From: Streptomyces sp. P3
GTDB lineage: Bacteria > Actinomycetota > Actinomycetes > Streptomycetales > Streptomycetaceae
Direction: 5' to 3'
NCBI RefSeq assembly: GCF_003032475.1
Contig: NZ_CP028369.1
Coordinates: 682,001-746,000, forward strand
DNA: 64,000 nucleotides
The translations under genes and the position numbers were made by a program. The notes beneath the pieces are model-generated. The model worked only from the letters and a program-made list of their open reading frames with translations, was not told the origin of the DNA and made no database searches. Position 1 is the first letter of the stretch. Each line of letters starts with the position of its first letter. This document shows positions 1 through 64,000 of the stretch, piece after piece.

Positions 1-1262
1 TCCTTGATCGCCCGCACGATCCGGCCGGGCAGCGCGCCCACGTAGGTACGGCGGTGGCCGCGGATCTCGGCCTCGTCTCGGACGCCGCCGAGGGCGACAC
101 GGACGAACTTGCGGCCCATGGCGTGCGCGACGGACTCGCCGAGGCTGGTCTTGCCGACGCCGGGCGGGCCGACGAGGGCCAGGACGGCGCCGCCGCGCCG
201 GCCGCCGACCACGCCCAGACCGCGCTCGCCGCGGCGCTTGCGCACCGCCAGGTACTCGGTGATGCGCTCCTTCACGTCCTCCAGGCCCGCGTGCTCGGCG
301 TCGAGGACGGACTTGGCGTCCTGGATGTCGTACCGGTCCTCGGTGCGCTCGTTCCACGGCAGTTCGAGGACGGTGTCCAGCCAGGTGCGGATCCAGGAGC
401 CCTCGGGCGACTGGTCGCTGGACCGCTCCAGCTTGTCGACCTCCTTGAGGGCGGCCTCGCGGACCTTCTCGGGCAGGTCGGCTGCCTCGACGCGGGCGCG
501 GTAGTCGTCGGACTCCTCGCCCTCCTGCTCGCCGCCCAGCTCGCGCAGCTCCTTGCGGACGGCTTCCAGCTGGCGGCGCAGCAGGAACTCGCGCTGCTGC
601 TTGTCGACGCCCTCCTGGACGTCCTTGGCGATCGTCTCGGCGACGTCCTGTTCGGCGAGGTGGTCGCGCAGCTGCTGGGTGGCGAGCTTCAGACGGGCCA
701 CCGGGTCGGCGGTCTCCAGGAGCTCCACCTTCTGTTCGGTGGTGAGGAACGGCGAGTAGCCGGAGTTGTCGGCGAGCGCGGAGACGTCGTCGATGGCCTG
801 GACCCGGTCGACGACCTGCCAGGCGGCGCGCTTGCGCAGCCAGGCGGTGGCGAGCGCCTTGTACTCCTTGACCAGTTCGGCGACGTGACCGGGCAGCGGC
901 TCGGGGACGGTCTGGTCGGACTTCGTCCCCTCGACCCACAGTGCCGCGCCGGGCCCGGTGGTGCCGGCGCCGATCTTCACGCGGCCGCGGCCGCGGATCA
1001 GCGCGCCCGGGTCGCCGTCGGCCAGCCGGCCGACCTGTTCCACGGTGCCGAGCACACCGGTGCTCGCATAAGTGCCGTCGATACGCGGCACCAGGAGTAC
1101 CTGAGGCTTGCCCGGTGTTGAACGGGCGGCGGCCTGGGCGGCCTCCACCGCGGCGCGTACGTCGGCGTCGTTGAGGTCCAGCGGAACCACCATGCCGGGG
1201 AGCACGACCTCGTCATCAAGAGGCAGCACGGGCAGAGTGAGCGGAGCGGACGTCGATGCCAT
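1..1262 (-). CDS. lon: Lon ATP-dependent protease, N-terminal part (runs off the window)
   Basis: Cytosolic AAA+ serine protease that removes misfolded and some regulatory proteins. The frame stays open from 1262 to the window edge, so about 420 N-terminal residues are present. They comprise the LonN substrate-binding domain (first ~200 residues, opening [18 protein letters not shown]), a helical region with the typical segment [19 protein letters not shown], and the Walker A motif [10 protein letters not shown] near residue 366. The rest of the AAA domain and the Ser-Lys protease domain lie outside the window. The ATG at 1262 is preferred because AAGGGGAG lies just upstream and the protein starts where Lon proteins usually do. 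A HAIR-like element sits 22 bases upstream, which fits the known HspR control of lon in Streptomyces. Identity is certain; only the C-terminus is unseen. Confidence 0.97.
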
Positions 1263-1608
1263 GATCTCCCCTTCGGCAGTCAAGTTGAGCTACGCCGACT
1301 CAATGCACATGAGCCTCCGAATGTTCCCCACAACCCGTTGCGTTCGCTGTGGGCGATCATCACTGCTCCGGCGGGGGACGCCGGACGGGTGAGGGGCGGG
1401 CACTGTACGAGGCCGCTGCGCGGTGCGTCGAGACGTCGCCGGCGAGCGCGGAGTTCACGGGGGACGCACGGAGGCGACGTTCGCCGGACGAGGGGGCGCA
1501 CCCCGCGGCGTCGCACGACGGGCCACGCCCCCCGCGCCCCCTGCCCGTACCCCGCCCACTTCCGGCATTCGCCCCGAAGCACCCCTTCACCCCGACCACA
1601 ATGCGCGT
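1263..1608. other. Divergent intergenic region between lon and the DUF5954 gene
   Basis: These 346 bases separate two divergent genes. The lon-proximal end carries the HAIR-like element. I see no convincing -35/-10 pair, no hairpin with a U-run and no small ORF with a ribosome-binding site in the remainder, which is very GC-rich. Confidence 0.6.
1284..1304. promoter_or_regulatory. HAIR-like HspR operator upstream of lon
   Basis: Inverted repeat GTTGAGC-N7-ACTCAAT. The HAIR consensus bound by HspR is CTTGAGT-N7-ACTCAAG, so the spacing is exact and 11 of 14 arm positions match. HspR control of lon is established in Streptomyces. That the site works here is inferred from sequence and position. 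Confidence 0.7.
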
Positions 1609-2628
1609 ATGACCGATGACTGGAAGCGACGTCTGGACGCCCTCCACGCTGAGCTGGTCCTCCGGGACGACCCCGTCGCCTGGGTGACCGAGGCGGACGC
1701 CGTCGAGGCGTCCAGGCGCTACCCGCACATCGCGCTGCGCGGGCCCGTCTTCGGCGTGGCCGCGCTGGACCCGGCCGCCGAGGGGCCGTGCTGGCGGCTG
1801 CTCAAGCCGGTGGTGGACGGCATGCCCCAGCAGGCCCGCGACGGACTGAACTCGCACCTGTGGTTCCAGGCGAAGGACGGCGCCGGCGATCCGGCCGCGC
1901 GGCGCGAGCTGCTGACCGCCGTCGCCGTGCTGGAACGGGCCCCCGCCGACGAGGTCGAGGCGCTGGGGGTGCGCTACCGGGTGGTGCGCGGCGACGAGTT
2001 CGCCCGGACCGGCGACGACGGGCTGGAGCCGCCGCGGCCCACCGACCCGGAGGCGCCGGGCGCGTCGTGGGAGGACCCGGGCACCGCGCCGTCGCCGGAC
2101 GTGGGCTTCGCCCTCGACCCCGGCCGGGACGAGGGGCCGATGGCGGGCGCGCTGCGGCTCGGACTGCGCGACTTCACGTACACGGGCGCCCGCTTCCCCT
2201 CCGACGTCCGCGAGGACTCCGCACGGGCGGCGCTGACCCACCCGGACGTGGTCCGGCTGCCGGTGGGCTTCTCGGTGGCGGAGCGCGAGGGCACGGACTG
2301 GACGCCGTTCGGCTCGCTGGCCGCCACCCCGCACGAGGCGCGCCGCGCGCTGTACGAGGGGATGGCCCGCGTCTGGGCGATGCTCTACCGCTTCGACGAG
2401 CGCAAGAAGGCCCTCTACGCGCGGGCCGCCGAGGCGTTCAGGGCGGCCGGCCGGGCCGACGAGGCGAGCGTGGAGGGCCGTCTGTTCCGGATCTGCCGCG
2501 TCGAACGGATGGTCCGGCTGGGCCCCGACGGCCCCGAACCGCCCCGCCCGTCCGACGTGGACGAGTACGGCCCCATGAAGCTGCACCCCACCCTGTGCGA
2601 GGACGGCACGGTCCGGTTCAACGACTGA
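1609..2628 (+). CDS. DUF5954-type conserved hypothetical protein
   Basis: A 339-residue soluble protein with no signal peptide or membrane segment. The ATG at 1609 opens MTDDWKRRLDAL. An upstream in-frame start exists but only adds low-complexity Arg/Gly/Pro sequence, so it was rejected. The protein has a helical N-terminus, an acidic proline-rich middle (around residues 135-165) and a conserved-looking C-terminal half with ALYEGMARVWAMLYRF and a final MKLHPTLCEDG. It resembles the uncharacterised streptomycete family annotated DUF5954; I assign the family by recall of sequence style, not by search. No catalytic motif is evident. It is divergent from lon and followed by a 15-bp tandem repeat rather than a clear terminator. 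Function unknown. Confidence 0.8.
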   Translation: MTDDWKRRLDALHAELVLRDDPVAWVTEADAVEASRRYPHIALRGPVFGVAALDPAAEGPCWRLLKPVVDGMPQQARDGLNSHLWFQAKDGAGDPAARRELLTAVAVLERAPADEVEALGVRYRVVRGDEFARTGDDGLEPPRPTDPEAPGASWEDPGTAPSPDVGFALDPGRDEGPMAGALRLGLRDFTYTGARFPSDVREDSARAALTHPDVVRLPVGFSVAEREGTDWTPFGSLAATPHEARRALYEGMARVWAMLYRFDERKKALYARAAEAFRAAGRADEASVEGRLFRICRVERMVRLGPDGPEPPRPSDVDEYGPMKLHPTLCEDGTVRFND

Positions 2629-2732
2629 GACCCGCCCGGCCGCCACCTGTCCGACCGAAACCTGTCCGACCGGAACCCGCCCGGCCAGAATGTCCGGCCG
2701 ACACCTGTCCGGCCAGGGCCCGTCCGGCTGAC
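2629..2732. repeat. 15-bp degenerate tandem repeat, about seven units
   Basis: Directly after the DUF5954 stop codon, a 15-base unit resembling ACCTGTCCGACCGAA is repeated about seven times in varying states of decay (one unit is 14 bases). It lies between two convergent genes. No gene or clear terminator stem is visible within it. Confidence 0.7.
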
Positions 2733-2775
2733 GCCCGGGGCGGGGCCGGCGCTCACGGGGCGGCCGCTCGCACGC

Positions 2776-3675
2776 TCACGCCGCGGACAGGGGCGCCGTG
2801 GGCCGAGGGCGCACCGGTCGGCCCCTCTGGTCCCAGCGCCGGACCCACGGCCAGACGGCGACGCCCGTCACCAGCGCGATCAGGTGGCCCCAGTTGGTCA
2901 GCGGATCGGTGTAGGCGATCAGGTCCCGCAGCAGCATCCCGCCGAACGCGACGAGCAGAAGAGCGCGCGGCCACGGCCCGAGCAGCCCCGCCAGCGCGCC
3001 GACGCTCGCGGCGACGCCGAAGCTGATTCCGTAGTCGAGTCGGTGGAGCGAACTGTCGGGCAGCCACCCCACCAGCACGCCCAGACCCACCGGGACCTCC
3101 GTCGCGAGGGTGGCCGGCACATGTCCGAGCAGGAAGACGACCGCCGTGCGGGCCCCGCCGATCCGCCGCTCCAACGCGGTGAGGGCGACCACGAAACCGA
3201 GGGTGAAGGGCGAGACGAAGCCGCCCGCCACCCACAGCGCGCTGGCCACCAGCACCAGCGCCGGCGTCTGCAGCAGGTGCGCCACATCGGTGCTGGAGCC
3301 CTGGTACAGGGCGTACACGAGGGCGGGGTCGGCATGCTCGGCGACGTACGAAGTGACGGCGAGGAGGGCCGCGTAGGCGAGCGTGAAGGGCACAGGGACC
3401 CGCACCCGGAACCCGGCCGGGCGCCGGGGGCGAGGAGCGGGGCCCGTCCGCGCCGACGGCTCGGCCGGACCTTCTGCGCACCGCTCGCCGGGCCGTTCCG
3501 CGACCAGCGGGGCGGGCCGTGCGCCACGCTGGCAGGGGATGCCGTCCAGCAGACCGGCGGTGTCAGGCAGACCGGCGGTGTCGGGCAGTCCCGCCACGCC
3601 GGGGATCCGCGTGCGGCCGGGGAGCCCTGCGGCGCCGGGCAGGGGCGGGCGCGTGGGTGAGGTCGTGCGTTCCAC
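2776..3675 (-). CDS. Rhomboid-like integral membrane protein
   Basis: A 299-residue membrane protein. The GTG at 3675 is preferred over the upstream ATG because AAGGAG lies 8-9 bases before it. Residues 1 to ~90 are soluble and proline/arginine-rich with a short repeat (AGLPDT twice, then AGLLDG). About six hydrophobic helices follow. The layout recalls rhomboids: a helix with HVPATLATEVPV, the serine helix FGVAASVGALAGLLG and a last helix WGHLIALVTG with the expected histidine. The canonical GxSG is AASV here, so protease activity is doubtful and a catalytically altered rhomboid-like fold is more likely. It is convergent with the DUF5954 gene and divergent from the spermidine-synthase-like gene. 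Membrane topology is sure; enzymatic role is not. Confidence 0.75.
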   Translation of the reverse strand: MERTTSPTRPPLPGAAGLPGRTRIPGVAGLPDTAGLPDTAGLLDGIPCQRGARPAPLVAERPGERCAEGPAEPSARTGPAPRPRRPAGFRVRVPVPFTLAYAALLAVTSYVAEHADPALVYALYQGSSTDVAHLLQTPALVLVASALWVAGGFVSPFTLGFVVALTALERRIGGARTAVVFLLGHVPATLATEVPVGLGVLVGWLPDSSLHRLDYGISFGVAASVGALAGLLGPWPRALLLVAFGGMLLRDLIAYTDPLTNWGHLIALVTGVAVWPWVRRWDQRGRPVRPRPTAPLSAA

Positions 3676-3890
3676 CTGAGGCGCTCCTTCCGTTCCGCCC
3701 CACCCTTCGTGCCCCGCCCGCCCGCTGTCTGTGATCCACGCCACGCCCGGGCCGATTCACAGAAACCTCTGAGACTCCTCTCGGCCGATTCTCATGCGAC
3801 CCGAACCGACCCGAACGTCCGTACGTCAACTGCAGCCGCCGCACACGGATTTCCCTCGCCCGGGAGCCGGCGGACTGCCAGGATGGACCC

Positions 3891-4577
3891 ATGCCTCTCC
3901 CGTACGACGTGTCCGACGCCCCGGAAGTGCTGGACCGTCGCGAGGGCCCCTACGGCGAGGTGGTCCTGCGCCGGCACGGGAAGCTGCTCCAGATCATCGC
4001 CAACGGCTGCTTCCTGATGGACACCTCGGACGGCCGCTCGGAGCGCCTGCTGGTGGAGGCGGCGCGTGCGGCGCTCGACGACCGCGCGGCCCCGCGTCTG
4101 CTGATCGGCGGCCTGGGCGTGGGCTTCTCGCTGAGCCACGCGGCGGCCGACCCGCGCTGGGGCGGGATCACCGTCGTGGAGCGCGAACGGGCCGTGATCG
4201 ACTGGCACCTCGGCGGCCCGCTGGCCGCCCTCTCCGGTCCGGCGCTCGCCGACCCCAGATCGACGATCGTGGCGGCGGACCTGCTCGACTACGTCCATGA
4301 GACTCGTGACACATTCGACGCGGTATGCCTGGACATCGACAACGGGCCCGACTGGACCGTCACCGAAGGCAACGAGAGCCTGTACTCCCCCGTCGGACTC
4401 GCGGGCTGCGCACGGGTGTTGAGACCGGGCGGCGTACTGGCCGTATGGTCTGCCCGGCCCTCTCCGGAATTCGAGGGAACCTTGCGGAATGCCGGGTTCC
4501 AACAGGTGCGTACCGAAGAGATCCCGGTTGCCCGAGGAGTGCCGGACGTCGTGCATCTCGCCGTCCGGCCTGGATAG
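3891..4577 (+). CDS. Spermidine synthase-like (PABS family) methyltransferase-fold protein
   Basis: A 228-residue soluble protein with the Rossmann fold of polyamine synthases. It has the nucleotide-binding glycine loop IGGLGVGFSL (about residues 65-75), an acidic strand end TVVERERAVIDWH and a motif LDIDNGPDW at the site where spermidine synthases carry active-site aspartates. Its length is shorter than bacterial SpeE (about 280). A short ribosome-binding site AGGATGG precedes the ATG. Many actinobacterial members of this group have no proven polyamine activity, so substrate is unknown. It lies 122 bases upstream of the two-component pair in the same direction and may be read with it. Confidence 0.75.
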   Translation: MPLPYDVSDAPEVLDRREGPYGEVVLRRHGKLLQIIANGCFLMDTSDGRSERLLVEAARAALDDRAAPRLLIGGLGVGFSLSHAAADPRWGGITVVERERAVIDWHLGGPLAALSGPALADPRSTIVAADLLDYVHETRDTFDAVCLDIDNGPDWTVTEGNESLYSPVGLAGCARVLRPGGVLAVWSARPSPEFEGTLRNAGFQQVRTEEIPVARGVPDVVHLAVRPG

Positions 4578-4699
4578 CAAAGCCGTGGTGACTCCCCGTA
4601 CGCTGCACCCCTGGCGCCGATCATTTACGCGTCAACCGCAGTCATGCGCAGACATGGGATCACCCCACTGGTTCCGGAAAGCACACTCAGGGGCGGGCG

Positions 4700-5440
4700 A
4701 TGGAGCAGACACACACCGCACACAACAGCACGGCGACCGCCACACCGGGCGCGCAGCGGCGCGTCCTGGTGGTCGAGGACGATCCGACGATCGTCGACGC
4801 CATCGCGGCCCGCCTGCGCGCCGAGGGATTCCTCGTGCAAACGGCGGGTGACGGCCCGGCGGCCGTCGACACGGCGGAGGCCTGGCAGCCCGACCTGCTG
4901 ATCCTCGACATCATGCTGCCCGGCTTCGACGGCCTGGAGGTCTGCCGTCGCGTGCAGGCGTCCCGCCCGGTGCCGGTGATGATGCTCACCGCGCGCGACG
5001 ACGAGACCGACATGCTGGTCGGGCTCGGCGTGGGCGCCGACGACTACATGACCAAGCCGTTCTCCATGCGGGAGCTGGCGGCGCGCGTGCACGTGCTGCT
5101 GCGCCGGGTGGAGCGGGCCGCGATCGCGGCGACCACGCCGCGCAGCGGCATCCTGCGGCTCGGCGAGCTGGAGATCGACCACGCGCAGCGCCGGGTGCGG
5201 GTGCGTTCGGAGGACGTGCACCTCACGCCCACCGAGTTCGACCTGCTGGTCTGCCTGGCGAACACCCCGCGCGCGGTGCTCTCCCGTGAGCAGCTCCTCG
5301 CCGAGGTCTGGGACTGGGCGGACGCCTCCGGCACCCGCACGGTGGACAGCCACATCAAGGCGCTGCGACGGAAGATCGGCGCCGAGCGGATCCGCACGGT
5401 GCACGGCGTGGGCTACGCGCTGGAGACCCCGACGCCATGA
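4700..5440 (+). CDS. OmpR/PhoB-family response regulator
   Basis: A 246-residue DNA-binding response regulator. The receiver domain (about residues 20-135) has the acidic cluster VVEDD, the phospho-acceptor Asp70 in LLILDIMLPG, and the conserved lysine in DDYMTKPF. The C-terminal winged-helix domain (about 150-244) has the OmpR signature LTPTEFDLLVCLAN and ends GVGYALETP. It would be phosphorylated by the kinase encoded next, with which it overlaps by four bases (ATGA), indicating translational coupling. Target genes cannot be inferred from the window. The first ~19 residues are a variable extension. Confidence 0.93.
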   Translation: MEQTHTAHNSTATATPGAQRRVLVVEDDPTIVDAIAARLRAEGFLVQTAGDGPAAVDTAEAWQPDLLILDIMLPGFDGLEVCRRVQASRPVPVMMLTARDDETDMLVGLGVGADDYMTKPFSMRELAARVHVLLRRVERAAIAATTPRSGILRLGELEIDHAQRRVRVRSEDVHLTPTEFDLLVCLANTPRAVLSREQLLAEVWDWADASGTRTVDSHIKALRRKIGAERIRTVHGVGYALETPTP

Positions 5441-6552
5441 GCCGCGGGCAGGACGGACCCGGCAGCCCCGCTCCCGCGACCGGGGAGCCCTGGGGCCGCG
5501 TGCGCCCGTTCTCGATCAAGACCAAGCTGGGTGCGCTGGTCGTCATCTCGGTGCTGATCACCACGGGTCTGTCGATGATCGCGGTGCACACCAAGACGGA
5601 GCTCCGCTTCATCACGGTCTTCTCGATGGTGGCGACGCTGCTCATCACGCAGTTCGTGGCGCATTCGCTGACCGCGCCGCTGGACGAGATGAACACGGTG
5701 GCCCGCTCCATCTCGCACGGCGACTACACCCGCCGGGTGAGCGAGAACCGCCGCGACGAGCTGGGCGACCTCGCCCAGACGATCAACGTCATGGCGGACG
5801 AGCTCGAGGCGCAGGACCGGCAGCGCAAGGAGCTGGTGGCCAACGTCTCGCACGAGCTGCGCACGCCCATCGCGGGTCTGCGCGCCGTCCTGGAGAACGT
5901 CGTCGACGGCATCGCCGAGGCGGACACCGAGACGATGCGCACGGCGCTGAAGCAGACGGAGCGGCTCGGGCGGCTGGTGGAGACCCTGCTGGACCTGTCC
6001 CGCCTCGACAACGGCGTCGTCCCGCTGCGCAGGCGGCGCTTCGAGGTGTGGCCGTACCTGTCGGGCGTGCTGAAGGAGGCCAACATGGTCGCCTCGGCGC
6101 GCGCCACGATGGGCTCGGGCGGCAACCACACCCGCACGGACGTCCATCTGCACCTGGACGTGACCCCGCCGGAGCTGACCGCGCACGCCGATCCCGAGCG
6201 CATCCACCAGGTCGTCGCCAACCTGATCGACAACGCCGTCAAGCACAGCCCGCCGCACGGACGGGTGACGGTGAAGGCGCGGCGCGGGCCGCTGCCGGAG
6301 TCGCTGGAGATCGAGGTCCTGGACGAGGGGCCCGGCATTCCGCGTTCGGAGTGGCGCCGCGTGTTCGAGCGGTTCAACCGGGGAGCCGTCCGCCGGCCGC
6401 ACGGGCCGGGCAGTGACGGCGGTACGGGGCTGGGGCTGGCGATCGCCCGCTGGGCGGTCGATCTTCACGGAGGCCGGATCGGAGTGGCCGAATCCGAGCG
6501 GGGCTGCCGGATTCTTGTCACTCTTCCGGGAGATCCCTCCATCTCGAGTTGA
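5437..6552 (+). CDS. Membrane sensor histidine kinase paired with the upstream regulator
   Basis: A 371-residue membrane kinase. Two closely spaced transmembrane segments (about residues 28-50 and 58-78) leave almost no extracytoplasmic loop, so sensing is probably intramembrane or cytoplasmic. They are followed by a HAMP region, the HisKA helix with His139 in VSHELRTP, and an ATPase domain with N box LIDNAVKHS, G1 box DEGPGIP and G2 box GGTGLGLAI. The start overlaps the response-regulator stop by four bases. The stimulus is unknown. Confidence 0.92.
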   Translation: MSRGQDGPGSPAPATGEPWGRVRPFSIKTKLGALVVISVLITTGLSMIAVHTKTELRFITVFSMVATLLITQFVAHSLTAPLDEMNTVARSISHGDYTRRVSENRRDELGDLAQTINVMADELEAQDRQRKELVANVSHELRTPIAGLRAVLENVVDGIAEADTETMRTALKQTERLGRLVETLLDLSRLDNGVVPLRRRRFEVWPYLSGVLKEANMVASARATMGSGGNHTRTDVHLHLDVTPPELTAHADPERIHQVVANLIDNAVKHSPPHGRVTVKARRGPLPESLEIEVLDEGPGIPRSEWRRVFERFNRGAVRRPHGPGSDGGTGLGLAIARWAVDLHGGRIGVAESERGCRILVTLPGDPSISS

Positions 6553-6854
6553 CGTAAAGTTCGAAGCGGAGCCGCAAGATCCACCGGCGTTCGCCCTGTC
6601 GGACACGTGTGATCAGGCAGAGCGCCGCCGCAGACCGGCGAAGAGTCCGTACGCCCGTCGTGCGTGACACGCATCAACACACCCTTTTGACGCGCAACCG
6701 CGCTTGTTTCCCGCCATTTCCGGCCTCGAAACGCACTCTCCGATGTGACTTACGCGACGATGGACGGGCCCGGCCTGACTCTCCCCCTCCCGGGGGCGTA
6801 GCCTTTATTCCCGCTGTCCATCACCTTGTGAAGCGGAAGAGGGCGGTTGCCGCC
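6553..6854. other. Upstream region of kgd
   Basis: About 300 bases between the kinase and kgd. A TTGACG at about 6688 could be a -35 element but no good -10 stands at the right distance. An ATG- or GTG-initiated extension of the kgd frame through this region would be rich in Arg and Pro and unlike the enzyme, so it is treated as untranslated. Confidence 0.5.
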
Positions 6855-9800
6855 GTGTCGCCACAGTCCCCCAGTAACTCCAGCATCTCGACCGACGCAG
6901 ACCAAGCGGGCAAGAACCCCGCTGCCGCGTTCGGACCGAACGAGTGGCTCGTCGACGAGATCTATCAGCAGTACCTCCAGGACCCGAATTCGGTAGACCG
7001 CGCCTGGTGGGACTTCTTCGCCGACTACAAGCCAGGGGCCGCTGCCCCCTCGGCTACGGCGGGTACTGCGGCCGCGGGGGCCGCAGCGACCACCACCGCA
7101 CCCCCCGCGTCCGCCGCCCCGGCCCAGCCGGCCCCCGCCGCCGCTCCGGCTCCCGCCCCGGCCCCGGCCGCCGTGCCGAAGCCCGCGGCCGCCGCTCCCG
7201 CCCCGGCGAAGGCGGCCCCGGCGGCCAGGCCGGCCGCCGCCGCGAAGCCCGCGCCCGCAGCCGCGGCGCCCGCCTCCCCCGAGGGCCCGGAGTTCGTGAC
7301 GCTGCGCGGCCCGTCCGCCGCGGTCGCCAAGAACATGAACGCCTCGCTGGAGCTGCCCACGGCCACGTCCGTGCGCGCGGTCCCGGTGAAGCTGCTGTTC
7401 GACAACCGCATCGTCATCAACAACCACCTCAAGCGCGCCCGGGGCGGGAAGATCTCCTTCACGCACCTGATCGGCTTCGCGATGGTGCAGGCCATCAAGG
7501 CCATGCCGTCGATGAACTGGCACTACGCGGAGAAGGACGGGAAGCCCACCCTCGTCAAGCCGCCGCACGTCAACTTCGGCCTGGCCATCGACCTGGTGAA
7601 GGCCAACGGCGACCGCCAGCTCGTCGTCGCCGGCATCAAGAAGGCCGAGACGCTGAACTTCTTCGAGTTCTGGCAGGCCTACGAGGACATCGTCCGCCGC
7701 GCCCGCGACGGCAAGCTGACGATGGACGACTTCACCGGCGTCACCGTCTCGCTGACCAACCCCGGCGGCCTCGGCACCGTGCACTCCGTGCCGCGTCTGA
7801 TGCCCGGCCAGTCGGTCATCATGGGCGTCGGCTCGATGGACTACCCGGCGGAGTTCCAGGGCACCAGCCAGGACACCCTGAACAAGCTCGGCATCGCGAA
7901 GGTCATGACGCTCACGTCGACCTACGACCACCGGGTCATCCAGGGCGCGGCCTCCGGCGAGTTCCTGCGGATCGTCGCGAACTACCTGCTCGGCGAGAGC
8001 GGCTTCTACGACGAGATCTTCGAGGCACTGCGCATCCCCTACGAGCCGGTCCGCTGGCTCAAGGACATCGACGCCAGCCACGACGACGACGTCACCAAGG
8101 CCGCCCGGGTCTTCGAGCTGATCCACTCCTACCGGGTCCGCGGCCACGTCATGGCCGACACCGACCCGCTGGAGTACCGCCAGCGCAAGCACCCCGACCT
8201 CGACATCACCGAGCACGGGCTCACCCTGTGGGACCTGGAGCGCGAGTTCGCGGTCGGCGGCTTCTCCGGCAAGTCCCTGATGAAGCTGCGCGACATCCTC
8301 GGCGTGCTGCGCGACTCGTACTGCCGCACCACCGGCGTCGAGTTCATGCACATCCAGGACCCCAAGCAGCGCCGCTGGATCCAGGACCGCATCGAGCGCC
8401 CGCACACCAAGCCGGAGCGCGAGGAGCAGCTGCGCATCCTGCGCCGGCTGAACGCGGCGGAGGCCTTCGAGACGTTCCTGCAGACCAAGTACGTCGGCCA
8501 GAAGCGCTTCTCCCTGGAGGGCGGCGAGTCCGTCATCCCGCTGCTCGACGCGGTGCTGGACAGCGCGGCCGAGTCCCGGCTCGACGAGGTCGTCATCGGC
8601 ATGGCCCACCGCGGCCGGCTGAACGTCCTCGCCAACATCGTCGGCAAGTCGTACGCGCAGATCTTCCGCGAGTTCGAGGGCAACCTCGACCCGAAGTCGA
8701 TGCACGGCTCCGGCGACGTGAAGTACCACCTGGGCGCCGAGGGGACCTTCACCGGCCTGGACGGCGAGCAGATCAAGGTCTCGCTGGCCGCGAACCCCTC
8801 CCACCTGGAGACGGTCGACCCGGTCATCGAGGGCATCGCCCGCGCCAAGCAGGACATCATCAACAAGGGCGGCTCGGACTTCACGGTCCTGCCGGTCGCC
8901 CTGCACGGCGACGCGGCCTTCGCGGGCCAGGGCGTGGTGGCCGAGACCCTGAACATGTCGCAGCTGCGCGGCTACCGCACCGGCGGCACGGTCCACATCG
9001 TCATCAACAACCAGGTCGGCTTCACGGCCGCCCCGGAGTCCTCCCGCTCCTCGATGTACGCCACGGACGTGGCGCGCATGATCGAGGCCCCGATCTTCCA
9101 CGTGAACGGCGACGACCCGGAGGCCGTGGTGCGCGTCGCGCGGCTGGCCTTCGAGTTCCGCCAGGCGTTCAACAAGGACGTGGTGATCGACCTCATCTGC
9201 TACCGCCGCCGCGGTCACAACGAGTCGGACAACCCGGCCTTCACCCAGCCGCTGATGTACGACCTGATCGACAAGAAGCGCTCGGTGCGCAAGCTCTACA
9301 CCGAGTCCCTGATCGGTCGCGGCGACATCACCCTGGAAGAGGCCGAGCAGGCGCTGCAGGACTACCAGGGGCAGCTGGAGAAGGTCTTCACGGAGGTCCG
9401 CGAGGCCGTCACGGCCCAGCCGAGCGCGGGCCCGGTGTCGGACCCGCAGGCGGAGTTCCCGGTCGCCGTGAACACCGCGATCTCCACGGAGACCGTCAAG
9501 CGCATCGCCGAGTCGCAGGTCAACATCCCCGACTACTTCCACGTCCACCCGCGTCTGCTGCCGCAGCTGCAGCGCCGGGCGTCGATGGTCGAGGACGGCA
9601 CGATCGACTGGGGCATGGGCGAGACCCTCGCGGTGGGCTCCCTCCTCCTCGAGGGCACGCCGGTCCGGCTGTCCGGCCAGGACTCCCAGCGCGGCACCTT
9701 CGGCCAGCGTCACGCGGTCCTCATCGACCGCGAGACGGGCGAGGAGCACACCCCGCTCCAGTACCTCGCCGAGGAGCAGGCGCGCTACAACGTCTACAAC

Positions 9801-10652
9801 TCCCTGCTGTCCGAGTACGCGGTCATGGGCTTCGAGTACGGCTACTCGCTGGCCCGCCCGGACGCGCTCGTGATGTGGGAGGCGCAGTTCGGCGACTTCG
9901 TCAACGGCGCGCAGACGGTCGTCGACGAGTACATCTCGGCGGCCGAGCAGAAGTGGGGCCAGACGTCCGGCGTCACCCTGCTCCTCCCGCACGGCTACGA
10001 GGGCCAGGGCCCGGACCACTCCTCGGCCCGCGTCGAGCGCTTCCTCCAGCTGTGCGCCCAGAACAACATGACGGTCGCGATGCCCACGCTCCCGTCGAAC
10101 TACTTCCACCTCCTGCGGTGGCAGGTGCACAACCCGCACCACAAGCCGCTGGTCGTCTTCACCCCGAAGTCGATGCTGCGCCTGAAGGCCGCCGCGTCGA
10201 AGGCGGAGGAGTTCACCACGGGCCAGTTCCGCCCGGTCATCGGCGACACGTCGGTCGAGGCGAACGCGGTCAAGAAGGTTGTCTTCTGCGCCGGCAAGGT
10301 GTACTACGACCTCGAGGCCGAGCGGCAGAAGCGCGGCATCACGGACACGGCGATCATCCGCCTCGAGCGGCTGTACCCGCTGCCGGGCGCCGAGGTCCAG
10401 GCGGAGGTCAACAAGTACCCGAACGCCGAGAAGTACCTGTGGGTGCAGGAGGAGCCGGCCAACCAGGGCGCCTGGCCGTTCATCGCCCTGAACCTGATCG
10501 ACCACCTGGACCTGGCGGTCGGCGCCGACATCCCGCACGGTGAGCGGCTGCGCCGCATCTCCCGGCCGCACGGCTCGTCCCCGGCCGTCGGCTCGGCGAA
10601 GCGTCACCAGGCCGAGCAGGAGCAGCTGGTCCGCGAGGTCTTCGAGGCGTGA
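6855..10652 (+). CDS. kgd: Multifunctional 2-oxoglutarate decarboxylase/dehydrogenase (E1o with fused E2o-like domain)
   Basis: Central-carbon enzyme of the actinobacterial 2-oxoglutarate step. It combines a thiamine-diphosphate E1o domain with an E2-type succinyltransferase domain. From the chosen GTG at 6855 it is 1265 residues. Residues ~25-55 carry the E1 N-terminal segment [13 protein letters not shown], and ~60-142 form an Ala/Pro linker. Residues ~168-385 are the acyltransferase domain ending in [10 protein letters not shown], and the remainder is E1o with [10 protein letters not shown] and NNQVGFT around the cofactor site. It lacks a lipoyl domain, as in mycobacterial KGD. Alternative in-frame starts at 6828 and upstream exist; 6855 gives the usual N-terminus [11 protein letters not shown] perfect hairpin follows the stop. 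Confidence 0.96.
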
Positions 10653-10682
10653 CCCGCTGACCGTCGACGGCGTGATCCACGG

Positions 10683-10725
10683 CGAAGGGCCCGCCCCCCG
10701 GAGGTATCGGGGGGCGGGCCCTTCG
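10683..10725 (+). terminator. Strong hairpin terminator after kgd
   Basis: Perfect 18-bp stem (10683-10700 pairing with 10708-10725, arm CGAAGGGCCCGCCCCCCG) with a 7-base loop, 31 bases after the kgd stop. There is no long U-run, as is common in Streptomyces. It also faces the 3' end of fxsT and may stop transcription from both sides. Confidence 0.85.
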
Positions 10726-10808
10726 CTTCGCCGTGGGCGTCTGTGCATCCGCGCGTCTGTGCGTCCGTGCGCCGCTGTGCCGCTCTGTCCGTGCGGACGG
10801 CGCCGGCC

Positions 10809-13800
10809 TCAGATGACCTGGGGTTCGAAGTCCCAGTAGGGCCGGTTGCGGGAGCGGGCCGAGACGGTGTGCGGATGCTTGCTGCCCAGTGTCGCGTCGA
10901 AGTCCGACAGGGCCTCCTGTTCGACCTTCTCCGCCTGCCGCCGGTCCCGCAGTCCGCGCAGGTCGGCCGCGTGCGCGATACGCGCCGACAGGGTCAGCGG
11001 GTGGGTGCGCCCGAGCGTCTCGACGGCCCGGCCGACCGTGTCGTGGCTGAGCTCGGCGGCGCTCTCGGTGTCGCCGACGATGTTGCGCAGGGCGGAGGCG
11101 TTCAGGGCGCAGCCCAGCGTCCAGGGATGGTGCTCCCCCACGGCGTCGGTCATCGCGGCCAGCGCCTGCTCGAGGAGGACGTGGCCCGCCTCCCGCTCGC
11201 CGACGTTGCGCAGGATCAGCGCCTGGTTGGCGCGGGCCCCGGCGACGAACGGATGCTCGTCGCCCAGCATCACCTCGTACCGCGCGACGACGGCCTCGCT
11301 GAGCTCGCGGGCCCGGTCGATGTCCCCGTGCTCGCGGGCATAGCAGCTCTGGGCCGTCGCGAAGATCAGGGTCAGCGGATGCGTCTCGCCGAGCACCCGC
11401 TCGCCGCGCTCCAGCACGCTGGAGAGCAGCTCCCCGGGCTCCTCGCGTTCGGCGCCGCGGTCGCGGCCCCGGTCCCGCTCGCCCAGGCGGTAGCGGCACA
11501 GCGCGAGGTTGTGCTCGGCCTTGAGGGTCTGGGGGTTGTCGGGGCCCATCACGAGCCGGATCTCGCGCACGTTCTTGGCCTGGATGGACTCGGCCTCGGC
11601 GTAGCGGCCGAGCAGCCGCAGGTCGATGGCGTAGGAGATCTCGGAGCCGAGGGTCCACGGATGGCGGGCCCGCAGAAGCAGGCGGCGGGATTCCATGGTC
11701 CGCCGGTCGTGCTCCAGGGCCTCCGGGTAGCGGCCGAGCAGCCGCAGGGAGACGGCGAGGTTGTTGAGCGAGTTGAGGCTGCGCGAGTCCTGGTCGCCCA
11801 GCAGGTCTCGGTAGGCCACCAGGACCCACTGGGAGAGTTCCAGCGCCTCGTCGTAGCGGCCGAGGCCGCGCAGGTCGGCGGCGAGGCCGGCGGCGGCCCG
11901 CAGATGCTCCAGGTCCTGCGGGCCGCGCTCCGCCTTCAGGTGTTCGGAGGCGGCCCGGCTGAGGGCCTCGGTGGCGGCGTAGTCGCCGACGGCCCGCAGC
12001 AGGTTGGTGTAGTGGTAGGTCAGCTCCCAGATCCGGGGGTGCGTCGGGCCGAGCAGTTCGCGCCAGGCCTTCATGGCGCGTTCGCCGAGTTTGATGCCGG
12101 CGACGTACTCGCCGGAGAAGTACATGTAGCGCAGGCAGTTGAAGACCAGGCGCTGGACGGTCGGTTCCTGGGTCTGCAGCACGTCGGCGTACTTCAGGTG
12201 CGGCACGATCTCGGCGTATCCGGGCCACAGGTCGGGGTCGGTGGGCCTGCGCGGGTCGGCCGCGGCGAGGGCCAGCCGGACGACGTCGATGAACTCCTTG
12301 CGGTCGGCGTCCGGCATGTCCTTGTGCACGATCTGGTGGACCATACGGTGCAGGTACAGCGACTCCCCGGAGCCGGCCCCCTCGTCGCCGACCGCCTCGT
12401 GGGACTCCAGACGGACGACGGAGTACTGGCGGAGCTGGTTGATCGCCTTGTTCCACAGCAGCGGGTCGTTGAGCAGTCCGGCGAGCTGTTCGGGCAGTTC
12501 GTCGCTCGACATCTCGCGCAGCAGCCGGACGGGGATGAAGCCGGGCGCGAAGAAGGTGCACAGCCGCAGCAGGTCCACGGACTCGGGGACGGTCTCGCGG
12601 AGTTTGTTCAGCAGTATCGACCAGGCGGTCTGGAAGGCGAGCGGGAAGTCCGCCGACACCTTCACCACGTCGCTGTCGATGCCGCCGTCCAGCAGGGCGA
12701 TGTACTGGCGCACCGACAGGTCGGAGTCGTTGAGCCAGCCCGCCGTCTGGTCCAGCAGCAGCGGCAGGTCCTCCAGCGCGTCCGCGAGCTGGTCGGCCTC
12801 CCCCTCGGACAGCCGTGGCGCGCGGCGCCTGATGAACGCCACCGACTCGTCGCGGGCGTAGACGGGGACCTCGAGCAACTTGCTGTTGTGCTCGGTCCAT
12901 TCGGGGTTGCGGGAGGTGATGATGACGTGGCCGGGCCCGGTGGGCACCAGGTCCCAGATCTGGTCCGGCTCGTCGGCTCCGTCGAGGATCAGCAGCCATC
13001 GTCCGTACGGGTCGCCGCGGCGCAGCGAGTCACGGACGGCGCGCAGTCGTTCGCCGTACTCCTGGCCGGTCTGCAGACCCAGTTTCGGGGCGAGTTCGGC
13101 GAGCAGCCGACGGTAGGTGACGCGTTTTTCGGCGTTGACCCACCACACGACGTCGTACTCGGAGCCGAACCGGTAGACGTACTCGGCGGCGGTCTGGGTC
13201 TTGCCGACTCCTGACATGCCGTGCAGCGTGACCACGCCGGCGCCCGGCTCCGCGCCCTGCAGCAGGTGGTAGGCGTCGTTGAGCAGCGACTCGCGGCCGG
13301 TGAAGCGGGTGTTGCGGCGCGGCACCCCGCCCCAGACCTCGGGCATCGCCGCCGGGAAGCGGGGGCCGCGGCGGGCGCCGTCGGAGAGGTCGGGCTGCGG
13401 CTCGAAGGGCAGGTCGAGCCGGTCGAGCAGGCGGCGCTCGGCCTCCTCGGCGCCCATGTTGGTCAGGTCGACGGGGGCGAGGACGGCGGTCGCGGCCGGT
13501 ACGGAGGCCGTCGTCACGGAGACGGCGGCGAACCGGGACGGGTCGGGGGCGACGACCTCGCGCAGTGCCGCGTTCCACTCCTCCTGTGTACGGGGACCGA
13601 GCTGGAAGTACCACTCGCTGACGACGATGAGGATGCGGCCCTCGGCGAGTTCCAGGTCGCGCAGCAGATCGACCAGGGGCACCTCGGCCGGGGAGTCCCA
13701 GCGCAGGTACACCACGCGCACGCCGCGGCGTTGCAGCCGGTCTCCGATCCATGCCGCCCAGGCCCGGTTGAATCCCGCGAAATGGATCGTGACCGCCTGC

Positions 13801-13850
13801 CTCGCGGCCCCTCTCCCGGTTGCCCCGACCGGCGTACGAGCTCCAGACAT
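10809..13850 (-). CDS. fxsT: FxSxx-COOH system TPR protein: TIR-like, NB-ARC and tetratricopeptide domains
   Basis: A 1013-residue protein with three parts. Residues ~18-135 are a TIR/SEFIR-like domain (AVTIHFAGFNRAWAAWIGDRL, then ILIVVSEWYF). About 180-480 is a STAND/NB-ARC NTPase with P-loop GMSGVGKTQ, Walker B LLILDGADEPD, VIITSRN and a GLPL-like DLPLLLDQTAGWL. The C-terminal ~450 residues are TPR repeats, each with an LG.THP-type segment. This is the architecture of the FxsT family that accompanies FxSxx-COOH peptides. It would act as a nucleotide-switched sensor whose TPRs recognise a partner and whose TIR-like domain signals or acts as effector; this is inference. The ATG at 13850 is preceded by GGAGG. 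It is downstream of the HExxH gene with a 133-base gap, so it may share the transcript. Confidence 0.9.
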   Translation of the reverse strand: MSGARTPVGATGRGAARQAVTIHFAGFNRAWAAWIGDRLQRRGVRVVYLRWDSPAEVPLVDLLRDLELAEGRILIVVSEWYFQLGPRTQEEWNAALREVVAPDPSRFAAVSVTTASVPAATAVLAPVDLTNMGAEEAERRLLDRLDLPFEPQPDLSDGARRGPRFPAAMPEVWGGVPRRNTRFTGRESLLNDAYHLLQGAEPGAGVVTLHGMSGVGKTQTAAEYVYRFGSEYDVVWWVNAEKRVTYRRLLAELAPKLGLQTGQEYGERLRAVRDSLRRGDPYGRWLLILDGADEPDQIWDLVPTGPGHVIITSRNPEWTEHNSKLLEVPVYARDESVAFIRRRAPRLSEGEADQLADALEDLPLLLDQTAGWLNDSDLSVRQYIALLDGGIDSDVVKVSADFPLAFQTAWSILLNKLRETVPESVDLLRLCTFFAPGFIPVRLLREMSSDELPEQLAGLLNDPLLWNKAINQLRQYSVVRLESHEAVGDEGAGSGESLYLHRMVHQIVHKDMPDADRKEFIDVVRLALAAADPRRPTDPDLWPGYAEIVPHLKYADVLQTQEPTVQRLVFNCLRYMYFSGEYVAGIKLGERAMKAWRELLGPTHPRIWELTYHYTNLLRAVGDYAATEALSRAASEHLKAERGPQDLEHLRAAAGLAADLRGLGRYDEALELSQWVLVAYRDLLGDQDSRSLNSLNNLAVSLRLLGRYPEALEHDRRTMESRRLLLRARHPWTLGSEISYAIDLRLLGRYAEAESIQAKNVREIRLVMGPDNPQTLKAEHNLALCRYRLGERDRGRDRGAEREEPGELLSSVLERGERVLGETHPLTLIFATAQSCYAREHGDIDRARELSEAVVARYEVMLGDEHPFVAGARANQALILRNVGEREAGHVLLEQALAAMTDAVGEHHPWTLGCALNASALRNIVGDTESAAELSHDTVGRAVETLGRTHPLTLSARIAHAADLRGLRDRRQAEKVEQEALSDFDATLGSKHPHTVSARSRNRPYWDFEPQVI

Positions 13851-13983
13851 GCAGCGGCCTCCAGCACGTAGTACCTCGAAAATCCTAGGACCTCGGCGCG
13901 GCGCGCGTAAGTCCGCCGACCTCTTCCGCGCGCGCCTCGGCCCGACGATCTTCGCTCACCGGACGGCCCCTCGCAGGCCATCC

Positions 13984-15480
13984 TCATTCTTTCGGGCGTG
14001 GCAGCGCCGGAGTATGACGCTGTGTCCACAAAGCGCGCGCGGCCTTCACGTAGGCCTCGGCCCGGGCGGTGTGGCTGCGGGGCGCCGGATGTTCGGCCAT
14101 GCGTTCGTAGGCGGCGGCCATCTCGTCGACGAACCGGCGTCCGCGGACGGTGAGGTCGGGCGAGCCGACGAGCGCCGGCAGCGCCGCTTTCACCTGGGCG
14201 CGGTAGCGGGCGTGCCGGGACCACGCGTACACGGCGTCGGGCGGCGCGGCGACGAGCGCCCGGTGCTGGAAGTAGTCGGCGAGGGCCAGATGGGAGTACA
14301 CCCCCTGCAGCAGGGCGTCGTACGGCCGGGGGCCCGTCTTCCAGGGGGCGAAGTAGCGGGCCTCGGGACCGGCGTGATGGAGCGTCACCAGATCGCCCAG
14401 GGCGGCGAGTTTGGCGTGGTGGAGTTCGTGGACGAGGGTGGCGGCGAGGGCGACGGCGTCCTGCGGGGGACTGGCGAGCAGGGCGCCGAACGCCTCGTGC
14501 CGGGTCGCGCTGCAGGTGTCGCGCCCGTCGGCGCCCGGCGGGCTCTCCAGCGGGACCAGGCAGCGCAGCAGCGCCACCGCCTCGGCCACCCGGTGCGCGC
14601 CGCCGGAGCGCAGGGCCGCCTCGGTGCCCGACCAGGCCTGCAGCCAGCGTTTGTGGTCCGTGTCGTCGAGTACGGCCGGTCCGCTGAGGCCGCGGTGGCC
14701 GGGCCCGGGCGCGGTCCGGTACGGGTCCACGTCGTCCAGCGGCAGGGGTGCGGCAGCGGGCAGCAGGCCGGGCAGGGTGCGCACGGGCGTCCAGGCGAGG
14801 GCGGCGGACCAGGCGCCGATGCCGCTCTCCAGGTGGACGACGACGTCCGGCGCGTCGGGCCGGCGAAGCGTCAGCCGCCCGGCGCGGTGGGCTACGTCGA
14901 CGGGGGCGTCCGCGCCGGTGGCCGTGTGCAGCGCGCCGAGGGAGGGCAGGGCGAGCACTCCGGCGCGGGCGGTGAGCCGCACGGTGAAGGGGATGCCGGC
15001 GCGGGCGGCGGCCACCGCGGCGAGGGCGCTGAAGTGGGCCAGGTCCTGGCGCAGCCGGCGGGCCCGGTGTTCGTCCGCGGGGCCGCCGCGCTCGTCGAGC
15101 CCGCGCAGACAGCTCAACGCCCAGGGGCCGGTCAGCGGGTGGAAGAGGCAGGCGCGGGCGGGCGGGTGCGCGGCGCGGGAAGGGTGGGGGTGATCTGCCG
15201 GCGGGCGGGGGCCGTCGGGCGCGCCGGGCGGGCGGGGGCGGATCGCGGGCGGGCGGGACCGGTCGGCCTCGGTGAGCAGGGCCCAGTCCTCGCGCAGCCG
15301 TGCCTTGCGTGCCGTGGAGCAGACCGCCGGGTCCGCCGCGTCGGCCGCGTCGAGGACGGCGCGCAGGAGGAGCAGCCGCCGGGTGTCCTGGTCGCGCGCC
15401 AGGAGCGCCAGCGTGTCGGGGCCCCCTCGGGTGCGGCCGAGCTCCACGAGCCCGCGTTCCGGGACCGCGGACCGGATCAC
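13984..15480 (-). CDS. HExxH-motif protein, probable alpha-ketoglutarate-dependent peptide beta-hydroxylase type
   Basis: A 498-residue protein. The hallmark is LVHELHHAKL, giving HELHH at residues 351-355, in a helical C-terminal half that ends near RFVDEMAAAYERM. This matches the HEXXH-motif domain often fused to the C-terminus of FxsB-type radical SAM maturases. Members of that family have been reported as peptide beta-hydroxylases using 2-oxoglutarate rather than proteases. Here it is a separate gene whose GTG start overlaps the fxsB stop by four bases, with a strong AAGGAGG site, so the two are translationally coupled. A Pro/Arg-rich segment around residues 80-105 looks like a linker. 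Inferred role: second modification step on the FxsA peptide. A metalloprotease role cannot be excluded from sequence alone. Confidence 0.85.
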   Translation of the reverse strand: MIRSAVPERGLVELGRTRGGPDTLALLARDQDTRRLLLLRAVLDAADAADPAVCSTARKARLREDWALLTEADRSRPPAIRPRPPGAPDGPRPPADHPHPSRAAHPPARACLFHPLTGPWALSCLRGLDERGGPADEHRARRLRQDLAHFSALAAVAAARAGIPFTVRLTARAGVLALPSLGALHTATGADAPVDVAHRAGRLTLRRPDAPDVVVHLESGIGAWSAALAWTPVRTLPGLLPAAAPLPLDDVDPYRTAPGPGHRGLSGPAVLDDTDHKRWLQAWSGTEAALRSGGAHRVAEAVALLRCLVPLESPPGADGRDTCSATRHEAFGALLASPPQDAVALAATLVHELHHAKLAALGDLVTLHHAGPEARYFAPWKTGPRPYDALLQGVYSHLALADYFQHRALVAAPPDAVYAWSRHARYRAQVKAALPALVGSPDLTVRGRRFVDEMAAAYERMAEHPAPRSHTARAEAYVKAARALWTQRHTPALPRPKE

Positions 15481-16727
15481 GGAGCGCCTCCTTCGCGGAC
15501 GGCGGGCAGGTGGTGCGGCGCGGGGACGACGTGGGCAGGGGCTGCGGCCGGAGCGGTACGGGCGGCGGCGACGGCAGCGTCAGGGGCGGTACGGCCGGCG
15601 GGGGCGGCGGCGACGGCCGTGTGCGCGGCGAGCCGGGCGGCGATGTGGCGGATCAGTCGCTGGAGGTCGGCGCAGTACACCGACGGGTTGCGGAAGCCGT
15701 GTCCGGCCCGGTAGCGGTGGGCGTAGTGGCCGCCGCCGCAGACCGTGAGCAGGGGGCAGGCGCGGCACTGCGGTGCGAGGGCCGCCGTGCCCGCCTGCCG
15801 GGCCTCGACCGCGGGGTGCCGCAGGGCGTCGTCGAAGGTGTTCCGGAAGACGTCCAGGCCGGTGTGCGCGGCGCCGTCGTACGCGGACTTCAGGGAGTCC
15901 GTCTGCTCGATCGATCCGTCGGTCTCCACCACGACCGCGTCGAAGGGCGCGAGGCCCAGTGACTCGGTGGCGGAGGGCACGCCCAGCAGGAGGGCGAGGC
16001 ACTCCTCGAAGAGGCGCACGCGGGTCTCCCGCCGGCCCGCGTCCCACCAGCGGTCGAAGACGGCGCACAGCCACTCCCCGTGCCGGACGCCGGCCCAGTG
16101 GGGCGGCGGGGCGGACCAGTTGCCGTGCGGCAGCAGGAAGTTGAGAGCCGGGGGACGCAGGCCGAGGAGGGACTCGTACGTCTCCACGGGGTCCAGTGTG
16201 GCGTCGACGACGGTGAGGATGCCGGCGTACGCCGACGGCGCGTGCTCGGCGGCCAGCAGGGCGCCGCGCGCGGCGGCCGGCCAGGAGGGGCGGCCGGCGT
16301 GGTCGACGCGGCGCGCGTTGTGCGCGGCGCGACCTCCGTCGAGACTGACGCTGATCCGGATGCCGCCGTCGGCGAGGACGGCCAGCCGTCGCGCGGTGAG
16401 CAGGGTGGCGTTGGTCTGGACGACGGCGTGGACCGTGCAGCCGGCCGGGACGCGGCCGCGGACCAGGTCGGTGAAGCGGGTCAGGGTCTCGGCGCCGGCC
16501 AGCAGGGGTTCGCCGCCGTGCAGGACGAGGGAGAGGTCCGTCAGGACATGGGCGCGGGCGTGCTCGGCGATGCGGGCCGCGGTGCGGTCGAGGACGTCGG
16601 GGGCCACCGTGGCGGGGCGGGTGCGCCAGGTGCGGTCCGGGCCTTCGTAGAGGTAGCAGTAGGTGCAGGCGAGGTTGCAGCGGCCGTGCATCTTCACGAT
16701 GAACTGCCGGAAGGCCTGTCCGGACAC
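15477..16727 (-). CDS. fxsB: FxsB-type radical SAM/SPASM peptide maturase
   Basis: A 416-residue radical SAM enzyme. Near the N-terminus, KMHGRCNLACTYCYLYEG supplies the CxxxCxxC motif for the SAM-binding 4Fe-4S cluster. LVLHGGEPLL and ISVSLDGGRAAHNARR are typical of SPASM maturases, and the C-terminal cysteines (PQCRACPLLTVCGGGHY and NPSVYC) bind auxiliary clusters. FxsB enzymes form a three-residue cyclophane between the Phe ring and the Ser beta-carbon of the FxS motif in their precursor. The GTG at 16727 is preferred (GGGGGTGCTGGA upstream); an ATG slightly upstream is out of frame and the open frame farther upstream overlaps fxsA. Precursor gene upstream, HExxH gene overlapping downstream. 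The last ~45 residues are Ala/Pro-rich. Confidence 0.93.
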   Translation of the reverse strand: MSGQAFRQFIVKMHGRCNLACTYCYLYEGPDRTWRTRPATVAPDVLDRTAARIAEHARAHVLTDLSLVLHGGEPLLAGAETLTRFTDLVRGRVPAGCTVHAVVQTNATLLTARRLAVLADGGIRISVSLDGGRAAHNARRVDHAGRPSWPAAARGALLAAEHAPSAYAGILTVVDATLDPVETYESLLGLRPPALNFLLPHGNWSAPPPHWAGVRHGEWLCAVFDRWWDAGRRETRVRLFEECLALLLGVPSATESLGLAPFDAVVVETDGSIEQTDSLKSAYDGAAHTGLDVFRNTFDDALRHPAVEARQAGTAALAPQCRACPLLTVCGGGHYAHRYRAGHGFRNPSVYCADLQRLIRHIAARLAAHTAVAAAPAGRTAPDAAVAAARTAPAAAPAHVVPAPHHLPAVREGGAP

Positions 16728-16957
16728 TCCAGCACCCCCATGCCTACAGCCGCCCTGAAGCCGCCCTTCGGCCCGCGCTGCCGCGTGCCCCGCGAACACG
16801 GCGCCCGCGCCTGCGCCGCACGGGGCGCATGCCCGGGCGCACCGCGGACACAAACCCCGTCTGACCGAACTTGTCCGAGTCACGCGCAGATAAGACCGAA
16901 TCCGGCTTCCGAATACTCGAACCTGTCCGGTATGGGCGGCAGTTGGGGTGAGAGCGG

Positions 16958-17173
16958 TCAGAGCACGGAGTCGAACCCCCACAGGGTCTCGCTCGACCTT
17001 GCCGCCCGCTCCCGCAGGTCCTCCACCACCTCACGCAGCACCGGATGCCCGATCGTCCGCAACTCCGCGAGGTCCAGCGCCAGCAGATCCGGCAGCGGCT
17101 CTCCCGCGCCGGGCTCTCCCCCGCCGACGTCGCGCGTGGCCGTCCCCGCCACCGACTCGCCCCGTACGTCCAT
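16958..17173 (-). CDS. fxsA: FxSxx-COOH cyclophane peptide precursor
   Basis: A 71-residue peptide that ends WGFDSVL, i.e. the FxSxx C-terminal signature (Phe-Asp-Ser-Val-Leu-COOH) of FxsA precursors. Residues 1-25 are Gly-rich. The leader LPDLLALDLAELRTIGHPVL followed by a charged helix (REVVEDLRERA) is the usual FxsA leader form. The Phe and Ser of FDS are the residues expected to be joined by FxsB. The ATG at 17173 has GGGAGGAAC 7 bases upstream; a longer frame above it is rejected because it overlaps the vWA gene without a ribosome-binding site. It starts 26 bases after the vWA stop, and 230 untranslated bases separate it from fxsB. That gap may hold a processing site or internal promoter, but no clear signal is visible. 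Confidence 0.9.
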   Translation of the reverse strand: MDVRGESVAGTATRDVGGGEPGAGEPLPDLLALDLAELRTIGHPVLREVVEDLRERAARSSETLWGFDSVL

Positions 17174-17199
17174 GCCCGTTCCTCCCCAACCCGCTCGGC

Positions 17200-20100
17200 T
17201 CACGTCACACGCTCCAGCTCGGCCAGCCGCTCCGCCGTTTCGGCGGCCGTCGGACCGTCTGCGACCAGGCCGCCCTCCGGCAGCCGCGACCACTCCGTCC
17301 GGGCGGCCCGGTAGGCCTCCCGGGCGGCCCTCGGCCGCGAGGCCGCCTCATAGGACATACCCCGCCAGTGGTGCGCCTGCGCACCCGTCCGGACGGCCTC
17401 GTGTCGTCGGCGTTCCGTGGGGGCCGCCCCCTCGGCCTCCCGGGCCGACTCCGCCGCGTCGCGGAAGGCGTCGACCGCCAGGTCGAGGCGGGCCGGGCGG
17501 CGCAGGCTGCGGTAGGCCTCGAACTGGACCTGGCCGAGTTCCAGACGGCACCGGGAGGCCAGCAGCGGGTCCGCCGCGTCGTCGGCGGCGAGTCCGAAGA
17601 GGTGCTCGGCCTCGCGCAGGTCGACGCGGTCCCCGCGGCCCCGGTAGCGCAGCATCAGCGCACGGCCGAGCAGCAGCAGCCGGTGGGCGACCTGCGCACT
17701 GCCCGCCGGGGTCTCCATCCGGCAGTCCCGCAGCACGCGGATCGCCCGGGAGAGCGTGCCCTGGCCCCGCGCCCCGGACTGCAGTCCGGCCAGCCGCAGC
17801 AGCGCCTCGCCCCACTCGGCGAGGACATCGGCGTGCGCGGGCGCGTCGCGGGACATGCGCTGGGCGGCCTGCGCGAAGCGGTCGGCGGCCGTCTCCAGCT
17901 CCGCCGCGTCGCCCGACTCCCGGTGGCGGGCGACCGCGATCCGGCCGGCCCGCGCCAGCAGCGCCGCCCGCCGGCCCTGTTCGCGGACCAGGGCGAGGGC
18001 CTCGTCGACGCGGGCCTGGGCGTCGTCCAGCGGACCGCCCGCCCGGAGCAGCGCGTCTACCAGGTCGAGCAGGACGCGCACCCGCGCCCGTGCCGACTCC
18101 GCGGTGTCGGGCGCCTCCCCGGTGTCGAGGGCGGTGCGCAGCGACTGCGCGCTCTGCTCGGCGTAGAGGCGGGCCTGCACGGGGTCGGCGGTGGCGCCGG
18201 AGAGGCGCAGCAGGACACGGCCGTGCTCCAGGGGGAGTTCGGGCGGCCGCTGCCGGCGGTCGGGCCAGACGTCGGCGAAGGCCTCCAGCATGCCGACGGC
18301 GCCCTGCAGCAGCGCGCTGTCCCCGCCGAGCCGCCACTGCGCCTCCAGGGCCCGCACCCGCTCCAGGGTGAGTCCGAGGGCCTGGTGGTGGTCGAGGTCG
18401 GGTGCCGCGCAGGCGACGGCGTACTCGCGGTCGGCGCGGCGCAGCAGGTCAAGGGCGCCGGCCGGGTCGGCGCGGCGTCTGCGGTCGGTCGCCGCGGCGT
18501 GCAGCACGCGCGCCAGGACGGCCCGTTCGTGCAGCCGCCTCGGGTGAGCCGCGGCGCGCTCCGCGGCCGCCTCCGCCTCCTGCAGCAGGTCGTCGCCGCC
18601 CTGCACCTCCCACAGGCGCAGCGTGCACTGCGCGTACTCGGCCCACAGTTCGGGGTCCGCCCCGGCGGGTCGCTCGTGCTCGGTGGCGCCGCGCAGCAAC
18701 TGCACCGCGTCGATGGCGTCCTGGATCATGCCCTCGCGGTCGAAGCGCTCGATCAGCGTGCGGGCCCGGCGGACCGCCTGGTGCGTCGGCCGCTCCTCGG
18801 AACGCCCCTGCCCGGTGCGGCCGCCGGGCGTCTCGAACTGCTCGGGCAGCGGCATGAACCGCCGCAGCACGCGCGCGGCGACCTCGGCGAAGGGCTGCGG
18901 CACGGGCGCCTCCTCGCCGTTGCCGCCGTTGTCCCCGTGATCGGCCCGGTCGGCGCGGCCCGCGGCGCCGGTGGCGGGCGTGTAGGGGCGGCCGGCGCCG
19001 CCGTCGCCGAGCTGGGCGAGGGCCAGCGCCGGAAAGTTGGGGCCGCCCTTGCCGAACCGCTGCTCGATGTACTCCGAGCAGTGCTTGAGCACCAGCATGG
19101 CCTCGTCGCGGCCGAGCCGGGACAGCAGGGCGTCGCGCACGTCCGCATCGATGCGGTACCACTGGGCGCCGTCGTCGGCGTACTCCTCCGACTCGCGGGT
19201 GAGCAGGCCGCCGACCAGCACCTCCGCGAGCTCCGACGGTCCCGAGTCGGGCAGCATCGTGCGCTGGACGAGCTGCATGACCGGCAGGCACAGGGGCGCG
19301 GCGGCCAGGTACACGGCGAGCCGTCCGGCGGCCGGGGAGGCGCTGGAGCTGAACCTGCTGACCCGCTCGAACGGGGTGCGACGCCGGTCGGCGCGCCCTG
19401 CGGGGGCGGGCGGCTGGTCGGCGCGCACCCAGCCCACGGCGCCCGGCACCGGCCCCGCGCCGGCCCCGGACAGCAGCCTGGCCCAGGCGCCGAGGGCCAC
19501 CGGCTCGGGCGGCAGCACCGGCACCGGCAGCGCCCCGCGGTGGGCCTCCGCCGGAACGCCGGAGGGGGTGCGCACCCGCAGCGCGGCAGCCCCGCCCAGC
19601 GTCTCGCCGCGGCTCAACTCGCAGAAGACCACGGGCAGTCGGGTGCGGTTCCACAGGCGCTGCGGAAGCGGCTGGAGCACGGCGACCGGGCCCTGCCGGG
19701 AGAGGTGGTGCAGCAGCCGGTGCGCCTGTCCGCTGTGCCACAGCGGGCCCGCGCAGTCGCTCACGAAGAGCACGATCCGGCGGCCGGTGGGGTCGCTGAG
19801 CCGGTCCGTGGAGTGCAGCGGCGCCGCGTACACGTCGGGGCTGCGGCTGACCGCGGGGGCGCCGTCCGGCCCCTGGTGCAGATGGCTGACCTTGATGTCC
19901 GAGAAGGCCCCCAACTGGCTGAAGACCTGCTCCAGTTCGAGGAAGAGCCGGTCCCAGACCCGCATCGACGACGAGGCGTCCAGGACCAGTTGGAGCCGGG
20001 CGTCGCCCCGGACCACGGCGCGGTGGACGGGCATGATCAGACCGCCCGCCTGTGCGCTGCGCTCCGCCGTCGCCGTCTCGTCGAGCCGCATGCGCAGCGG

Positions 20101-20694
20101 CGGCGCCGGGCTCCGGTAGCGCTGCAACCGCCGCAGCGCGCGCTGGAGTTCCAGCGGGGCGGGCAGCGCGGGGGCGGCGGGCACGCCCACCGGCAGCGCG
20201 GCGGCCCGGCCCGCGCCACGGGCGCGCGGGACTCCGTCCTGAGGCACCGGGTACAGGCTCACCCGTCCGTCGGCGCCCACCTCCTGCGGCGGCGGCTCCG
20301 GCCGCTCGGGCCGCTCCCCCCGCCCCCCTGGGTCCTGGCCCCCGCCCTGGCCGCCGTCGGGCCGGAACGCGGGCCGGCCTTCGGCCGCGGTCGGCGGCTC
20401 CTCCGCTTCGGAGACGTCCGCCGGCCGGGTCCACCGCGCCAGCCACAGCGCGTCGCACAACTGCTCCACGTCCGGATCGAGCCCCACCCCGCGCAGTCGC
20501 GCGACCAGTTCGGCGAGAGGGTCGCCCTCGTCGGGGGCCGGGGCCGTGGCGGGGTTCGGTGCCGGGGTCGATGCCGAGGTCGGGGGCGGGGAGGCCGAGG
20601 GATCGCCGTGGTGGTCCTGATCGTCACGGTGATGGTCGTGACGGTGGTGGTCGTCGGGCGGGACGGGGCCGTGGCGGGCCGCTGCGTCGGGCAT
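17200..20694 (-). CDS. vWA-domain and TPR-like protein (SAV_2336 type) of the VMAP ternary system
   Basis: A 1164-residue protein. The first ~45 residues are rich in His and Asp (HHRHDHHRDDQDHHGD), then a Pro-rich stretch and a small helical domain. At about residue 238, LVLDASSSM gives the DxSxS metal-ion-dependent adhesion motif of a von Willebrand A domain, followed by IVLFVSDCAGPLW. From ~650 onward there are helical repeats of TPR character (many LW..yA and LLRR segments). This resembles the actinobacterial SAV_2336 family, which pairs with a MoxR ATPase. The ATG at 20694 lies 7 bases past the moxR-like stop; an upstream ATG overlapping that gene by 50 bases has no reason to be preferred. 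Likely the vWA partner on which the MoxR ATPase acts. Confidence 0.85.
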   Translation of the reverse strand: MPDAAARHGPVPPDDHHRHDHHRDDQDHHGDPSASPPPTSASTPAPNPATAPAPDEGDPLAELVARLRGVGLDPDVEQLCDALWLARWTRPADVSEAEEPPTAAEGRPAFRPDGGQGGGQDPGGRGERPERPEPPPQEVGADGRVSLYPVPQDGVPRARGAGRAAALPVGVPAAPALPAPLELQRALRRLQRYRSPAPPLRMRLDETATAERSAQAGGLIMPVHRAVVRGDARLQLVLDASSSMRVWDRLFLELEQVFSQLGAFSDIKVSHLHQGPDGAPAVSRSPDVYAAPLHSTDRLSDPTGRRIVLFVSDCAGPLWHSGQAHRLLHHLSRQGPVAVLQPLPQRLWNRTRLPVVFCELSRGETLGGAAALRVRTPSGVPAEAHRGALPVPVLPPEPVALGAWARLLSGAGAGPVPGAVGWVRADQPPAPAGRADRRRTPFERVSRFSSSASPAAGRLAVYLAAAPLCLPVMQLVQRTMLPDSGPSELAEVLVGGLLTRESEEYADDGAQWYRIDADVRDALLSRLGRDEAMLVLKHCSEYIEQRFGKGGPNFPALALAQLGDGGAGRPYTPATGAAGRADRADHGDNGGNGEEAPVPQPFAEVAARVLRRFMPLPEQFETPGGRTGQGRSEERPTHQAVRRARTLIERFDREGMIQDAIDAVQLLRGATEHERPAGADPELWAEYAQCTLRLWEVQGGDDLLQEAEAAAERAAAHPRRLHERAVLARVLHAAATDRRRRADPAGALDLLRRADREYAVACAAPDLDHHQALGLTLERVRALEAQWRLGGDSALLQGAVGMLEAFADVWPDRRQRPPELPLEHGRVLLRLSGATADPVQARLYAEQSAQSLRTALDTGEAPDTAESARARVRVLLDLVDALLRAGGPLDDAQARVDEALALVREQGRRAALLARAGRIAVARHRESGDAAELETAADRFAQAAQRMSRDAPAHADVLAEWGEALLRLAGLQSGARGQGTLSRAIRVLRDCRMETPAGSAQVAHRLLLLGRALMLRYRGRGDRVDLREAEHLFGLAADDAADPLLASRCRLELGQVQFEAYRSLRRPARLDLAVDAFRDAAESAREAEGAAPTERRRHEAVRTGAQAHHWRGMSYEAASRPRAAREAYRAARTEWSRLPEGGLVADGPTAAETAERLAELERVT

Positions 20695-20701
20695 CAGGCC
20701 C

Positions 20702-21724
20702 TCACCTCGGGCGGTCGAGTCGCTGGATGAGCAGGTCGGCCAGCCGGTCACGACTGGGCGGCGCGGCCGCGTCGGTGAGGTAGATCGCGTTCAACAGCTG
20801 GTCCGCGGCGAGGAGTTCACTGCGTGACCGCTCCAGGAACCGCGTGATCAGATCGTCCCCCGCGCGGGCCGCCTCGTCACCGAGATGCGCGCGGACGAAG
20901 GTGGCGAGCCGGTTGTGGTCGGGGCGCCCCAGCTCCAGGTGGATGCACCGGCGCATCAGCGGGGCCGGGAAGTCGCGCTCCCCGTTGCTGGTGAGCACGA
21001 CGAACGGGAAGGCGCGGCAGCGCACCCGCCCGTCGCGCACCCGCACCTTCACGCCGTCGGCGGTGAGCACCTCCGCCTCGCCGTCCGGCAGCCGGTCGGC
21101 GATCCGCTCCAGCTCGGGTATCGCGAACTCGCCCTCCTCCAGGACGTTCAGCAGGTCGTTGGGCAGGTCGATGTCGCTCTTGTCCAGTTCGTCGATGAGC
21201 AGCACGCGCGGCGTGTCGGAGGGCAGCAGGGCGGTGCCGAGCGGCCCCAGCCGGATGTAGCTGCCGATGCCCTCGACCGCCCCCGGCGAGCCGGCCGCCG
21301 ACCCGAACCCGCCCTGGGCGGCGATCTGCACGTCCTGGAGCCGGGCGATGGCGTCGTAGTGGTAGAGCCCGTCCTGCAGTGCGGACCGGCTGACGATGGA
21401 CCAGCGCAGCACGCCGCCGAGGCCGAGTTCGTACGCCACCGAGTGGGCCAGGGTGCTCTTGCCCGCGCCGGGACTGCCCGTGACGAGCAGCGGACGGCGC
21501 AGATACAGCGCCGCGTTGATCATCTCCAGCTCCTCGGCGCCCGGACGGTGCAGTTCCGCCAGATGCCGGTGCGCGCCGAGCCTGCGGTCCTGGGAGCCGT
21601 CGCCCGACCCCGCCGCGTCCCGGCTGGTGAAGTCCCGCCACGGGGGAGGGTCGGGCAGCCGCTCGATTCCGTCGTGCGGTTCGCCGGCGCCTCGGTAGAT
21701 GAGCCACTCACTGGATTCGGTCAT
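20702..21724 (-). CDS. MoxR-type AAA+ ATPase
   Basis: A 340-residue single-domain AAA+ protein. Walker A is GSPGAGKSTL (about residue 83), Walker B is RVLLIDELDKSDIDLPNDLL, sensor 1 is VVLTSNGERDFP and an arginine-rich RRCIHLELG follows. These are MoxR-clade features, with the ELDKS variant after the Walker B Asp-Glu pair. MoxR ATPases act as remodelling chaperones for vWA proteins, and the vWA gene follows 7 bases downstream. Together with the VMAP gene upstream it forms the vWA-MoxR-VMAP triad described by comparative genomics as a conflict system. Confidence 0.93.
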   Translation of the reverse strand: MTESSEWLIYRGAGEPHDGIERLPDPPPWRDFTSRDAAGSGDGSQDRRLGAHRHLAELHRPGAEELEMINAALYLRRPLLVTGSPGAGKSTLAHSVAYELGLGGVLRWSIVSRSALQDGLYHYDAIARLQDVQIAAQGGFGSAAGSPGAVEGIGSYIRLGPLGTALLPSDTPRVLLIDELDKSDIDLPNDLLNVLEEGEFAIPELERIADRLPDGEAEVLTADGVKVRVRDGRVRCRAFPFVVLTSNGERDFPAPLMRRCIHLELGRPDHNRLATFVRAHLGDEAARAGDDLITRFLERSRSELLAADQLLNAIYLTDAAAPPSRDRLADLLIQRLDRPR

Positions 21725-21832
21725 GATCCGGTCCTCGTCACTCGTCCACTGCCGCGGCGGTCCGAACGTGCATCACGTTATCCATCCTGGGGGTGCCTGG
21801 TAAGGGGCCGGCCGGCCCCGCGGACGGGTGCC

Positions 21833-24157
21833 TCAAGGGGCTTCCAGCAGGTCACCCGTTCCGGGGAGGGGCTGGTGGGGATCGTCGTACAACAGGGCCA
21901 CGCCGTCGGCCCAGAAGGACTCCGTGCGGCCCTCGCGCAGTCGTACCCGGAGGTCGTGGACGGCCTCGGGAAGGTGCTGCGCGGTGGGCGGCTCGGCGAT
22001 CTCGTCGATCGTGCCGCGGTGGAACTCGCCGCAGACCGCGTCCGACCGGCCGCGCCGTCGGCGCCACAGGGCCACGCCGTAGCCGCCGAGCACGATCCGG
22101 GCGAGGGCCTCCGCGTCGTCCTCGTAACGGAGGTCGCCGTAACGGCAGAGCACCGGGACCGTACCGTGCGACAGGGCGCGCAACTGCTCCACGGTCGGCA
22201 CGGGTTTGCGCAACCCCTCGTCGCAGTCGAGGACTTCGGCCCGCGCGCGGTGCGCGTGCAGCCAGCGCCAGCGGGCCCGGCGTTCCGCGTCCACGTCCTC
22301 GTCGTACTCGCCGTACTGGCCTTGCTCTTCGGCGTCTCGCGGGGCCTGCGGACTTCCCTCACCCTCAGGGCCCCGCCAGTCCTGCGGGTCCTGCGGGTCC
22401 TGCGGGTCGCGCCAGTGGCCCGCGTCGTCGTCGCCTGCGTCGTCGTACGCCCCGAACGCCCCGTCGGGCAGCCGGTCGCGGTCCGCGCAGCGCACGACGA
22501 CGGGCCGCAGGGTCCCCAACGGTGCCTCGTCCGGTGGGAGTTGCCAGGCGTCCACTTCGAGGCCGAGCAGCGCGTGCGGCAGCGCCACCTGGAGCAGCGC
22601 GGGCCTGCCGGGCTCGTCGCAGTGGCGGAAGGCCTCCGCGAGCGGTCCGGCGAGGAGGCCGGGCAGCTCGGCCAGCGGCGTGCGCTCCGCCTCGTGCAGC
22701 CGTACGGCCTCGCCGCCGGGAACGGTCACGCAGACCGACCAGTCGCAGCGGTCCGGCTCCCAGCCGCGCCGCACCAGCTCGAGCAGGGCGGAGGGCCGGG
22801 CCGCGCTGCCCGGGGCACCGCCACGGGCACGCGCGGGTGCGCCCTGCCCGCGCCGCCGGCCACGCCCGCGCCCGCGCCCGCCGGGACCGTCCACGGCGGG
22901 CGCGCCTCCGGAGACCGTGTCGGGGGCGTCGTGCCCCGTCCCGTCCCGCCGGCGCAGCCGCGCGATCCGCTGCTCGGCGAGGCCGGACCGGTAGCGGGCG
23001 CTCAGCCGCTGCGCGGCCTGCCAGACCCAGACCCACAGGGCCTTCTCGGCGTCCGGGGTGCTGGGCACGACGAACGGGCGCGGCGCGGACATCGCCCGCA
23101 TCGCGTAGTCGAGCACCAGCTCCAGCGCCCCGTCGTCACTCGCGCTCTCGTACAGCGCGCCGAGACCGTCGCGCCAGCCGCGCGGTGCGGGCAGCGGAAC
23201 GGGACCCTGGAGGTCGGGGAGGGAGTCGAGGATGTCCAGCAGACCTCGGGTGCTCTCGGGCGGCGGGAGCTCGGCGAGCCGGCCCAGCAGCTGGATCCGC
23301 TCGTCCGGACTGAGAGTGCGGCCCGGTCGGGCGCCCAGCCTGCCCTGCACGTCGGTCCAGGTCTGCCGCCGGGAGGCCGGGTGGCGCTGCCGGTCGCGGT
23401 GGTAGCGGTCATGGGCGTGGAAGACCGCCTGGTAGAGGTCGCTGTGCTCGGCCGGCACCGCCTCCGCGGGCACCCGAAGGGTGCGCAGCTGCTCGATCCC
23501 GGTGGAGGTGCCGCCCGGCCGGTGGTCCGAGCGCGCCTTCAGGACGCCGATCACCTCGCCGCGCACCGGGTCGATCACCGGCCCGCCCGAGACGCCGTAG
23601 GGCAGGTCGTTGTCGCCCAGCCGCATCTGCACGTCCGAGGACCAGCCGCCGATCGTCCCCTGCACCGTGAGCGTGCCGTCCAGGACCTGCAACCGGCCCT
23701 CGTTCTCGGTCCAGCCCGCGTACAGCACCCGGCCTTCGCCGTAGTAGGCCGCCGGACGCTCGGAGACGTACACGCACTCGTGGTCGTCGACCGGTTCGGT
23801 CAACTGCACCAGCGCCAGGTCCGGAGCCGGCCAGTTGCCGGCGGACGCGGCCCGCCCGGCACGCTCGGGCAGCGTCGCCACCACCCTGCCGGGCGCGCTC
23901 GAGGCACCCCGTCCCGGAGCCGTCTCATACACCACGGCAACCTTGCCCCCCTCCCCGCCGCAGGCCACGTGTGCGCAGGTCAGAACCCAGTTGGGAGCGA
24001 CGAAGAAGCCGCTGCCGAGGAACGTCCCGGGCTCATCCAGGGCATACCCGACCACCGGGCGATGAATGCGCACGGTCGCCGCCACGACGAGTCCACGCAG
24101 CGCACGGCGGGCCGCGTCGAACGCGTTCGATGCGCCCGGGGCGTGCCCGCCCGTCAT
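21833..24157 (-). CDS. Trypsin-like protease fused to a VMAP C-terminal domain
   Basis: A 774-residue protein with a complete N-terminal trypsin-like protease domain: His63 in LTCAHV, Asp113 in PAPDLALVQL and Ser190 in YGVSGGPV. There is no signal peptide, so the protease should be cytosolic. The middle is helical. The C-terminal ~350 residues resemble the VMAP-C domain (vWA-MoxR-associated protein), with a cysteine-bearing CDWSVCVTV strand, LRPVVVRCADR and a final LLYDDPHQPLP. An acidic, Pro/Asp/Gln-rich repeat (GHWRDPQDPQDPQDW) interrupts it. The ATG overlaps the preceding gene's stop by four bases. In such systems the protease is thought to be the effector released by the MoxR-vWA switch; this is inference for this locus. 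Confidence 0.88.
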   Translation of the reverse strand: MTGGHAPGASNAFDAARRALRGLVVAATVRIHRPVVGYALDEPGTFLGSGFFVAPNWVLTCAHVACGGEGGKVAVVYETAPGRGASSAPGRVVATLPERAGRAASAGNWPAPDLALVQLTEPVDDHECVYVSERPAAYYGEGRVLYAGWTENEGRLQVLDGTLTVQGTIGGWSSDVQMRLGDNDLPYGVSGGPVIDPVRGEVIGVLKARSDHRPGGTSTGIEQLRTLRVPAEAVPAEHSDLYQAVFHAHDRYHRDRQRHPASRRQTWTDVQGRLGARPGRTLSPDERIQLLGRLAELPPPESTRGLLDILDSLPDLQGPVPLPAPRGWRDGLGALYESASDDGALELVLDYAMRAMSAPRPFVVPSTPDAEKALWVWVWQAAQRLSARYRSGLAEQRIARLRRRDGTGHDAPDTVSGGAPAVDGPGGRGRGRGRRRGQGAPARARGGAPGSAARPSALLELVRRGWEPDRCDWSVCVTVPGGEAVRLHEAERTPLAELPGLLAGPLAEAFRHCDEPGRPALLQVALPHALLGLEVDAWQLPPDEAPLGTLRPVVVRCADRDRLPDGAFGAYDDAGDDDAGHWRDPQDPQDPQDWRGPEGEGSPQAPRDAEEQGQYGEYDEDVDAERRARWRWLHAHRARAEVLDCDEGLRKPVPTVEQLRALSHGTVPVLCRYGDLRYEDDAEALARIVLGGYGVALWRRRRGRSDAVCGEFHRGTIDEIAEPPTAQHLPEAVHDLRVRLREGRTESFWADGVALLYDDPHQPLPGTGDLLEAP

Positions 24158-24798
24158 GCTCCGCCCCCGCCGACGGCGCCGTCGGCCCCCCCGTGCATCG
24201 GCGCGCCGGGGGACGCGCCCGCGCGCCGCGTCCCGTCGACGCCGGATGCGGCGGGGGCGGCGGATGAGACAGGTGGCGGCGGCGAGGTGGGCGGCGGCGG
24301 CGAGACCGGCGACGGGGGTAAGGGCGGCGGGGGCGGCGAGGCGGGTGGAGCCGGTGGAGCCGGTGCTGCCGACGAATGGGCCGAGGAGCCGTCACGCGCG
24401 CGGGCGTCCGTGCCGGCGGTCGTGCCGGCCGGCGGCGCGTCGAGGTCGGGAGGACCGCTGTTCCAGGTCAGGGTGACCGTGATGCCGGCTTTGGCCTCAC
24501 CGTCGGCCAGCAGGCCGACGACCTTCCCGGCCTTGGCGGTCAGCTCGATGCCGAACTCGACGCTCACCTCGTCCGGCCGCACCGCCCGCAGCGGCTCCGC
24601 CAGCGACCGTGCGACCCCCGTGACGAGCGCGTGCAGGCTCTCCACGCTCGCCTCCACCCGCTCGGCGAACCCGGTGTCGCTGTACGACAGCCGCCCGGAC
24701 GGCGCGGACAGCTCACCCGCGTCCGAGATCCGGGCCCAGACGGGCGTCCCGTCCGGCAGCGCGACGCGCGCCACCCGTGTCACGTCCTCACCGCTCAT
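24154..24798 (-). CDS. Trypsin-co-occurring domain protein (CU044_2847/Trypco1 type)
   Basis: A 214-residue protein. The N-terminal ~110 residues are an alpha/beta domain ending in a beta-rich EVSVEFGIELTAKAGKVVG... TVTLTWN segment, the pattern of the small domain found beside trypsin-VMAP genes (Trypco1). The C-terminal 100 residues are disordered and Pro/Ala-rich. The ATG at 24798 is preferred (GGGAG upstream); upstream frame extension is low complexity. It appears to be the first gene of the long minus-strand cluster that runs through fxsB. Function is unknown; the association with the protease gene, four-base overlap included, is what is known of the family. Confidence 0.8.
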   Translation of the reverse strand: MSGEDVTRVARVALPDGTPVWARISDAGELSAPSGRLSYSDTGFAERVEASVESLHALVTGVARSLAEPLRAVRPDEVSVEFGIELTAKAGKVVGLLADGEAKAGITVTLTWNSGPPDLDAPPAGTTAGTDARARDGSSAHSSAAPAPPAPPASPPPPPLPPSPVSPPPPTSPPPPVSSAAPAASGVDGTRRAGASPGAPMHGGADGAVGGGGA

Positions 24799-25030
24799 GC
24801 CACTCCCCCGTTCCCCCAGTCCCTCCTGCCCCTCCCGCGGGTGCGCGGGCCGGCAGCGGGATCCGTCCGCGCGGGGAGCCTGCGGCCCACAGGCCCGCGC
24901 CCCCCTGCGCCTATCCTTTTCCTGACCCCTCCCCCACGGAGAGCGGAGCACTTCCTCCCCTCGCAGGAACAAGGGTCCTTCCCCCGACGGAGGGCCCCTA
25001 CCCCTGCGACCGACCCACGGAGCACGATCC

Positions 25031-25213
25031 ATGTACTTCACCGATCGCGGAATCGAGGAACTCGAGAAGCGGCGCGGCGAGGAGGAGGTCACCTTCGAGT
25101 GGCTCGCCGAGCAGCTGAGAACGTTCGTCGACCTGAACCCGGACTTCGAGGTGCCGGTGGAGCGGCTGGCGACATGGCTGGCGCGGCTGGACGACGACGA
25201 GGACGACGAGTAG
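25031..25213 (+). CDS. DUF6104 family small protein
   Basis: A 60-residue acidic protein (MYFTDRGIEELEKRRG..., ending DDDEDDE) of a type conserved throughout Streptomyces and annotated DUF6104. It has two helices with VTFEWLAEQL and VPVERLATWLARL and no membrane segment. GGAG lies 8 bases before the ATG. It is monocistronic: divergent from the VMAP cluster and closed by a strong hairpin. No function known. Confidence 0.85.
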   Translation: MYFTDRGIEELEKRRGEEEVTFEWLAEQLRTFVDLNPDFEVPVERLATWLARLDDDEDDE

Positions 25214-25249
25214 GCGGTGCACGGCGGCCCGGCGGCCGCCGCGTGGGAA

Positions 25250-25274
25250 GGGGCGTCTCGGACGCCCCTTTTTT
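25250..25274 (+). terminator. Rho-independent terminator after the DUF6104 gene
   Basis: An 8-bp perfect stem GGGGCGTC/GACGCCCC with a 3-base loop (25250-25268) followed by six T's. It also insulates the promoter of the next operon, whose -35 begins at 25281. Confidence 0.9.
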
Positions 25275-25280
25275 CCTTTC

Positions 25281-25330
25281 TTGACTTTCGACGACCGCGA
25301 TATATCGTGTTTTACGGGAGACGCGATATG
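25281..25330 (+). promoter_or_regulatory. Promoter and palindromic operator of the DUF4097-padR operon
   Basis: TTGACT (25281-25286) and TATCGT (25303-25308) with 16 bases between fit a housekeeping promoter. A perfect 10-base palindrome CGATATATCG (25298-25307) overlaps the -10, and GCGATAT recurs at 25324-25330. AT-rich palindromes over the promoter are typical PadR operators, so autorepression by the PadR protein of the operon is a reasonable inference. Confidence 0.65.
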
Positions 25331-25379
25331 GCGCGTCGCCGACGCGTCGCGTCGTGTGCCGTTCTAGGAGGTCCGCACC

Positions 25380-26393
25380 ATGTCCGAGTGGTCCGTCGCC
25401 GAACCGGGGAAACTCTCGTTCGACGAACCCGTGAGCGAACTGCACGTACGCATCGTCGAAGGCACGGTGAACGTGGTGGGCACCGACGAGGGCCCCGCCC
25501 GCCTGGAGGTCTCCGAGGTCGACGGCCCGCCGCTGGTGGTCAGCCACCGCGACGGGACCCTGACCGTGGCCTACGAGGACCTGCCCTGGAAGGGCTTCCT
25601 CAAATGGCTCGACCGCAAGGGCTGGCGTCGCAGGGCCGTCGTCTCGCTCGCCGTGCCGGTCGGCACCCGGGTGGAGGTGGGCGTGGTGAGCGCCGCCGCG
25701 GTGGTCTCCGGCATCGACGGCCACGCCGAGGTGAAGGGCGTCAACGGGGACACCACCCTGGTCGGTCTCGCCGGTCCGGTGCGCGCCGACACCGTCTCGG
25801 GCAGCGTGGAGGCGCAGGCCCTCACCGGCGACCTGCGCTTCAACTCCGTCTCCGGGGACCTGACCGTGGTCGAGGCCGGCTCCTCCGTGAAGGCCGACTC
25901 CGTGAGCGGGTCGATGATCGTCGACCTCGACCCCGCGAGCCGTCCCACGCGGATCGACCTGACCAGCGTCTCGGGCGAAATCGCCATCCGGCTGCCCCAT
26001 CCGGCCGACGCGCAGGTGGAGGCGAACACCGCGAGCGGCTCGGTCTCCAACGCCTTCGAGGACCTGCGGGTCAGCGGCCAGTGGGGCGCCAAGCGCATCA
26101 CTGGCCGGCTGGGCGCCGGCAACGGCAAGCTCAGGGCGACCACGATCTCCGGCTCGATCGCCCTGCTCAGAAGGCCTCCGACGGAGGACGCTGCGGACTC
26201 GGCGGACTCGGCGGGGCACGGGACGACGGATGCGCGGGAGGACGGGCGCGCGCGGACGCCAAGGGCGGACCGGGGGCCGCAGGAGCGCGCCGGCGCGTCC
26301 GCCGAACCGGGGGACAATGCCGCTTCCGGCCCGGGCGCCGAGGGCTCCGCGAGCGACCCGGCCGACAGCACGACCGACAAGAAGGTGTTCTGA
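25380..26393 (+). CDS. DUF4097-family beta-repeat protein
   Basis: A 337-residue protein. Residues ~10-270 are beta-strand repeats of the DUF4097 type, with recurring short motifs such as ADTVSGSVEAQAL, FNSVSGDLTV, ADSVSGSMIV and ASGSVSN that stack into a parallel beta structure. The last ~65 residues are disordered and charged. No signal peptide. AGGAGG precedes the ATG. Genes of this family commonly sit with PadR regulators, and padR follows immediately (one untranslated base), so they form one operon. Biochemical role unknown. Confidence 0.88.
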   Translation: MSEWSVAEPGKLSFDEPVSELHVRIVEGTVNVVGTDEGPARLEVSEVDGPPLVVSHRDGTLTVAYEDLPWKGFLKWLDRKGWRRRAVVSLAVPVGTRVEVGVVSAAAVVSGIDGHAEVKGVNGDTTLVGLAGPVRADTVSGSVEAQALTGDLRFNSVSGDLTVVEAGSSVKADSVSGSMIVDLDPASRPTRIDLTSVSGEIAIRLPHPADAQVEANTASGSVSNAFEDLRVSGQWGAKRITGRLGAGNGKLRATTISGSIALLRRPPTEDAADSADSAGHGTTDAREDGRARTPRADRGPQERAGASAEPGDNAASGPGAEGSASDPADSTTDKKVF

Positions 26394-26394
26394 C

Positions 26395-27540
26395 ATGCCT
26401 CCCGTCTTCGCCCACGGCCGTCTCCGCCTCTACCTGCTGAAGCTGCTGGACGAGGCGCCGCGCCACGGCTATGAGGTGATCCGCCTTCTCGAGGAACGCT
26501 TCCAGGGCCTCTACGCCCCCTCGGCGGGCACGGTGTACCCGCGGCTGGCCAAACTGGAGGCCGAGGGTCTGGTCACCCACACCACCGAGGGCGGCCGCAA
26601 GGTCTACGCGATCACCGACGCGGGCCGTGCCGAACTCGCGGACCGCAGCGGCGAACTGGCCGACCTGGAGCTGGAGATCCGCGAGTCGGTCGCCGAACTG
26701 GCCGCCGAGATCCGGGCCGACGTGCGCGGGGCGGCGGGCGATCTGCGCCGCGAGATGCGGGCGGCGGCCTCCGAGGCACGCCGGGGCGCAGGCCGCCCGA
26801 AGGCGGCGGAGCCCGGCGACCACGGAACCCACGCGCCCCATGGGGAGAACGGCGAGAGCGGCGAGTACGGCGACAGTGAGGCCTGGCGTGCCGCCAAGGA
26901 GGAGATGCGCCGCGTCAAGCAGGAGTGGAAGGAACAGGCGCGCCGGGCGAAGGACGAGAGCCGCCGCGCCCGCGACGAGGCCCAGCGGGCACGCCGCCAG
27001 GCCGAAGAGGCACAGGAGAACGCCCGCAGCCAGGCTCAGGAAGAGGTGCAGCGCATCGCCCGCCGGGTGCAGGAACAGGTCCAGGACCACTTCGCCCGGG
27101 GTGACTGGCCGACGGGCGTCCGCGAGGGCCTGACCGAACTGGCCAAGGAGTTCGGCGAGTTCGGCAAGGACTTCGGCAGGGGGTACGGCAGGGACTTCGG
27201 CTTCGGCCGCGCCGCCGGCACGACGGACCGGAAGACGGCCGGGCGTCCGGAACGCCCCGGCACGACGGACCGCTCCCCCGCCCAGGACCTCTCGGGCACC
27301 CCGGACTACTCCGGCACCCCGGAGGACTTCCCCGCAGCGTACGAGCCGGCCTGGGCCCACGAGGACACCGGCGGCGACCCGGCCCGCGACCTGGACCGCC
27401 TCCTGGACCGCTTCCGGGACGACATCCGGGACGCGGCCCGCGACCACGGCGTCACGGCGGACCAACTCCGCGAGGCGCGCCGCCACCTGTCCACGGCGGC
27501 GGCTCACATCGGGGTGATACTGCGCACCCCCAAGGCGTGA
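26395..27540 (+). CDS. PadR-family transcriptional regulator with long coiled-coil C-terminus
   Basis: A 381-residue regulator. Residues 1-90 are the winged-helix PadR domain (LRLYLLKLLDEAPRHGYEVI, SAGTVYPRLAKLEAEGLV). Residues ~90-230 are long charged helices suggesting a coiled coil (RDEAQRARRQAEEAQENARSQ type), and the remainder is Gly/Asp-rich with a terminal helix. Ordinary PadR proteins are 110-180 residues, so the C-terminus is unusually long. It follows the DUF4097 gene at once and probably represses its own operon through the palindrome upstream of that gene. Confidence 0.9.
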   Translation: MPPVFAHGRLRLYLLKLLDEAPRHGYEVIRLLEERFQGLYAPSAGTVYPRLAKLEAEGLVTHTTEGGRKVYAITDAGRAELADRSGELADLELEIRESVAELAAEIRADVRGAAGDLRREMRAAASEARRGAGRPKAAEPGDHGTHAPHGENGESGEYGDSEAWRAAKEEMRRVKQEWKEQARRAKDESRRARDEAQRARRQAEEAQENARSQAQEEVQRIARRVQEQVQDHFARGDWPTGVREGLTELAKEFGEFGKDFGRGYGRDFGFGRAAGTTDRKTAGRPERPGTTDRSPAQDLSGTPDYSGTPEDFPAAYEPAWAHEDTGGDPARDLDRLLDRFRDDIRDAARDHGVTADQLREARRHLSTAAAHIGVILRTPKA

Positions 27541-27553
27541 CGCTCCCCACCGA

Positions 27554-27582
27554 CCGGGGCCGGTGACCTCAGCCGGCCCCGG
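27554..27582. terminator. Convergent hairpin between padR and the Clp-N gene
   Basis: Ten-bp perfect stem CCGGGGCCGG/CCGGCCCCGG with a 9-base loop. It overlaps the last codons of the Clp-N gene and sits 13 bases after the padR stop, suitable as a shared terminator. No U-run. Confidence 0.6.
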
Positions 27583-28168
27583 CCCCGGCTGCCCCGGAGT
27601 CGTCCCCTCGCCCCTGGTCGCCGTAGAGCACCCGGGTCAGGGACGCGTGCGTGACGCCGTGGTCGGCGAGGATCTCCGAGGGGACACCGCGGCGGGCGGT
27701 CAGGGCGAGCAGCAGATGCTCGTCGCCGATGTGCCGTTCGCTGTGGGCGACGGCCACCCGCAGGGTCCCGGTGAGCAGGTCCTTGGCGCCGCGGCCGAAG
27801 GGTCGCCGGCCGGACCGTCCGCGCAGGAGGCCGCCCCGGCCGGCCGCGGCCAGCGCGCCTTCGCCGTGCGTCTCCTCGACCCGGGACACGATCTCCGCCA
27901 GGTCGATGCCCAGCCCCGACAGGGCGTCCGCGTCGGCCCGGGAGAGTCCACCGCGGCGGCGCGTCTCGTCCAGGTCCCGCACCAGCCCCGCCCGACCGCC
28001 GGGCGGCAGACCCAGCGAGGCCAGCGCGAAGGAACCGCGGCTGCCCTCGCGGTCGAGCAGCGACAGCAGGACGTGCGTCTCCTCGACCCGTGTCGCGCCC
28101 TCCCGTTCGGCGTGCCCCACGGCGCCCTCGACCACCGCACGGGCGTCCTTCGTGAATCGCTCGAACAT
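27569..28168 (-). CDS. Clp N-terminal-domain protein (no ATPase)
   Basis: A 199-residue protein made of a double Clp-N repeat (MFERFTKDARAVVEGAVGHA... EETHVLLSLL and, near residue 150, SERHIGDEHLLLALTAR). It has no Walker motifs, so it cannot be a Clp ATPase. Such stand-alone Clp-N proteins resemble adaptors or substrate-recognition modules like ClpS or ClpC N-domains. Its ATG overlaps the stop of the small HTH gene by one base (TGATG), so the two are co-translated. The Gly-rich stretch RGGLLRGRSGRRPFG joins the repeats. Confidence 0.88.
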   Translation of the reverse strand: MFERFTKDARAVVEGAVGHAEREGATRVEETHVLLSLLDREGSRGSFALASLGLPPGGRAGLVRDLDETRRRGGLSRADADALSGLGIDLAEIVSRVEETHGEGALAAAGRGGLLRGRSGRRPFGRGAKDLLTGTLRVAVAHSERHIGDEHLLLALTARRGVPSEILADHGVTHASLTRVLYGDQGRGDDSGAAGAGAG

Positions 28169-28377
28169 CACTGCCTCCCGTACTTCTTGTGCACGGCCTG
28201 CCTGCTGACACCGAGCTCCGCGGCGATCTCCTGCCACGACCAGCCCTGGTTGCGCGCACTGCGCACCTGCACCGCCTCCAACTGCTCCAGCAGTCGGCGC
28301 AGTGCCGCCACGGCGCGCAGCCCGACTCGTGGATCACGGTCGCCGGCGCGCTCGGCAAGATCCGTTGCTTCGGTCAT
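28168..28377 (-). CDS. Small helix-turn-helix regulator paired with the Clp-N gene
   Basis: A 69-residue protein. The first half is helical and acidic (VAALRRLLEQLEAVQVRSARN), the second is an HTH, WSWQEIAAELGVSRQAVHKKYG. The ATG at 28377 is chosen over an upstream ATG because the predicted promoter would start the transcript at about 28378. It overlaps the Clp-N gene by one base. Two inverted repeats directly upstream make autoregulation likely. Confidence 0.85.
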   Translation of the reverse strand: MTEATDLAERAGDRDPRVGLRAVAALRRLLEQLEAVQVRSARNQGWSWQEIAAELGVSRQAVHKKYGRQ

Positions 28378-28380
28378 GCA

Positions 28381-28426
28381 TGTCAACTTACGTTGACATC
28401 CGCCCGGTGTCAACCATTGTTGACAC
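28381..28426 (-). promoter_or_regulatory. Promoter with two TGTCAAC/GTTGACA inverted repeats for the HTH-Clp-N pair
   Basis: Repeat 1 is TGTCAAC-N4-GTTGACA (28381-28398) and repeat 2 is GTGTCAAC-N4-GTTGACAC (28407-28426); their centres are 27 bases apart. On the minus strand, TTGACA (28413-28408), 17 bases and TAAGTT (28390-28385) form a promoter that shares bases with both repeats. The start point would fall at about 28378, next to the ATG, so the mRNA is probably leaderless. A repressor on these repeats would block RNA polymerase; the HTH protein is the obvious candidate. Confidence 0.75.
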
Positions 28427-28499
28427 CGTCGGCATGCGAAAGGCGAGCCCGGATTCCCCGGACCCGCCCTCGACCCGCTCCCGACCCGCGGTCCGCCGC

Positions 28500-29465
28500 T
28501 CAGCCGTTGGTGAGCACGATCTTGCCGAACAGGTCGCCGGACGCGAGCCGTTCGAACCCCTCGCGGGCCCGGTCGAGCGGCAGCACCTCGTCGATGACGG
28601 GGCGGACACCGGTGGCGGCGCAGAAGGACAGCAGGTCCTCCAGTTCGTCCTTCGAGCCCATGGTGGAGCCGACGACCTTCAGCTCGAGGAAGAAGATCCT
28701 GGTCAGCTCGGCGTGCGAGGGACGGTCGCCGCTCGTGGCGCCCGAGATGACGAGCGTGCCGCCGGGCCGCAGGGACTTCACCGAATGCGACCAGGTCGCC
28801 GCGCCGACGGTCTCGATGACCGCGTCCACCCGCTGCGGCAGCCGTGCGCCCGGCTCCACCGCCTCGACGGCCCCCAGCTCCAGCGCCCGCTTGCGCTTGG
28901 CCTCGTCCCGGCTGGTCGCGAAGACCCGCAGCCCGGCCGCCCTGCCCAGCACGATGGCCGCCGTGGCCACGCCACCGCCGGCGCCCTGCACCAGAACGGA
29001 GTCGCCGGGGCGCACGCCGGCGTTGGTGAAGAGCATCCGGTACGCCGTCAGCCAGGCCGTGGGCAGACAGGCGGCCTCCGCGAAGGAGAGTTCCTTCGGC
29101 TTGGGCAGGATGTTCCAGGTCGGCACGGCGACCTGCTCGGCGAAGGTGCCCTGGTACCGCTCGGTGAGGATCGAACGCGGCTCGTCGGGCCCGACGCCGT
29201 GCCCCGTCTGCCCGATGACGGAGTGCAGGACGACCTCGTTGCCGTCCTCGTCGACGCCCGCGGCGTCGCAGCCGAGGATCATCGGCAGCCGGCCCTCCGG
29301 GAGGCCGACGCCCTTGAGCGACCAGAGATCGTGATGGTTGAGGGAAGCGGCCCTGACATCGACGGTGCTCCAGCCGGGCCGGGCCTCGGGGGCCGGACGC
29401 TCCCCCAACTCCAGTCCGGAAAGCGGCTGGTCACGGTCGATACGGGCGGCGTAGGCGGCGAACAT
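28500..29465 (-). CDS. Zinc-independent MDR-family oxidoreductase (quinone oxidoreductase-like)
   Basis: A 321-residue medium-chain dehydrogenase/reductase. The N-terminal GroES-like domain has SLNHHDLWSLKGVGLPEGRLPMILGCD and the Rossmann domain has the nucleotide loop VQGAGGGVATAAI. The catalytic and structural zinc cysteines of classical alcohol dehydrogenases are absent, which favours NADPH:quinone oxidoreductase or enoyl reductase-like chemistry. The ATG at 29465 gives the usual MFAAYAARI start; the upstream frame is repeat-derived. Terminates 74 bases upstream of the Clp/HTH operator. Substrate unknown. Confidence 0.88.
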   Translation of the reverse strand: MFAAYAARIDRDQPLSGLELGERPAPEARPGWSTVDVRAASLNHHDLWSLKGVGLPEGRLPMILGCDAAGVDEDGNEVVLHSVIGQTGHGVGPDEPRSILTERYQGTFAEQVAVPTWNILPKPKELSFAEAACLPTAWLTAYRMLFTNAGVRPGDSVLVQGAGGGVATAAIVLGRAAGLRVFATSRDEAKRKRALELGAVEAVEPGARLPQRVDAVIETVGAATWSHSVKSLRPGGTLVISGATSGDRPSHAELTRIFFLELKVVGSTMGSKDELEDLLSFCAATGVRPVIDEVLPLDRAREGFERLASGDLFGKIVLTNG

Positions 29466-29559
29466 GCAACCGACCCTAGGGTCCGGCGGCGGCCGGCGAA
29501 ACCGGACGGCACTGTGAGACATACCCTCTTGCGCTCCCACCCCACGACCCCGACCGAAC

Positions 29560-29710
29560 CCCGACCGACCATCCCAGCCCATCACCCGCCGGCACCCACC
29601 AGACCCCGGCCGACCACCCCAGCCCACCCACCGGCACCGACCAAACCCCCGTCGACCACCCCAGCCCATCACCCACCGGCACCCACCAGACCCCGGCCGA
29701 CCACCCCAGC
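29560..29710. repeat. Tandem repeat of about 42-45 bases, three to four copies
   Basis: Part of the 401-base stretch between the oxidoreductase and malic enzyme genes. The unit contains GACCACCCCAGCCCATCACC and a GGCACCCACCAGACCCC-like segment, repeated three times with a truncated fourth copy. All open frames across it are low complexity. No gene is present. Confidence 0.75.
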
Positions 29711-29790
29711 CCGTCCGGCGATTGAGGACGAGGCCCGTTCAGGGCCGATGCGGGGGTCCGGGGGCGGCAGCCCCCGGGGACGGCGCCTCG
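29709..29790. repeat. Streptomyces-type dispersed intergenic repeat with hairpin
   Basis: Begins GCCCGTCCGGCGATTGAGGA, a sequence I recognise as recurring between genes in many Streptomyces genomes, and includes a perfect hairpin CCGGGGGC-GGCA-GCCCCCGG (29758-29777). It lies about 77 bases past the malic enzyme stop and may also end that transcript. Confidence 0.65.
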
Positions 29791-29866
29791 TCATCACCCG
29801 AACGGGCGGGCGGGCGGGCAAAGAAATGGCCCCGCCCTCCCGGACGGGACCATTCGGAGGCACACG

Positions 29867-31096
29867 TCAGCGACGAGCAACCCCTTCGGCCCGAGCAGCC
29901 GCGGCAACCGCCGCAGTCACCGCGGGAGCGACCCGCTCGTCGAACGGTGACGGAATCACGTAGTCCGCCGCGAGCTCGTCGCCGACGACTCCCGCCAGCG
30001 CCTCGGCCGCCGCGAGCTTCATGCCCTCGGTGATCCGCGACGCCCGCACCTGCAGCGCGCCGGCGAAGATCCCCGGGAACGCCAGCACGTTGTTGATCTG
30101 GTTCGGGAAGTCCGACCGCCCGGTCGCGACGACGGCCGCGTACTTGTGGGCGACGTCCGGGTGCACCTCGGGGTTCGGGTTGGCCATGGCGAAGACGAAC
30201 GCGCCCTTCGCCATCGAGGCCACCGCCTCCTCCGCGACGGTGCCGCCGGAAACGCCGATGAACACGTCGGCGCCGGACAGCGCGTGCTCGAGCGAACCGC
30301 TCAGCCCGGCCTTGTTGGTGAACCCGGCCAGCTCGCGCTTGACGTCGGTCAGGTCGCTCCGGTCCGCGGAGACGATGCCCTTGCGGTCGGCGACCGCGAC
30401 GTCCCCGATGCCCGCCTCGATGAGCATCCTGGCGATGGCGACGCCGGCCGCCCCGGCGCCCGAGATGACCGCCCGCAGCTCGCCGATGCCGCGCCCGCTC
30501 AGCCGCGCCGCGTTGCGCAGCGCCGCCAGCGTCACGATCGCCGTGCCGTGCTGGTCGTCGTGGAAGATCGGGATGTCGAGCTCTTCCTGGAGCCTGCGCT
30601 CGATCTCGAAGCATCGCGGCGCCGAGATGTCCTCCAGGTTGACTCCGCCGAACGAGGGCGCGAGGCGCACCACCGTCTCGACGATCTCGTCCACGTCCGT
30701 GCAGGCGAGCGCGATGGGAACCGCGTCGACACCGCCGAACTGCTTGAACAGGATCGCCTTGCCTTCCATGACCGGGAGGGAGGCCTCCGGGCCGATGTCA
30801 CCGAGCCCGAGCACGGCCGTGCCGTCGGTCACGACCGCGACGACGGACGACTTCCAGGTGTAGTCGTTCACCAGGTCCGGCTGTTCCGCGATCGCGGTGC
30901 ACACGCGAGCGACGCCGGGCGTGTAGGCGAGGGACAGGTCGTCCTTGTCGCGGATCGGGACGGTGGCCTGGACGGCCATCTTTCCACCACGGTGCAGCGC
31001 GAACACCGGGTCGAACGGGTCGAGGGGCTCCGCACCGCCCTCCTGGCCCGTTCCGTCGGCGCTCTCGCTGCGAGGATTGACGATCTCCGCTGCCAC
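29867..31096 (-). CDS. NAD(P)-dependent malic enzyme
   Basis: A 409-residue enzyme that decarboxylates malate to pyruvate with reduction of NAD(P). The short bacterial form is evident: YTPGVARVC near residue 58, VTDGTAVLGLGDIGPEASLPVMEGKA, the metal-site motif FHDDQHGTAI and a Rossmann loop ISGAGAAGVAIA, ending with NPNPEVHPD and FPNQINNVLAFPG. The start is GTG at 31096. Cofactor preference is not certain from sequence; the S. coelicolor enzyme at the same chromosomal position is, as I recall, NADP-dependent. A long untranslated interval separates it from the divergent ABC transporter operon. Confidence 0.94.
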   Translation of the reverse strand: MAAEIVNPRSESADGTGQEGGAEPLDPFDPVFALHRGGKMAVQATVPIRDKDDLSLAYTPGVARVCTAIAEQPDLVNDYTWKSSVVAVVTDGTAVLGLGDIGPEASLPVMEGKAILFKQFGGVDAVPIALACTDVDEIVETVVRLAPSFGGVNLEDISAPRCFEIERRLQEELDIPIFHDDQHGTAIVTLAALRNAARLSGRGIGELRAVISGAGAAGVAIARMLIEAGIGDVAVADRKGIVSADRSDLTDVKRELAGFTNKAGLSGSLEHALSGADVFIGVSGGTVAEEAVASMAKGAFVFAMANPNPEVHPDVAHKYAAVVATGRSDFPNQINNVLAFPGIFAGALQVRASRITEGMKLAAAEALAGVVGDELAADYVIPSPFDERVAPAVTAAVAAAARAEGVARR

Positions 31097-31730
31097 TGTG
31101 TCTTACCCCTTAGGTCTGCATGGTTTGAGGGTGGCCACTCCTGATTGAGAAGTGGGCGGGCATCGCGCAGAGCCGAGGTGATGCGTACGGGCGTCTGCGC
31201 GTCGGGCGCGCCGCACACGCGCCCTGAGCCCCGGATGAGGGGTGTGAAGAACCTTCTTACCGGACGGGAACCACGGCGACGAGTCCATTCGGTGCAAGGT
31301 CACATCGCTCGCTGTGTGGAACTTCGACAGAGGTCGCCGCGAGTGACATGACTCATGTGGGGGGACGCCCGGAACTCCGTGAGTCCTCTTGACAATGCCT
31401 CGACAAGAAAGCACGTCGCCGGACGCGCCACGCCGCGATGATCGCCCTGCGGGAGGAACCGGAGATTTTTCGGCCGGAACGGGGGATTCCCGCAGATGGT
31501 CCGGCTCCGTCCGGTCGTGTTGTACCGGACTGATGTGGTTCGGGGGTCGCCCGTTATCCGATTTTGACATGGCTGCCCCCCTGAATGGAGTCGTCCGAAT
31601 GGCAAGATGCCGTCATCACACGAGGTCGCGACACCCGAAGGTGTGTGTTCTCGTCGACCCAACGGCATGGTCGGCCCCTCGGCTGTGTCGCCCCATCGGC
31701 ATCTCCATCCATCCGCCGGAGGAACCCACC
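31097..31730. other. Long divergent intergenic region, malic enzyme / ABC transporter
   Basis: These 634 bases hold no ORF I would call a gene; those present are short, Arg-rich and without ribosome-binding sites. TTGACA occurs at 31389-31394 and 31564-31569 in the direction of the transporter, but neither has a good -10 at 16-18 bases. The region is less GC-rich than its neighbours around 31470-31570, consistent with promoters for both sides. Confidence 0.55.
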
Positions 31731-32693
31731 ATGACCGCACGCTCCACCCGAACCACGACCGCCGCGCGCACCCGCCTGGCAGCGGTCGGATCCCTCGCGG
31801 TCGCGGGCGCCCTGCTGCTCACCGCCTGCGGGGACCAGACCGAGAGCGGCGGAAGCTCCTCCGAGTCGTCCAGCGGCTCCAACAAGGCCCCGCTCTTCTC
31901 GAAGCTCCCGGCCGAGATCCAGAAGTCCGGCGTCATCAAGGTCGGCACCAACGCCGAGTACGCCCCCATGGAGTCCGTCGAGGGCGGCAAGATCGTGGGC
32001 GTCGACCCGGACATCGCCGCCGCGCTCGGCAAGCAGCTCGGCGTCGACTTCCAGTTCACCTCAGGTGGCTTCGACACCCTGATCACCGCCGTCAACACCG
32101 GCCGTTACAACGTCGCCATGTCGTCCATCACGGACAACAAGCAGCGCCAGGAGGGCCTGGACGACAAGGGCAAGAAGCTGGGCGAGGGCGTCGACTTCGT
32201 CGACTACTTCACCGCGGGCACGGCCATCTACGTCAAGAAGGGCAACCCCAAGGGCGTCAAGACCATGGACGACCTGTGCGGTCAGACGGTCGCGGTGCAG
32301 CGGGGCACCACCTACGAGGAGGCCCTGCAGGCGCAGTCCAAGAAGTGCACGGACGGCGGCAAGAAGGCCCTCAAGATCGAGTCCTTCGAGAACGACACCG
32401 AGGCCCAGACCCGCGTGAAGTCCGGCGGCGCCGTGGCCGGCGTCAACGACTACCCGGTCGCCGTGGACATGGCCCGCAAGGCGGGCAACGGCAGCACCTT
32501 CGAGGTGCTCGACGAGCAGTACGAGGCCGCCCCGTTCGGCATCGTCGTCGACAAGAAGAACACCCAGCTGCGCGACGCCCTCAAGGAGGCCGTCGACGCG
32601 ATCATCAAGGACGGCTCCTACCAGAAGGTGCTGGAGAAGTGGGGCGCCGAGAGCGGCGCGATCAAGGCTGCCGCGATCAACGGCGGCAAGTGA
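31731..32693 (+). CDS. Amino-acid ABC transporter substrate-binding lipoprotein
   Basis: A 320-residue solute-binding protein. The N-terminus has a basic region, a hydrophobic stretch and the lipobox LLLTAC, so it is anchored outside the membrane. The mature part is a family 3 binding protein (VIKVGTNAEYAPMES, FDTLITAVNTGRYNVAMSSI, EAAPFGIVV). GGAGGAA precedes the ATG. Permease and ATPase genes follow in one operon, with the last two overlapping. The family binds polar or acidic amino acids such as glutamate; the exact ligand cannot be read from sequence. Confidence 0.93.
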   Translation: MTARSTRTTTAARTRLAAVGSLAVAGALLLTACGDQTESGGSSSESSSGSNKAPLFSKLPAEIQKSGVIKVGTNAEYAPMESVEGGKIVGVDPDIAAALGKQLGVDFQFTSGGFDTLITAVNTGRYNVAMSSITDNKQRQEGLDDKGKKLGEGVDFVDYFTAGTAIYVKKGNPKGVKTMDDLCGQTVAVQRGTTYEEALQAQSKKCTDGGKKALKIESFENDTEAQTRVKSGGAVAGVNDYPVAVDMARKAGNGSTFEVLDEQYEAAPFGIVVDKKNTQLRDALKEAVDAIIKDGSYQKVLEKWGAESGAIKAAAINGGK

Positions 32694-32733
32694 TCCACCC
32701 CGCACCTCCTGAAGTCTTCGAAGGGCAGTCCCC

Positions 32734-33702
32734 ATGACTGACAAGCTCGACAAGTCCTCCGCGGGCGCACCACCCGAGGACACCCCGCCGGTCGCCGAGG
32801 ACGCGGCGTTCTCCGGGCCGCCGGAGGCCATCAAGGCGATCCCGGTGCGCCACTACGGCCGCTATGTCAGCGCGGTCATCGTCATCGCGCTGCTCGCGCT
32901 GCTGGTCAACGCCTTCGCCCACGGTGACATCCAGTGGGACACGGTCGGCGACCAGCTGTTCGACTCGACCGTGATCGCGGGCGCCGGGCGCACCCTGCTG
33001 ATCAGCATCCTGTCCATGGTGCTGGGCGTCGTCCTGGGCGTCGTGCTGGCCGTGATGCGGCTGTCGAAGAACCCGGTGACCAGCACGGTCGCCTGGCTGT
33101 ACATCTGGTTCTTCCGGGGCACCCCGGTGTATGTGCAGCTGCTGATGTGGTTCAACCTGGCGCTGATCTTCCCGATGCTGAACCTCGGTCCGATCTACAA
33201 GGACGAGATGACGGACGTCATGACGCCGTTCATGTGCGCCCTGCTCGGCCTCGGTCTGAACGAGGCCGCGTACATGGCCGAGATCTGCCGGGCCGGCCTG
33301 CTGGCCGTCGACGAGGGCCAGACCGAGGCGGCCCACGCGCTCGGCATGAGCCACGGCAAGACGCTGCGCCGGATCGTCATCCCGCAGGCGATGCGGGTCA
33401 TCGTGCCGCCGACCGGCAACGAGTTCATCAACATGCTGAAGACCTCGTCGCTGGTGTACGTGGTGACGTACAACGAGCTGCTGCGCTCGACGTCGGTGAT
33501 CGGCTCCTCCTCGTTCGCCGTGATGGAGCTGCTGTTCGTCGCCTCCATCTGGTACCTGGTGATGACCAGCGTCTTCAGCGTCTTCCAGTACTACCTGGAG
33601 CGCTACTACGCCCGCGGCTCGAGCCGTAGCCTGCCGCCCACGATCTTCCAGAAGATCCGGGCGAACCTGTTCACGATCGGCCGCGAAAGGGGTGCGGCAT
33701 GA
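32734..33702 (+). CDS. Amino-acid ABC transporter permease
   Basis: A 322-residue inner-membrane permease with an ~45-residue soluble N-terminus and about six helices. The EAA loop is [22 protein letters not shown], whose core EAAHALGMS...I.P is the ATPase contact site. [20 protein letters not shown] and [15 protein letters not shown] identify the HisM/GlnP-type family. It lies 40 bases after the binding-protein gene and overlaps the ATPase gene by four bases. It is a single permease, so the transporter should use a homodimer. Confidence 0.94.
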
Positions 33703-34460
33703 CCGCGATGGTGAAGGCCGAGGGCGTCCACAAGTCCTTCGGCGCGGTCGAGGTCCTCAAGGGCATAGACCTTGAGGTCAAGAACGGCGAGGTGTTCTGC
33801 CTCATCGGCCCGTCCGGCTCCGGCAAGTCGACGTTCCTGAGGTGCATCAACCACCTCGAGAAGATCAACGCCGGCCGGCTGTACGTCGACGGGGACCTGG
33901 TGGGCTACCGCCAGAAGGGCGACAAGCTGTACGAGCTCAAGGACAGCGAGGTCTCGCTGAAGCGCCGGGACATCGGCATGGTGTTCCAGCGGTTCAACCT
34001 GTTCCCGCACATGACGGCGGCGGAGAACGTGATCGAGGCCCCGGTCCAGGTCAAGGGCGTCGGCAAGGCCCAGGCCCGGGAGCGGGCACGGGAGCTGCTG
34101 GACCGGGTCGGCCTGGCCGACAAGGCCGGCAGCTACCCTGCGCAGCTCTCCGGAGGTCAGCAGCAGCGCGTGGCGATCGCCCGGGCGCTGGCGATGGACC
34201 CGAAGCTGATGCTGTTCGACGAGCCGACCTCGGCCCTCGACCCGGAGCTGGTCGGCGACGTCCTCGACGTCATGCGCGACCTCGCCGAGTCAGGGATGAC
34301 GATGGTCGTCGTCACGCACGAGATGGGCTTCGCCCGCGAGGTCGGCGACAGCCTGGTCTTCATGGACGGCGGCGTGGTCGTCGAGTCGGGGAACCCGCGT
34401 GACGTCCTGACGAACCCGCAGCACGAGCGGACGCAGGCGTTCCTGTCCAAGGTGCTGTAG
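33699..34460 (+). CDS. Amino-acid ABC transporter ATPase
   Basis: A 253-residue ATPase of the polar amino-acid uptake family. Walker [11 protein letters not shown]-loop [13 protein letters not shown], signature [15 protein letters not shown], Walker [13 protein letters not shown] and switch histidine VVVTHEMGF are all intact. It uses the ATGA overlap with the permease gene. A strong terminator follows 20 bases after the stop. Confidence 0.96.
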
Positions 34461-34480
34461 CGGTACGGCACGCGTGAGGA

Positions 34481-34511
34481 GGGGCGGTACGGGATTCCCG
34501 TACCGCCCCTT
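34481..34511 (+). terminator. Terminator after the ABC transporter operon
   Basis: Perfect 13-bp stem GGGGCGGTACGGG/CCCGTACCGCCCC with a 3-base loop (34481-34509) and a short T pair after it. It also stands at the 3' end of the convergent anti-sigma-like gene. Confidence 0.9.
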
Positions 34512-34525
34512 CCCCGTGTGTGCGC

Positions 34526-35257
34526 TCAGGGCAACAGTGCCGGATTCAGCGCCAGTTGCCGCAGCTGAGGCTGGGTCAGCGGGTAGGTGAACATCGTCCG
34601 GTACGGTGCCCCGCCCTGGGCGTCGACCCAGGACGTGACGGTCAGGACGGTGCCGTCCTTCAACGTCAGCTGAGCCGTCAAGGCGTACGAGAACTTGGGC
34701 ATGGTCTTGTCGGGCGACCGCCAGGTCTTCAGCTGTCCGCCTCCGGGCACCTTCTCCGTGACGCAGTCCGCCACCCCCTTCGGAGCAGGCGTGGGGCAGG
34801 CGACGCGAGCCGTCCCGGCCGGCTTGCGCACGACGACCGTGAGGTAGCCGACACCCGTGTCCCGCGTGACGGAGTACGCCCCGTCGTAAGGCCCGGCCCC
34901 GCGCTCCCCCCGCACGAGCCTGCCCTCCAGGCCCACGTAGCCCTGTGCGACCTTGCGCACCGTGCCCACCCCGGCGGGCAGCAGCTTCGCGAAGCCGGCC
35001 GCCCCCGCGTGGGCCCCCGAGCCGCCGACCCCGACGGCGGTCACGTTCTGCCCCCCGGTCCCGCCCGGCAGGACCCCCGTCCCGAGGGCGACCCCCCCGG
35101 CGACCACGACCGCCACCGCACCCGTGACCGCCACCCGCCGCCGGCGCCGTAGCGCCGCGGCCCGGGCGAAGACGCTCTCGCCGCTGCGGGCGGCCGGCGG
35201 TTCGACCGAGTCGACCGCCAGCCCCAGCAGATCCCGCACCGTGTCCTGCTCGTTCAT
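34526..35257 (-). CDS. Membrane-anchored partner of the SigE-family sigma factor (probable anti-sigma-like protein)
   Basis: A 243-residue protein: ~38 cytoplasmic residues, one transmembrane helix (VAVTGAVAVVVAGGVALGTGV) and an extracytoplasmic domain of ~180 residues with a cysteine pair (VACPTPAPKGVADC). This topology matches the small membrane partner genes that follow SigE-family ECF sigma genes in actinobacteria. It lacks a zinc-binding HxxxCxxC motif, so classical ZAS anti-sigma activity is not supported. Its ATG overlaps the sigma gene's stop by four bases. Role as anti-sigma is inference from position. Confidence 0.8.
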   Translation of the reverse strand: MNEQDTVRDLLGLAVDSVEPPAARSGESVFARAAALRRRRRVAVTGAVAVVVAGGVALGTGVLPGGTGGQNVTAVGVGGSGAHAGAAGFAKLLPAGVGTVRKVAQGYVGLEGRLVRGERGAGPYDGAYSVTRDTGVGYLTVVVRKPAGTARVACPTPAPKGVADCVTEKVPGGGQLKTWRSPDKTMPKFSYALTAQLTLKDGTVLTVTSWVDAQGGAPYRTMFTYPLTQPQLRQLALNPALLP

Positions 35258-35742
35258 ACGAATTCCTCCCGTACCACGGCCCGCAGCGCCGCGAGCCCCC
35301 TCGCCGTGTGGCTCTTGACCGTGCTCTCCCGCATCCCCAGCAGCTCGGCGGTGGCGGCGACGCCGAGGTCCTCCCAGTAGCGCAGCACCAGCACCGCCCG
35401 CTGCTTCGGCGGCAGCGCGGCGAGCGCGGCGCGGACCACCAGCCCGGCGTCCCGGTCCGTCGGCCGGGCCGCGACGTCGGGCAGCTCGCCGTAGGAGCGC
35501 TCACGCCGCCAGAACCGGCGTCGTCCCGCGATGAAGGTGTTGACCAGCGTCTTGCGCGCGTAGGCCTCCAGGTTGTCCAGCCGCCCGTGCCGGCGCGCCC
35601 CGAGGACGACCTTGACGAGCGTCGTCTGGACGAGGTCGTCGGCCTCGTCGCGGTCGCCGCACAGCAGGAGTGCGCTGCGGAACAACGCCGTCCGTCTTCC
35701 CGCGACGAAGGCGTGCAGAGCCGCTTCCGCGCCCCGCGTCAT
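35254..35742 (-). CDS. SigE-family RNA polymerase ECF sigma factor
   Basis: A 162-residue ECF sigma factor. Region 2 is visible in LFRSALLLCGDRDEADDLVQTTLVKVV, region 4 in LPPKQRAVLVLRYWEDLGVAATAELLGMRESTVKSHTARGLAAL. The ATG at 35742 follows a GA-rich ribosome-binding site; the longer frame upstream is rejected as Arg/Gly-rich and not sigma-like. Translationally coupled to the membrane partner downstream. The regulon is not apparent in the window. Confidence 0.92.
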   Translation of the reverse strand: MTRGAEAALHAFVAGRRTALFRSALLLCGDRDEADDLVQTTLVKVVLGARRHGRLDNLEAYARKTLVNTFIAGRRRFWRRERSYGELPDVAARPTDRDAGLVVRAALAALPPKQRAVLVLRYWEDLGVAATAELLGMRESTVKSHTARGLAALRAVVREEFV

Positions 35743-35947
35743 CCCTCCCCCTCTCCCGGTCCGTCCGGTGGCGGACCGTCTCACCCTTCCAGTGCGGTGG
35801 GGAGCCCCGCAGGACGCAGCAGACGCCCAGGAAATTTCGGAGGCCTTCCTTCCGGCGCGGGCGTAATACCCTGGGAGCACCCTCAGCCGTTACCCGGCCG
35901 CGTCCCCGACGCGTGCACGACCACCAAGCCCCCGGTAAGGACTACAA

Positions 35948-36577
35948 GTGGAACTTGCCCATTACTCGGATTACGCCGTGCGTCTCGTCAACAGCGAGGA
36001 CCCGGCCCGGGGCAAGGACGCGCTGACCTCGGTCGAGGCCGTCCGCGCGCTCTTCGGCGCCAGCCGGTCCGCCGCCCGCCGCGCCACCGACGCGGACGTC
36101 ACCCGGTTCCGCTCGGTCCGCGGCCGGCTGCGCGCGGTCTTCGAGGCTGCCGACGACGGCGACGAGACCCTCGCGGTGGACCTGCTGAACTCCCTGCTGC
36201 TGGAGTTCCCGGTGAACCCGCAGATCTCCGGCCACGACGTCCGCGACGACGACGGCCGGCCGCTGTGGCACATGCACCTGGCCGACCACCCCTCGAACGC
36301 GACGGCGGGGTACGCCGCGATCGCGGCGATGGGCCTGGCCTTCCACCTGACGGAGCACGGCGTGGACCGGCTCGGCCTGTGCGAGGCGAGCCCGTGCCGC
36401 AACGCCTACCTCGACACCTCGACCAACCGCTCCCGGCGCTACTGCTCCGACCGCTGCGCCACCCGCGCGAACGTGGCCGCCTACCGCGCCCGCAAGCGCC
36501 TGGAGACGGACCGGACGCCCCCCACGGGCCTCGCGGCCGACAGCGCCCAGCGCAGCACCGCCAGCGGCGAGCGCTGA
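35948..36577 (+). CDS. CGNR-type zinc finger protein
   Basis: A 209-residue protein of the ABATE/CGNR family of likely transcription regulators. The N-terminal ~130 residues form the ABATE domain (LAHYSDYAVRLVNSED...). The zinc finger lies at about 140-180 with LCEASPCRNAYLDTSTNRSRRYCSDRCATR, where the usual CGNR is CATR. The start is GTG 35948, preceded by AAGGA. Its last 97 bases overlap the 3' end of sodX on the opposite strand. Confidence 0.88.
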   Translation: MELAHYSDYAVRLVNSEDPARGKDALTSVEAVRALFGASRSAARRATDADVTRFRSVRGRLRAVFEAADDGDETLAVDLLNSLLLEFPVNPQISGHDVRDDDGRPLWHMHLADHPSNATAGYAAIAAMGLAFHLTEHGVDRLGLCEASPCRNAYLDTSTNRSRRYCSDRCATRANVAAYRARKRLETDRTPPTGLAADSAQRSTASGER

Positions 36578-36915
36578 TCCCGCCGCCGCGGACGGTAGCG
36601 CAGCCGCACCCTGCCGAGGACCAGTTCGTCGGGCACCGTGCCGTAGTCCGTGCTGTCGCCGCCCGCGAAGGCGTTGTCACCGAGCACCCACCACCCGCCC
36701 TCGCGGCGCTCGGCGGCGCGTTTGACGACCAGCAGGTCCTGCTGGAAGGGATGCCGCAGCACCACCACGTCGCCCGGCCGTACCCGGGCGCCGTACTGCA
36801 CCACGAGCTGATCCCCGTGGTGGAGCGTGGGCACCATGGACGGACCGGTGACCTCGGCCAGCCCGAAGGGCGCGGCCGCCCTCCCCCGCTCGGTCTCCTG
36901 CAACGGTTCCGGCAT
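36481..36915 (-). CDS. sodX: Nickel-type superoxide dismutase maturation protease
   Basis: A 144-residue S26-type (signal peptidase-like) protease that removes the short SodN leader to expose the nickel-binding N-terminal histidine. The catalytic serine is in TGPSMVPTLHHGD and the lysine in DLLVVKRAAERR; GDNAFAGGDST is the third conserved box. There is no membrane anchor. The ATG at 36915 is supported by GGGGAGG upstream. sodN is divergent, 145 bases away, as in other streptomycetes. The C-terminal ~32 codons overlap the convergent CGNR gene. Confidence 0.93.
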   Translation of the reverse strand: MPEPLQETERGRAAAPFGLAEVTGPSMVPTLHHGDQLVVQYGARVRPGDVVVLRHPFQQDLLVVKRAAERREGGWWVLGDNAFAGGDSTDYGTVPDELVLGRVRLRYRPRRRDQRSPLAVLRWALSAARPVGGVRSVSRRLRAR

Positions 36916-37060
36916 GCCCGGCACCTCCCCGCTCCGTTCCTCCACCAGTCTCAGTCTGACCCCGGACTTTTGTCCTAAGCCCATGGGGGCACCCGCGAAA
37001 AGCCCTCCCGCAGGGAGTAATGTCCCACCTGAGAAGACGATCACGAGGAAGGAACGCTCC

Positions 37061-37456
37061 ATGCTTTCCCGCCTGTTTGCCCCCAAGGTCAAGGTCAGCG
37101 CGCACTGCGACCTGCCCTGCGGCGTGTACGACCCGGCCCAGGCCCGCATCGAGGCGGAGTCGGTGAAGGCCGTGCAGGAGAAGATGGCCGCCAACGACGA
37201 CCCGCACTTCCAGGCGCGCGCCACCGTCATCAAGGAGCAGCGCGCCGAGCTCGCGAAGCACCACGTCTCCGTGCTGTGGAGCGACTACTTCAAGCCCCCG
37301 CACTTCGAGAAGTACCCGGAGCTGCACCAGCTCGTCAACGACGCCCTGAAGGCCCTGTCGGCCGCCAAGGCCTCGACGGACCCGAAGACCGGCGAGACGG
37401 CCCTGGAGCTCATCGCCCAGATCGACAAGATCTTCTGGGAGACCAAGAAGGCCTGA
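37061..37456 (+). CDS. sodN: Nickel superoxide dismutase
   Basis: A 131-residue precursor of the cytosolic Ni-SOD. Residues 1-14 are the leader, cleaved before HCDLPCGVY, whose His1, Cys2 and Cys6 coordinate nickel. The remainder forms the four-helix bundle (VKAVQEKMAANDDPHFQARA). AAGGAA precedes the ATG. In S. coelicolor sodN expression depends on nickel, partly through an antisense RNA from sodF acting near the sodN translation start; whether the pairing region is conserved here cannot be judged without the sodF sequence. Confidence 0.97.
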   Translation: MLSRLFAPKVKVSAHCDLPCGVYDPAQARIEAESVKAVQEKMAANDDPHFQARATVIKEQRAELAKHHVSVLWSDYFKPPHFEKYPELHQLVNDALKALSAAKASTDPKTGETALELIAQIDKIFWETKKA

Positions 37457-37556
37457 CCTTCTCCGCACCATCTGACCTGCGTTTCTTTCGGTCGCAGCGT
37501 CACTCTCCCCGCACCCGGCCCGCAGGCCGCCGTACTGTGGCGGCCGTCCGCGGTCC

Positions 37557-37690
37557 GGGTGCGGCGTCGTGTGCGGGCGGCGGCACGGTGTCGTGTGCGG
37601 GCGCGGGGCCGTGTCGTGTCGTGTACGGGGGTGCGGGCGCGGTGTCGTGCGGGTGCCGTGTCGGGTGCGGGGTGCGGGGTGCGGGCGTGA
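37557..37690. repeat. GT-rich, strand-asymmetric degenerate repeat
   Basis: Lies in the 306-base convergent gap between sodN and ppk2. The plus strand is made of short variations on GTGTCGTG and GGTGCGGGGTGCGGGG with almost no A. No gene or symmetrical stem was found. Confidence 0.65.
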
Positions 37691-37762
37691 CGCGCGGCGG
37701 ACGGTTCGGTCAGGTTCCCCGGCGCGCCGCGTGTGTCCCCGCGCGGCAGGAGCGCGCGCCGG

Positions 37763-38695
37763 TCACGCCTCGCGCTCGCGCCAGCGCGGCCGGGCGCGGT
37801 CCGTCGTGTCGGCCTCACCCGCCTCCAGCAGCCCCGCCGCCGCACCCACGATGCGCGGATCCGGGGTGCCGACGACCTCCTCGTCCTTGTCGGCGTAGGC
37901 GAACCGGGCGAGCACACTGCGCATGGCCTCCACACGGGCCCGCTTCTTGTCGTTGCTCTTGACCACGGTCCAGGGCGCGTACGCCGTGTCCGTCTCGTGG
38001 AACATGGCGACCTTGGCCGCGGTGTAGTCGTCCCAGCGGTCCAGCGACGCGACGTCCATCGGGCTCAGCTTCCACTGCCGCACGGGGTCGATCCGGCGGA
38101 TCGTGAAGCGGGTGCGCTGCTCGCTCTGCGACACCGAGAACCAGAACTTCACCAGGTCGACGCCGTCGTCCACGAGCATCCGCTCGAACATCGGCGCCTG
38201 GCGTGCGAAGCGCCGGTACTCGTCGTCGCTGCAGAAGCCCATGACCCGCTCGACCCCGGCCCGGTTGTACCAGGACCGGTCGAAGAGCACGATCTCGCCC
38301 GCGGTCGGCAGCTGCTCGACGTACCGCTGGAAGTACCACTGCCCCCGCTCCCGCTCGGTCGGCTTCTCCAGGGCGACCACCCGGGCGCCCCTCGGGTTGA
38401 GGTGCTCGGTGAACCGCTTGATCGTGCCGCCCTTGCCGGCCGCGTCGCGCCCCTCGAAGACGATGACGAGTCTGCGTCCCGTGTCCTTGATCCAGCTCTG
38501 CAGCTTCAGCAGCTCGATCTGCTGGAGCCGCTTGTGCCAGTCGTACTCCCGGCGCTCCATGCGCTGCGCGTACGGATAGTTCTCGCGCCAGGTGTCGACC
38601 GGGGTCCCGTCGGGCCGGATGAGAACGGGTTCGTCGTGGTCGCTGTAGTCGACGCGCAGGTCGGCCAGTTCGGACTGCGGGGGCGGTATCACCAT
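37763..38695 (-). CDS. ppk2: Polyphosphate kinase 2
   Basis: A 310-residue PPK2-family kinase that uses polyphosphate to phosphorylate nucleoside diphosphates (or the reverse). Walker A is VFEGRDAAGKGGTIKR, the Walker B/lid region is EIVLFDRSWYNRAGVERVMGF, and KFWFSVSQSEQRTRF is the conserved C-terminal strand. The length fits class I enzymes. The ATG at 38695 is supported by GGGAGG eight bases upstream; a longer frame is less likely. Divergent from the AraC-type regulator. Confidence 0.94.
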   Translation of the reverse strand: MVIPPPQSELADLRVDYSDHDEPVLIRPDGTPVDTWRENYPYAQRMERREYDWHKRLQQIELLKLQSWIKDTGRRLVIVFEGRDAAGKGGTIKRFTEHLNPRGARVVALEKPTERERGQWYFQRYVEQLPTAGEIVLFDRSWYNRAGVERVMGFCSDDEYRRFARQAPMFERMLVDDGVDLVKFWFSVSQSEQRTRFTIRRIDPVRQWKLSPMDVASLDRWDDYTAAKVAMFHETDTAYAPWTVVKSNDKKRARVEAMRSVLARFAYADKDEEVVGTPDPRIVGAAAGLLEAGEADTTDRARPRWREREA

Positions 38696-38944
38696 GCCCT
38701 CTACCTCCCGGTCTCGGACCTCGGGCTCACGTGTGGACGACGAGGTGACCAGCCATGCGTTCACCATGCGCCCGCCGACGCCCCGCCGCACCCCGGACGC
38801 CGACGCCCCCGGGCGGCCGGGAACCGGCGACGCCGGTCCGTCGCCCCCGGGGGGCCGGACGCCCGTGCACGCGCTGCGAACCGCGGGCGAGCCCGTACCG
38901 GTGCCCCGCACCCGCCCGGCGCGTCACCGTGCCATCCTGGCAGG

Positions 38945-39355
38945 GTGAAACGGGAGGACCTGGTAAGGCTGCGGCAGGCACGGGACCGGATGGACCGTGA
39001 GTACGCCGAACCGCTCGACGTCGCCGCGCTCGCGCGCACCGCGCTGATGTCCTGCGGCCACTTCCAGCGGAGTTTCCGCGAGGCCTACGGCGAGACGCCG
39101 TACGCCTATCTCATGACCCGCAGGGTCGAGCGGGCCAAGGCCCTGCTGCGCCGGGGCGATCTCACCGTGACCGAGGTGTGCATGGCGGTCGGCTGCACCT
39201 CGCTCGGCTCGTTCAGCGCCCGCTTCACCGAACTGGTCGGCGAGACCCCGAGCGCGTACCGGGCGCGGTCGCACGAGCCGAGCGCGGTGATCCCGCCGTG
39301 CGTGGCCCGGAAGTTCACCCGGCCGCAACGCTCCCGACCGCCCCGACGCCCGTGA
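38945..39355 (+). CDS. Short AraC-family DNA-binding protein
   Basis: A 136-residue protein consisting only of the AraC DNA-binding domain: two HTHs, DVAALARTALMSCGHFQRSFREAYG-like and TVTEVCMAVGCTSLGSFSARFTELVGETPSAYR. No ligand-binding domain. GTG start at 38945 with a weak ribosome-binding site. The VOC gene begins 11 bases past its stop, so they are probably co-transcribed; such AraC-VOC pairs are common in actinobacteria. Ligand and targets unknown. Confidence 0.85.
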   Translation: MKREDLVRLRQARDRMDREYAEPLDVAALARTALMSCGHFQRSFREAYGETPYAYLMTRRVERAKALLRRGDLTVTEVCMAVGCTSLGSFSARFTELVGETPSAYRARSHEPSAVIPPCVARKFTRPQRSRPPRRP

Positions 39356-39366
39356 GGCTGGACACC

Positions 39367-39801
39367 ATGGACCTGCTGCTGCACCAGTGCTTCATCGCCG
39401 TGGACGACCACGACAAGGCCGTGTACTTCTACCGTGACGTCCTCGGGCTGGAGGTCCGCAACGACGTCGGTTTCGAGGGGATGCGCTGGGTGACCCTCGG
39501 CTCACCGCTCCAGCCGGACGTCAGCATCGTGCTGGAACCGCCGGGCGCCGACCCCGACGCCTCTCCCGCCGACAAGGACGCGCTCGCCCGGCTGCTCGCC
39601 AAGGGCATGTTGCGCGGGGTCATCTTCTCCACCGCCGACTGCGACGCGCTGCACGCGCGCGTGCAGGAGGCCGGCGTCGAGGTGCTCCAGGAGCCGACCG
39701 ACCAGCCGTACGGGGTGCGCGACTGCGCGTTCCGCGACCCGGCCGGGAACCTGCTGCGGTTCATGGAGCGCAGGGACGGCGCCGGGCGTTCCGGCACGTG
39801 A
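39367..39801 (+). CDS. VOC-family (glyoxalase-fold) protein
   Basis: A 144-residue single VOC protein with the paired beta-alpha-beta units: MDLLLHQCFIAVDDHDKAVYFYRDVLGLEV at the start and DQPYGVRDCAFRDPAGNLLRF at the end, where the terminal glutamate-bearing metal site is expected (FMER). The reaction is unknown; the family covers isomerases, dioxygenases and resistance proteins. It follows the AraC-type gene closely. Confidence 0.85.
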   Translation: MDLLLHQCFIAVDDHDKAVYFYRDVLGLEVRNDVGFEGMRWVTLGSPLQPDVSIVLEPPGADPDASPADKDALARLLAKGMLRGVIFSTADCDALHARVQEAGVEVLQEPTDQPYGVRDCAFRDPAGNLLRFMERRDGAGRSGT

Positions 39802-39844
39802 GAAGGGGGAGTCCCGTTCCGGCCGCCGCCTCTACGATCGGCCC

Positions 39845-40636
39845 ATGATCACCCGTGCCGCCCGCCCCGGCCCTGCCGTCCGCTGGACCTACGCCTTCGT
39901 CGACCGGCCCGCCGCCCTCTTCGAGGGGGCGTGCGCGTTCTGGACCGCGGTCACCGACACCGAACCGTCCGGACCACGCGGCGACGCGGGTGAGTTCGTC
40001 ACGCTGCTGCCGCGGGGCGGCGCGGACGCCTGTGTGAAGGTCCAGGGGGTGACGGCCGGTGACGGCGGCGCCCATCTCGACCTCGCCGTCGAGGACGTGC
40101 CCGGATTCGTGGCCGAGGCGTCGCGGCTGGGGGCGGGGACGGCCGCCGCGCACGAGGGATGGTCCGTGCTGCGCTCACCCGGCGGGCTGTCGTTCTGCGC
40201 GGTGCCGTGGGAGGGGGAGGCCCAGCGGCCGCCCGTGGTGGCGGTCAGCCGGCTGGACCAGGTGTGCCTGGATCTCGCGCCGTCCGTGTTCGAAGCCGAA
40301 GTCGCTTTCTGGAGCGCTCTGTTGCCCGACTGGTCGTCCCGTCCGGGCTCGCGGTCCGAGTTCCACGTGGTCGAACAGCCGGCCGGGCTGCCGATCCGCA
40401 TGCTGCTTCAGCGACTCGACGAGGAACGTTCCGAGGGCGCGGCTCGGGCCTCGGCCCATCTCGACCTGGCGTGCGGGGCGGACGTCGACGCGGTGCGCGC
40501 CCGCCACGAGCGGCTCGGCGCGCTCCTGGTCGCCCGCGAGCCGCACTGGACGGTGATGCGCGACCCGGCCGGCGGCCTGTACTGCCTGACCGGACGCGAC
40601 CCGGAGACGGGCGGCCTGCCGCGGACCGCCTCCTGA
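39845..40636 (+). CDS. Double VOC-domain protein
   Basis: A 263-residue protein with two glyoxalase-like halves (about 12-120 and 132-250). Each half has an AFW segment (GACAFWTAV; AEVAFWSALLPDW), an AHLDL strand and a terminal W.V...PGG/AGG.Y/FC. It resembles the uncharacterised Glyoxalase_6-like group. GTG/ATG-type ambiguity is small: the ATG at 39845 lies right after a short intergenic gap. Function unknown. Confidence 0.8.
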   Translation: MITRAARPGPAVRWTYAFVDRPAALFEGACAFWTAVTDTEPSGPRGDAGEFVTLLPRGGADACVKVQGVTAGDGGAHLDLAVEDVPGFVAEASRLGAGTAAAHEGWSVLRSPGGLSFCAVPWEGEAQRPPVVAVSRLDQVCLDLAPSVFEAEVAFWSALLPDWSSRPGSRSEFHVVEQPAGLPIRMLLQRLDEERSEGAARASAHLDLACGADVDAVRARHERLGALLVAREPHWTVMRDPAGGLYCLTGRDPETGGLPRTAS

Positions 40637-40737
40637 CGTCCCGACGGCCCGGGTCCGGCCGCCCGACGGAGAGCGGAGGACGGCGGGCGGAGGGGGCGGC
40701 GTCCGGTGCTACCCGGCCCGGTGCCAGGAGGCCGGTG

Positions 40738-40932
40738 TCACGAGGCGGGGGCGGCGGGGGCCTCGGGCTTCTGGTCGGGCTCGGCGGCCGCATCCGCGTA
40801 CGCCTCGCACTCCGGGTTGTGGCACGGCCCCGCCGTCCAGCGCGGCACCCACGCCCCCAGCGTCTTGTGTCGCCGGACGACGGACTGCACGGGCTGCCCA
40901 CAGGCGGGACACACACGTTGTTCCCTGTCCAT
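40738..40932 (-). CDS. Small zinc-ribbon-like protein
   Basis: A 64-residue protein, MDREQRVCPACGQPV..., with CPAC and CHNPEC as a four-cysteine zinc ribbon and a disordered Pro/Ala/Glu tail. A longer frame upstream is Arg-rich and rejected. I recognise no named family. It lies 53 bases past the 3' end of the DHFR-like gene in the same direction. Confidence 0.7.
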   Translation of the reverse strand: MDREQRVCPACGQPVQSVVRRHKTLGAWVPRWTAGPCHNPECEAYADAAAEPDQKPEAPAAPAS

Positions 40933-40985
40933 GACCTCAGGGTAGGGCGGCCCGGGCGCGAGCGCTCCCCGCGTGCACCGGTGAG

Positions 40986-41573
40986 TCAGCGTGCCCGGTC
41001 GTAGGTGCGCACCACGGCGCCGTTGCCGAAGGAGCGCACGTCGACGAGGGCGAAGCCGGCGACGTCGCAGTCGGCGGCGCCGAACATCGGCATGCCGGAG
41101 CCGTAGACGATCGGGTACGTCTTGATCACCAGTTGGTCGATCTCGTCGAACAGCTCCCCCGCCAGACGGGAGCCGCCGCACAGGTAGATGTCGAGGCCGC
41201 CGTCCTGCGCCTTCAGCTCGCGCACCACGTCGAGGAGCCCCTCTCCGACGATCTCGACCTCCGGGCTCGGCGAGGCGGCGAGGGTGCGGGAGGCGACGTA
41301 CTGGCGCAGATGGGCGTACGGGCTGACGTCGCCCTCCTTCAGCGCCAGGTCATAGCTGGCACGGCCCTGGATGACCGTGTCGAACCGCTTGTTCTCCAGG
41401 TCGTCGAAGCCCAGGGCGCGCCGGCCGAGGGTCGGCACGGTCTCCGGATACTCGGACTTCAGGAAGTCCAGGAACTCCTCGTCGACGTACGCGAGCATCG
41501 CCGTGGCGTCGCCCGTGACGTCTCCGATGAAGCCGTCGACGGAGCAGGCGATGTAGTACGTGAGCTTTCGCAA
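40986..41573 (-). CDS. Dihydrofolate reductase-family (RibD C-terminal-like) protein
   Basis: A 195-residue protein with the DHFR/RibD-C fold: KLTYYIACSVDGFIGD at the start, VIQGRASYDLAL in the middle and LDIYLCGGSRLAGELF followed by LVIKTYPIVYGSGMPMFG. It probably binds NADPH; the substrate is unknown. A TTG start at 41573 gives the usual MRKLTYYIA N-terminus and has GGAAAGAG eight bases upstream. The alternative GTG at 41606 would add 11 residues. Divergent from a TetR-family gene, with a dyad between them. Confidence 0.83.
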   Translation of the reverse strand: MRKLTYYIACSVDGFIGDVTGDATAMLAYVDEEFLDFLKSEYPETVPTLGRRALGFDDLENKRFDTVIQGRASYDLALKEGDVSPYAHLRQYVASRTLAASPSPEVEIVGEGLLDVVRELKAQDGGLDIYLCGGSRLAGELFDEIDQLVIKTYPIVYGSGMPMFGAADCDVAGFALVDVRSFGNGAVVRTYDRAR

Positions 41574-41600
41574 GTGGGTCTCTTTCCGTAGGCTGCCGTG

Positions 41601-41636
41601 AACCACTCCAGTTGTAGTACTTCAGATGTAGTGGTT
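41601..41636. promoter_or_regulatory. Candidate TetR operator between divergent genes
   Basis: AACCACT (41601-41607) and AGTGGTT (41630-41636) form an inverted repeat centred between the divergent DHFR-like and TetR genes; within it, TTGTAGT and ATGTAGT repeat directly. The position fits an operator through which the TetR protein controls both directions. Confidence 0.5.
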
Positions 41637-41693
41637 GCAAGAGGATTTCGCGCCGCGGTCGGGAACCGCGAAAAGTGAGAGAGAAGGTTCCGC

Positions 41694-42287
41694 ATGGCCG
41701 GAAATCCGGAGCGTCGGGCGGCTCTGGTCGACGCCGGGGTCGACGTGCTCGCCCGCGAAGGGGCCAGGGGGCTGACGTTCCGTGCGGTGGACTCGGCGGC
41801 CGGGGTGCCGGTGGGGACCGCCTCCAACTACTTCACCGGGCGGGACGACCTGCTCCGGCAGATCGACGCCCGGCTCCACGTCCGGCTGGCGCCCGACCCC
41901 GAGGTGCTCGGCGCCCTGATGGCACAGCCGCGCGACCGCTCGCTGGTCGGCGCGTTCATGCACGACCTGATGGCCCGCGCGACCCGGGACCGGACGGGCT
42001 ACCTCGCGCTGCTGGAGATGCGCATGGAAGCGACCCGGCGTCCTGAACTGCGGTCCTCCTTCACCGCGTCGGTGCGCGGCGATCTCCAGGACGGGATGGA
42101 CTTCCACCGTGCGGCGGGCCTGCCCGGCGGCGACGAGACCGTGGTGGTGCTCTACCTCGCGATGCTCGGGCTGCTCCTGGAACACCTCACCCTGCCGGCC
42201 GTCCTGGACGGCGTCCTGCCCGGTGTCTCGGTGCCGGACGGGCTGATCGACCGCATCGTGGCGACGGTGGTCCCGGAGCGTCCCTGA
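41694..42287 (+). CDS. TetR-family transcriptional regulator
   Basis: A 197-residue regulator. The N-terminal HTH is RAALVDAGVDVLAREGARGLTFRAVDSAAGVPVGTASNYF; the remainder is the all-helical ligand-binding domain. Divergent from the DHFR-like gene, which is its likely target. Inducer unknown. Confidence 0.9.
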   Translation: MAGNPERRAALVDAGVDVLAREGARGLTFRAVDSAAGVPVGTASNYFTGRDDLLRQIDARLHVRLAPDPEVLGALMAQPRDRSLVGAFMHDLMARATRDRTGYLALLEMRMEATRRPELRSSFTASVRGDLQDGMDFHRAAGLPGGDETVVVLYLAMLGLLLEHLTLPAVLDGVLPGVSVPDGLIDRIVATVVPERP

Positions 42288-42372
42288 AGCCCGAGGAGCG
42301 CCCGGCCCGGCGGAGCACGACGGACCTCCCGACCCACCGTACTCCGCGCCCCGGCGCCCCGATCCTCGGCCG

Positions 42373-42482
42373 CGCTACCCCCTTCGCCCCGGCCGTGTTC
42401 CCCCTTCGTCCCGGCGGCGCTCCCCCCTTCGCCGGCCCTGTTCCCCCTTCGTCCCGGCGGCGCTCCCCCCTTCGTCCCGGCG
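42373..42482. repeat. Short tandem repeat (about 22-base unit)
   Basis: Five degenerate copies of a unit like GTTCCCCCTTCGTCCCGGCG, alternating with CGCTCCCCCCTTCGCC. It lies between the convergent TetR and polyprenyl synthetase genes. No terminator-like stem is obvious. Confidence 0.7.
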
Positions 42483-42512
42483 CTGCGTCCCGTCCAGGCC
42501 CTTGCGGCTCGT

Positions 42513-43625
42513 CTAGGCGCTGCGCCGGGTCACGAACTCGGCCAGGGACAGCAGACCGCCTGCCGACTCCGGGTCCGGGACGGCCCGGGTCAGTTCGAGC
42601 AGGGCGCGGGACATGCGGTCGGCCGCCTGCTCCTGCGCCCACGCGCGGCCTCCGGCCCGTTCGACGGCCAGCGTCGTACGGTCCAGGTCGTCCGGGCGGT
42701 AGGGCGCCGCGTACAGCTCGGCCAGCTCTCCGGCCGCCGGGGTACCGGAGGTGAGCGCGGCGACCACCGGCAGGGACTTCTTGCGGGCGGCGAGGTCGGC
42801 GCCGGCCGGCTTGCCGGTCTGCCGCGGGTCGCCCCAGATGCCGATGACGTCGTCGATGAGCTGGAAGGCGAGTCCTGCCTCCCGGCCGAACGCGTCCAGC
42901 GCGTCGACGTCGACTTCCGTCGCACCCGCGTACAGCGCGCCCACCGCACAGGCGCAGCCGAGCAGCGCGCCCGTCTTGGCCTCGGCCATGGCGAGCACCT
43001 CCTCGAGGGTGATCTCGGTGGGGCCGCGTCTCTCCATGGCCGTGTCCGCCTGCTGGCCGGCACACAGCTCGACCACACAGGCCGCTACCCGGGCGGCGGC
43101 CGCCGCGGACGCGGGGTGCGGGTCCGCGGCGAGCATCCCGAGGGCGAGGGCCTGCAAGGCGTCCCCGGCGAGGATCGCGTCGGCGTCGCCGAACACGGTC
43201 CAGGCGGTGGGGCGGTGGCGCCGGGTGGTGTCCCGGTCCATCACGTCGTCGTGCAACAGCGTGAAGTTGTGGACCAGTTCGACCGCCGCGGCCGCCCGGA
43301 CGGCCGCCGCGCGAGCAGCCGGACCGCCGAGCGCAGCGGCGGCGGTGAGTACGAGGGCCGGGCGGATCGCCTTGCCCGCGTTGCCCGCCGCCGGCGTGCC
43401 GTCCGCGTGCTCCCAGCCGAAGTGGTGGAGCGCGACCCGTCGCAGGGAGCCGGGCAACGAGTCGATCGCCGACCGCAGTGCCGGATCGACCGAGGCCCGG
43501 GACGCCTCCAGGACGGCCGCCGCCCGGTGCCCGCCGGCCGGCCCGGCGCCGTCGTCGTGCCGGTTTCCGGCGGGCCCCCGCCCCTCTCGCGCCCCGCCGG
43601 GATTCCGCCTGACGGCGGAGGTCAC
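42513..43625 (-). CDS. Polyprenyl diphosphate synthase, probable encapsulin cargo
   Basis: A 370-residue trans-isoprenyl diphosphate synthase. The first aspartate-rich motif is [10 protein letters not shown] and the second [21 protein letters not shown] holds the substrate arginine/lysine. Product chain length is unknown. An N-terminal ~45-residue disordered, Gly/Arg-rich extension precedes the enzyme fold, as in cargo proteins of family 2 encapsulins. The ATG overlaps the shell gene stop by four bases, so shell and enzyme are translated together. Polyprenyl synthases are a described cargo class of family 2B encapsulins, so packaging is a strong inference. Confidence 0.9.
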
Positions 43626-45028
43626 CGCCAGCGGCCGATCTCGACGTTCTCCAGGACGCCCAACGCGTCCGGTACCAGGACGGCGGCCGAGTAGTACGCC
43701 GTGACCAGGTACTTGATGATGGCCTGTTCATTGATGCCCATGAACCGCACGGACAGGCTCGGCTCGATCTCGTCCGGCAGGCCCGACTGGCGCAGTCCGA
43801 TGACGCCCTGGTCCTGCTCGCCCAGGCGCATCGCGATGATCGAGCTGGTGCGGGCCTCGGTGACCGGGATCTTGTTGCACGGGTAGATCGGCACCCCGCG
43901 CCAGGTCGGGATCCGGTTGCCGCCGACGTCGATCGTCTCGGGGACGAGCCCGCGCTTGTTGAGCTCGCGGCCGATCGCGGAGATCGCGCGCGGGTGGGCG
44001 AGCAGCATCTTGGTGCCGCGCCGCCGGCTCAGCAGTTCGTCCAGGTCGTCGGGGCTGGGCACGCCGTCGTGCGGCTGGAGCCGCTGGTCGTACTCGCAGT
44101 TGTGGAGCAGCCCGAACTCCCGGTTGTTGACGAGCTCGTGCTCCTGCCGCTCCTTGAGCGCCTCGACCGTCAGCCGCAGCTGCTGTTCGGTCTGGTTCAT
44201 CGGCTGGTTGTACAGGTCGGCCACCCGCGAGTGGATGCGCAGGACGGTCTGCGCGATGCTCAGTTCGTACTCGCGGGGCCTCGCGTCGTAGTCCACGAAG
44301 GTGTGCGGGATGTCCTGCTCGCCGGCGTGGCCCGCGGCGAGGTCGACCACCTTCTCGCCGTACTTGTTGGTGCGCTGTTCGGGGATCGCGCGCAGCCGCC
44401 GCAGGTGCTCGCCCAGCGACTCGGCGCGCTCGGCGACCTGTTCGACGTCCTGCCGGGAAAGCACCAGCACCGTGCAGGCGGTGTCGGCGCGGGCGGTGTA
44501 CTCCCAGATGGCGTCCGCGTCGAGCAGCGCCTGGTCGCCGAAGTACGCGCCGTCGGCGAGCACCCCGAGCACCTGGTCGTCGCCGTAGGGGCCGGTGCCG
44601 ACCTTCTCCACGCGGCCGTGCGCCAGCAGGTAGGCCTCCTCGCTCCGGCTGCCGAAGGAGGCGATCACCTCGCCGGGGGCGAACTCCCGCTGCCGGCAGC
44701 GCTGGGCGAGTTCCGAGAGCACCTCCTCGTCCTCGTAGGAGCGCAGTGCGGGCAGTTCGCCCAGCTCCGCCGGGATGACCTCGACGCGGTCGCCGGTCTT
44801 GACGAACGTGACGCGGCCGTCGCCCACCGCGTACGTCAGACGCCGGTTGACCCGGTACGTCCCGCCCTGCACATCCACCCAGGGCAGATTCCGCAGCAGC
44901 CAGCGGGAGCTGATCTCCTGCATCTGCGGCGCGGACTTGGTCGTGGTGGCCAGGTTCCGCGCGGCCGCGGTGCCGAGACTCTGCTGCGGCTTGCCCGACT
45001 CCGTGCGGACCTCTTCGCCTACCGACAT
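43622..45028 (-). CDS. Family 2B encapsulin shell protein with a cyclic-nucleotide-binding-like domain
   Basis: A 468-residue shell protein. The N-terminal arm (about 1-80) and the C-terminal two thirds have the HK97-like family 2 encapsulin sequence ([39 protein letters not shown], the terminal [22 protein letters not shown]). Residues ~90-205 are an inserted cNMP-binding fold ([29 protein letters not shown] and [10 protein letters not shown]), as in Streptomyces EshA and other family 2B shells. Whether it binds a cyclic nucleotide is unknown. It would assemble an icosahedral compartment around the polyprenyl synthase encoded next. Confidence 0.92.
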
Positions 45029-45184
45029 GAGAAATGCCCTCCCGATTCATGCACGGGCGCCGAACTGCGCCGATGCACTTCGTTCACGCGGCCAGCCTTC
45101 CATTACGGAGTGTGCTCGTGCTATTACCCGAAAGAGCGGGAATGGATCATCGTGCGTCTGGGAAGAGGCACGTTTCACCGAACG

Positions 45185-46090
45185 ATGTTCGACAATGAAC
45201 GGGTGACCGATCTGCGCCCCCGGCTGCCCTCCCCCCTCCAGGAGGCGACCGACGACCGGTTCGCCCGGCACGGCGTACGGTTGCTGCTCAAGCGGGACGA
45301 CCTGATCCATCCCGAGCTGATCGGCAACAAGTGGCGCAAGCTCGCACCCAACCTGGAGCGGGCGGCCGGCCGGACGCTCCTCACCTTCGGCGGCGCCTAC
45401 TCCAACCATCTGCGGGCCACGGCCGCCGCCGGCCGCCTCCTGGGGCTGCCCACGGTCGGCGTGGTGCGCGGCGACGAACTGGCCGGCCGGCCGCTGAACC
45501 CCTCGCTGGCCCGGTGTGCCGCGGACGGCATGCGGCTGCGCTTCGTGGACCGCGCGACGTACCGCCGCAAGACCGAGCCGGACACCCTCTCGGCCGTCCT
45601 GCGGGCGGCCGGTGCCGAGGATGCCTACGTCGTCCCCGAGGGCGGCAGCAACGCGGCGGCGGTCCGCGGCTGCCGGGCGCTCGGTGAGGAACTGCGGGGC
45701 CGCGCCGACGTCGTGGCCCTCGCGGTCGGCACCGGCGGCACGCTCGCGGGCCTGGCCGCGGGCCTGGCCCGCGGTCCCCGGGCGCTGGGGATACCGGTAC
45801 TCAGGGGCGGTTTCCTGGGCGAGGAGATACGGCGCCTGCAGGAGGAGGCGTTCGGGGGCCCACGGGGCGACTGGAGCCTCGACGAACGCTTCCACTTCGG
45901 CGGATACGCCCGGGTCACCCCCGAACTGGAGGCCTTCGCGGCGGATTTCGAGCGCCGCCACGGCCTGCCCGTCGAACGTCTCTATGTCGCCAAGTCGCTC
46001 TATGCCCTGGTCGTGCTGGCCGAGGAGGGGGCCTTCGCGCCCGGGACGCGACTCGCCGCCGTCGTGACGGGGTCGCCGTTCACCGCGTGA
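45185..46090 (+). CDS. PLP-dependent D-cysteine desulfhydrase / ACC deaminase-like enzyme
   Basis: A 301-residue fold-type II PLP enzyme. LIGNKWRKL contains the PLP lysine, FGGAYSNHLRATAAAG binds the substrate and VGTGGTLAGLAAGL the phosphate. Annotated families are ACC deaminase and D-cysteine desulfhydrase; sequence alone does not decide. The ATG at 45185 is chosen; a GTG 18 bases downstream is possible. Divergent from the encapsulin operon. Confidence 0.88.
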   Translation: MFDNERVTDLRPRLPSPLQEATDDRFARHGVRLLLKRDDLIHPELIGNKWRKLAPNLERAAGRTLLTFGGAYSNHLRATAAAGRLLGLPTVGVVRGDELAGRPLNPSLARCAADGMRLRFVDRATYRRKTEPDTLSAVLRAAGAEDAYVVPEGGSNAAAVRGCRALGEELRGRADVVALAVGTGGTLAGLAAGLARGPRALGIPVLRGGFLGEEIRRLQEEAFGGPRGDWSLDERFHFGGYARVTPELEAFAADFERRHGLPVERLYVAKSLYALVVLAEEGAFAPGTRLAAVVTGSPFTA

Positions 46091-46160
46091 GGACCGGGCG
46101 GCTCGCCCACCCGGACCTGCCCGCCGCCCTTCCCGCGGCCGCCCTTCCCGCGTCTGCCGT

Positions 46161-47759
46161 TCAGGTCGCCTCCCGGAAGGCCGCCGCCTCCTCCAGGTCG
46201 AGCCGGCGCAGCAGTGTGCGCAGCATCTCGTCGTCGATGTGGCGGCCGTCGCGCAGCCGGACGAACACCTCGCGCTCGGCGCCGATCATCTCCCGCGACA
46301 GCCGCCGGTAGGTGTCGTCGACGGTCTCCCCGGTGACCGTGTTGACCTGCCCGAGGCGTTCCCAGACTGCGTTGCGGCGGCGCTCCAGGACGCTGCGCAG
46401 CCGGTCGGCGAGAGGTGGCGGCAGGGTGTTGCGTTCGTCGGCCAGCAGGGCGTCCAGCCGCTCCTCGGCGACGCGCGAGGCCTGTGCCTGCGCGTTGGCC
46501 TCGGCGAGCGTCGCGGCCTGCGGGTCGGCCTCGGGGAACTTCAGCAGACGGATCAGCGGCGGCAGCGTCAGGCCCTGCACCACCAGCGTGCCGATGACGG
46601 TCGTGAAGGTGAGGAAGAGGATCAGGTTGCGGTGCGGGAAGGGCGCGTCGCCGTCCTCCACGGTGAGCGGGATGGAGAAGGCGATGGCGAGCGACACCAC
46701 GCCCCGCATGCCGGCCCAGGCGATGACGACCGGTCCGCGCCAGGTCGGGTTGTCCTCCCGCGCGCGGATGCGCGCCGACACCATCCGCGGGAGGAAGGTC
46801 GCCGGGTACACCCACAGGAAGCGCGCGGCCACGACCACGAGGAAGAGGGCGACGGCGTACCAGGCGGCGTCCATGCCCTCGTAGTCGCCGAGGCCGCGCA
46901 GCACCACCGGGAGCTGGAGTCCGATCAGCGCGAAGACCGCCGACTCCAGGACGAAGGCGACCATCTTCCACACCGCCTCCTCCTGGAGGCGGGTCGCGAA
47001 GTCGACCTCCCACGCGCGGTGGCCCAGGTACAGCGCCACGACGACCACGGCGAGCACCCCGGAGGCGTGGAACTGCTCGGCGGCCGCGTAGGCGACGAAC
47101 GGGATCAGCAGGGAGAGCGTGTTCTGCAGGAGGGGTTCCTCGAGGTGGGTGCGCAGCCAGTGCAGGGGGGCCATCAGGATCAGCCCGGCGGCGACCCCGC
47201 CGACCGCCGCCACCAGGAACTCCTCGATGCCGCCGCCCCATGAGGCGCCTTCGCCGACCACGACCGCGAGGGCCACCTTGTAGGCGGTGATCGCGGTGGC
47301 GTCGTTGAGCAGTGACTCGCCCTGAAGGATGGTGGTGATCTTCGACGGCAGACCGACCCGGCGGGCCACCGCGGTAGCCGCGACCGCGTCCGGCGGCGCC
47401 ACCACCGCGCCCAGCACGAGCGCCGCCGTCAGCGGCAGCCCCGGGACGATGAGGTAGGCGGCCCAGCCGACGGCGAACGTCGCGAAGAGCACGTACCCGA
47501 CCGACAGCAGCGCCACCGGCCGCAGTTGGGCACGCAGGTCCAGGTAGGAGCTGTCGGTGGCCGAGGTGTGCAGCAGTGGCGGCAGCAGGAGCGGCAGGAC
47601 GACGTCCGGGTCCAGGGTGTAGTCGGGGACCCCGGGCAGGTACGACACCGCCAGGCCCACCGCCACCAGCAGCAGCGGCGCCGGCGCCGGGGTGCGCCGG
47701 GCCGCCGCCGCGATCGCCGCACTGCCGGCCACCAGCAACAACAGTGGCATCACGTCCAT
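46161..47759 (-). CDS. CPA1-type Na+/H+ antiporter
   Basis: A 532-residue membrane protein with about 12 helices, including the conserved VVAPPDAVAATAVARRVG and GESLLNDATAITAYK that hold the ion-binding aspartates. A ~120-residue soluble C-terminus (from FPEADPQAATLAEANAQ) is probably regulatory. It exchanges cytoplasmic Na+ or K+ for protons. AAGGAAAG precedes the ATG at 47759; a longer upstream frame is rejected because it runs through the divergent gene. Confidence 0.93.
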   Translation of the reverse strand: MDVMPLLLLVAGSAAIAAAARRTPAPAPLLLVAVGLAVSYLPGVPDYTLDPDVVLPLLLPPLLHTSATDSSYLDLRAQLRPVALLSVGYVLFATFAVGWAAYLIVPGLPLTAALVLGAVVAPPDAVAATAVARRVGLPSKITTILQGESLLNDATAITAYKVALAVVVGEGASWGGGIEEFLVAAVGGVAAGLILMAPLHWLRTHLEEPLLQNTLSLLIPFVAYAAAEQFHASGVLAVVVVALYLGHRAWEVDFATRLQEEAVWKMVAFVLESAVFALIGLQLPVVLRGLGDYEGMDAAWYAVALFLVVVAARFLWVYPATFLPRMVSARIRAREDNPTWRGPVVIAWAGMRGVVSLAIAFSIPLTVEDGDAPFPHRNLILFLTFTTVIGTLVVQGLTLPPLIRLLKFPEADPQAATLAEANAQAQASRVAEERLDALLADERNTLPPPLADRLRSVLERRRNAVWERLGQVNTVTGETVDDTYRRLSREMIGAEREVFVRLRDGRHIDDEMLRTLLRRLDLEEAAAFREAT

Positions 47760-47816
47760 GTCTCGCCGCTTTCCTTTTCGCGCGGTCGTCCGCACACCCG
47801 TCGTAATCTGGCAATC

Positions 47817-48077
47817 ATGAAACAGTGCACGCACGCCGACGCGCTGCCCCACCCCGAACCCGTCCCGCTCGGCGAGACGTGTCCCGAGTGTCTGCGGGAC
47901 GGCACCCACCCGGTACAGCTGCGGCTGTGCCTGACGTGCGGCCACGTCGGCTGCTGCGACTCCTCGCCGAGCCGGCACGCCACGGCGCACCACAAGGAGT
48001 CCGGCCACCCGGTGATGCGGACGTTCGAGCCGGGCGAGAACTGGCGCTGGTGCTTCGTCGACCACGTCCTCGTCTGA
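47817..48077 (+). CDS. UBP-type zinc finger protein
   Basis: An 86-residue protein formed by one ZnF-UBP domain: CTHADAL, CPECLRDG, LCLTCGHVGCCDSS, then HATAHHKESGHPVM. This is the bacterial UBP-finger family found beside Na+/H+ antiporters, and here it is divergent from one with only 57 bases between. Bacteria lack ubiquitin, so the partner is unknown. Confidence 0.88.
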   Translation: MKQCTHADALPHPEPVPLGETCPECLRDGTHPVQLRLCLTCGHVGCCDSSPSRHATAHHKESGHPVMRTFEPGENWRWCFVDHVLV

Positions 48078-48411
48078 CCCCTGCGGCGGGCCGTCCGGAG
48101 CGGGTCCGTCGCCGGGCGAACTTCCGGGGCGGCGCGCGCGTTGAACTCATGAGACGTCCCGGCCGCCGGGCGGGTACGGTTCGACCGTCCGACGCCTGGG
48201 TACGTCAACCCGGCGCGCCTTCTTCCCCTTTGGCTCCACACACCCCTAGACACGGAGCGTGTTCACGGCTTTACTGTGAGTGACGTCAGGGGGTTGGGGT
48301 CCCGGGGACAGGAATCGTGAGAGCGCGATAGCGTCACCGCTGCACCACACACGCGTTACCCCGGGGGGCGACCCTCGGCCCCGAAAAGCTTGTACCACCT
48401 TGGAGGTGAGG
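48078..48411. other. Leader and promoter region of the ushX-sigH operon
   Basis: Holds the sigma-B-type promoter reported at 48178-48203 and, closer to the gene, several GC-rich inverted segments. The distance from promoter to GTG (about 200 bases) implies a long leader or additional promoters; sigH of S. coelicolor is known to have several. No ORF. Confidence 0.55.
48178..48203 (+). promoter_or_regulatory. SigB/SigH-type stress promoter upstream of ushX-sigH
   Basis: GGTTC (48178-48182), 15 bases, then GGGTAC (48198-48203). This fits the GNNTN-N14-16-GGGTAY consensus of promoters read by the SigB/SigH family in Streptomyces, so autoactivation of the operon is likely. Confidence 0.7.
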
Positions 48412-48825
48412 GTGTCCCAGATCGCAGGCGAGCCCGCGACCCAGGACTTCGTGGAAGTCCGGCTGCCGGCTGCGGGTGCCTACCTGTCGGTGCTGCGGAC
48501 GGCCACGGCCGGCCTCGCGGCCCGTTTGGACTTCACCCTGGACGAGATCGAGGACCTGCGCATCGCGGTGGACGAGGCCTGCGCGATCCTGCTCCAGCAG
48601 GCCGTGCCCGGCTCGGTGCTCAGTTGCGTCTTCCGCCTCGTCGACGATTCGCTCGAAGTCACCGTCTCGGCGCCGACCACGGACGGCCACGCCCCCTCGC
48701 GGGACACCTTCGCCTGGACCGTCCTGTCCGCCCTCGCGGGCAAGGTGTCCTCCGCCGTCGACGAGGACAAGACCGTGTCGATCAGCCTCTACAAACAGCG
48801 CGGCGCGGGACCCGGGCCGGCGTGA
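48412..48825 (+). CDS. ushX: Anti-sigma factor of SigH (RsbW-like kinase fold)
   Basis: A 137-residue ATPase-fold protein of the RsbW/SpoIIAB group (also called RshA or PrsH). The N-box region is DEIEDLRIAVDEACAILL. It binds and inhibits SigH until an anti-anti-sigma or stress frees it. GTG start at 48412, with GGAGG 5 bases upstream; another in-frame GTG two codons earlier has worse spacing. The stop overlaps the sigH start (GTGA), giving translational coupling. Confidence 0.9.
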   Translation: MSQIAGEPATQDFVEVRLPAAGAYLSVLRTATAGLAARLDFTLDEIEDLRIAVDEACAILLQQAVPGSVLSCVFRLVDDSLEVTVSAPTTDGHAPSRDTFAWTVLSALAGKVSSAVDEDKTVSISLYKQRGAGPGPA

Positions 48826-49931
48826 GGAACGGGGACGGGCCGCTGCGGGACGAAGAGCGCGGCACACAGGAGCTGCCGGCCGGGAGCGCCGACGTGCCAG
48901 TCTCTCCGGACGGTTCCCGACACCTGGCGGACAACATCGACGGCATTCCCGAGCAGGCCCGGCCGCATCCGGAGGACGACTCGTCCTGCGTGCAGGCGAG
49001 CATGGCGGACGGTGCCGTGCAGGGCTCGCCCCCTGAGGGGCGGATCGGGGGCTCGCCCCCGGGCCGAGCGCAGGCGAGGGCTCGACAGAGGGCGACGGGC
49101 GGGACAATGAGCGAGCACGAGCGAGACGGCGAGCAGAGCGTGCCGGGCACACAGCACACCTCCTCGCCCACGTCGGCGACGGACCGCAGCGGGGCGCGGG
49201 CGATGTTCGTCGAGCTGCGGCAGCTGGACGACGGCAGCGCCGAGTACGCGGAGATGCGCAACCGGCTGGTCCGCATGCATCTGCCGCTGGTCGAGCACCT
49301 CGCGCGCCGCTTCCGCAACCGCGGAGAGCCGCTGGACGACCTCACCCAGGTCGCCACCATCGGCCTGATCAAGTCGGTCGACCGTTTCGACCCGGAGCGC
49401 GGTGTGGAGTTCTCCACGTACGCGACCCCGACGGTCGTCGGCGAGATCAAGCGGCACTTCCGCGACAAGGGCTGGGCGGTGCGGGTACCGCGCAGACTCC
49501 AGGAGCTGCGGCTCGCGCTGACCACCGCGACGGCCGAGCTGTCGCAGCAGCACGGCCGCTCCCCCACGGTGCACGAGCTCGCCGAGAAGCTGGCGATCTC
49601 GGAGGAGGAGGTCCTGGAGGGCCTGGAGTCCGCGAACGCGTACTCCACCCTGTCGCTGGACGTCCCCGACACCGACGACGAGTCCCCCGCGGTCGCGGAC
49701 ACCCTCGGCGCGGAGGACGAGGCGCTGGAGGGCGTCGAGTACCGGGAGTCGCTCAAGCCGCTCCTGGAGGACCTGCCGCCTCGGGAGAAGCGGATCCTGC
49801 TGCTGCGGTTCTTCGGCAACATGACGCAGTCGCAGATCGCTCAGGAGGTGGGCATCTCACAGATGCACGTCTCCCGGCTGCTGGCGCGCACCCTGGCCCA
49901 GCTGCGGGAGAAGCTGCTCGTCGAGGAGTAG
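48822..49931 (+). CDS. sigH: Stress-response sigma factor of the SigB/F/G family
   Basis: From GTG 48822 it is 369 residues; an internal ATG at 49107 (MSEHERDGEQSV) would give 274. The N-terminal ~100 residues are disordered and not part of the sigma fold. Region 2 is LPLVEHLARRFRNRGEPLDDLTQVATIGLIKSVDRFD, region 3 includes SPTVHELAEKLAISEEEV and region 4 is LPPREKRILLLRFFGNMTQSQIAQEVGISQMHVSRLL. In S. coelicolor SigH exists as several size forms from different starts and processing, and the two usable starts here agree with that. It directs osmotic-stress and differentiation genes. Coupled to ushX. Confidence 0.93.
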   Translation: MRNGDGPLRDEERGTQELPAGSADVPVSPDGSRHLADNIDGIPEQARPHPEDDSSCVQASMADGAVQGSPPEGRIGGSPPGRAQARARQRATGGTMSEHERDGEQSVPGTQHTSSPTSATDRSGARAMFVELRQLDDGSAEYAEMRNRLVRMHLPLVEHLARRFRNRGEPLDDLTQVATIGLIKSVDRFDPERGVEFSTYATPTVVGEIKRHFRDKGWAVRVPRRLQELRLALTTATAELSQQHGRSPTVHELAEKLAISEEEVLEGLESANAYSTLSLDVPDTDDESPAVADTLGAEDEALEGVEYRESLKPLLEDLPPREKRILLLRFFGNMTQSQIAQEVGISQMHVSRLLARTLAQLREKLLVEE

Positions 49932-49969
49932 AGGAGTAGCGGTCGCCCCGCGACCGCTCCGCTCCGTCC

Positions 49970-50410
49970 CTACTCCGGCGGGCGGCCGGGCCCCCGGATC
50001 CCGAGGGCCCGGGTCGTCTCCCCGTTGACCAGCAGCACGAGCGAGGCGATCGCGGCGGCGGCGAGCGCGATGCCCGCCGGGATGGCCATGCTGTCGGCCT
50101 GCAGCAGGTTGTAGGCCACCGGCAGCGCCATGATCTGCGTGATGACGGCGGGTCCCCGGCTCCAGCTGCGCAGGCCCCACAGGCCGCGCGCGGCGAGCAG
50201 CGGCAGCAGCGCGAGCACGATCAGCGTGACCCCGCCGGTGACGGCCTGCTGACGGTCGTCCGGGTTCGCGGAGATCCCGAGGACGAGCATCCAGGCCCCG
50301 CCGACCACCAGCGCCAGCCCTTCGAGGGCGGCGAGCGCGGCGGCGTACGTCAGCCGGCGCGGGCGGGGATCTGCGGTCTTGGGGACTGTGGGGGTCTGCT
50401 CACTGCTCAC
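49970..50410 (-). CDS. Small four-helix integral membrane protein
   Basis: A 146-residue protein with about four transmembrane helices (AALEGLALVVGGAWMLVLG, VTLIVLALLPLLAARGLWGL, ITQIMALPVAYNLL, AGIALAAAAIASLVLLV). GTG 50410 is the best start, giving VSSEQTPTVPK before the first helix; no strong ribosome-binding site. Conserved-looking in streptomycetes, function unknown. Divergent from the lipid kinase gene. Confidence 0.78.
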   Translation of the reverse strand: MSSEQTPTVPKTADPRPRRLTYAAALAALEGLALVVGGAWMLVLGISANPDDRQQAVTGGVTLIVLALLPLLAARGLWGLRSWSRGPAVITQIMALPVAYNLLQADSMAIPAGIALAAAAIASLVLLVNGETTRALGIRGPGRPPE

Positions 50411-50536
50411 CTCTGAAGGGTAGCCCGCACGGTCGCAACGCCCTGGTCCGCCCGTGTCGAGGCTCACCTCGCGATCTCTTACCCGATCCCCACCTCGGCC
50501 TGTGCCCGGTACCACCCAGTAGGTACGCTGCAACTC

Positions 50537-51505
50537 ATGCGTGCACTTCTCGTGGTCAATCCGGCGGCAACCACCACCAGTGCACGGACGCGCGACGTCC
50601 TCATCCACGCACTCGCCAGTGAGATGAAGCTCGAGGCGGTCACCACCGAATACCGCGGACACGCGCGTGACCTCGGCCGGCAGGCCGCCGAGAGCGGCAA
50701 CGTCGACCTGGTGGTGGCCCTCGGCGGGGACGGCACGGTCAACGAGGTCGTGAACGGTCTGCTGCACGCGGGCCCTGATCCGGAGAACCTGCCCGGATTC
50801 GCGGTGGTCCCCGGCGGTTCCACCAACGTGTTCGCCCGGGCCCTGGACCTGCCCAACCATCCTGTGGAGGCCACCGGCGCCCTGCTGGACGCGCTGCGTG
50901 AGGGCCGCGAACGCACGGTGGGCCTGGGGCTCGCGGCCGGCACGCCCGGCACCGAGGACGAGGCGGTGCCCTCGCGCTGGTTCACCTTCAACGCCGGGCT
51001 CGGCTTCGACGCCGGGGTGGTGGGGCGGGTGGAGCAGCAGCGTGAACGCGGCAGGAAATCCACGCACGCTCTTTACATCCGCCAGGCCGTGCGCCAGTTG
51101 TTGGGCGAATCACAGCGCCGGCACGGTTCGATCACCCTGGAGCGGCCGGACGCCGAACCGGTGACGGATTTGGTGCTTTCCATAGTCTGCAACACGGCTC
51201 CGTGGACCTATCTGGGTAATCGCCCGGTGTACGCGTCACCTAAGGCCTCGTTCGATACCGGGCTCGACGTACTCGGTCTCAGCCGTCTGTCAACGGCCTC
51301 GGTTGCCCGATATGGCACCCAGTTGCTCACTTCGTCCCCCGAGCGGGGACCCCAGGGAAAGCATGCTGTCTCACTGCACGACCTGGACCGGTTCACCTTG
51401 CATTCGAAGGTCCCGTTGCCCCTCCAGATGGACGGTGACCACCTGGGGCTGCGAACCAGCGTGACGTTCACAGGCGTACGCCGTGCACTGCGTGTGATTG
51501 TGTGA
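50537..51505 (+). CDS. Diacylglycerol kinase-family lipid kinase
   Basis: A 322-residue soluble or peripheral kinase of the DagK/YegS/sphingosine kinase family. VVALGGDGTVNEVVNGLL is the nucleotide loop and PGGSTNVFARAL the second conserved box. It phosphorylates a lipid such as diacylglycerol. ATG at 50537. Confidence 0.93.
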   Translation: MRALLVVNPAATTTSARTRDVLIHALASEMKLEAVTTEYRGHARDLGRQAAESGNVDLVVALGGDGTVNEVVNGLLHAGPDPENLPGFAVVPGGSTNVFARALDLPNHPVEATGALLDALREGRERTVGLGLAAGTPGTEDEAVPSRWFTFNAGLGFDAGVVGRVEQQRERGRKSTHALYIRQAVRQLLGESQRRHGSITLERPDAEPVTDLVLSIVCNTAPWTYLGNRPVYASPKASFDTGLDVLGLSRLSTASVARYGTQLLTSSPERGPQGKHAVSLHDLDRFTLHSKVPLPLQMDGDHLGLRTSVTFTGVRRALRVIV

Positions 51506-51824
51506 GCAGAAAGGGCTGAAGTCCTTTCACTCGAACGTTTAGGCCAGGATCCACCCCATGGAAGTACGGCTGTGACCTAGTCGACACCGAGGAATCAAAA
51601 AAAACTTTCCGGTAGGGGTTGTATCCGTCGCTGAGGTTTGCGAGTCTCTACGTGGCGATCGGGACAGCCCGCAACACCGGCATCCACTGATCACCGGAAC
51701 CCCTCTTCACACACAGGACCAACGCCAGTGCACCTGGCTGGTGGCCCTTCACTTGTTGAGGGATTCGTGAAAGCGTTCACATTCACAAGCAACCTGCATG
51801 TAATACCAAGGAGAGGTAGCAGCC
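51506..51824. other. Upstream region of wblE
   Basis: These 319 bases hold the candidate Crp site at 51767-51780 and an A-rich run at 51597-51604. I see no gene. The promoter cannot be placed with confidence: TTCACA and TAATAC near the gene are 19 bases apart and would put the start point inside the ribosome-binding site. Confidence 0.55.
51767..51780. promoter_or_regulatory. Candidate Crp binding site upstream of wblE
   Basis: GTGA-AAGCGT-TCAC, a perfect GTGA-N6-TCAC palindrome, centred 51 bases before the wblE ATG. It matches the Crp consensus of actinobacteria. In Mycobacterium tuberculosis the orthologous whiB1 promoter is a known CRP target; action here is inferred. Confidence 0.6.
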
Positions 51825-52082
51825 ATGGACTGGCGTCACAACGCCGTTTGCCGCGAGGAAGACCCCGAGCTCTTCTTCCCCATCGGCAACACCGGTCCTG
51901 CGCTGCTGCAGATCGAGGAAGCCAAGGCCGTCTGTCGTCGCTGCCCGGTTATGGAGCAGTGTCTGCAGTGGGCGCTCGAGTCCGGCCAGGACTCCGGCGT
52001 CTGGGGTGGTCTCAGCGAGGACGAGCGCCGTGCCATGAAGCGTCGCGCCGCCCGCAACCGGGCCCGCCAGGCAACCGCCTGA
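51825..52082 (+). CDS. wblE: WhiB-family iron-sulfur regulator WblE (WhiB1-like)
   Basis: An 85-residue WhiB-like protein. Cys9, Cys37, Cys40 and Cys46 bind a 4Fe-4S cluster; GVWGGLSEDERR is the turn motif and the basic tail KRRAARNRARQ binds DNA. The start MDWRHNAVC and the length match WhiB1/WblE, which interacts with the primary sigma factor and is essential in mycobacteria. AAGGAGAGG precedes the ATG. A terminator follows at 52201. Confidence 0.96.
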   Translation: MDWRHNAVCREEDPELFFPIGNTGPALLQIEEAKAVCRRCPVMEQCLQWALESGQDSGVWGGLSEDERRAMKRRAARNRARQATA

Positions 52083-52200
52083 CAACACCCGCCCCGCAAG
52101 CCTGAGCTTGGCGGCGCGTACAGCGAGTACGCATCTCCCGCCCCCGAGCCGCAGCGCGCAGTACCCCCGATGCGCAGCACACGCTGGCAACGAGCATTCG

Positions 52201-52229
52201 AGCCCCGGACCCCTGAACGGTCCGGGGCT
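52201..52229. terminator. Bidirectional terminator between wblE and pdtaS
   Basis: 11-bp perfect stem AGCCCCGGACC/GGTCCGGGGCT with a 7-base loop, between convergent genes. T's follow on the plus strand. Confidence 0.8.
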
Positions 52230-52283
52230 TCGTGCTGTGCGCGGTCCGCCGAAGGGCTCCGCCCGGCGCGCCTCCCGCACGGC

Positions 52284-53750
52284 TCACTTGTGCGCGCGCA
52301 CCGGGATGTCGAGGATCACCTGTGTCCCGCGGTCGGGGGCCGGGACCATGTCGAAGCTCCCGCCGAGCTCCCCCTCCACCAGCGTCCGCACGATCTGCAG
52401 GCCCAGGTTGCCCGAGGTGTGCGGGTCGAAACCGGCGGGCAGCCCGACGCCGTCGTCCTGGACGGTGACCAGGAGACGGGCCTCCTTGGTGGTGCCGCCG
52501 CGCACGGCCGAGACCTCGACCGTGCCGGTGTCGCCCTCGCGGAAGCCGTGTTCCAGGGCGTTCTGCAGGATCTCGGTGAGGACCATGGAGAGCGGCGTGG
52601 CGACCTCGGCGTCCAGGATGCCGAAGCGTCCGCTGCGCCGGCCGGCGACCTTGCCCGGGGAGATCTCGGCGACCATCGCCAGCACACGGTCGGCGATCTC
52701 GTCGAACTCCACCCGCTCGTCCAGGTTCTGGGACAGCGTCTCATGGACGATGGCGATGGAGCCGACCCGGCGGACCGCCTCCTCCAGGGCCTCCCGGCCG
52801 CGCTCCGACTCGATGCGCCGGGCCTGCAGGCGCAGCAGGGCCGCCACCGTCTGGAGGTTGTTCTTCACCCGATGGTGGATCTCCCGGATGGTCGCGTCCT
52901 TGGTGATCAACTCGCGCTCGCGGCGCCGCAGTTCGGTCACGTCACGCAGCAGCACCAGCGCGCCGATACGGGTGCCCTTGGGCTTGAGCGGGATGGCCCG
53001 GAACTGGATGACCCCGTCGTTGGCCTCGATCTCGAACTCGCGCGGCGCCCAGCCGCTGGCGACCTTGGCGAGGGCCTCGTCCACCGGGCCCCGGGTCGGG
53101 GCGAGTTCGGCGGTGGTCAGGCCGAGGTGCTGACCGACCAGGTCGGAGGCGAGCCCCATCCGGTGGTAAGCGGAGAGCGCGTTCGGGGAGGCGTACTGGA
53201 CGAGGCCGTCGCCGTCGACCCGGATCAGCCCGTCGCCGACCCGCGGGGCGGCGTCCATGTCCATCTGCTGGTCGGGGAACGGGAAGGAGCCGGCCGCGAT
53301 CATCTGCGCGAGGTCGGAGGCGCTCTGGAGGTAGGTCAGCTCCAGTCGGCTCGGGGTGCGCACGGTGAGCAGGTTGGTGTTGCGGGCGATGACGCCGAGG
53401 ACGCGGCCCTCCCGCCGCACGGGGATCGACTCGACCCGGACGGGGACCTCTTCGCGCCACTCCGGGTCGCCCTCGCGCACGATCCGGCCCTCGTCCAGGG
53501 CGGCGTCCAGCAGCGGGCGGCGACCGCGCGGGACGAGGTGACCGACCATGTCGTCCTGGTAGGAGGTGGGGCCGGTGTTGGGGCGCATCTGGGCCACGGA
53601 GACGTAACGCGCGCCGTCACGGGTGGGCACCCACAGGACCAGGTCCGCGAAGGAGAGGTCGGAGAGCAGTTGCCACTCCGAGACCAGCAGGTGGAGCCAC
53701 TCGAGGTCGGAGTCGTCGAGCGCGGTGTGCTGGCGTACGAGTTCGTTCAT
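52284..53750 (-). CDS. pdtaS: PdtaS-type cytosolic sensor histidine kinase
   Basis: A 488-residue soluble kinase: GAF domain (about 1-140), PAS domain (about 170-280), then a HisKA_2/HWE-type kinase domain with EIHHRVKNNLQTVAALLRLQ holding the phospho-histidine and ILQNALEHGF as the N box. This is the architecture of mycobacterial PdtaS, whose partner PdtaR is an ANTAR RNA-binding regulator; PdtaR is not in this window. ATG 53750 chosen. The start codon lies 70 bases downstream of the predicted sRNA end on the same strand. Confidence 0.92.
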   Translation of the reverse strand: MNELVRQHTALDDSDLEWLHLLVSEWQLLSDLSFADLVLWVPTRDGARYVSVAQMRPNTGPTSYQDDMVGHLVPRGRRPLLDAALDEGRIVREGDPEWREEVPVRVESIPVRREGRVLGVIARNTNLLTVRTPSRLELTYLQSASDLAQMIAAGSFPFPDQQMDMDAAPRVGDGLIRVDGDGLVQYASPNALSAYHRMGLASDLVGQHLGLTTAELAPTRGPVDEALAKVASGWAPREFEIEANDGVIQFRAIPLKPKGTRIGALVLLRDVTELRRRERELITKDATIREIHHRVKNNLQTVAALLRLQARRIESERGREALEEAVRRVGSIAIVHETLSQNLDERVEFDEIADRVLAMVAEISPGKVAGRRSGRFGILDAEVATPLSMVLTEILQNALEHGFREGDTGTVEVSAVRGGTTKEARLLVTVQDDGVGLPAGFDPHTSGNLGLQIVRTLVEGELGGSFDMVPAPDRGTQVILDIPVRAHK

Positions 53751-53819
53751 GGAGGGCACGCCTGTGAGCGTACCCGGGCAGCCGGAGTGTCCGGAAAACA
53801 CCCGCGGGCCGCGGCGCCT

Positions 53820-53984
53820 GAGAGGGACCCTCAACCCTCCCGGCACCGCAGCCCGGAGCAATATCGGCCGCGGGGTGTGCGGTCCCGTCGGCCGAAGGTG
53901 AGGACCGGGGCAGTCAGGGCAGAGAGCTCCGGGTCCTCGGTCCGCCTTCCTGTGCGGGGAAGGCGGAGGTTCTGTGTCGCGCCC
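53820..53984 (-). ncRNA. Candidate small RNA resembling scr5239 (DasR-controlled)
   Basis: On the minus strand, TGGACA and CACAAT (53995-53990) with 17 bases between form a promoter, and the dre site fills the space between them. Transcription would start near 53984. Three stems follow: TCCGCCTTCC/GGAAGGCGGA (53941-53967), GAGGACC/GGTCCTC and GGCCG/CGGCC. A GGGAGGG/CCCTCTC hairpin (53820-53841) would end it at about 165 nt. In S. coelicolor the 159-nt sRNA scr5239 lies beside the orthologous kinase gene, is conserved among streptomycetes and is controlled by DasR. Assignment rests on position, dre, size and folding, not on sequence comparison. Confidence 0.6.
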
Positions 53985-53991
53985 CCGCCAT

Positions 53992-54007
53992 TGTGGACTA
54001 GACCACT
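53992..54007. promoter_or_regulatory. DasR site (dre) in the sRNA promoter
   Basis: TGTGGACTAGACCACT against the dre consensus ACTGGTCTAGACCAGT; the core CTAGACCA is intact. It lies between the predicted -35 and -10 of the minus-strand sRNA and 264 bases upstream of nagB. Confidence 0.75.
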
Positions 54008-54208
54008 AAGGGTGTCCATGTGTGGGAGCTTGTTCGTCGTCGTGGGTGTTCGGATGCTCTGCCATCCATCACGCAGCCTAGCCTGTGCGGGTTCCCGTGC
54101 GGGGCGGATGCGCGGGTCAATTTCCCCGGCCCGCCTCGGATCCGGCCCGGCCGCCCCGCCCCGCACCCGGAGACGGGGGCTCCCGATTCTGTTAGATTGA
54201 ACCCCTGG

Positions 54209-54224
54209 ATTGGTCTAAACCACA
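54209..54224. promoter_or_regulatory. DasR site (dre) of nagB
   Basis: ATTGGTCTAAACCACA, near the dre consensus. TAGATT (54193-54198) may be the nagB -10, which would place the dre just after the transcription start, as expected for a repressor site. nagB is a known DasR target. Confidence 0.8.
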
Positions 54225-54270
54225 TAGCCCTTCCGGGTCCTCGGAGCCCCTCTCAGAACGGCAGGCCAGC

Positions 54271-55056
54271 GTGGAAGTTGTCATCGTTGCGGACGCCCGG
54301 TCGGGCGGCGAGCTCATCGCCGAGGCCATGGCCCAGCTCCTTCGGCGCAAGCCGGACGCGCTGCTCGGGGTGGCCACCGGTTCCACCCCGCTGCCCGTCT
54401 ACGAGGCGCTGGCCGCCCAGGTGCGCGCCGGCGCCGTGGACACCTCGCGTGCCCGGATCGCCCAGCTCGACGAGTACGTGGGCCTGCCCGCCGAGCACCC
54501 CGAGTCCTACCGCTCCGTCCTGCGGCGCGAGGTTCTCGAGCCGCTGGGCGTGAAGATGGAGGCGTTCCTCGGTCCGGACGGCACGGCCGACGACGTGCAG
54601 GCCGCCTGCGAGGCCTACGACCGGGCGCTGGCAGCGGCCGGCGGCGTGGACCTCCAACTGCTCGGGATCGGCACCGACGGGCACATCGGGTTCAACGAGC
54701 CGTGTTCGTCGCTGCGCTCGCGGACCCGGATCAAGACGCTGACCGAGCAGACCCGGGTGGACAACGCCAGGTTCTTCGACGGAGACGTCGAACAGGTCCC
54801 GCACCACGTCATCACCCAGGGGATCGGGACGATCCTGGAGGCCCGGCACGTGGTGCTGCTCGCCACCGGGGAGGGCAAGGCGGACGCGGTCGCCGCCTCC
54901 GTCGAGGGGCCGGTCGCCGCCGTGTGCCCCGCCTCCGCCCTGCAACTGCACCCGCACGCCACGGTCGTCGTCGACGAGGCCGCCGCGTCCGAGCTGAAGC
55001 TCGCGGACTATTTCCGGCACACCTACGCCCACAAGCCGCAGTGGCAGGGGATCTGA
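54271..55056 (+). CDS. nagB: Glucosamine-6-phosphate deaminase
   Basis: A 261-residue enzyme that converts glucosamine-6-phosphate to fructose-6-phosphate and ammonia. GVATGSTPLPVYEAL binds phosphate, QLDEYVGLPAEHPESY and LLGIGTDGHIGFNEPCS are the catalytic signatures. GTG start at 54271. It lowers the DasR effector glucosamine-6-phosphate, so it closes the feedback loop with dasR. Ends at a long shared hairpin. Confidence 0.96.
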   Translation: MEVVIVADARSGGELIAEAMAQLLRRKPDALLGVATGSTPLPVYEALAAQVRAGAVDTSRARIAQLDEYVGLPAEHPESYRSVLRREVLEPLGVKMEAFLGPDGTADDVQAACEAYDRALAAAGGVDLQLLGIGTDGHIGFNEPCSSLRSRTRIKTLTEQTRVDNARFFDGDVEQVPHHVITQGIGTILEARHVVLLATGEGKADAVAASVEGPVAAVCPASALQLHPHATVVVDEAAASELKLADYFRHTYAHKPQWQGI

Positions 55057-55095
55057 GGCGGCGCTCCGCCTCGGCCGCGCACCGCGACCGCCGCT

Positions 55096-55143
55096 ACGAG
55101 GAAGGCGCCGGGTTCCCGACCAGGGACCCGGCGCCTTCCTCGT
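55096..55143. terminator. Bidirectional terminator nagB / hexosaminidase
   Basis: Perfect 18-bp stem (55096-55113 with 55126-55143, arm ACGAGGAAGGCGCCGGGT) and a 12-base loop, between convergent genes. Confidence 0.9.
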
Positions 55144-55151
55144 CGTCGTGC

Positions 55152-56651
55152 CTACCGTCCCGCGACTACCTCGGCCGCCGCGCGGGCGCACACCCGGGCG
55201 GCGCCGTGGGTGGCGATGTGCAGGACGCCCCGGGGCGGGGCCTGGGGGACGCCCATCTCGACGACGACCGTGTCCGGGCGGGCCGCGAGAAGGGTGTCGA
55301 GGGCGCTCGTCATCCAGGGATGCCGGTGCTCGTCGCGGACCACGGCGACGATCCGCCGCTCCCCCGCCGCGACCAGCGCGGCGTGTCCCGCGCCCGGGCC
55401 GGCGAAGCTCCCGGTCCGCGTTCCCGGCAGCAGCCGGGTCAGCTCGGCGGCCATCCCCCACGGGGTCTCGTCGCCGACGGCGATGTTGGCGACCGGGGTG
55501 AGGGCGGCGACGTACGGCGGATCGGTGAGCGGGGAGAAGACCTCGTCGCCGGTGAGCCGCAGGGCACGGCGGGCGGCGATCAGGCCGACGTCGGCGCGCA
55601 CCGCTGCGCCGTCCCGCTGCCCGGTCCCGGCCGTGGCTGCCGTCGCCGTCCAGCGGGCGAGGGCCCGTACCCGCCGTGCCGCGTCGGCGAGGCGTTCCTC
55701 GGGGAGTTCGCCCGTGCGGACGGCGGTGACCAGGGCGTCGCGCAGCCGGCACACCGTCTCGTCGTCGGCGAGGCCGCCGCCCACGCAGATGGCGTCGGCG
55801 CCCGCGGCGATCGCGCGGACGCTGCCGCGCTCGATGCCGTAGGTCGCGGCGACGGCCTGCATCTCCATGCCGTCGGTGACGATCAGACCGTCGTAACCGA
55901 GTTCGTCGCGCAGGAGGGTGGTGAGGACGCGGGGGGACAACGTCGCCGGGTGTGCCGGGTCGAGGGCCGGGACCAGGATGTGCGCGCTCATCACGGCGCG
56001 GGTGCCGGCGGCGATGGCCGCGCGGAACGGGGTCAGCTCGCGTTCGGCCAGGACCGCCGGGTCGGCGTCGATGCGCGGGAGCGCGTGATGGGAGTCGACG
56101 GCCGTGTCGCCGTGGCCCGGGAAGTGCTTGGTGCAGGCCGCGACGCCCGCCGACTGCAGGCCGGTGACGTAGGCGGCGGTGTGCCGGGCGACCAGGGCGG
56201 GGTCGGCGCCGAAGGAGCGCACGCCGATGACCGGGTTCGCGGCGTTGGAGTTGACGTCGGCGGAGGGCGCCCAGTTGAGGTTGACTCCGCATGCGGCGAG
56301 GCGGCGGCCCAGCTCGGCGGCGACCTCCCGGGTGAGCGAGACGTCGTCCACCGCGCCCAGCGCGTGGTTGCCGGGGAAGCTGGAGCCGGTGCGCACCTCG
56401 AGCCGGGTGACGTCGCCGCCCTCCTCGTCGATCGCGACCAGGACGTCGCCTCGTTCGGCGCGCAGCCGGGCGGTCAGGGCGGCGAGTTGTCCGGGCGAGG
56501 CGATGTTCCTGCCGAACAGGCCGACCGACGCCAGTCCCTCGCCGAGCCGGCGCAGCAGCCAGTCGGGGGCGGTGTGGCCGGGGAAGCCGGGCTGCAGGAC
56601 CGTCAGGGCGTCGCGGGTGAGTGTGTCGGTGCCGTTGGCGAGTGTCGTCAT
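55152..56651 (-). CDS. Glycoside hydrolase family 3 beta-N-acetylhexosaminidase
   Basis: A 499-residue GH3 enzyme without signal peptide, hence cytosolic. KHFPGHGDTAVDSHH carries the catalytic His-Asp dyad and LIVTDGMEMQAV the aspartate nucleophile. It would split imported N,N'-diacetylchitobiose to N-acetylglucosamine. It begins 7 bases after the dasC stop and is evidently the last gene of the dasABC operon. A C-terminal domain of ~150 residues follows the barrel. Confidence 0.93.
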   Translation of the reverse strand: MTTLANGTDTLTRDALTVLQPGFPGHTAPDWLLRRLGEGLASVGLFGRNIASPGQLAALTARLRAERGDVLVAIDEEGGDVTRLEVRTGSSFPGNHALGAVDDVSLTREVAAELGRRLAACGVNLNWAPSADVNSNAANPVIGVRSFGADPALVARHTAAYVTGLQSAGVAACTKHFPGHGDTAVDSHHALPRIDADPAVLAERELTPFRAAIAAGTRAVMSAHILVPALDPAHPATLSPRVLTTLLRDELGYDGLIVTDGMEMQAVAATYGIERGSVRAIAAGADAICVGGGLADDETVCRLRDALVTAVRTGELPEERLADAARRVRALARWTATAATAGTGQRDGAAVRADVGLIAARRALRLTGDEVFSPLTDPPYVAALTPVANIAVGDETPWGMAAELTRLLPGTRTGSFAGPGAGHAALVAAGERRIVAVVRDEHRHPWMTSALDTLLAARPDTVVVEMGVPQAPPRGVLHIATHGAARVCARAAAEVVAGR

Positions 56652-56658
56652 CGGGGCG

Positions 56659-57507
56659 TCATCCCTTCACGGCGCCCGCGGTCAGCCCCGCGGCCATCTT
56701 GCGCTGGACGAGGAGGAAGAGGGCGACGATCGGCAGCGCCATCATCGTGGCGCCGGCCATCATCGGGGCGTACTCGGTGCCGTGCTTGGTGGAGAAGTTG
56801 CTGAGCCACACGGTCGCCGTCTGGTTCTTCTGGCTGAGCAGCATCAGGGCGTACAGGTACTCGTTCCAGGCCTGGATGAAGCCGTAGACCGAGGTGGCGA
56901 CCATGCCGGGGGCCAGGAGCGGGAAGACGACCCGGACGAAGGCGCCGGTGCGGGAGCAGCCGTCGACCATCGCGGCCTCCTCCAGCTCCTTGGGGATGTT
57001 GACGATGAAGCCGCGCAGGGTCCACACCGTGAACGGGAGGATGAAGGTCAGATAGGTGATGATCAGGCCGGACAGCTTGTCGTACTGGTCCAGGTCGTTC
57101 AGCAGCAGGAAGACCGGGATGATCATGGCGACGAGCGGGACCATCTGCACCGCCAGGATGCCGACGATGACGATCTTGCGGCCGCGGAAGGCGAACCGGG
57201 AGATGGCGAGCGCGGCCAGCATGCCCACGACGACGCCGATCGCGACGACCGCGAGGGAGACGAGCAGGCTGCGGCCCACCGGCCCCCAGAAGTCGGCGAT
57301 GTGCAGGGCGCGGCCGAAGTTGTCGAAGGTCAGGTGTGTCGGCAGCAGGCTGGGATCCGGGTCGATCGCGTCCTTCGCCGGCTTGAACGCCGTGTTGAGC
57401 ATCCAGTAGACGGGGAAGCCCGCGACGGCGAAGACCAGCAGGCCGAGGAGGTTCCAGCCGAGCCGTGACGTCCGGCGCGGCGCGGCGAGGGTGCGCACGC
57501 TGGTCAT
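56659..57507 (-). CDS. dasC: Chitobiose ABC transporter permease DasC
   Basis: A 282-residue MalG-type permease with six helices and the EAA loop EELEEAAMVDGCSRTGAFVRVVFPLL. The ATG at 57507 overlaps the dasB stop. It works with DasB and DasA; the ATPase MsiK is supplied from elsewhere in the genome. Confidence 0.95.
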   Translation of the reverse strand: MTSVRTLAAPRRTSRLGWNLLGLLVFAVAGFPVYWMLNTAFKPAKDAIDPDPSLLPTHLTFDNFGRALHIADFWGPVGRSLLVSLAVVAIGVVVGMLAALAISRFAFRGRKIVIVGILAVQMVPLVAMIIPVFLLLNDLDQYDKLSGLIITYLTFILPFTVWTLRGFIVNIPKELEEAAMVDGCSRTGAFVRVVFPLLAPGMVATSVYGFIQAWNEYLYALMLLSQKNQTATVWLSNFSTKHGTEYAPMMAGATMMALPIVALFLLVQRKMAAGLTAGAVKG

Positions 57508-58487
57508 TCCACCTCTCCGATCTTCAGCATCTGGCGCATGTAGACGGCGACCACCCCGAGCAGCAGCAGCACGGTGATCAGCGCGATGGCCGAGCCCTGG
57601 CCGTAGTCGTTGACGACGAAGGCGCGGTCGTAGGAGTACGTCGTCAGGAGCTGGAACTCGGCCTCGGGGTGGCCGTTGCGCATGACGAAGACCTGGGGGA
57701 AGACACCCATGTCCCAGATGACCGACAGGGTCGTGAGCATCACGATGACCGGCTTGAGGACGGGCAGGGTGACGTACCGGAAGACGCCCCAGGCGCCGGC
57801 GCCGTCGAGGCGGGCGGCCTCCCCCAGTTCGGCGGGAACCTGGGTGAGGCCGGCGGTGAGGGTGATCACCACGAAGGGCACCGCGCCCCAGATCACCAGC
57901 AGCATGATCACCGCGAGGCCCTGCGGCCCGCTCGCGAACCAGTTGTGGCCGATCAGCTCGACGCCGGGCAGCCTGCTGAGGACGGCGTTGAGGATGCCGT
58001 AGTCGGAGTCGAACAGCCACTTGAAGACGGTGGTGGCGACGATGACCGGCATGCCCCAGCCGGCCACGAGCGCGATGTTGACGAGGGTCCTCACCCAGCC
58101 GGAGACCCGCTGCAGGAGCAGCGCGACCATCATGCCGAGGACCATCGTGAGGATCACGCAGCCCGCCGCGAAGACGATCGTGCGCAGGACGACCTGCCAG
58201 AACTCGCCGTCGCCCAGCACGCCGGCGAAGTTGTCGAACCCGACCGACTCGGCCGGCTGGAAGCCCCACAGCTGGGACTGCCCGAACTTCTGGAAGGAGA
58301 GGGTGACGAGCCGGACCAGCGGATAGCCCATCACCAGGGCGAGCACCAGCAGGCAGGGGGCGAGGAGCAGCCAGGGGGTTCCGGCGGACGTGCGTTTCGC
58401 CCGTGGTCCGCCCGGTGGCGCGGGCGGTGGCGGTGACGGCCGCCGCGGCGGCGCCTTGGCAGGGGTGGTCGTGTCTGCGGCACTCAT
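57504..58487 (-). CDS. dasB: Chitobiose ABC transporter permease DasB
   Basis: A 327-residue MalF-type permease. About 45 Pro-rich N-terminal residues precede six helices; the EAA loop is AELGEAARLDGAGAWGVFRYVTLPVL. ATG 58487 has GAGGAG upstream and is preferred to an upstream ATG at 58544. Confidence 0.95.
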   Translation of the reverse strand: MSAADTTTPAKAPPRRPSPPPPAPPGGPRAKRTSAGTPWLLLAPCLLVLALVMGYPLVRLVTLSFQKFGQSQLWGFQPAESVGFDNFAGVLGDGEFWQVVLRTIVFAAGCVILTMVLGMMVALLLQRVSGWVRTLVNIALVAGWGMPVIVATTVFKWLFDSDYGILNAVLSRLPGVELIGHNWFASGPQGLAVIMLLVIWGAVPFVVITLTAGLTQVPAELGEAARLDGAGAWGVFRYVTLPVLKPVIVMLTTLSVIWDMGVFPQVFVMRNGHPEAEFQLLTTYSYDRAFVVNDYGQGSAIALITVLLLLGVVAVYMRQMLKIGEVE

Positions 58488-58561
58488 CCGCGCGCTCCTC
58501 AGCGGTCCTTCGGGTCGTACGGGAGGCAGGGCCCGGTGAGTCACGGGGCCCTGCCCTCAGG

Positions 58562-59842
58562 TCACTTGGTGTTGATGACCTTGTCGATCGCGGTGTCCGC
58601 GTCCTTCGCGGCGGCCTCGACCGTCTTCTTGCCGGTGCCGATGCTCTGGAGCATGGTCTGGAGCACCTGGGCCTTCTCGACCTGGCCCCAGCCGGGGGCC
58701 ATGGGGACGAACCAGTTGGACTCGGCCGCGGTGGCCGGGACCGCCGTCGCCGGGTCGTTCTTGAGAGTCGCGAGGTCGGTCTTGTTGTTGGGCAGGTTGC
58801 CCTTGCCGATCAGGCCCTTCTGTCCGGCGGGACCGGTGAAGGCGTTGATCCACTCGGCGGCGAGGCCCTGTGCGTCGGACTTGACCGGGACGGCGAGGTC
58901 GGAACCGCCGAGGAAGACGGGGAGGTTCTTGCCGGACGGGCCGGGCATCACGAAGTTCTCGACGTTGCCGGCGAGCTTGCCGGTCTTGTCGTTCTCCTTG
59001 GCGGCGGCGGTCGCGCCCTCCCAGGCGGGGGCGAAGATCATGCCGGACTTGCCCTGGCCGTAGACGATGTAGCGGTCGGACTCGTCCTTGGTCTTGTCGC
59101 CGTGCATGTACGTGTCGAGGACCTTCTTGAACTCGTTGAGGCCCTTGATCGACTCCGGCGAGGACAGGTCGGCCTTCCACTGGCCGCCGTCCTCCTTGGC
59201 GATGGAGCCGCCGGCGTCGTAGACGAACGACATGGCCGCGTACCAGTCACGGCTGGGCTGGTACCACGCGGAGAACTTGTCGCCCTCCTTCTTCTGCACC
59301 TTGTCGAGCGCCGCGGTGAGCTCCGCGTAGGTCTTCGGGGCGGACGTCACCCCGGCGGCGGCGAAGACGTCCTTGCGCCAGTTGGCGACGCGGCCGCCGG
59401 CGTAGTACGGCACGCCGTAGGTCTTGCCGTCGTAGGTCACCGAGGCCTTGAGGCCGTCGAGCCAGGCGGAGGAGTTGTCGAACTTGCCCGCGTCGAGGGG
59501 GGCGAAGGCGCCCTTGACCATGTAGCCGAGCATCTCGGTGTTGCCCATCTCGACGACGTCGGGGGCCTTGTCGGTGGCGAGGACGGCGTCCAGCTTGGCG
59601 TTCTTGTCCGGCCAGCCGTAGTACTCGTGGTTGATCTTGACGCCGGGGTGCGCCTTCTGCACCGCCGCGTCGGCGGCCTTCACCAGTTCGGGCCAGTTGT
59701 TCTGCGCGTCGACGGTGAGCCAGACGGTCAGCTCCTTGGCGTCGGTGCCCTTCGAGTCCCCGCTCCCGCTGTCGTCCCCGCACGCCGCGATGGAGACCAT
59801 CATGCCCGCGATACCGATCGCGGCTATCAGCTTGCGCTTCAC
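58562..59842 (-). CDS. dasA: Chitobiose-binding lipoprotein DasA
   Basis: A 426-residue sugar-binding lipoprotein. Signal peptide VKRKLIAAIGIAGMMVSIAAC ends in a lipobox cysteine (residue 21). The mature part is a family 1 solute-binding protein (LTVWLTVDAQNNWPELV, YYAGGRVANWRKDVF). GTG 59842 is preceded by AGGAGG six bases away; the upstream ATG lacks one. DasA binds N,N'-diacetylchitobiose in S. coelicolor and its gene is a classical DasR target; a dre lies 62 bases upstream. Confidence 0.95.
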   Translation of the reverse strand: MKRKLIAAIGIAGMMVSIAACGDDSGSGDSKGTDAKELTVWLTVDAQNNWPELVKAADAAVQKAHPGVKINHEYYGWPDKNAKLDAVLATDKAPDVVEMGNTEMLGYMVKGAFAPLDAGKFDNSSAWLDGLKASVTYDGKTYGVPYYAGGRVANWRKDVFAAAGVTSAPKTYAELTAALDKVQKKEGDKFSAWYQPSRDWYAAMSFVYDAGGSIAKEDGGQWKADLSSPESIKGLNEFKKVLDTYMHGDKTKDESDRYIVYGQGKSGMIFAPAWEGATAAAKENDKTGKLAGNVENFVMPGPSGKNLPVFLGGSDLAVPVKSDAQGLAAEWINAFTGPAGQKGLIGKGNLPNNKTDLATLKNDPATAVPATAAESNWFVPMAPGWGQVEKAQVLQTMLQSIGTGKKTVEAAAKDADTAIDKVINTK

Positions 59843-59903
59843 GCCATCCTCCTCAGGGATGCCACACCCCCCGCCCACGGGCCGGGACCTCGATCTCTGG
59901 ACC

Positions 59904-59919
59904 AATGGTGTAGACCAGT
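59904..59919. promoter_or_regulatory. DasR site (dre) of dasA
   Basis: AATGGTGTAGACCAGT, 13-14 of 16 positions consistent with dre, 62 bases upstream of the dasA start. Confidence 0.82.
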
Positions 59920-60073
59920 GCGCAGAGCTTGGCTCAGACCACCTGGCCTGTCAAGGGTGGCCGAATCCCCTCCGACCAGCCGTTATGGGACCTACATATG
60001 CAGGAACCTTTAAGTAAGAAGCCCTCGAAAACCTCGACATCGGAGGCCGTCGCTCCGGTAGACCATTTGACCT

Positions 60074-60956
<883 letters not shown>

Positions 60957-61055
60957 AGGGTCTGTGGAGGGCCTTCCGCTGGGCTTATCCGTCACTTACA
61001 TTGCCTGCGCATTACATCTGTGATCAAGGCGATCGAGTGAGGGGCGGAGCCGCCG

Positions 61056-61331
61056 ATGTCAGAGAGCCCGGAAGTGACCAGGGGGCCGGTGGTGACGCCG
61101 TTGCGCGTCGCCATCGGCCTCTGTCTGTTCGCGCCCTTCGTGGCGATGCTGTGGGTGGGTTCGTACGCGAAGGTGGATCCGGCGTTCATCGGGATCCCGT
61201 TCTTCTACTGGTACCAGATGCTGTGGGTGCTGATCTCCACCGTGCTCACGGTCGTCGCGTACCGGCTGTGGCGGCTCGACCAGCGCGGTCGTAGGGGCTC
61301 CTCGTCCGCGAAGGGCGGTGCGTCGCGGTGA
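61056..61331 (+). CDS. DUF3311 small membrane protein of the permease operon
   Basis: A 91-residue protein with two transmembrane helices (VAIGLCLFAPFVAMLWVGSY and WYQMLWVLISTVLTVVAYRLW). DUF3311 proteins regularly precede sodium:solute symporters and are probably their small partner. Its stop overlaps the GTG of the permease gene. Confidence 0.9.
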   Translation: MSESPEVTRGPVVTPLRVAIGLCLFAPFVAMLWVGSYAKVDPAFIGIPFFYWYQMLWVLISTVLTVVAYRLWRLDQRGRRGSSSAKGGASR

Positions 61332-62956
61332 AGGACGGCGTGAACGGCGTGGCGCTCGCCGTCTTCATCTTCTTCTTCCTGGCCGTCACGGTCATGGGCT
61401 TCCTGGCCGCGCGCTGGCGCAAGGCCGAGAACGAGCACAGCCTCGACGAATGGGGCCTGGGCGGCCGGTCGTTCGGCACCTGGGTCACCTGGTTCCTGCT
61501 CGGCGGCGACCTGTACACCGCGTACACCTTCGTCGCGGTGCCCGCGGCCATCTACGCGGCGGGCGCGGCCGGATTCTTCGCGGTGCCGTACACGATCCTG
61601 GTCTACCCGCTGATCTTCACCTTCCTGCCCCGCCTGTGGTCGGTGTCCCACAAGCACGGCTACGTGACGACCTCGGACTTCGTGCGGGGCCGGTTCGGCT
61701 CGAAGGGCCTGTCGCTGGCGGTCGCCGTCACCGGCATCCTCGCGACGATGCCGTACATCGCCCTCCAACTGGTCGGCATCCAGGCCGTGCTGGACGTGAT
61801 GGGCGTCGGCGGCGGCGAGAACACCAACTGGTTCGTGAAGGACCTGCCGCTGCTGATCGCGTTCGGCGTGCTGGCCGCCTACACCTACTCCTCCGGTCTG
61901 CGGGCCCCCGCGCTGATCGCGTTCGTGAAGGACACGCTGATCTACATCGTGATCGCGGTGGCGATCATCTACATCCCGATCAAACTCGGCGGCTTCGACG
62001 ACATCTTCGCCAAGGCGGGCGAGGCGTTCAGCCAGACCAACCCGGCGACGGGCAAGCCGCGCGGTGCGCTGACCCCGGCCGAACCGGGCCAGTGGACGTA
62101 CGCGACGCTCGCGCTGGGCTCGGCGCTGGCGCTGTTCATGTACCCGCACTCCATCACGGCGACGCTGTCCTCGCGCAGCCGTGAGGTGATCCGCCGCAAC
62201 ACCACGATCCTGCCGCTGTACTCCCTGATGCTGGGCCTGCTCGCGCTGCTGGGCTTCATGGCGATCGCGGCCGGGGTCAAGGTCACCAACGGACAGCTGG
62301 CGATCCCGCAGCTGTTCGAGGACATGTTCCCGTCCTGGTTCGCGGGCGTGGCGTTCGCGGCGATCGGCATCGGCGCGCTCGTGCCCGCCGCCATCATGTC
62401 GATCGCGGCCGCGAACCTCTTCACCCGCAACATCTACAAGGACTTCATCAAGCCGGACGCGACGCCCAGGGAGGAGACCCGCGTCTCCAAGCTGGTCTCG
62501 CTGCTGGTGAAGGTCGGGGCGCTGGTCTTCGTCCTCACCATGGACAAGACGGTGGCCATCAACTTCCAGTTGCTGGGCGGCATCTGGATCCTGCAGACGT
62601 TCCCCGCGCTGGTCGGCGGCCTCTTCACCCGCTGGTTCCACCGCTGGGCGTTGCTCGCCGGCTGGGCCGTCGGCATGGTCTACGGCACCTTCGCCGCGTA
62701 CGGGGTCGCCTCCCCGACGCAGAAGCACTTCGGCGGCTCGGCGAAGGAGATCCCGGGCATCGGCGAGATCGGCTACATCGGCCTGACGGCGTTCGTCCTC
62801 AACGTGGTCGTCACGGTGGTCCTGACCTTCGTCCTGAAGGCCGCCAACGCCCCCGACGGCGTCGACGAGACGAACCCGTCGGACTACACGGCTGACGCGG
62901 GCGATCCGGGCGTCCAGGTGGAGCTGCCCCCGGCGACCGCGGGCACGTTGCACTAG
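61328..62956 (+). CDS. mctP: Sodium:solute symporter, probable monocarboxylate permease
   Basis: A 542-residue SSS-family permease with about 13 helices. LGGRSFGTWVTWFLLGGDLYTAYTF and TTSDFVRGRFGSKG are family signatures. It resembles the MctP group that imports lactate, pyruvate or similar acids; the substrate is inferred. GTG start overlapping the DUF3311 stop by four bases. Confidence 0.9.
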   Translation: MKDGVNGVALAVFIFFFLAVTVMGFLAARWRKAENEHSLDEWGLGGRSFGTWVTWFLLGGDLYTAYTFVAVPAAIYAAGAAGFFAVPYTILVYPLIFTFLPRLWSVSHKHGYVTTSDFVRGRFGSKGLSLAVAVTGILATMPYIALQLVGIQAVLDVMGVGGGENTNWFVKDLPLLIAFGVLAAYTYSSGLRAPALIAFVKDTLIYIVIAVAIIYIPIKLGGFDDIFAKAGEAFSQTNPATGKPRGALTPAEPGQWTYATLALGSALALFMYPHSITATLSSRSREVIRRNTTILPLYSLMLGLLALLGFMAIAAGVKVTNGQLAIPQLFEDMFPSWFAGVAFAAIGIGALVPAAIMSIAAANLFTRNIYKDFIKPDATPREETRVSKLVSLLVKVGALVFVLTMDKTVAINFQLLGGIWILQTFPALVGGLFTRWFHRWALLAGWAVGMVYGTFAAYGVASPTQKHFGGSAKEIPGIGEIGYIGLTAFVLNVVVTVVLTFVLKAANAPDGVDETNPSDYTADAGDPGVQVELPPATAGTLH

Positions 62957-62988
62957 GGCGAAAGGACGAACCGGAGGACGGACGGCAG

Positions 62989-63024
62989 GACGGACACGAG
63001 ACCGGCACCGGTCTCGTGTCCGTC
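62989..63024 (+). terminator. Terminator after mctP
   Basis: Perfect 17-bp stem GACGGACACGAGACCGG/CCGGTCTCGTGTCCGTC with a 2-base loop as written (more in practice), 32 bases past the stop. Confidence 0.88.
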
Positions 63025-63172
63025 GGGACCAGCAAGCGGGCGGCGGCGATGGACGCGGCGAGGACCGCACCACGAACCGGGAGACGAGGGGAATCACGCG
63101 ACGTCGACGACCTGCCTCCGTGGAAGCACCCCGACAGCCTCCGCAACCCGGGCGTCCGGCAGACTCGGAGCC

Positions 63173-63679
63173 ATGGACATCGCGATACGGCGGATCACGC
63201 CCGGCGAGCACGAGACCCTGGGCGACATCACCGCCCAGGCCTATCTCCGGGACGGTCTCCTCGACTTCGGCGAGGAGGACCCGTATCTGCCGGTGCTGAA
63301 GGACGTCGCCGCGCGGGCGGCCGCCGCCGAGGTACTGGTGGCCGTGGACGGCGACCGGCTGCTCGGCGGCGTCACCTTCGTGTCCGGTCCCGGCCCGGTC
63401 GCCGACATCGCGCGGCCCGGTGAGGCCGAGATCCGTGCGCTCGCGGTCACGCACACGGCGCGCGGCAGGGGTGTCGGGGAGGCGCTCGTGCGGGCCTGTC
63501 TCGAGCGGGCGCGGGCCACGCGGGACTGCACGGCCGTCGTCCTGTCGAGCCAGCGCGGCATGCACACCGCGCACCGCATCTACGAACGTCTCGGCTTCGT
63601 CCGCACACCCGAGCGGGACTGGAGCCCCGTACCGCACCTGGACGATGTCACTCTCCTCACCTACCAGTTGACCCTCTGA
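63173..63679 (+). CDS. GNAT-family N-acetyltransferase
   Basis: A 168-residue acetyltransferase. AEIRALAVTHTARGRGVGEALVRACLERA is the acetyl-CoA-binding loop and helix, RIYERLGFVRTPERDW the C-terminal motif. The acceptor is unknown. Not obviously in an operon. Confidence 0.9.
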   Translation: MDIAIRRITPGEHETLGDITAQAYLRDGLLDFGEEDPYLPVLKDVAARAAAAEVLVAVDGDRLLGGVTFVSGPGPVADIARPGEAEIRALAVTHTARGRGVGEALVRACLERARATRDCTAVVLSSQRGMHTAHRIYERLGFVRTPERDWSPVPHLDDVTLLTYQLTL

Positions 63680-63689
63680 ACCCACCCCG

Positions 63690-63736
63690 ACACAACATCT
63701 GGGGCTGGCGTGACGGGTGAGCACAAGATGTATGCT
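63690..63736 (+). promoter_or_regulatory. Two NrdR-type boxes upstream of the riboswitch
   Basis: ACACAACATCTGGGGC (63690-63705) and GCACAAGATGTATGCT (63721-63736) resemble NrdR boxes, exactly 31 bases apart (three helix turns), the usual spacing. TATGCT inside box 2 may be the -10, so NrdR would cover the promoter. Confidence 0.65.
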
Positions 63737-63737
63737 C

Positions 63738-63858
63738 ATGCTCGCTGTCACCGCAGGGGAATCCGGTGCGAATCCGGAACTGTCCCGCAACGGTGTACTC
63801 GCGTGCATCCCTACCCATATGGGCACGCCTGTTCAGTCCGAGGTCCTGCCGACAGCGC
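63738..63858 (+). ncRNA. Cobalamin (adenosylcobalamin) riboswitch
   Basis: The conserved core GGGAATCCGGTGCGAATCC is followed by ACTGTCCCGCAACGGTG and the B12 box AGTCCGAGGTCCTGCCGA, in the right order and spacing. In S. coelicolor such a riboswitch lowers class Ia ribonucleotide reductase (nrdABS) when coenzyme B12 is available for the class II enzyme. Between the aptamer and 63991 lies a GC-rich expression platform in which I cannot fix the alternative stems. Confidence 0.95.
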
Positions 63859-63991
63859 GCCCGGCCGTCCGGTCCGGGTGCCCTGACGTCCGGGCCTCGT
63901 GGAGTGGGCCGGTGGACGCGACGCCCCCGCGCGCTCGTGTGCTGCCTCCCGCCCCGCACCAGGCCCCTTGCCGAGCGAGGGAGTGCCCCAC

Positions 63992-64000
63992 GTGACCATC
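63992..64000 (+). CDS. nrdA: First codons of the riboswitch-controlled gene, probably nrdA (partial)
   Basis: GTGACCATC at the window edge follows GCGAGGGAG and would begin MTI. Only three codons are visible. The identity comes from the riboswitch, the NrdR boxes and the gene order, not from the coding sequence. Confidence 0.5.

Follow-up and report, generated by a model that had tools for sequence, protein, structure and literature searches.

Radical SAM enzymes of the FxsB family form a three-residue cyclophane in the core of the precursor peptide FxsA, and an HExxH enzyme hydroxylates. The closest described system is the FxSxx-type VMAP ternary system, which carries peptide-processing genes and for which the peptide was proposed to act as toxin or signal (Kaur et al., 2020; PMC7159879, Fig. 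4C and section 24). Our locus shares with it VMAP, MoxR, a putative vWA protein with TPRs only, a small FxSxx precursor, a radical SAM-SPASM enzyme, an HExxH protein and a separate downstream TIR-AP-ATPase-TPR protein, and the pairing of trypsin with Trypco1 is given there as one VMAP type. The original prediction had assumed that only the individual components had been described before, but the sections of Kaur et al. on this system already contain the combination, including the TPR-bearing vWA protein and the separate TIR-AP-ATPase-TPR gene. The signal or effector gated by the MoxR-vWA switch, which the original prediction suggested, lies near the toxin or signal proposed there. The two accounts differ in the HExxH protein, which is a releasing metallopeptidase in that paper and a predicted hydroxylase here. 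Compared with the same text, the chromosomal site between kgd and the DUF6104 gene, the leader arginine and the Tyr-acidic core class are apparently new, and loci that lack FxsB but carry a separate TIR-ATPase do not figure in its passages on the FxSxx system.

Gene organization of the locus

The window, a stretch of 64,000 nucleotides from Streptomyces sp. P3 (NZ_CP028369.1, positions 682,001 to 746,000), carries at positions 10,809 to 24,798 eight genes that are all located on the minus strand. Coordinates and family searches confirmed the predicted gene row (Table 1) and the gap sizes were reproduced, with 108 bases before moxR, 230 before fxsB and 133 before fxsT. We are nearly certain that this locus is an FxSxx-type VMAP ternary system. 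Among the anti-phage models of PADLOC (library of 2023) there were weak partial matches only, and a promoter and terminator scan, a procedure that is uninformative in Streptomyces, gave no minus-strand match.

Table 1. Features of the locus and its flanks in the window
Feature	Coordinates	Strand	Basis and remarks
kgd-type 2-oxoglutarate dehydrogenase (left flank)	6609..10652	+	PF00676, PF16870 and others
fxsT (TIR_2, NB-ARC, kinesin-light-chain-like TPR coil)	10809..13850	-	FxSxx_TPR NF040586, 840.8 (cut-off 300)
HExxH protein (predicted alpha-ketoglutarate-dependent peptide beta-hydroxylase)	13984..15480	-	mod_HExxH TIGR04267, 156.7 (cut-off 40); HELHH at residue 351
fxsB (cyclophane-forming radical SAM/SPASM maturase)	15477..16727	-	TIGR04269, 424.5 bits (cut-off 370); CxxxCxxC
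fxsA-fxsB spacer (230 nt)	16728..16957	-	folding z -2.44, somewhat better than shuffled sequences
fxsA (71-aa precursor)	16958..17173	-	read from the DNA, placed by pattern
vWA protein (C-terminal helical-repeat region called TPR)	17200..20751	-	SAV_2336_NTERM NF041121, 507.6 bits, over cut-off
MoxR-type AAA+ ATPase	20702..21724	-	AAA_5; Walker A residue 83, Walker B residue 175
trypsin-VMAP	21833..24157	-	Trypsin_2 PF13365 and VMAP-C PF20028; HtrA/trypsin-like domain, helical middle, VMAP-C
Trypco1 (trypsin-co-occurring domain 1)	24154..24798	-	PF19493, E 4e-20; ATG at 24798
DUF6104 gene (right flank, divergent)	25031..25213	+	PF19599, E 1.9e-37

The VMAP-C domain scored 118.7 bits against a cut-off of 27. 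The N-terminus of MoxR contains the sequences WLIYRG (residues 7–12) and PPWRDF, which correspond to the VMAP-system motifs WxhapG and PsWRxa, and W7, G12, W29 and R30 were invariant in 12 sequences. The label vWA-TPR is the weakest in the row: gene order, a MIDAS-like DASSS motif at residue 258 and the description in the FxSxx sections of Kaur et al. (2020) speak for it, but Pfam returned VWA_CoxE only below threshold (E 0.0037), and none of its TPR families was matched in this protein. The start codon of the vWA gene is uncertain; the GTG at 20751 gives a 50-base overlap with moxR. When structures were compared, FxsB matched the radical SAM domain of ChlB (9gm3, E 4.6e-70) and the HExxH protein matched PDB 22nu (E 1.9e-28).

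Chromosomal site and linkage of the two halves

In Streptomyces, the island is positioned between kgd and the DUF6104 gene, the latter being present in 60 of 61 genomes of the genus. For 56 genomes both flanks were found on one contig, and we scored MoxR and FxsB as present when they matched the protein of the window at E 1e-80 or better. Here, 20 sites carried both proteins, 12 MoxR without FxsB and one FxsB without MoxR; 16 sites were empty and seven were occupied by neither of the two. VMAP, MoxR and vWA follow each other in one direction in the window and in relatives, and the order of the island is conserved. The protein distances of the VMAP and fxs halves co-vary with r of 0.76–0.96 (raw distances, rows shorter than 70% of the median length left out as fragments); for FxsB, r rose from 0.49–0.63 with the fragment rows to 0.76–0.93 without them. 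The FxsB of one locus (L037) had been considered a broken gene, but this was rejected, as the gene is a 492-residue open frame of which a 56-residue piece had been scored.

FxsB exceeded its cut-off in 122 of 150 genomes of the family and VMAP-C in 107 of 150. Among the best 150 listed matches of each, at least 37 pairs lie within 30 kb of each other. According to the original prediction, separate transcription of the halves and their independent occurrence in most genomes would show that their adjacency is due to chance. In the family, most of the listed copies of either half do lie apart, and trypsin-VMAP was found beside FxsB in none of 37 loci from other families, some of these stretches being incomplete. 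The joined form, in contrast, is a conserved type at a fixed site. Because its order is conserved, one and the same site is occupied or empty, and the distances of its halves co-vary, the link is not due to chance: the two halves belong together, which is supported by these data, and we consider the rival reading, two unrelated systems that lie side by side by chance, refuted for the joined form.

Precursor peptide and HExxH protein

FxsA of the window consists of a leader (HPVL...LRER) and the C-terminal core LWGFDSVL-COOH, and thus has a true FxSxx-COOH end (FDSVL). For full clusters, 101 of 120 loci passed, 80 of the 120 being the closest named MoxR relatives (the best 80 of 579); absence of a gene means that our models found no match in the stretch examined. 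The exact F-x-S-x-x-COOH ending was present in only 18 of 94 cluster precursors. An arginine in the leader was found in 92 of 94 island precursors and in none of the 11 precursors from other families. This comparison is biased toward finding the residue, as the search model had been built from 22 precursors of the island, the majority of which carry it.

The cores fall into two classes, W-G-F-D/N and Tyr-acidic, and the Tyr-acidic class occurs in the one clade without HExxH. Across the 94 clusters whose precursor was scored, presence of HExxH matched the core type perfectly (84 vs. 10), but since this corresponds to a single change on the FxsT tree, the match counts as one event and is not independent evidence. 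In one of the ten Tyr-acidic clusters (L140), trypsin and vWA were not found in its stretch. For the FxsB loci of the fused type (L005–L034), a motif search yielded no precursor, and the maturase motif was recognised in one of 30.

Trypsin domain and FxsT

The trypsin domain carries H63, D113 and S190, with D184 as S1 residue. The protease is cytosolic according to the original prediction, and no evident signal sequence was seen by eye. The trypsin-VMAP protein matched HtrA/Deg-like folds; the match list was filled by the protease domain, so that VMAP-C was barely sampled. Of the 36 linked loci read first, 32 had an acidic residue at S1; of the other four, two were without the leader arginine or the usual leader. 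Among 24 readable trypsin domains from VMAP loci picked as unlinked to FxsB, S1 was acidic in five; one of these loci (L118) proved to be linked. In the enlarged set, S1 was acidic in 70 of 93 loci with eight changes on the tree, and the arginine was kept in 20 of 23 non-acidic loci. The co-variation of S1 and arginine was not replicated there, and specificity of the trypsin domain for the leader arginine was dropped. If FxsA is processed by a protease, the trypsin domain is the best candidate, being the one recognised protease that nearly all full clusters contain; that it is indeed the one releasing the peptide appears possible but doubtful.

FxsT consists of a TIR domain, an NB-ARC domain, a kinesin-light-chain-like TPR coil and a near-invariant C-terminal tail (RPYWDFEPQ). 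E91 of the TIR domain, which by its spacing may be the equivalent of SARM1 E642, lies in a column conserved in 37 of 39 sequences. We tentatively propose FxsT as the most likely reader of the FxsA peptide.

Discussion

The eight genes form one inherited island, whose probable product is a cross-linked peptide that would be coupled to a predicted switch for the response to infection. Our best explanation of the whole, to which we give slightly less than an even chance, is that matured FxsA peptide is read by FxsT, with trypsin-VMAP, MoxR and vWA as trigger. FxsA would be matured and stay in the cytosol, because a family search found no transporter among the seven island proteins scanned. Infection would be sensed by the VMAP-MoxR-vWA complex, whose trypsin domain would be the likeliest to act on FxsA. 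The freed C-terminal peptide may bind the TPR coil of FxsT and drive assembly of this NLR-like protein; the TIR domain would then act, probably on NAD, and the infected cell would be stopped. That defence is the purpose of the island we consider reasonably likely. The narrower proposal that a cross-linked ribosomal peptide serves as intracellular immune signal, freed by trypsin-VMAP-MoxR-vWA and read in NLR fashion by the TIR-NB-ARC-TPR protein, is rather improbable as it stands; if it is true, the W-G-F-D/N and Tyr-acidic cores would be dialects matched to two receptor clades.

The same anatomy would fit a guard, in which intact or matured FxsA restrains FxsT until it is cut by the triggered trypsin-VMAP or by a phage protease and the TIR domain is set free. 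The tail of FxsT could then compete for the same groove from within the protein, but no sequence feature tells a brake from an activator, and we judge this scenario unlikely. Less likely again is that the HExxH protein acts as a metallopeptidase of the zincin type, cutting FxsA and freeing the peptide, with the VMAP part triggered separately. It is so written by Kaur et al. (2020), cleavage of peptide bonds by an oxidative or hydrolytic route is possible for one HExxH relative, PflC, according to the passages on it in PMC12636437, and the motif was intact in all 30 gene-bearing loci among the 39 island loci examined. However, NCBIfam names the TIGR04267 family aKG-HExxH-type peptide beta-hydroxylase, and in 11 of 95 unique clusters no match to the gene was obtained, a precursor being recognised in ten of these 11. 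Because the clade without HExxH still has a core, of the Tyr-acidic type, it argues against HExxH as general releasing protease and thus speaks against the printed idea of peptide release by HExxH in all such systems. An exported antibiotic or hormone peptide, with the VMAP part as regulator or self-protection, seems the least probable of these three. Darobactin, a RiPP of another radical SAM enzyme, is active against Gram-negative bacteria as stated in PMC9055067, but the absence of a transporter among the seven island proteins scanned and the constant partner FxsT, which resembles an intracellular NLR-like protein, stand against export.

Whether or not the circuit exists, strains in which the one fixed site is occupied, lacks FxsB or is empty offer natural comparisons, and together with the variation of the peptide this fixed position makes the function of the island easier to test.

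Among peptide maturases, the triceptide cyclophane enzymes MscB, XncB, OscB and YxdB are likewise radical SAM-SPASM enzymes, and the island cores F[DN][SN] and Y.ED agree with the Phe-Ser, Phe-Asn and Tyr-Asp links that these enzymes form; unlike for the island, no VMAP, NLR or TIR partner is described in the parts of PMC11002830 that deal with them. ChlBH is a fusion of a radical SAM and an aKG-HExxH enzyme (Morishita et al., 2024, as summarized in PMC12636437). Its ChlB part is the structural match of our FxsB and its HExxH part belongs to the same hydroxylase family as the island protein, but the island has two separate genes and one clade lacks HExxH. The TPR coil of FxsT is predicted to fold like the peptide receptors of the RRNPP and kinesin-light-chain type, and its ATPase part like the NLR-like ATPases Apaf-1 and CED-4; in contrast to all of these, FxsT unites a peptide-receptor-like coil, an NLR-like ATPase and a TIR domain in one protein. 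If the proposed circuit is true, an NLR-like receptor within a bacterial cell would read a modified peptide as a signal of infection, and the island would be a counterpart of second-messenger defence.

Composition of the gene cluster

The eight genes of the original prediction (Trypco1, trypsin-VMAP, MoxR, vWA-TPR, fxsA, fxsB, HExxH and fxsT) were confirmed on the minus strand between positions 10809 and 24798, and so were its gap sizes. Judged from the sequences, the proteins of this island have the residues expected for activity (see the table). The least secure labels are vWA and TPR, which fall on the same protein. The precursor FxsA comprises 71 residues and ends in LWGFDSVL. The genome consists of one contig of 9.85 Mb, and a second FxsB relative (45% identity) is encoded elsewhere in it (G000:C1:2342865-2343965). 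Among the 80 named MoxR relatives kept, the protein of Actinobacteria bacterium OV320 was 100% identical, and the other 79 came from Streptomyces or Actinacidiphila.

Only two of 200 shuffles folded as well as the fxsA-fxsB spacer or better (z -2.44), and the spacer is a possible attenuator or mRNA stabiliser. The C-terminal tail of island FxsT is near-invariant, and many standalone FxsT proteins carry a related acidic-aromatic tail (e.g. RLDFDFEPPPL). As a part of FxsT itself, the island tail may compete for the TPR groove.

Features of the cluster and its flanks (window positions)
Feature	Position	Remark
kgd	6609-10652	2-oxoglutarate dehydrogenase gene; one flank
FxsT tail	10818-10844, minus strand	RPYWDFEPQ, residues 1003-1011
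FxsT TIR domain		E91 in place
HExxH protein	13984-15480	HELHH in place
FxsB		CxxxCxxC in place
fxsA-fxsB spacer	16728-16957, minus strand	230 nt
vWA protein	17200-20751	DASSS in place
MoxR		Walker A and Walker B in place
Trypsin-VMAP		triad H63-D113-S190 in place
DUF6104 gene	25031-25213	divergent; other flank

Linkage of the two halves

Of 150 family genomes, 122 contain FxsB at a score above its cut-off and 107 contain VMAP-C. When the best 150 listed FxsB matches were paired with the best 150 listed VMAP-C matches plus that of the window, at least 37 pairs lay less than 30 kb apart. In 36 of the 37 listed pairs, including the window, VMAP-C was located 3.9-12.0 kb upstream of FxsB on the same strand; in the remaining pair the strands were opposite. 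All 35 other paired loci fetched carried MoxR, vWA, FxsB and the FxsT-type ATPase in that order, 34 had a trypsin domain within the stretch fetched and nine were missing HExxH. Among 37 FxsB loci fetched from outside the family, several of which end at contig ends, trypsin-VMAP was found in none and MoxR plus vWA, on the other strand, in two.

Protein distances of MoxR and the FxsT NB-ARC domain were correlated (r 0.96, Mantel p 0.001, 39 loci), as were those of vWA-FxsB (0.92), MoxR-FxsB (0.80), trypsin-FxsB (0.76) and FxsB-FxsT NB-ARC (0.93) in the unique clusters without fragment rows, and a shared species tree contributes to these uncorrected values. Independent occurrence of the halves in most genomes, which the original prediction named together with separate transcription as a sign of chance adjacency, is seen only in part: most copies listed for each half are separate, yet their combination recurs as a stable type.

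FxsB is intact at locus L037. Variants were also seen. In the L047 and L225 locus, VMAP-C and FxsB are separated by about 12 kb, and other sequence intervenes between vWA and FxsB. L255 holds a back-to-back pair of trypsin-Trypco1-MoxR-vWA sets, one with FxsB and FxsT and the other with neither in the stretch examined. No FxsB was found at five sibling loci that belong to other samples (L101, L129, L132, L257, L258); these have kept HExxH and FxsT together with trypsin-VMAP, MoxR and vWA, and their precursor core is different where it was read. Genome-wide, the genomes of L101, L129 and L132 (G044, G092, G146) gave only weak FxsB-model matches.

The chromosomal site

DUF6104 was found in 60 of the 61 genomes of the genus sample, and its motif lies within the stretch examined in 95 of the 100 full-cluster loci (FxsB, MoxR and FxsT ATPase all found) besides the window. 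Site states were classed in these 60 genomes from the coordinates of kgd, DUF6104, MoxR and FxsB, counting matches of E 1e-80 or better for the latter two. Four genomes had no kgd on the DUF6104 contig. In the other 56, both MoxR and FxsB lay between the flanks in 20 (window included), the flanks were less than 600 bases apart in 16 (range 78-324), and seven had neither gene in a gap of 651-4545 bases. MoxR without FxsB occurred at 12 sites and FxsB without MoxR at one (G518); thus, the fxs part seldom occupies this site unless the VMAP part is there too, while the VMAP part without the fxs part is common. At two of the seven sites with neither gene (L265 in G517, L279 in G550), a HExxH match adjoins DUF6104, with kgd only about 1.5 kb off, and these matches are perhaps remnants of a lost island.

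The neighbouring kgd gene encodes 2-oxoglutarate dehydrogenase, and the HExxH enzyme of the island is predicted to use 2-oxoglutarate. This may be a coincidence.

Precursor peptides

The criteria for a full cluster were applied to 120 loci and left 101, of which 95 were unique by precursor and trypsin specificity (S1) residue; the 19 failures were mostly contig-end cuts, plus FxsB-less loci. One full cluster (L140), in which trypsin and vWA were not found, may not be an island.

A precursor was recognised in 94 of the 95 unique clusters, with LPDLxxLDLexLRTxxHPVLxxVLxxLRxR as typical leader. Its last arginine was conserved in 92 precursors (exceptions: L043, N; L211, G). At this position, 11 alignable precursors from other-family FxsB loci had no arginine (six E, two D, two A, one P) and a twelfth had a gap; a vWA-MoxR pair adjoins two of these loci (L143, L145). 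The arginine is also present in the FxsB-less loci L129 and L130, which counts against a clean split.

Only 18 of the 94 precursors end in exact F-x-S-x-x, and the commonest core is WGF[DN][NS]. The 84 clusters with HExxH had W-x-aromatic (73), NAFDS (10) or one other core type, and the 11 without it had Y-[HY]-[ED]-D cores (ten) or a divergent precursor (L066). The switch in core type and HExxH maps to one change on the FxsT tree, and therefore the match between them represents one event. Cyclophane links described in PMC11002830 include Phe-Ser, Phe-Asn and Tyr-Asp, and this known chemistry covers both core types.

Relation to described systems

These data provide evidence that the genes form a single island, which has a fixed site and occurs in natural variants. 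They also sharpen the model into a testable one, in which FxsT would be the reader of the FxsA peptide. Trypco1 co-occurs with the Fxs genes in the window and its relatives and was detected in 62 of the 101 full clusters. The observation behind the original prediction is correct, and the composition of the system is already in print. In their account of actinobacterial VMAP systems, Kaur et al. 2020 (PMC7159879) report a peptide-processing system in about 20% and describe an FxSxx type, in which the vWA protein carries TPRs only and a TIR-AP-ATPase-TPR protein is encoded downstream; the claim that the gene combination is new therefore falls. The window cluster has the same composition as this FxSxx type, and the function originally predicted for its product is close to the peptide toxin or signal proposed there.
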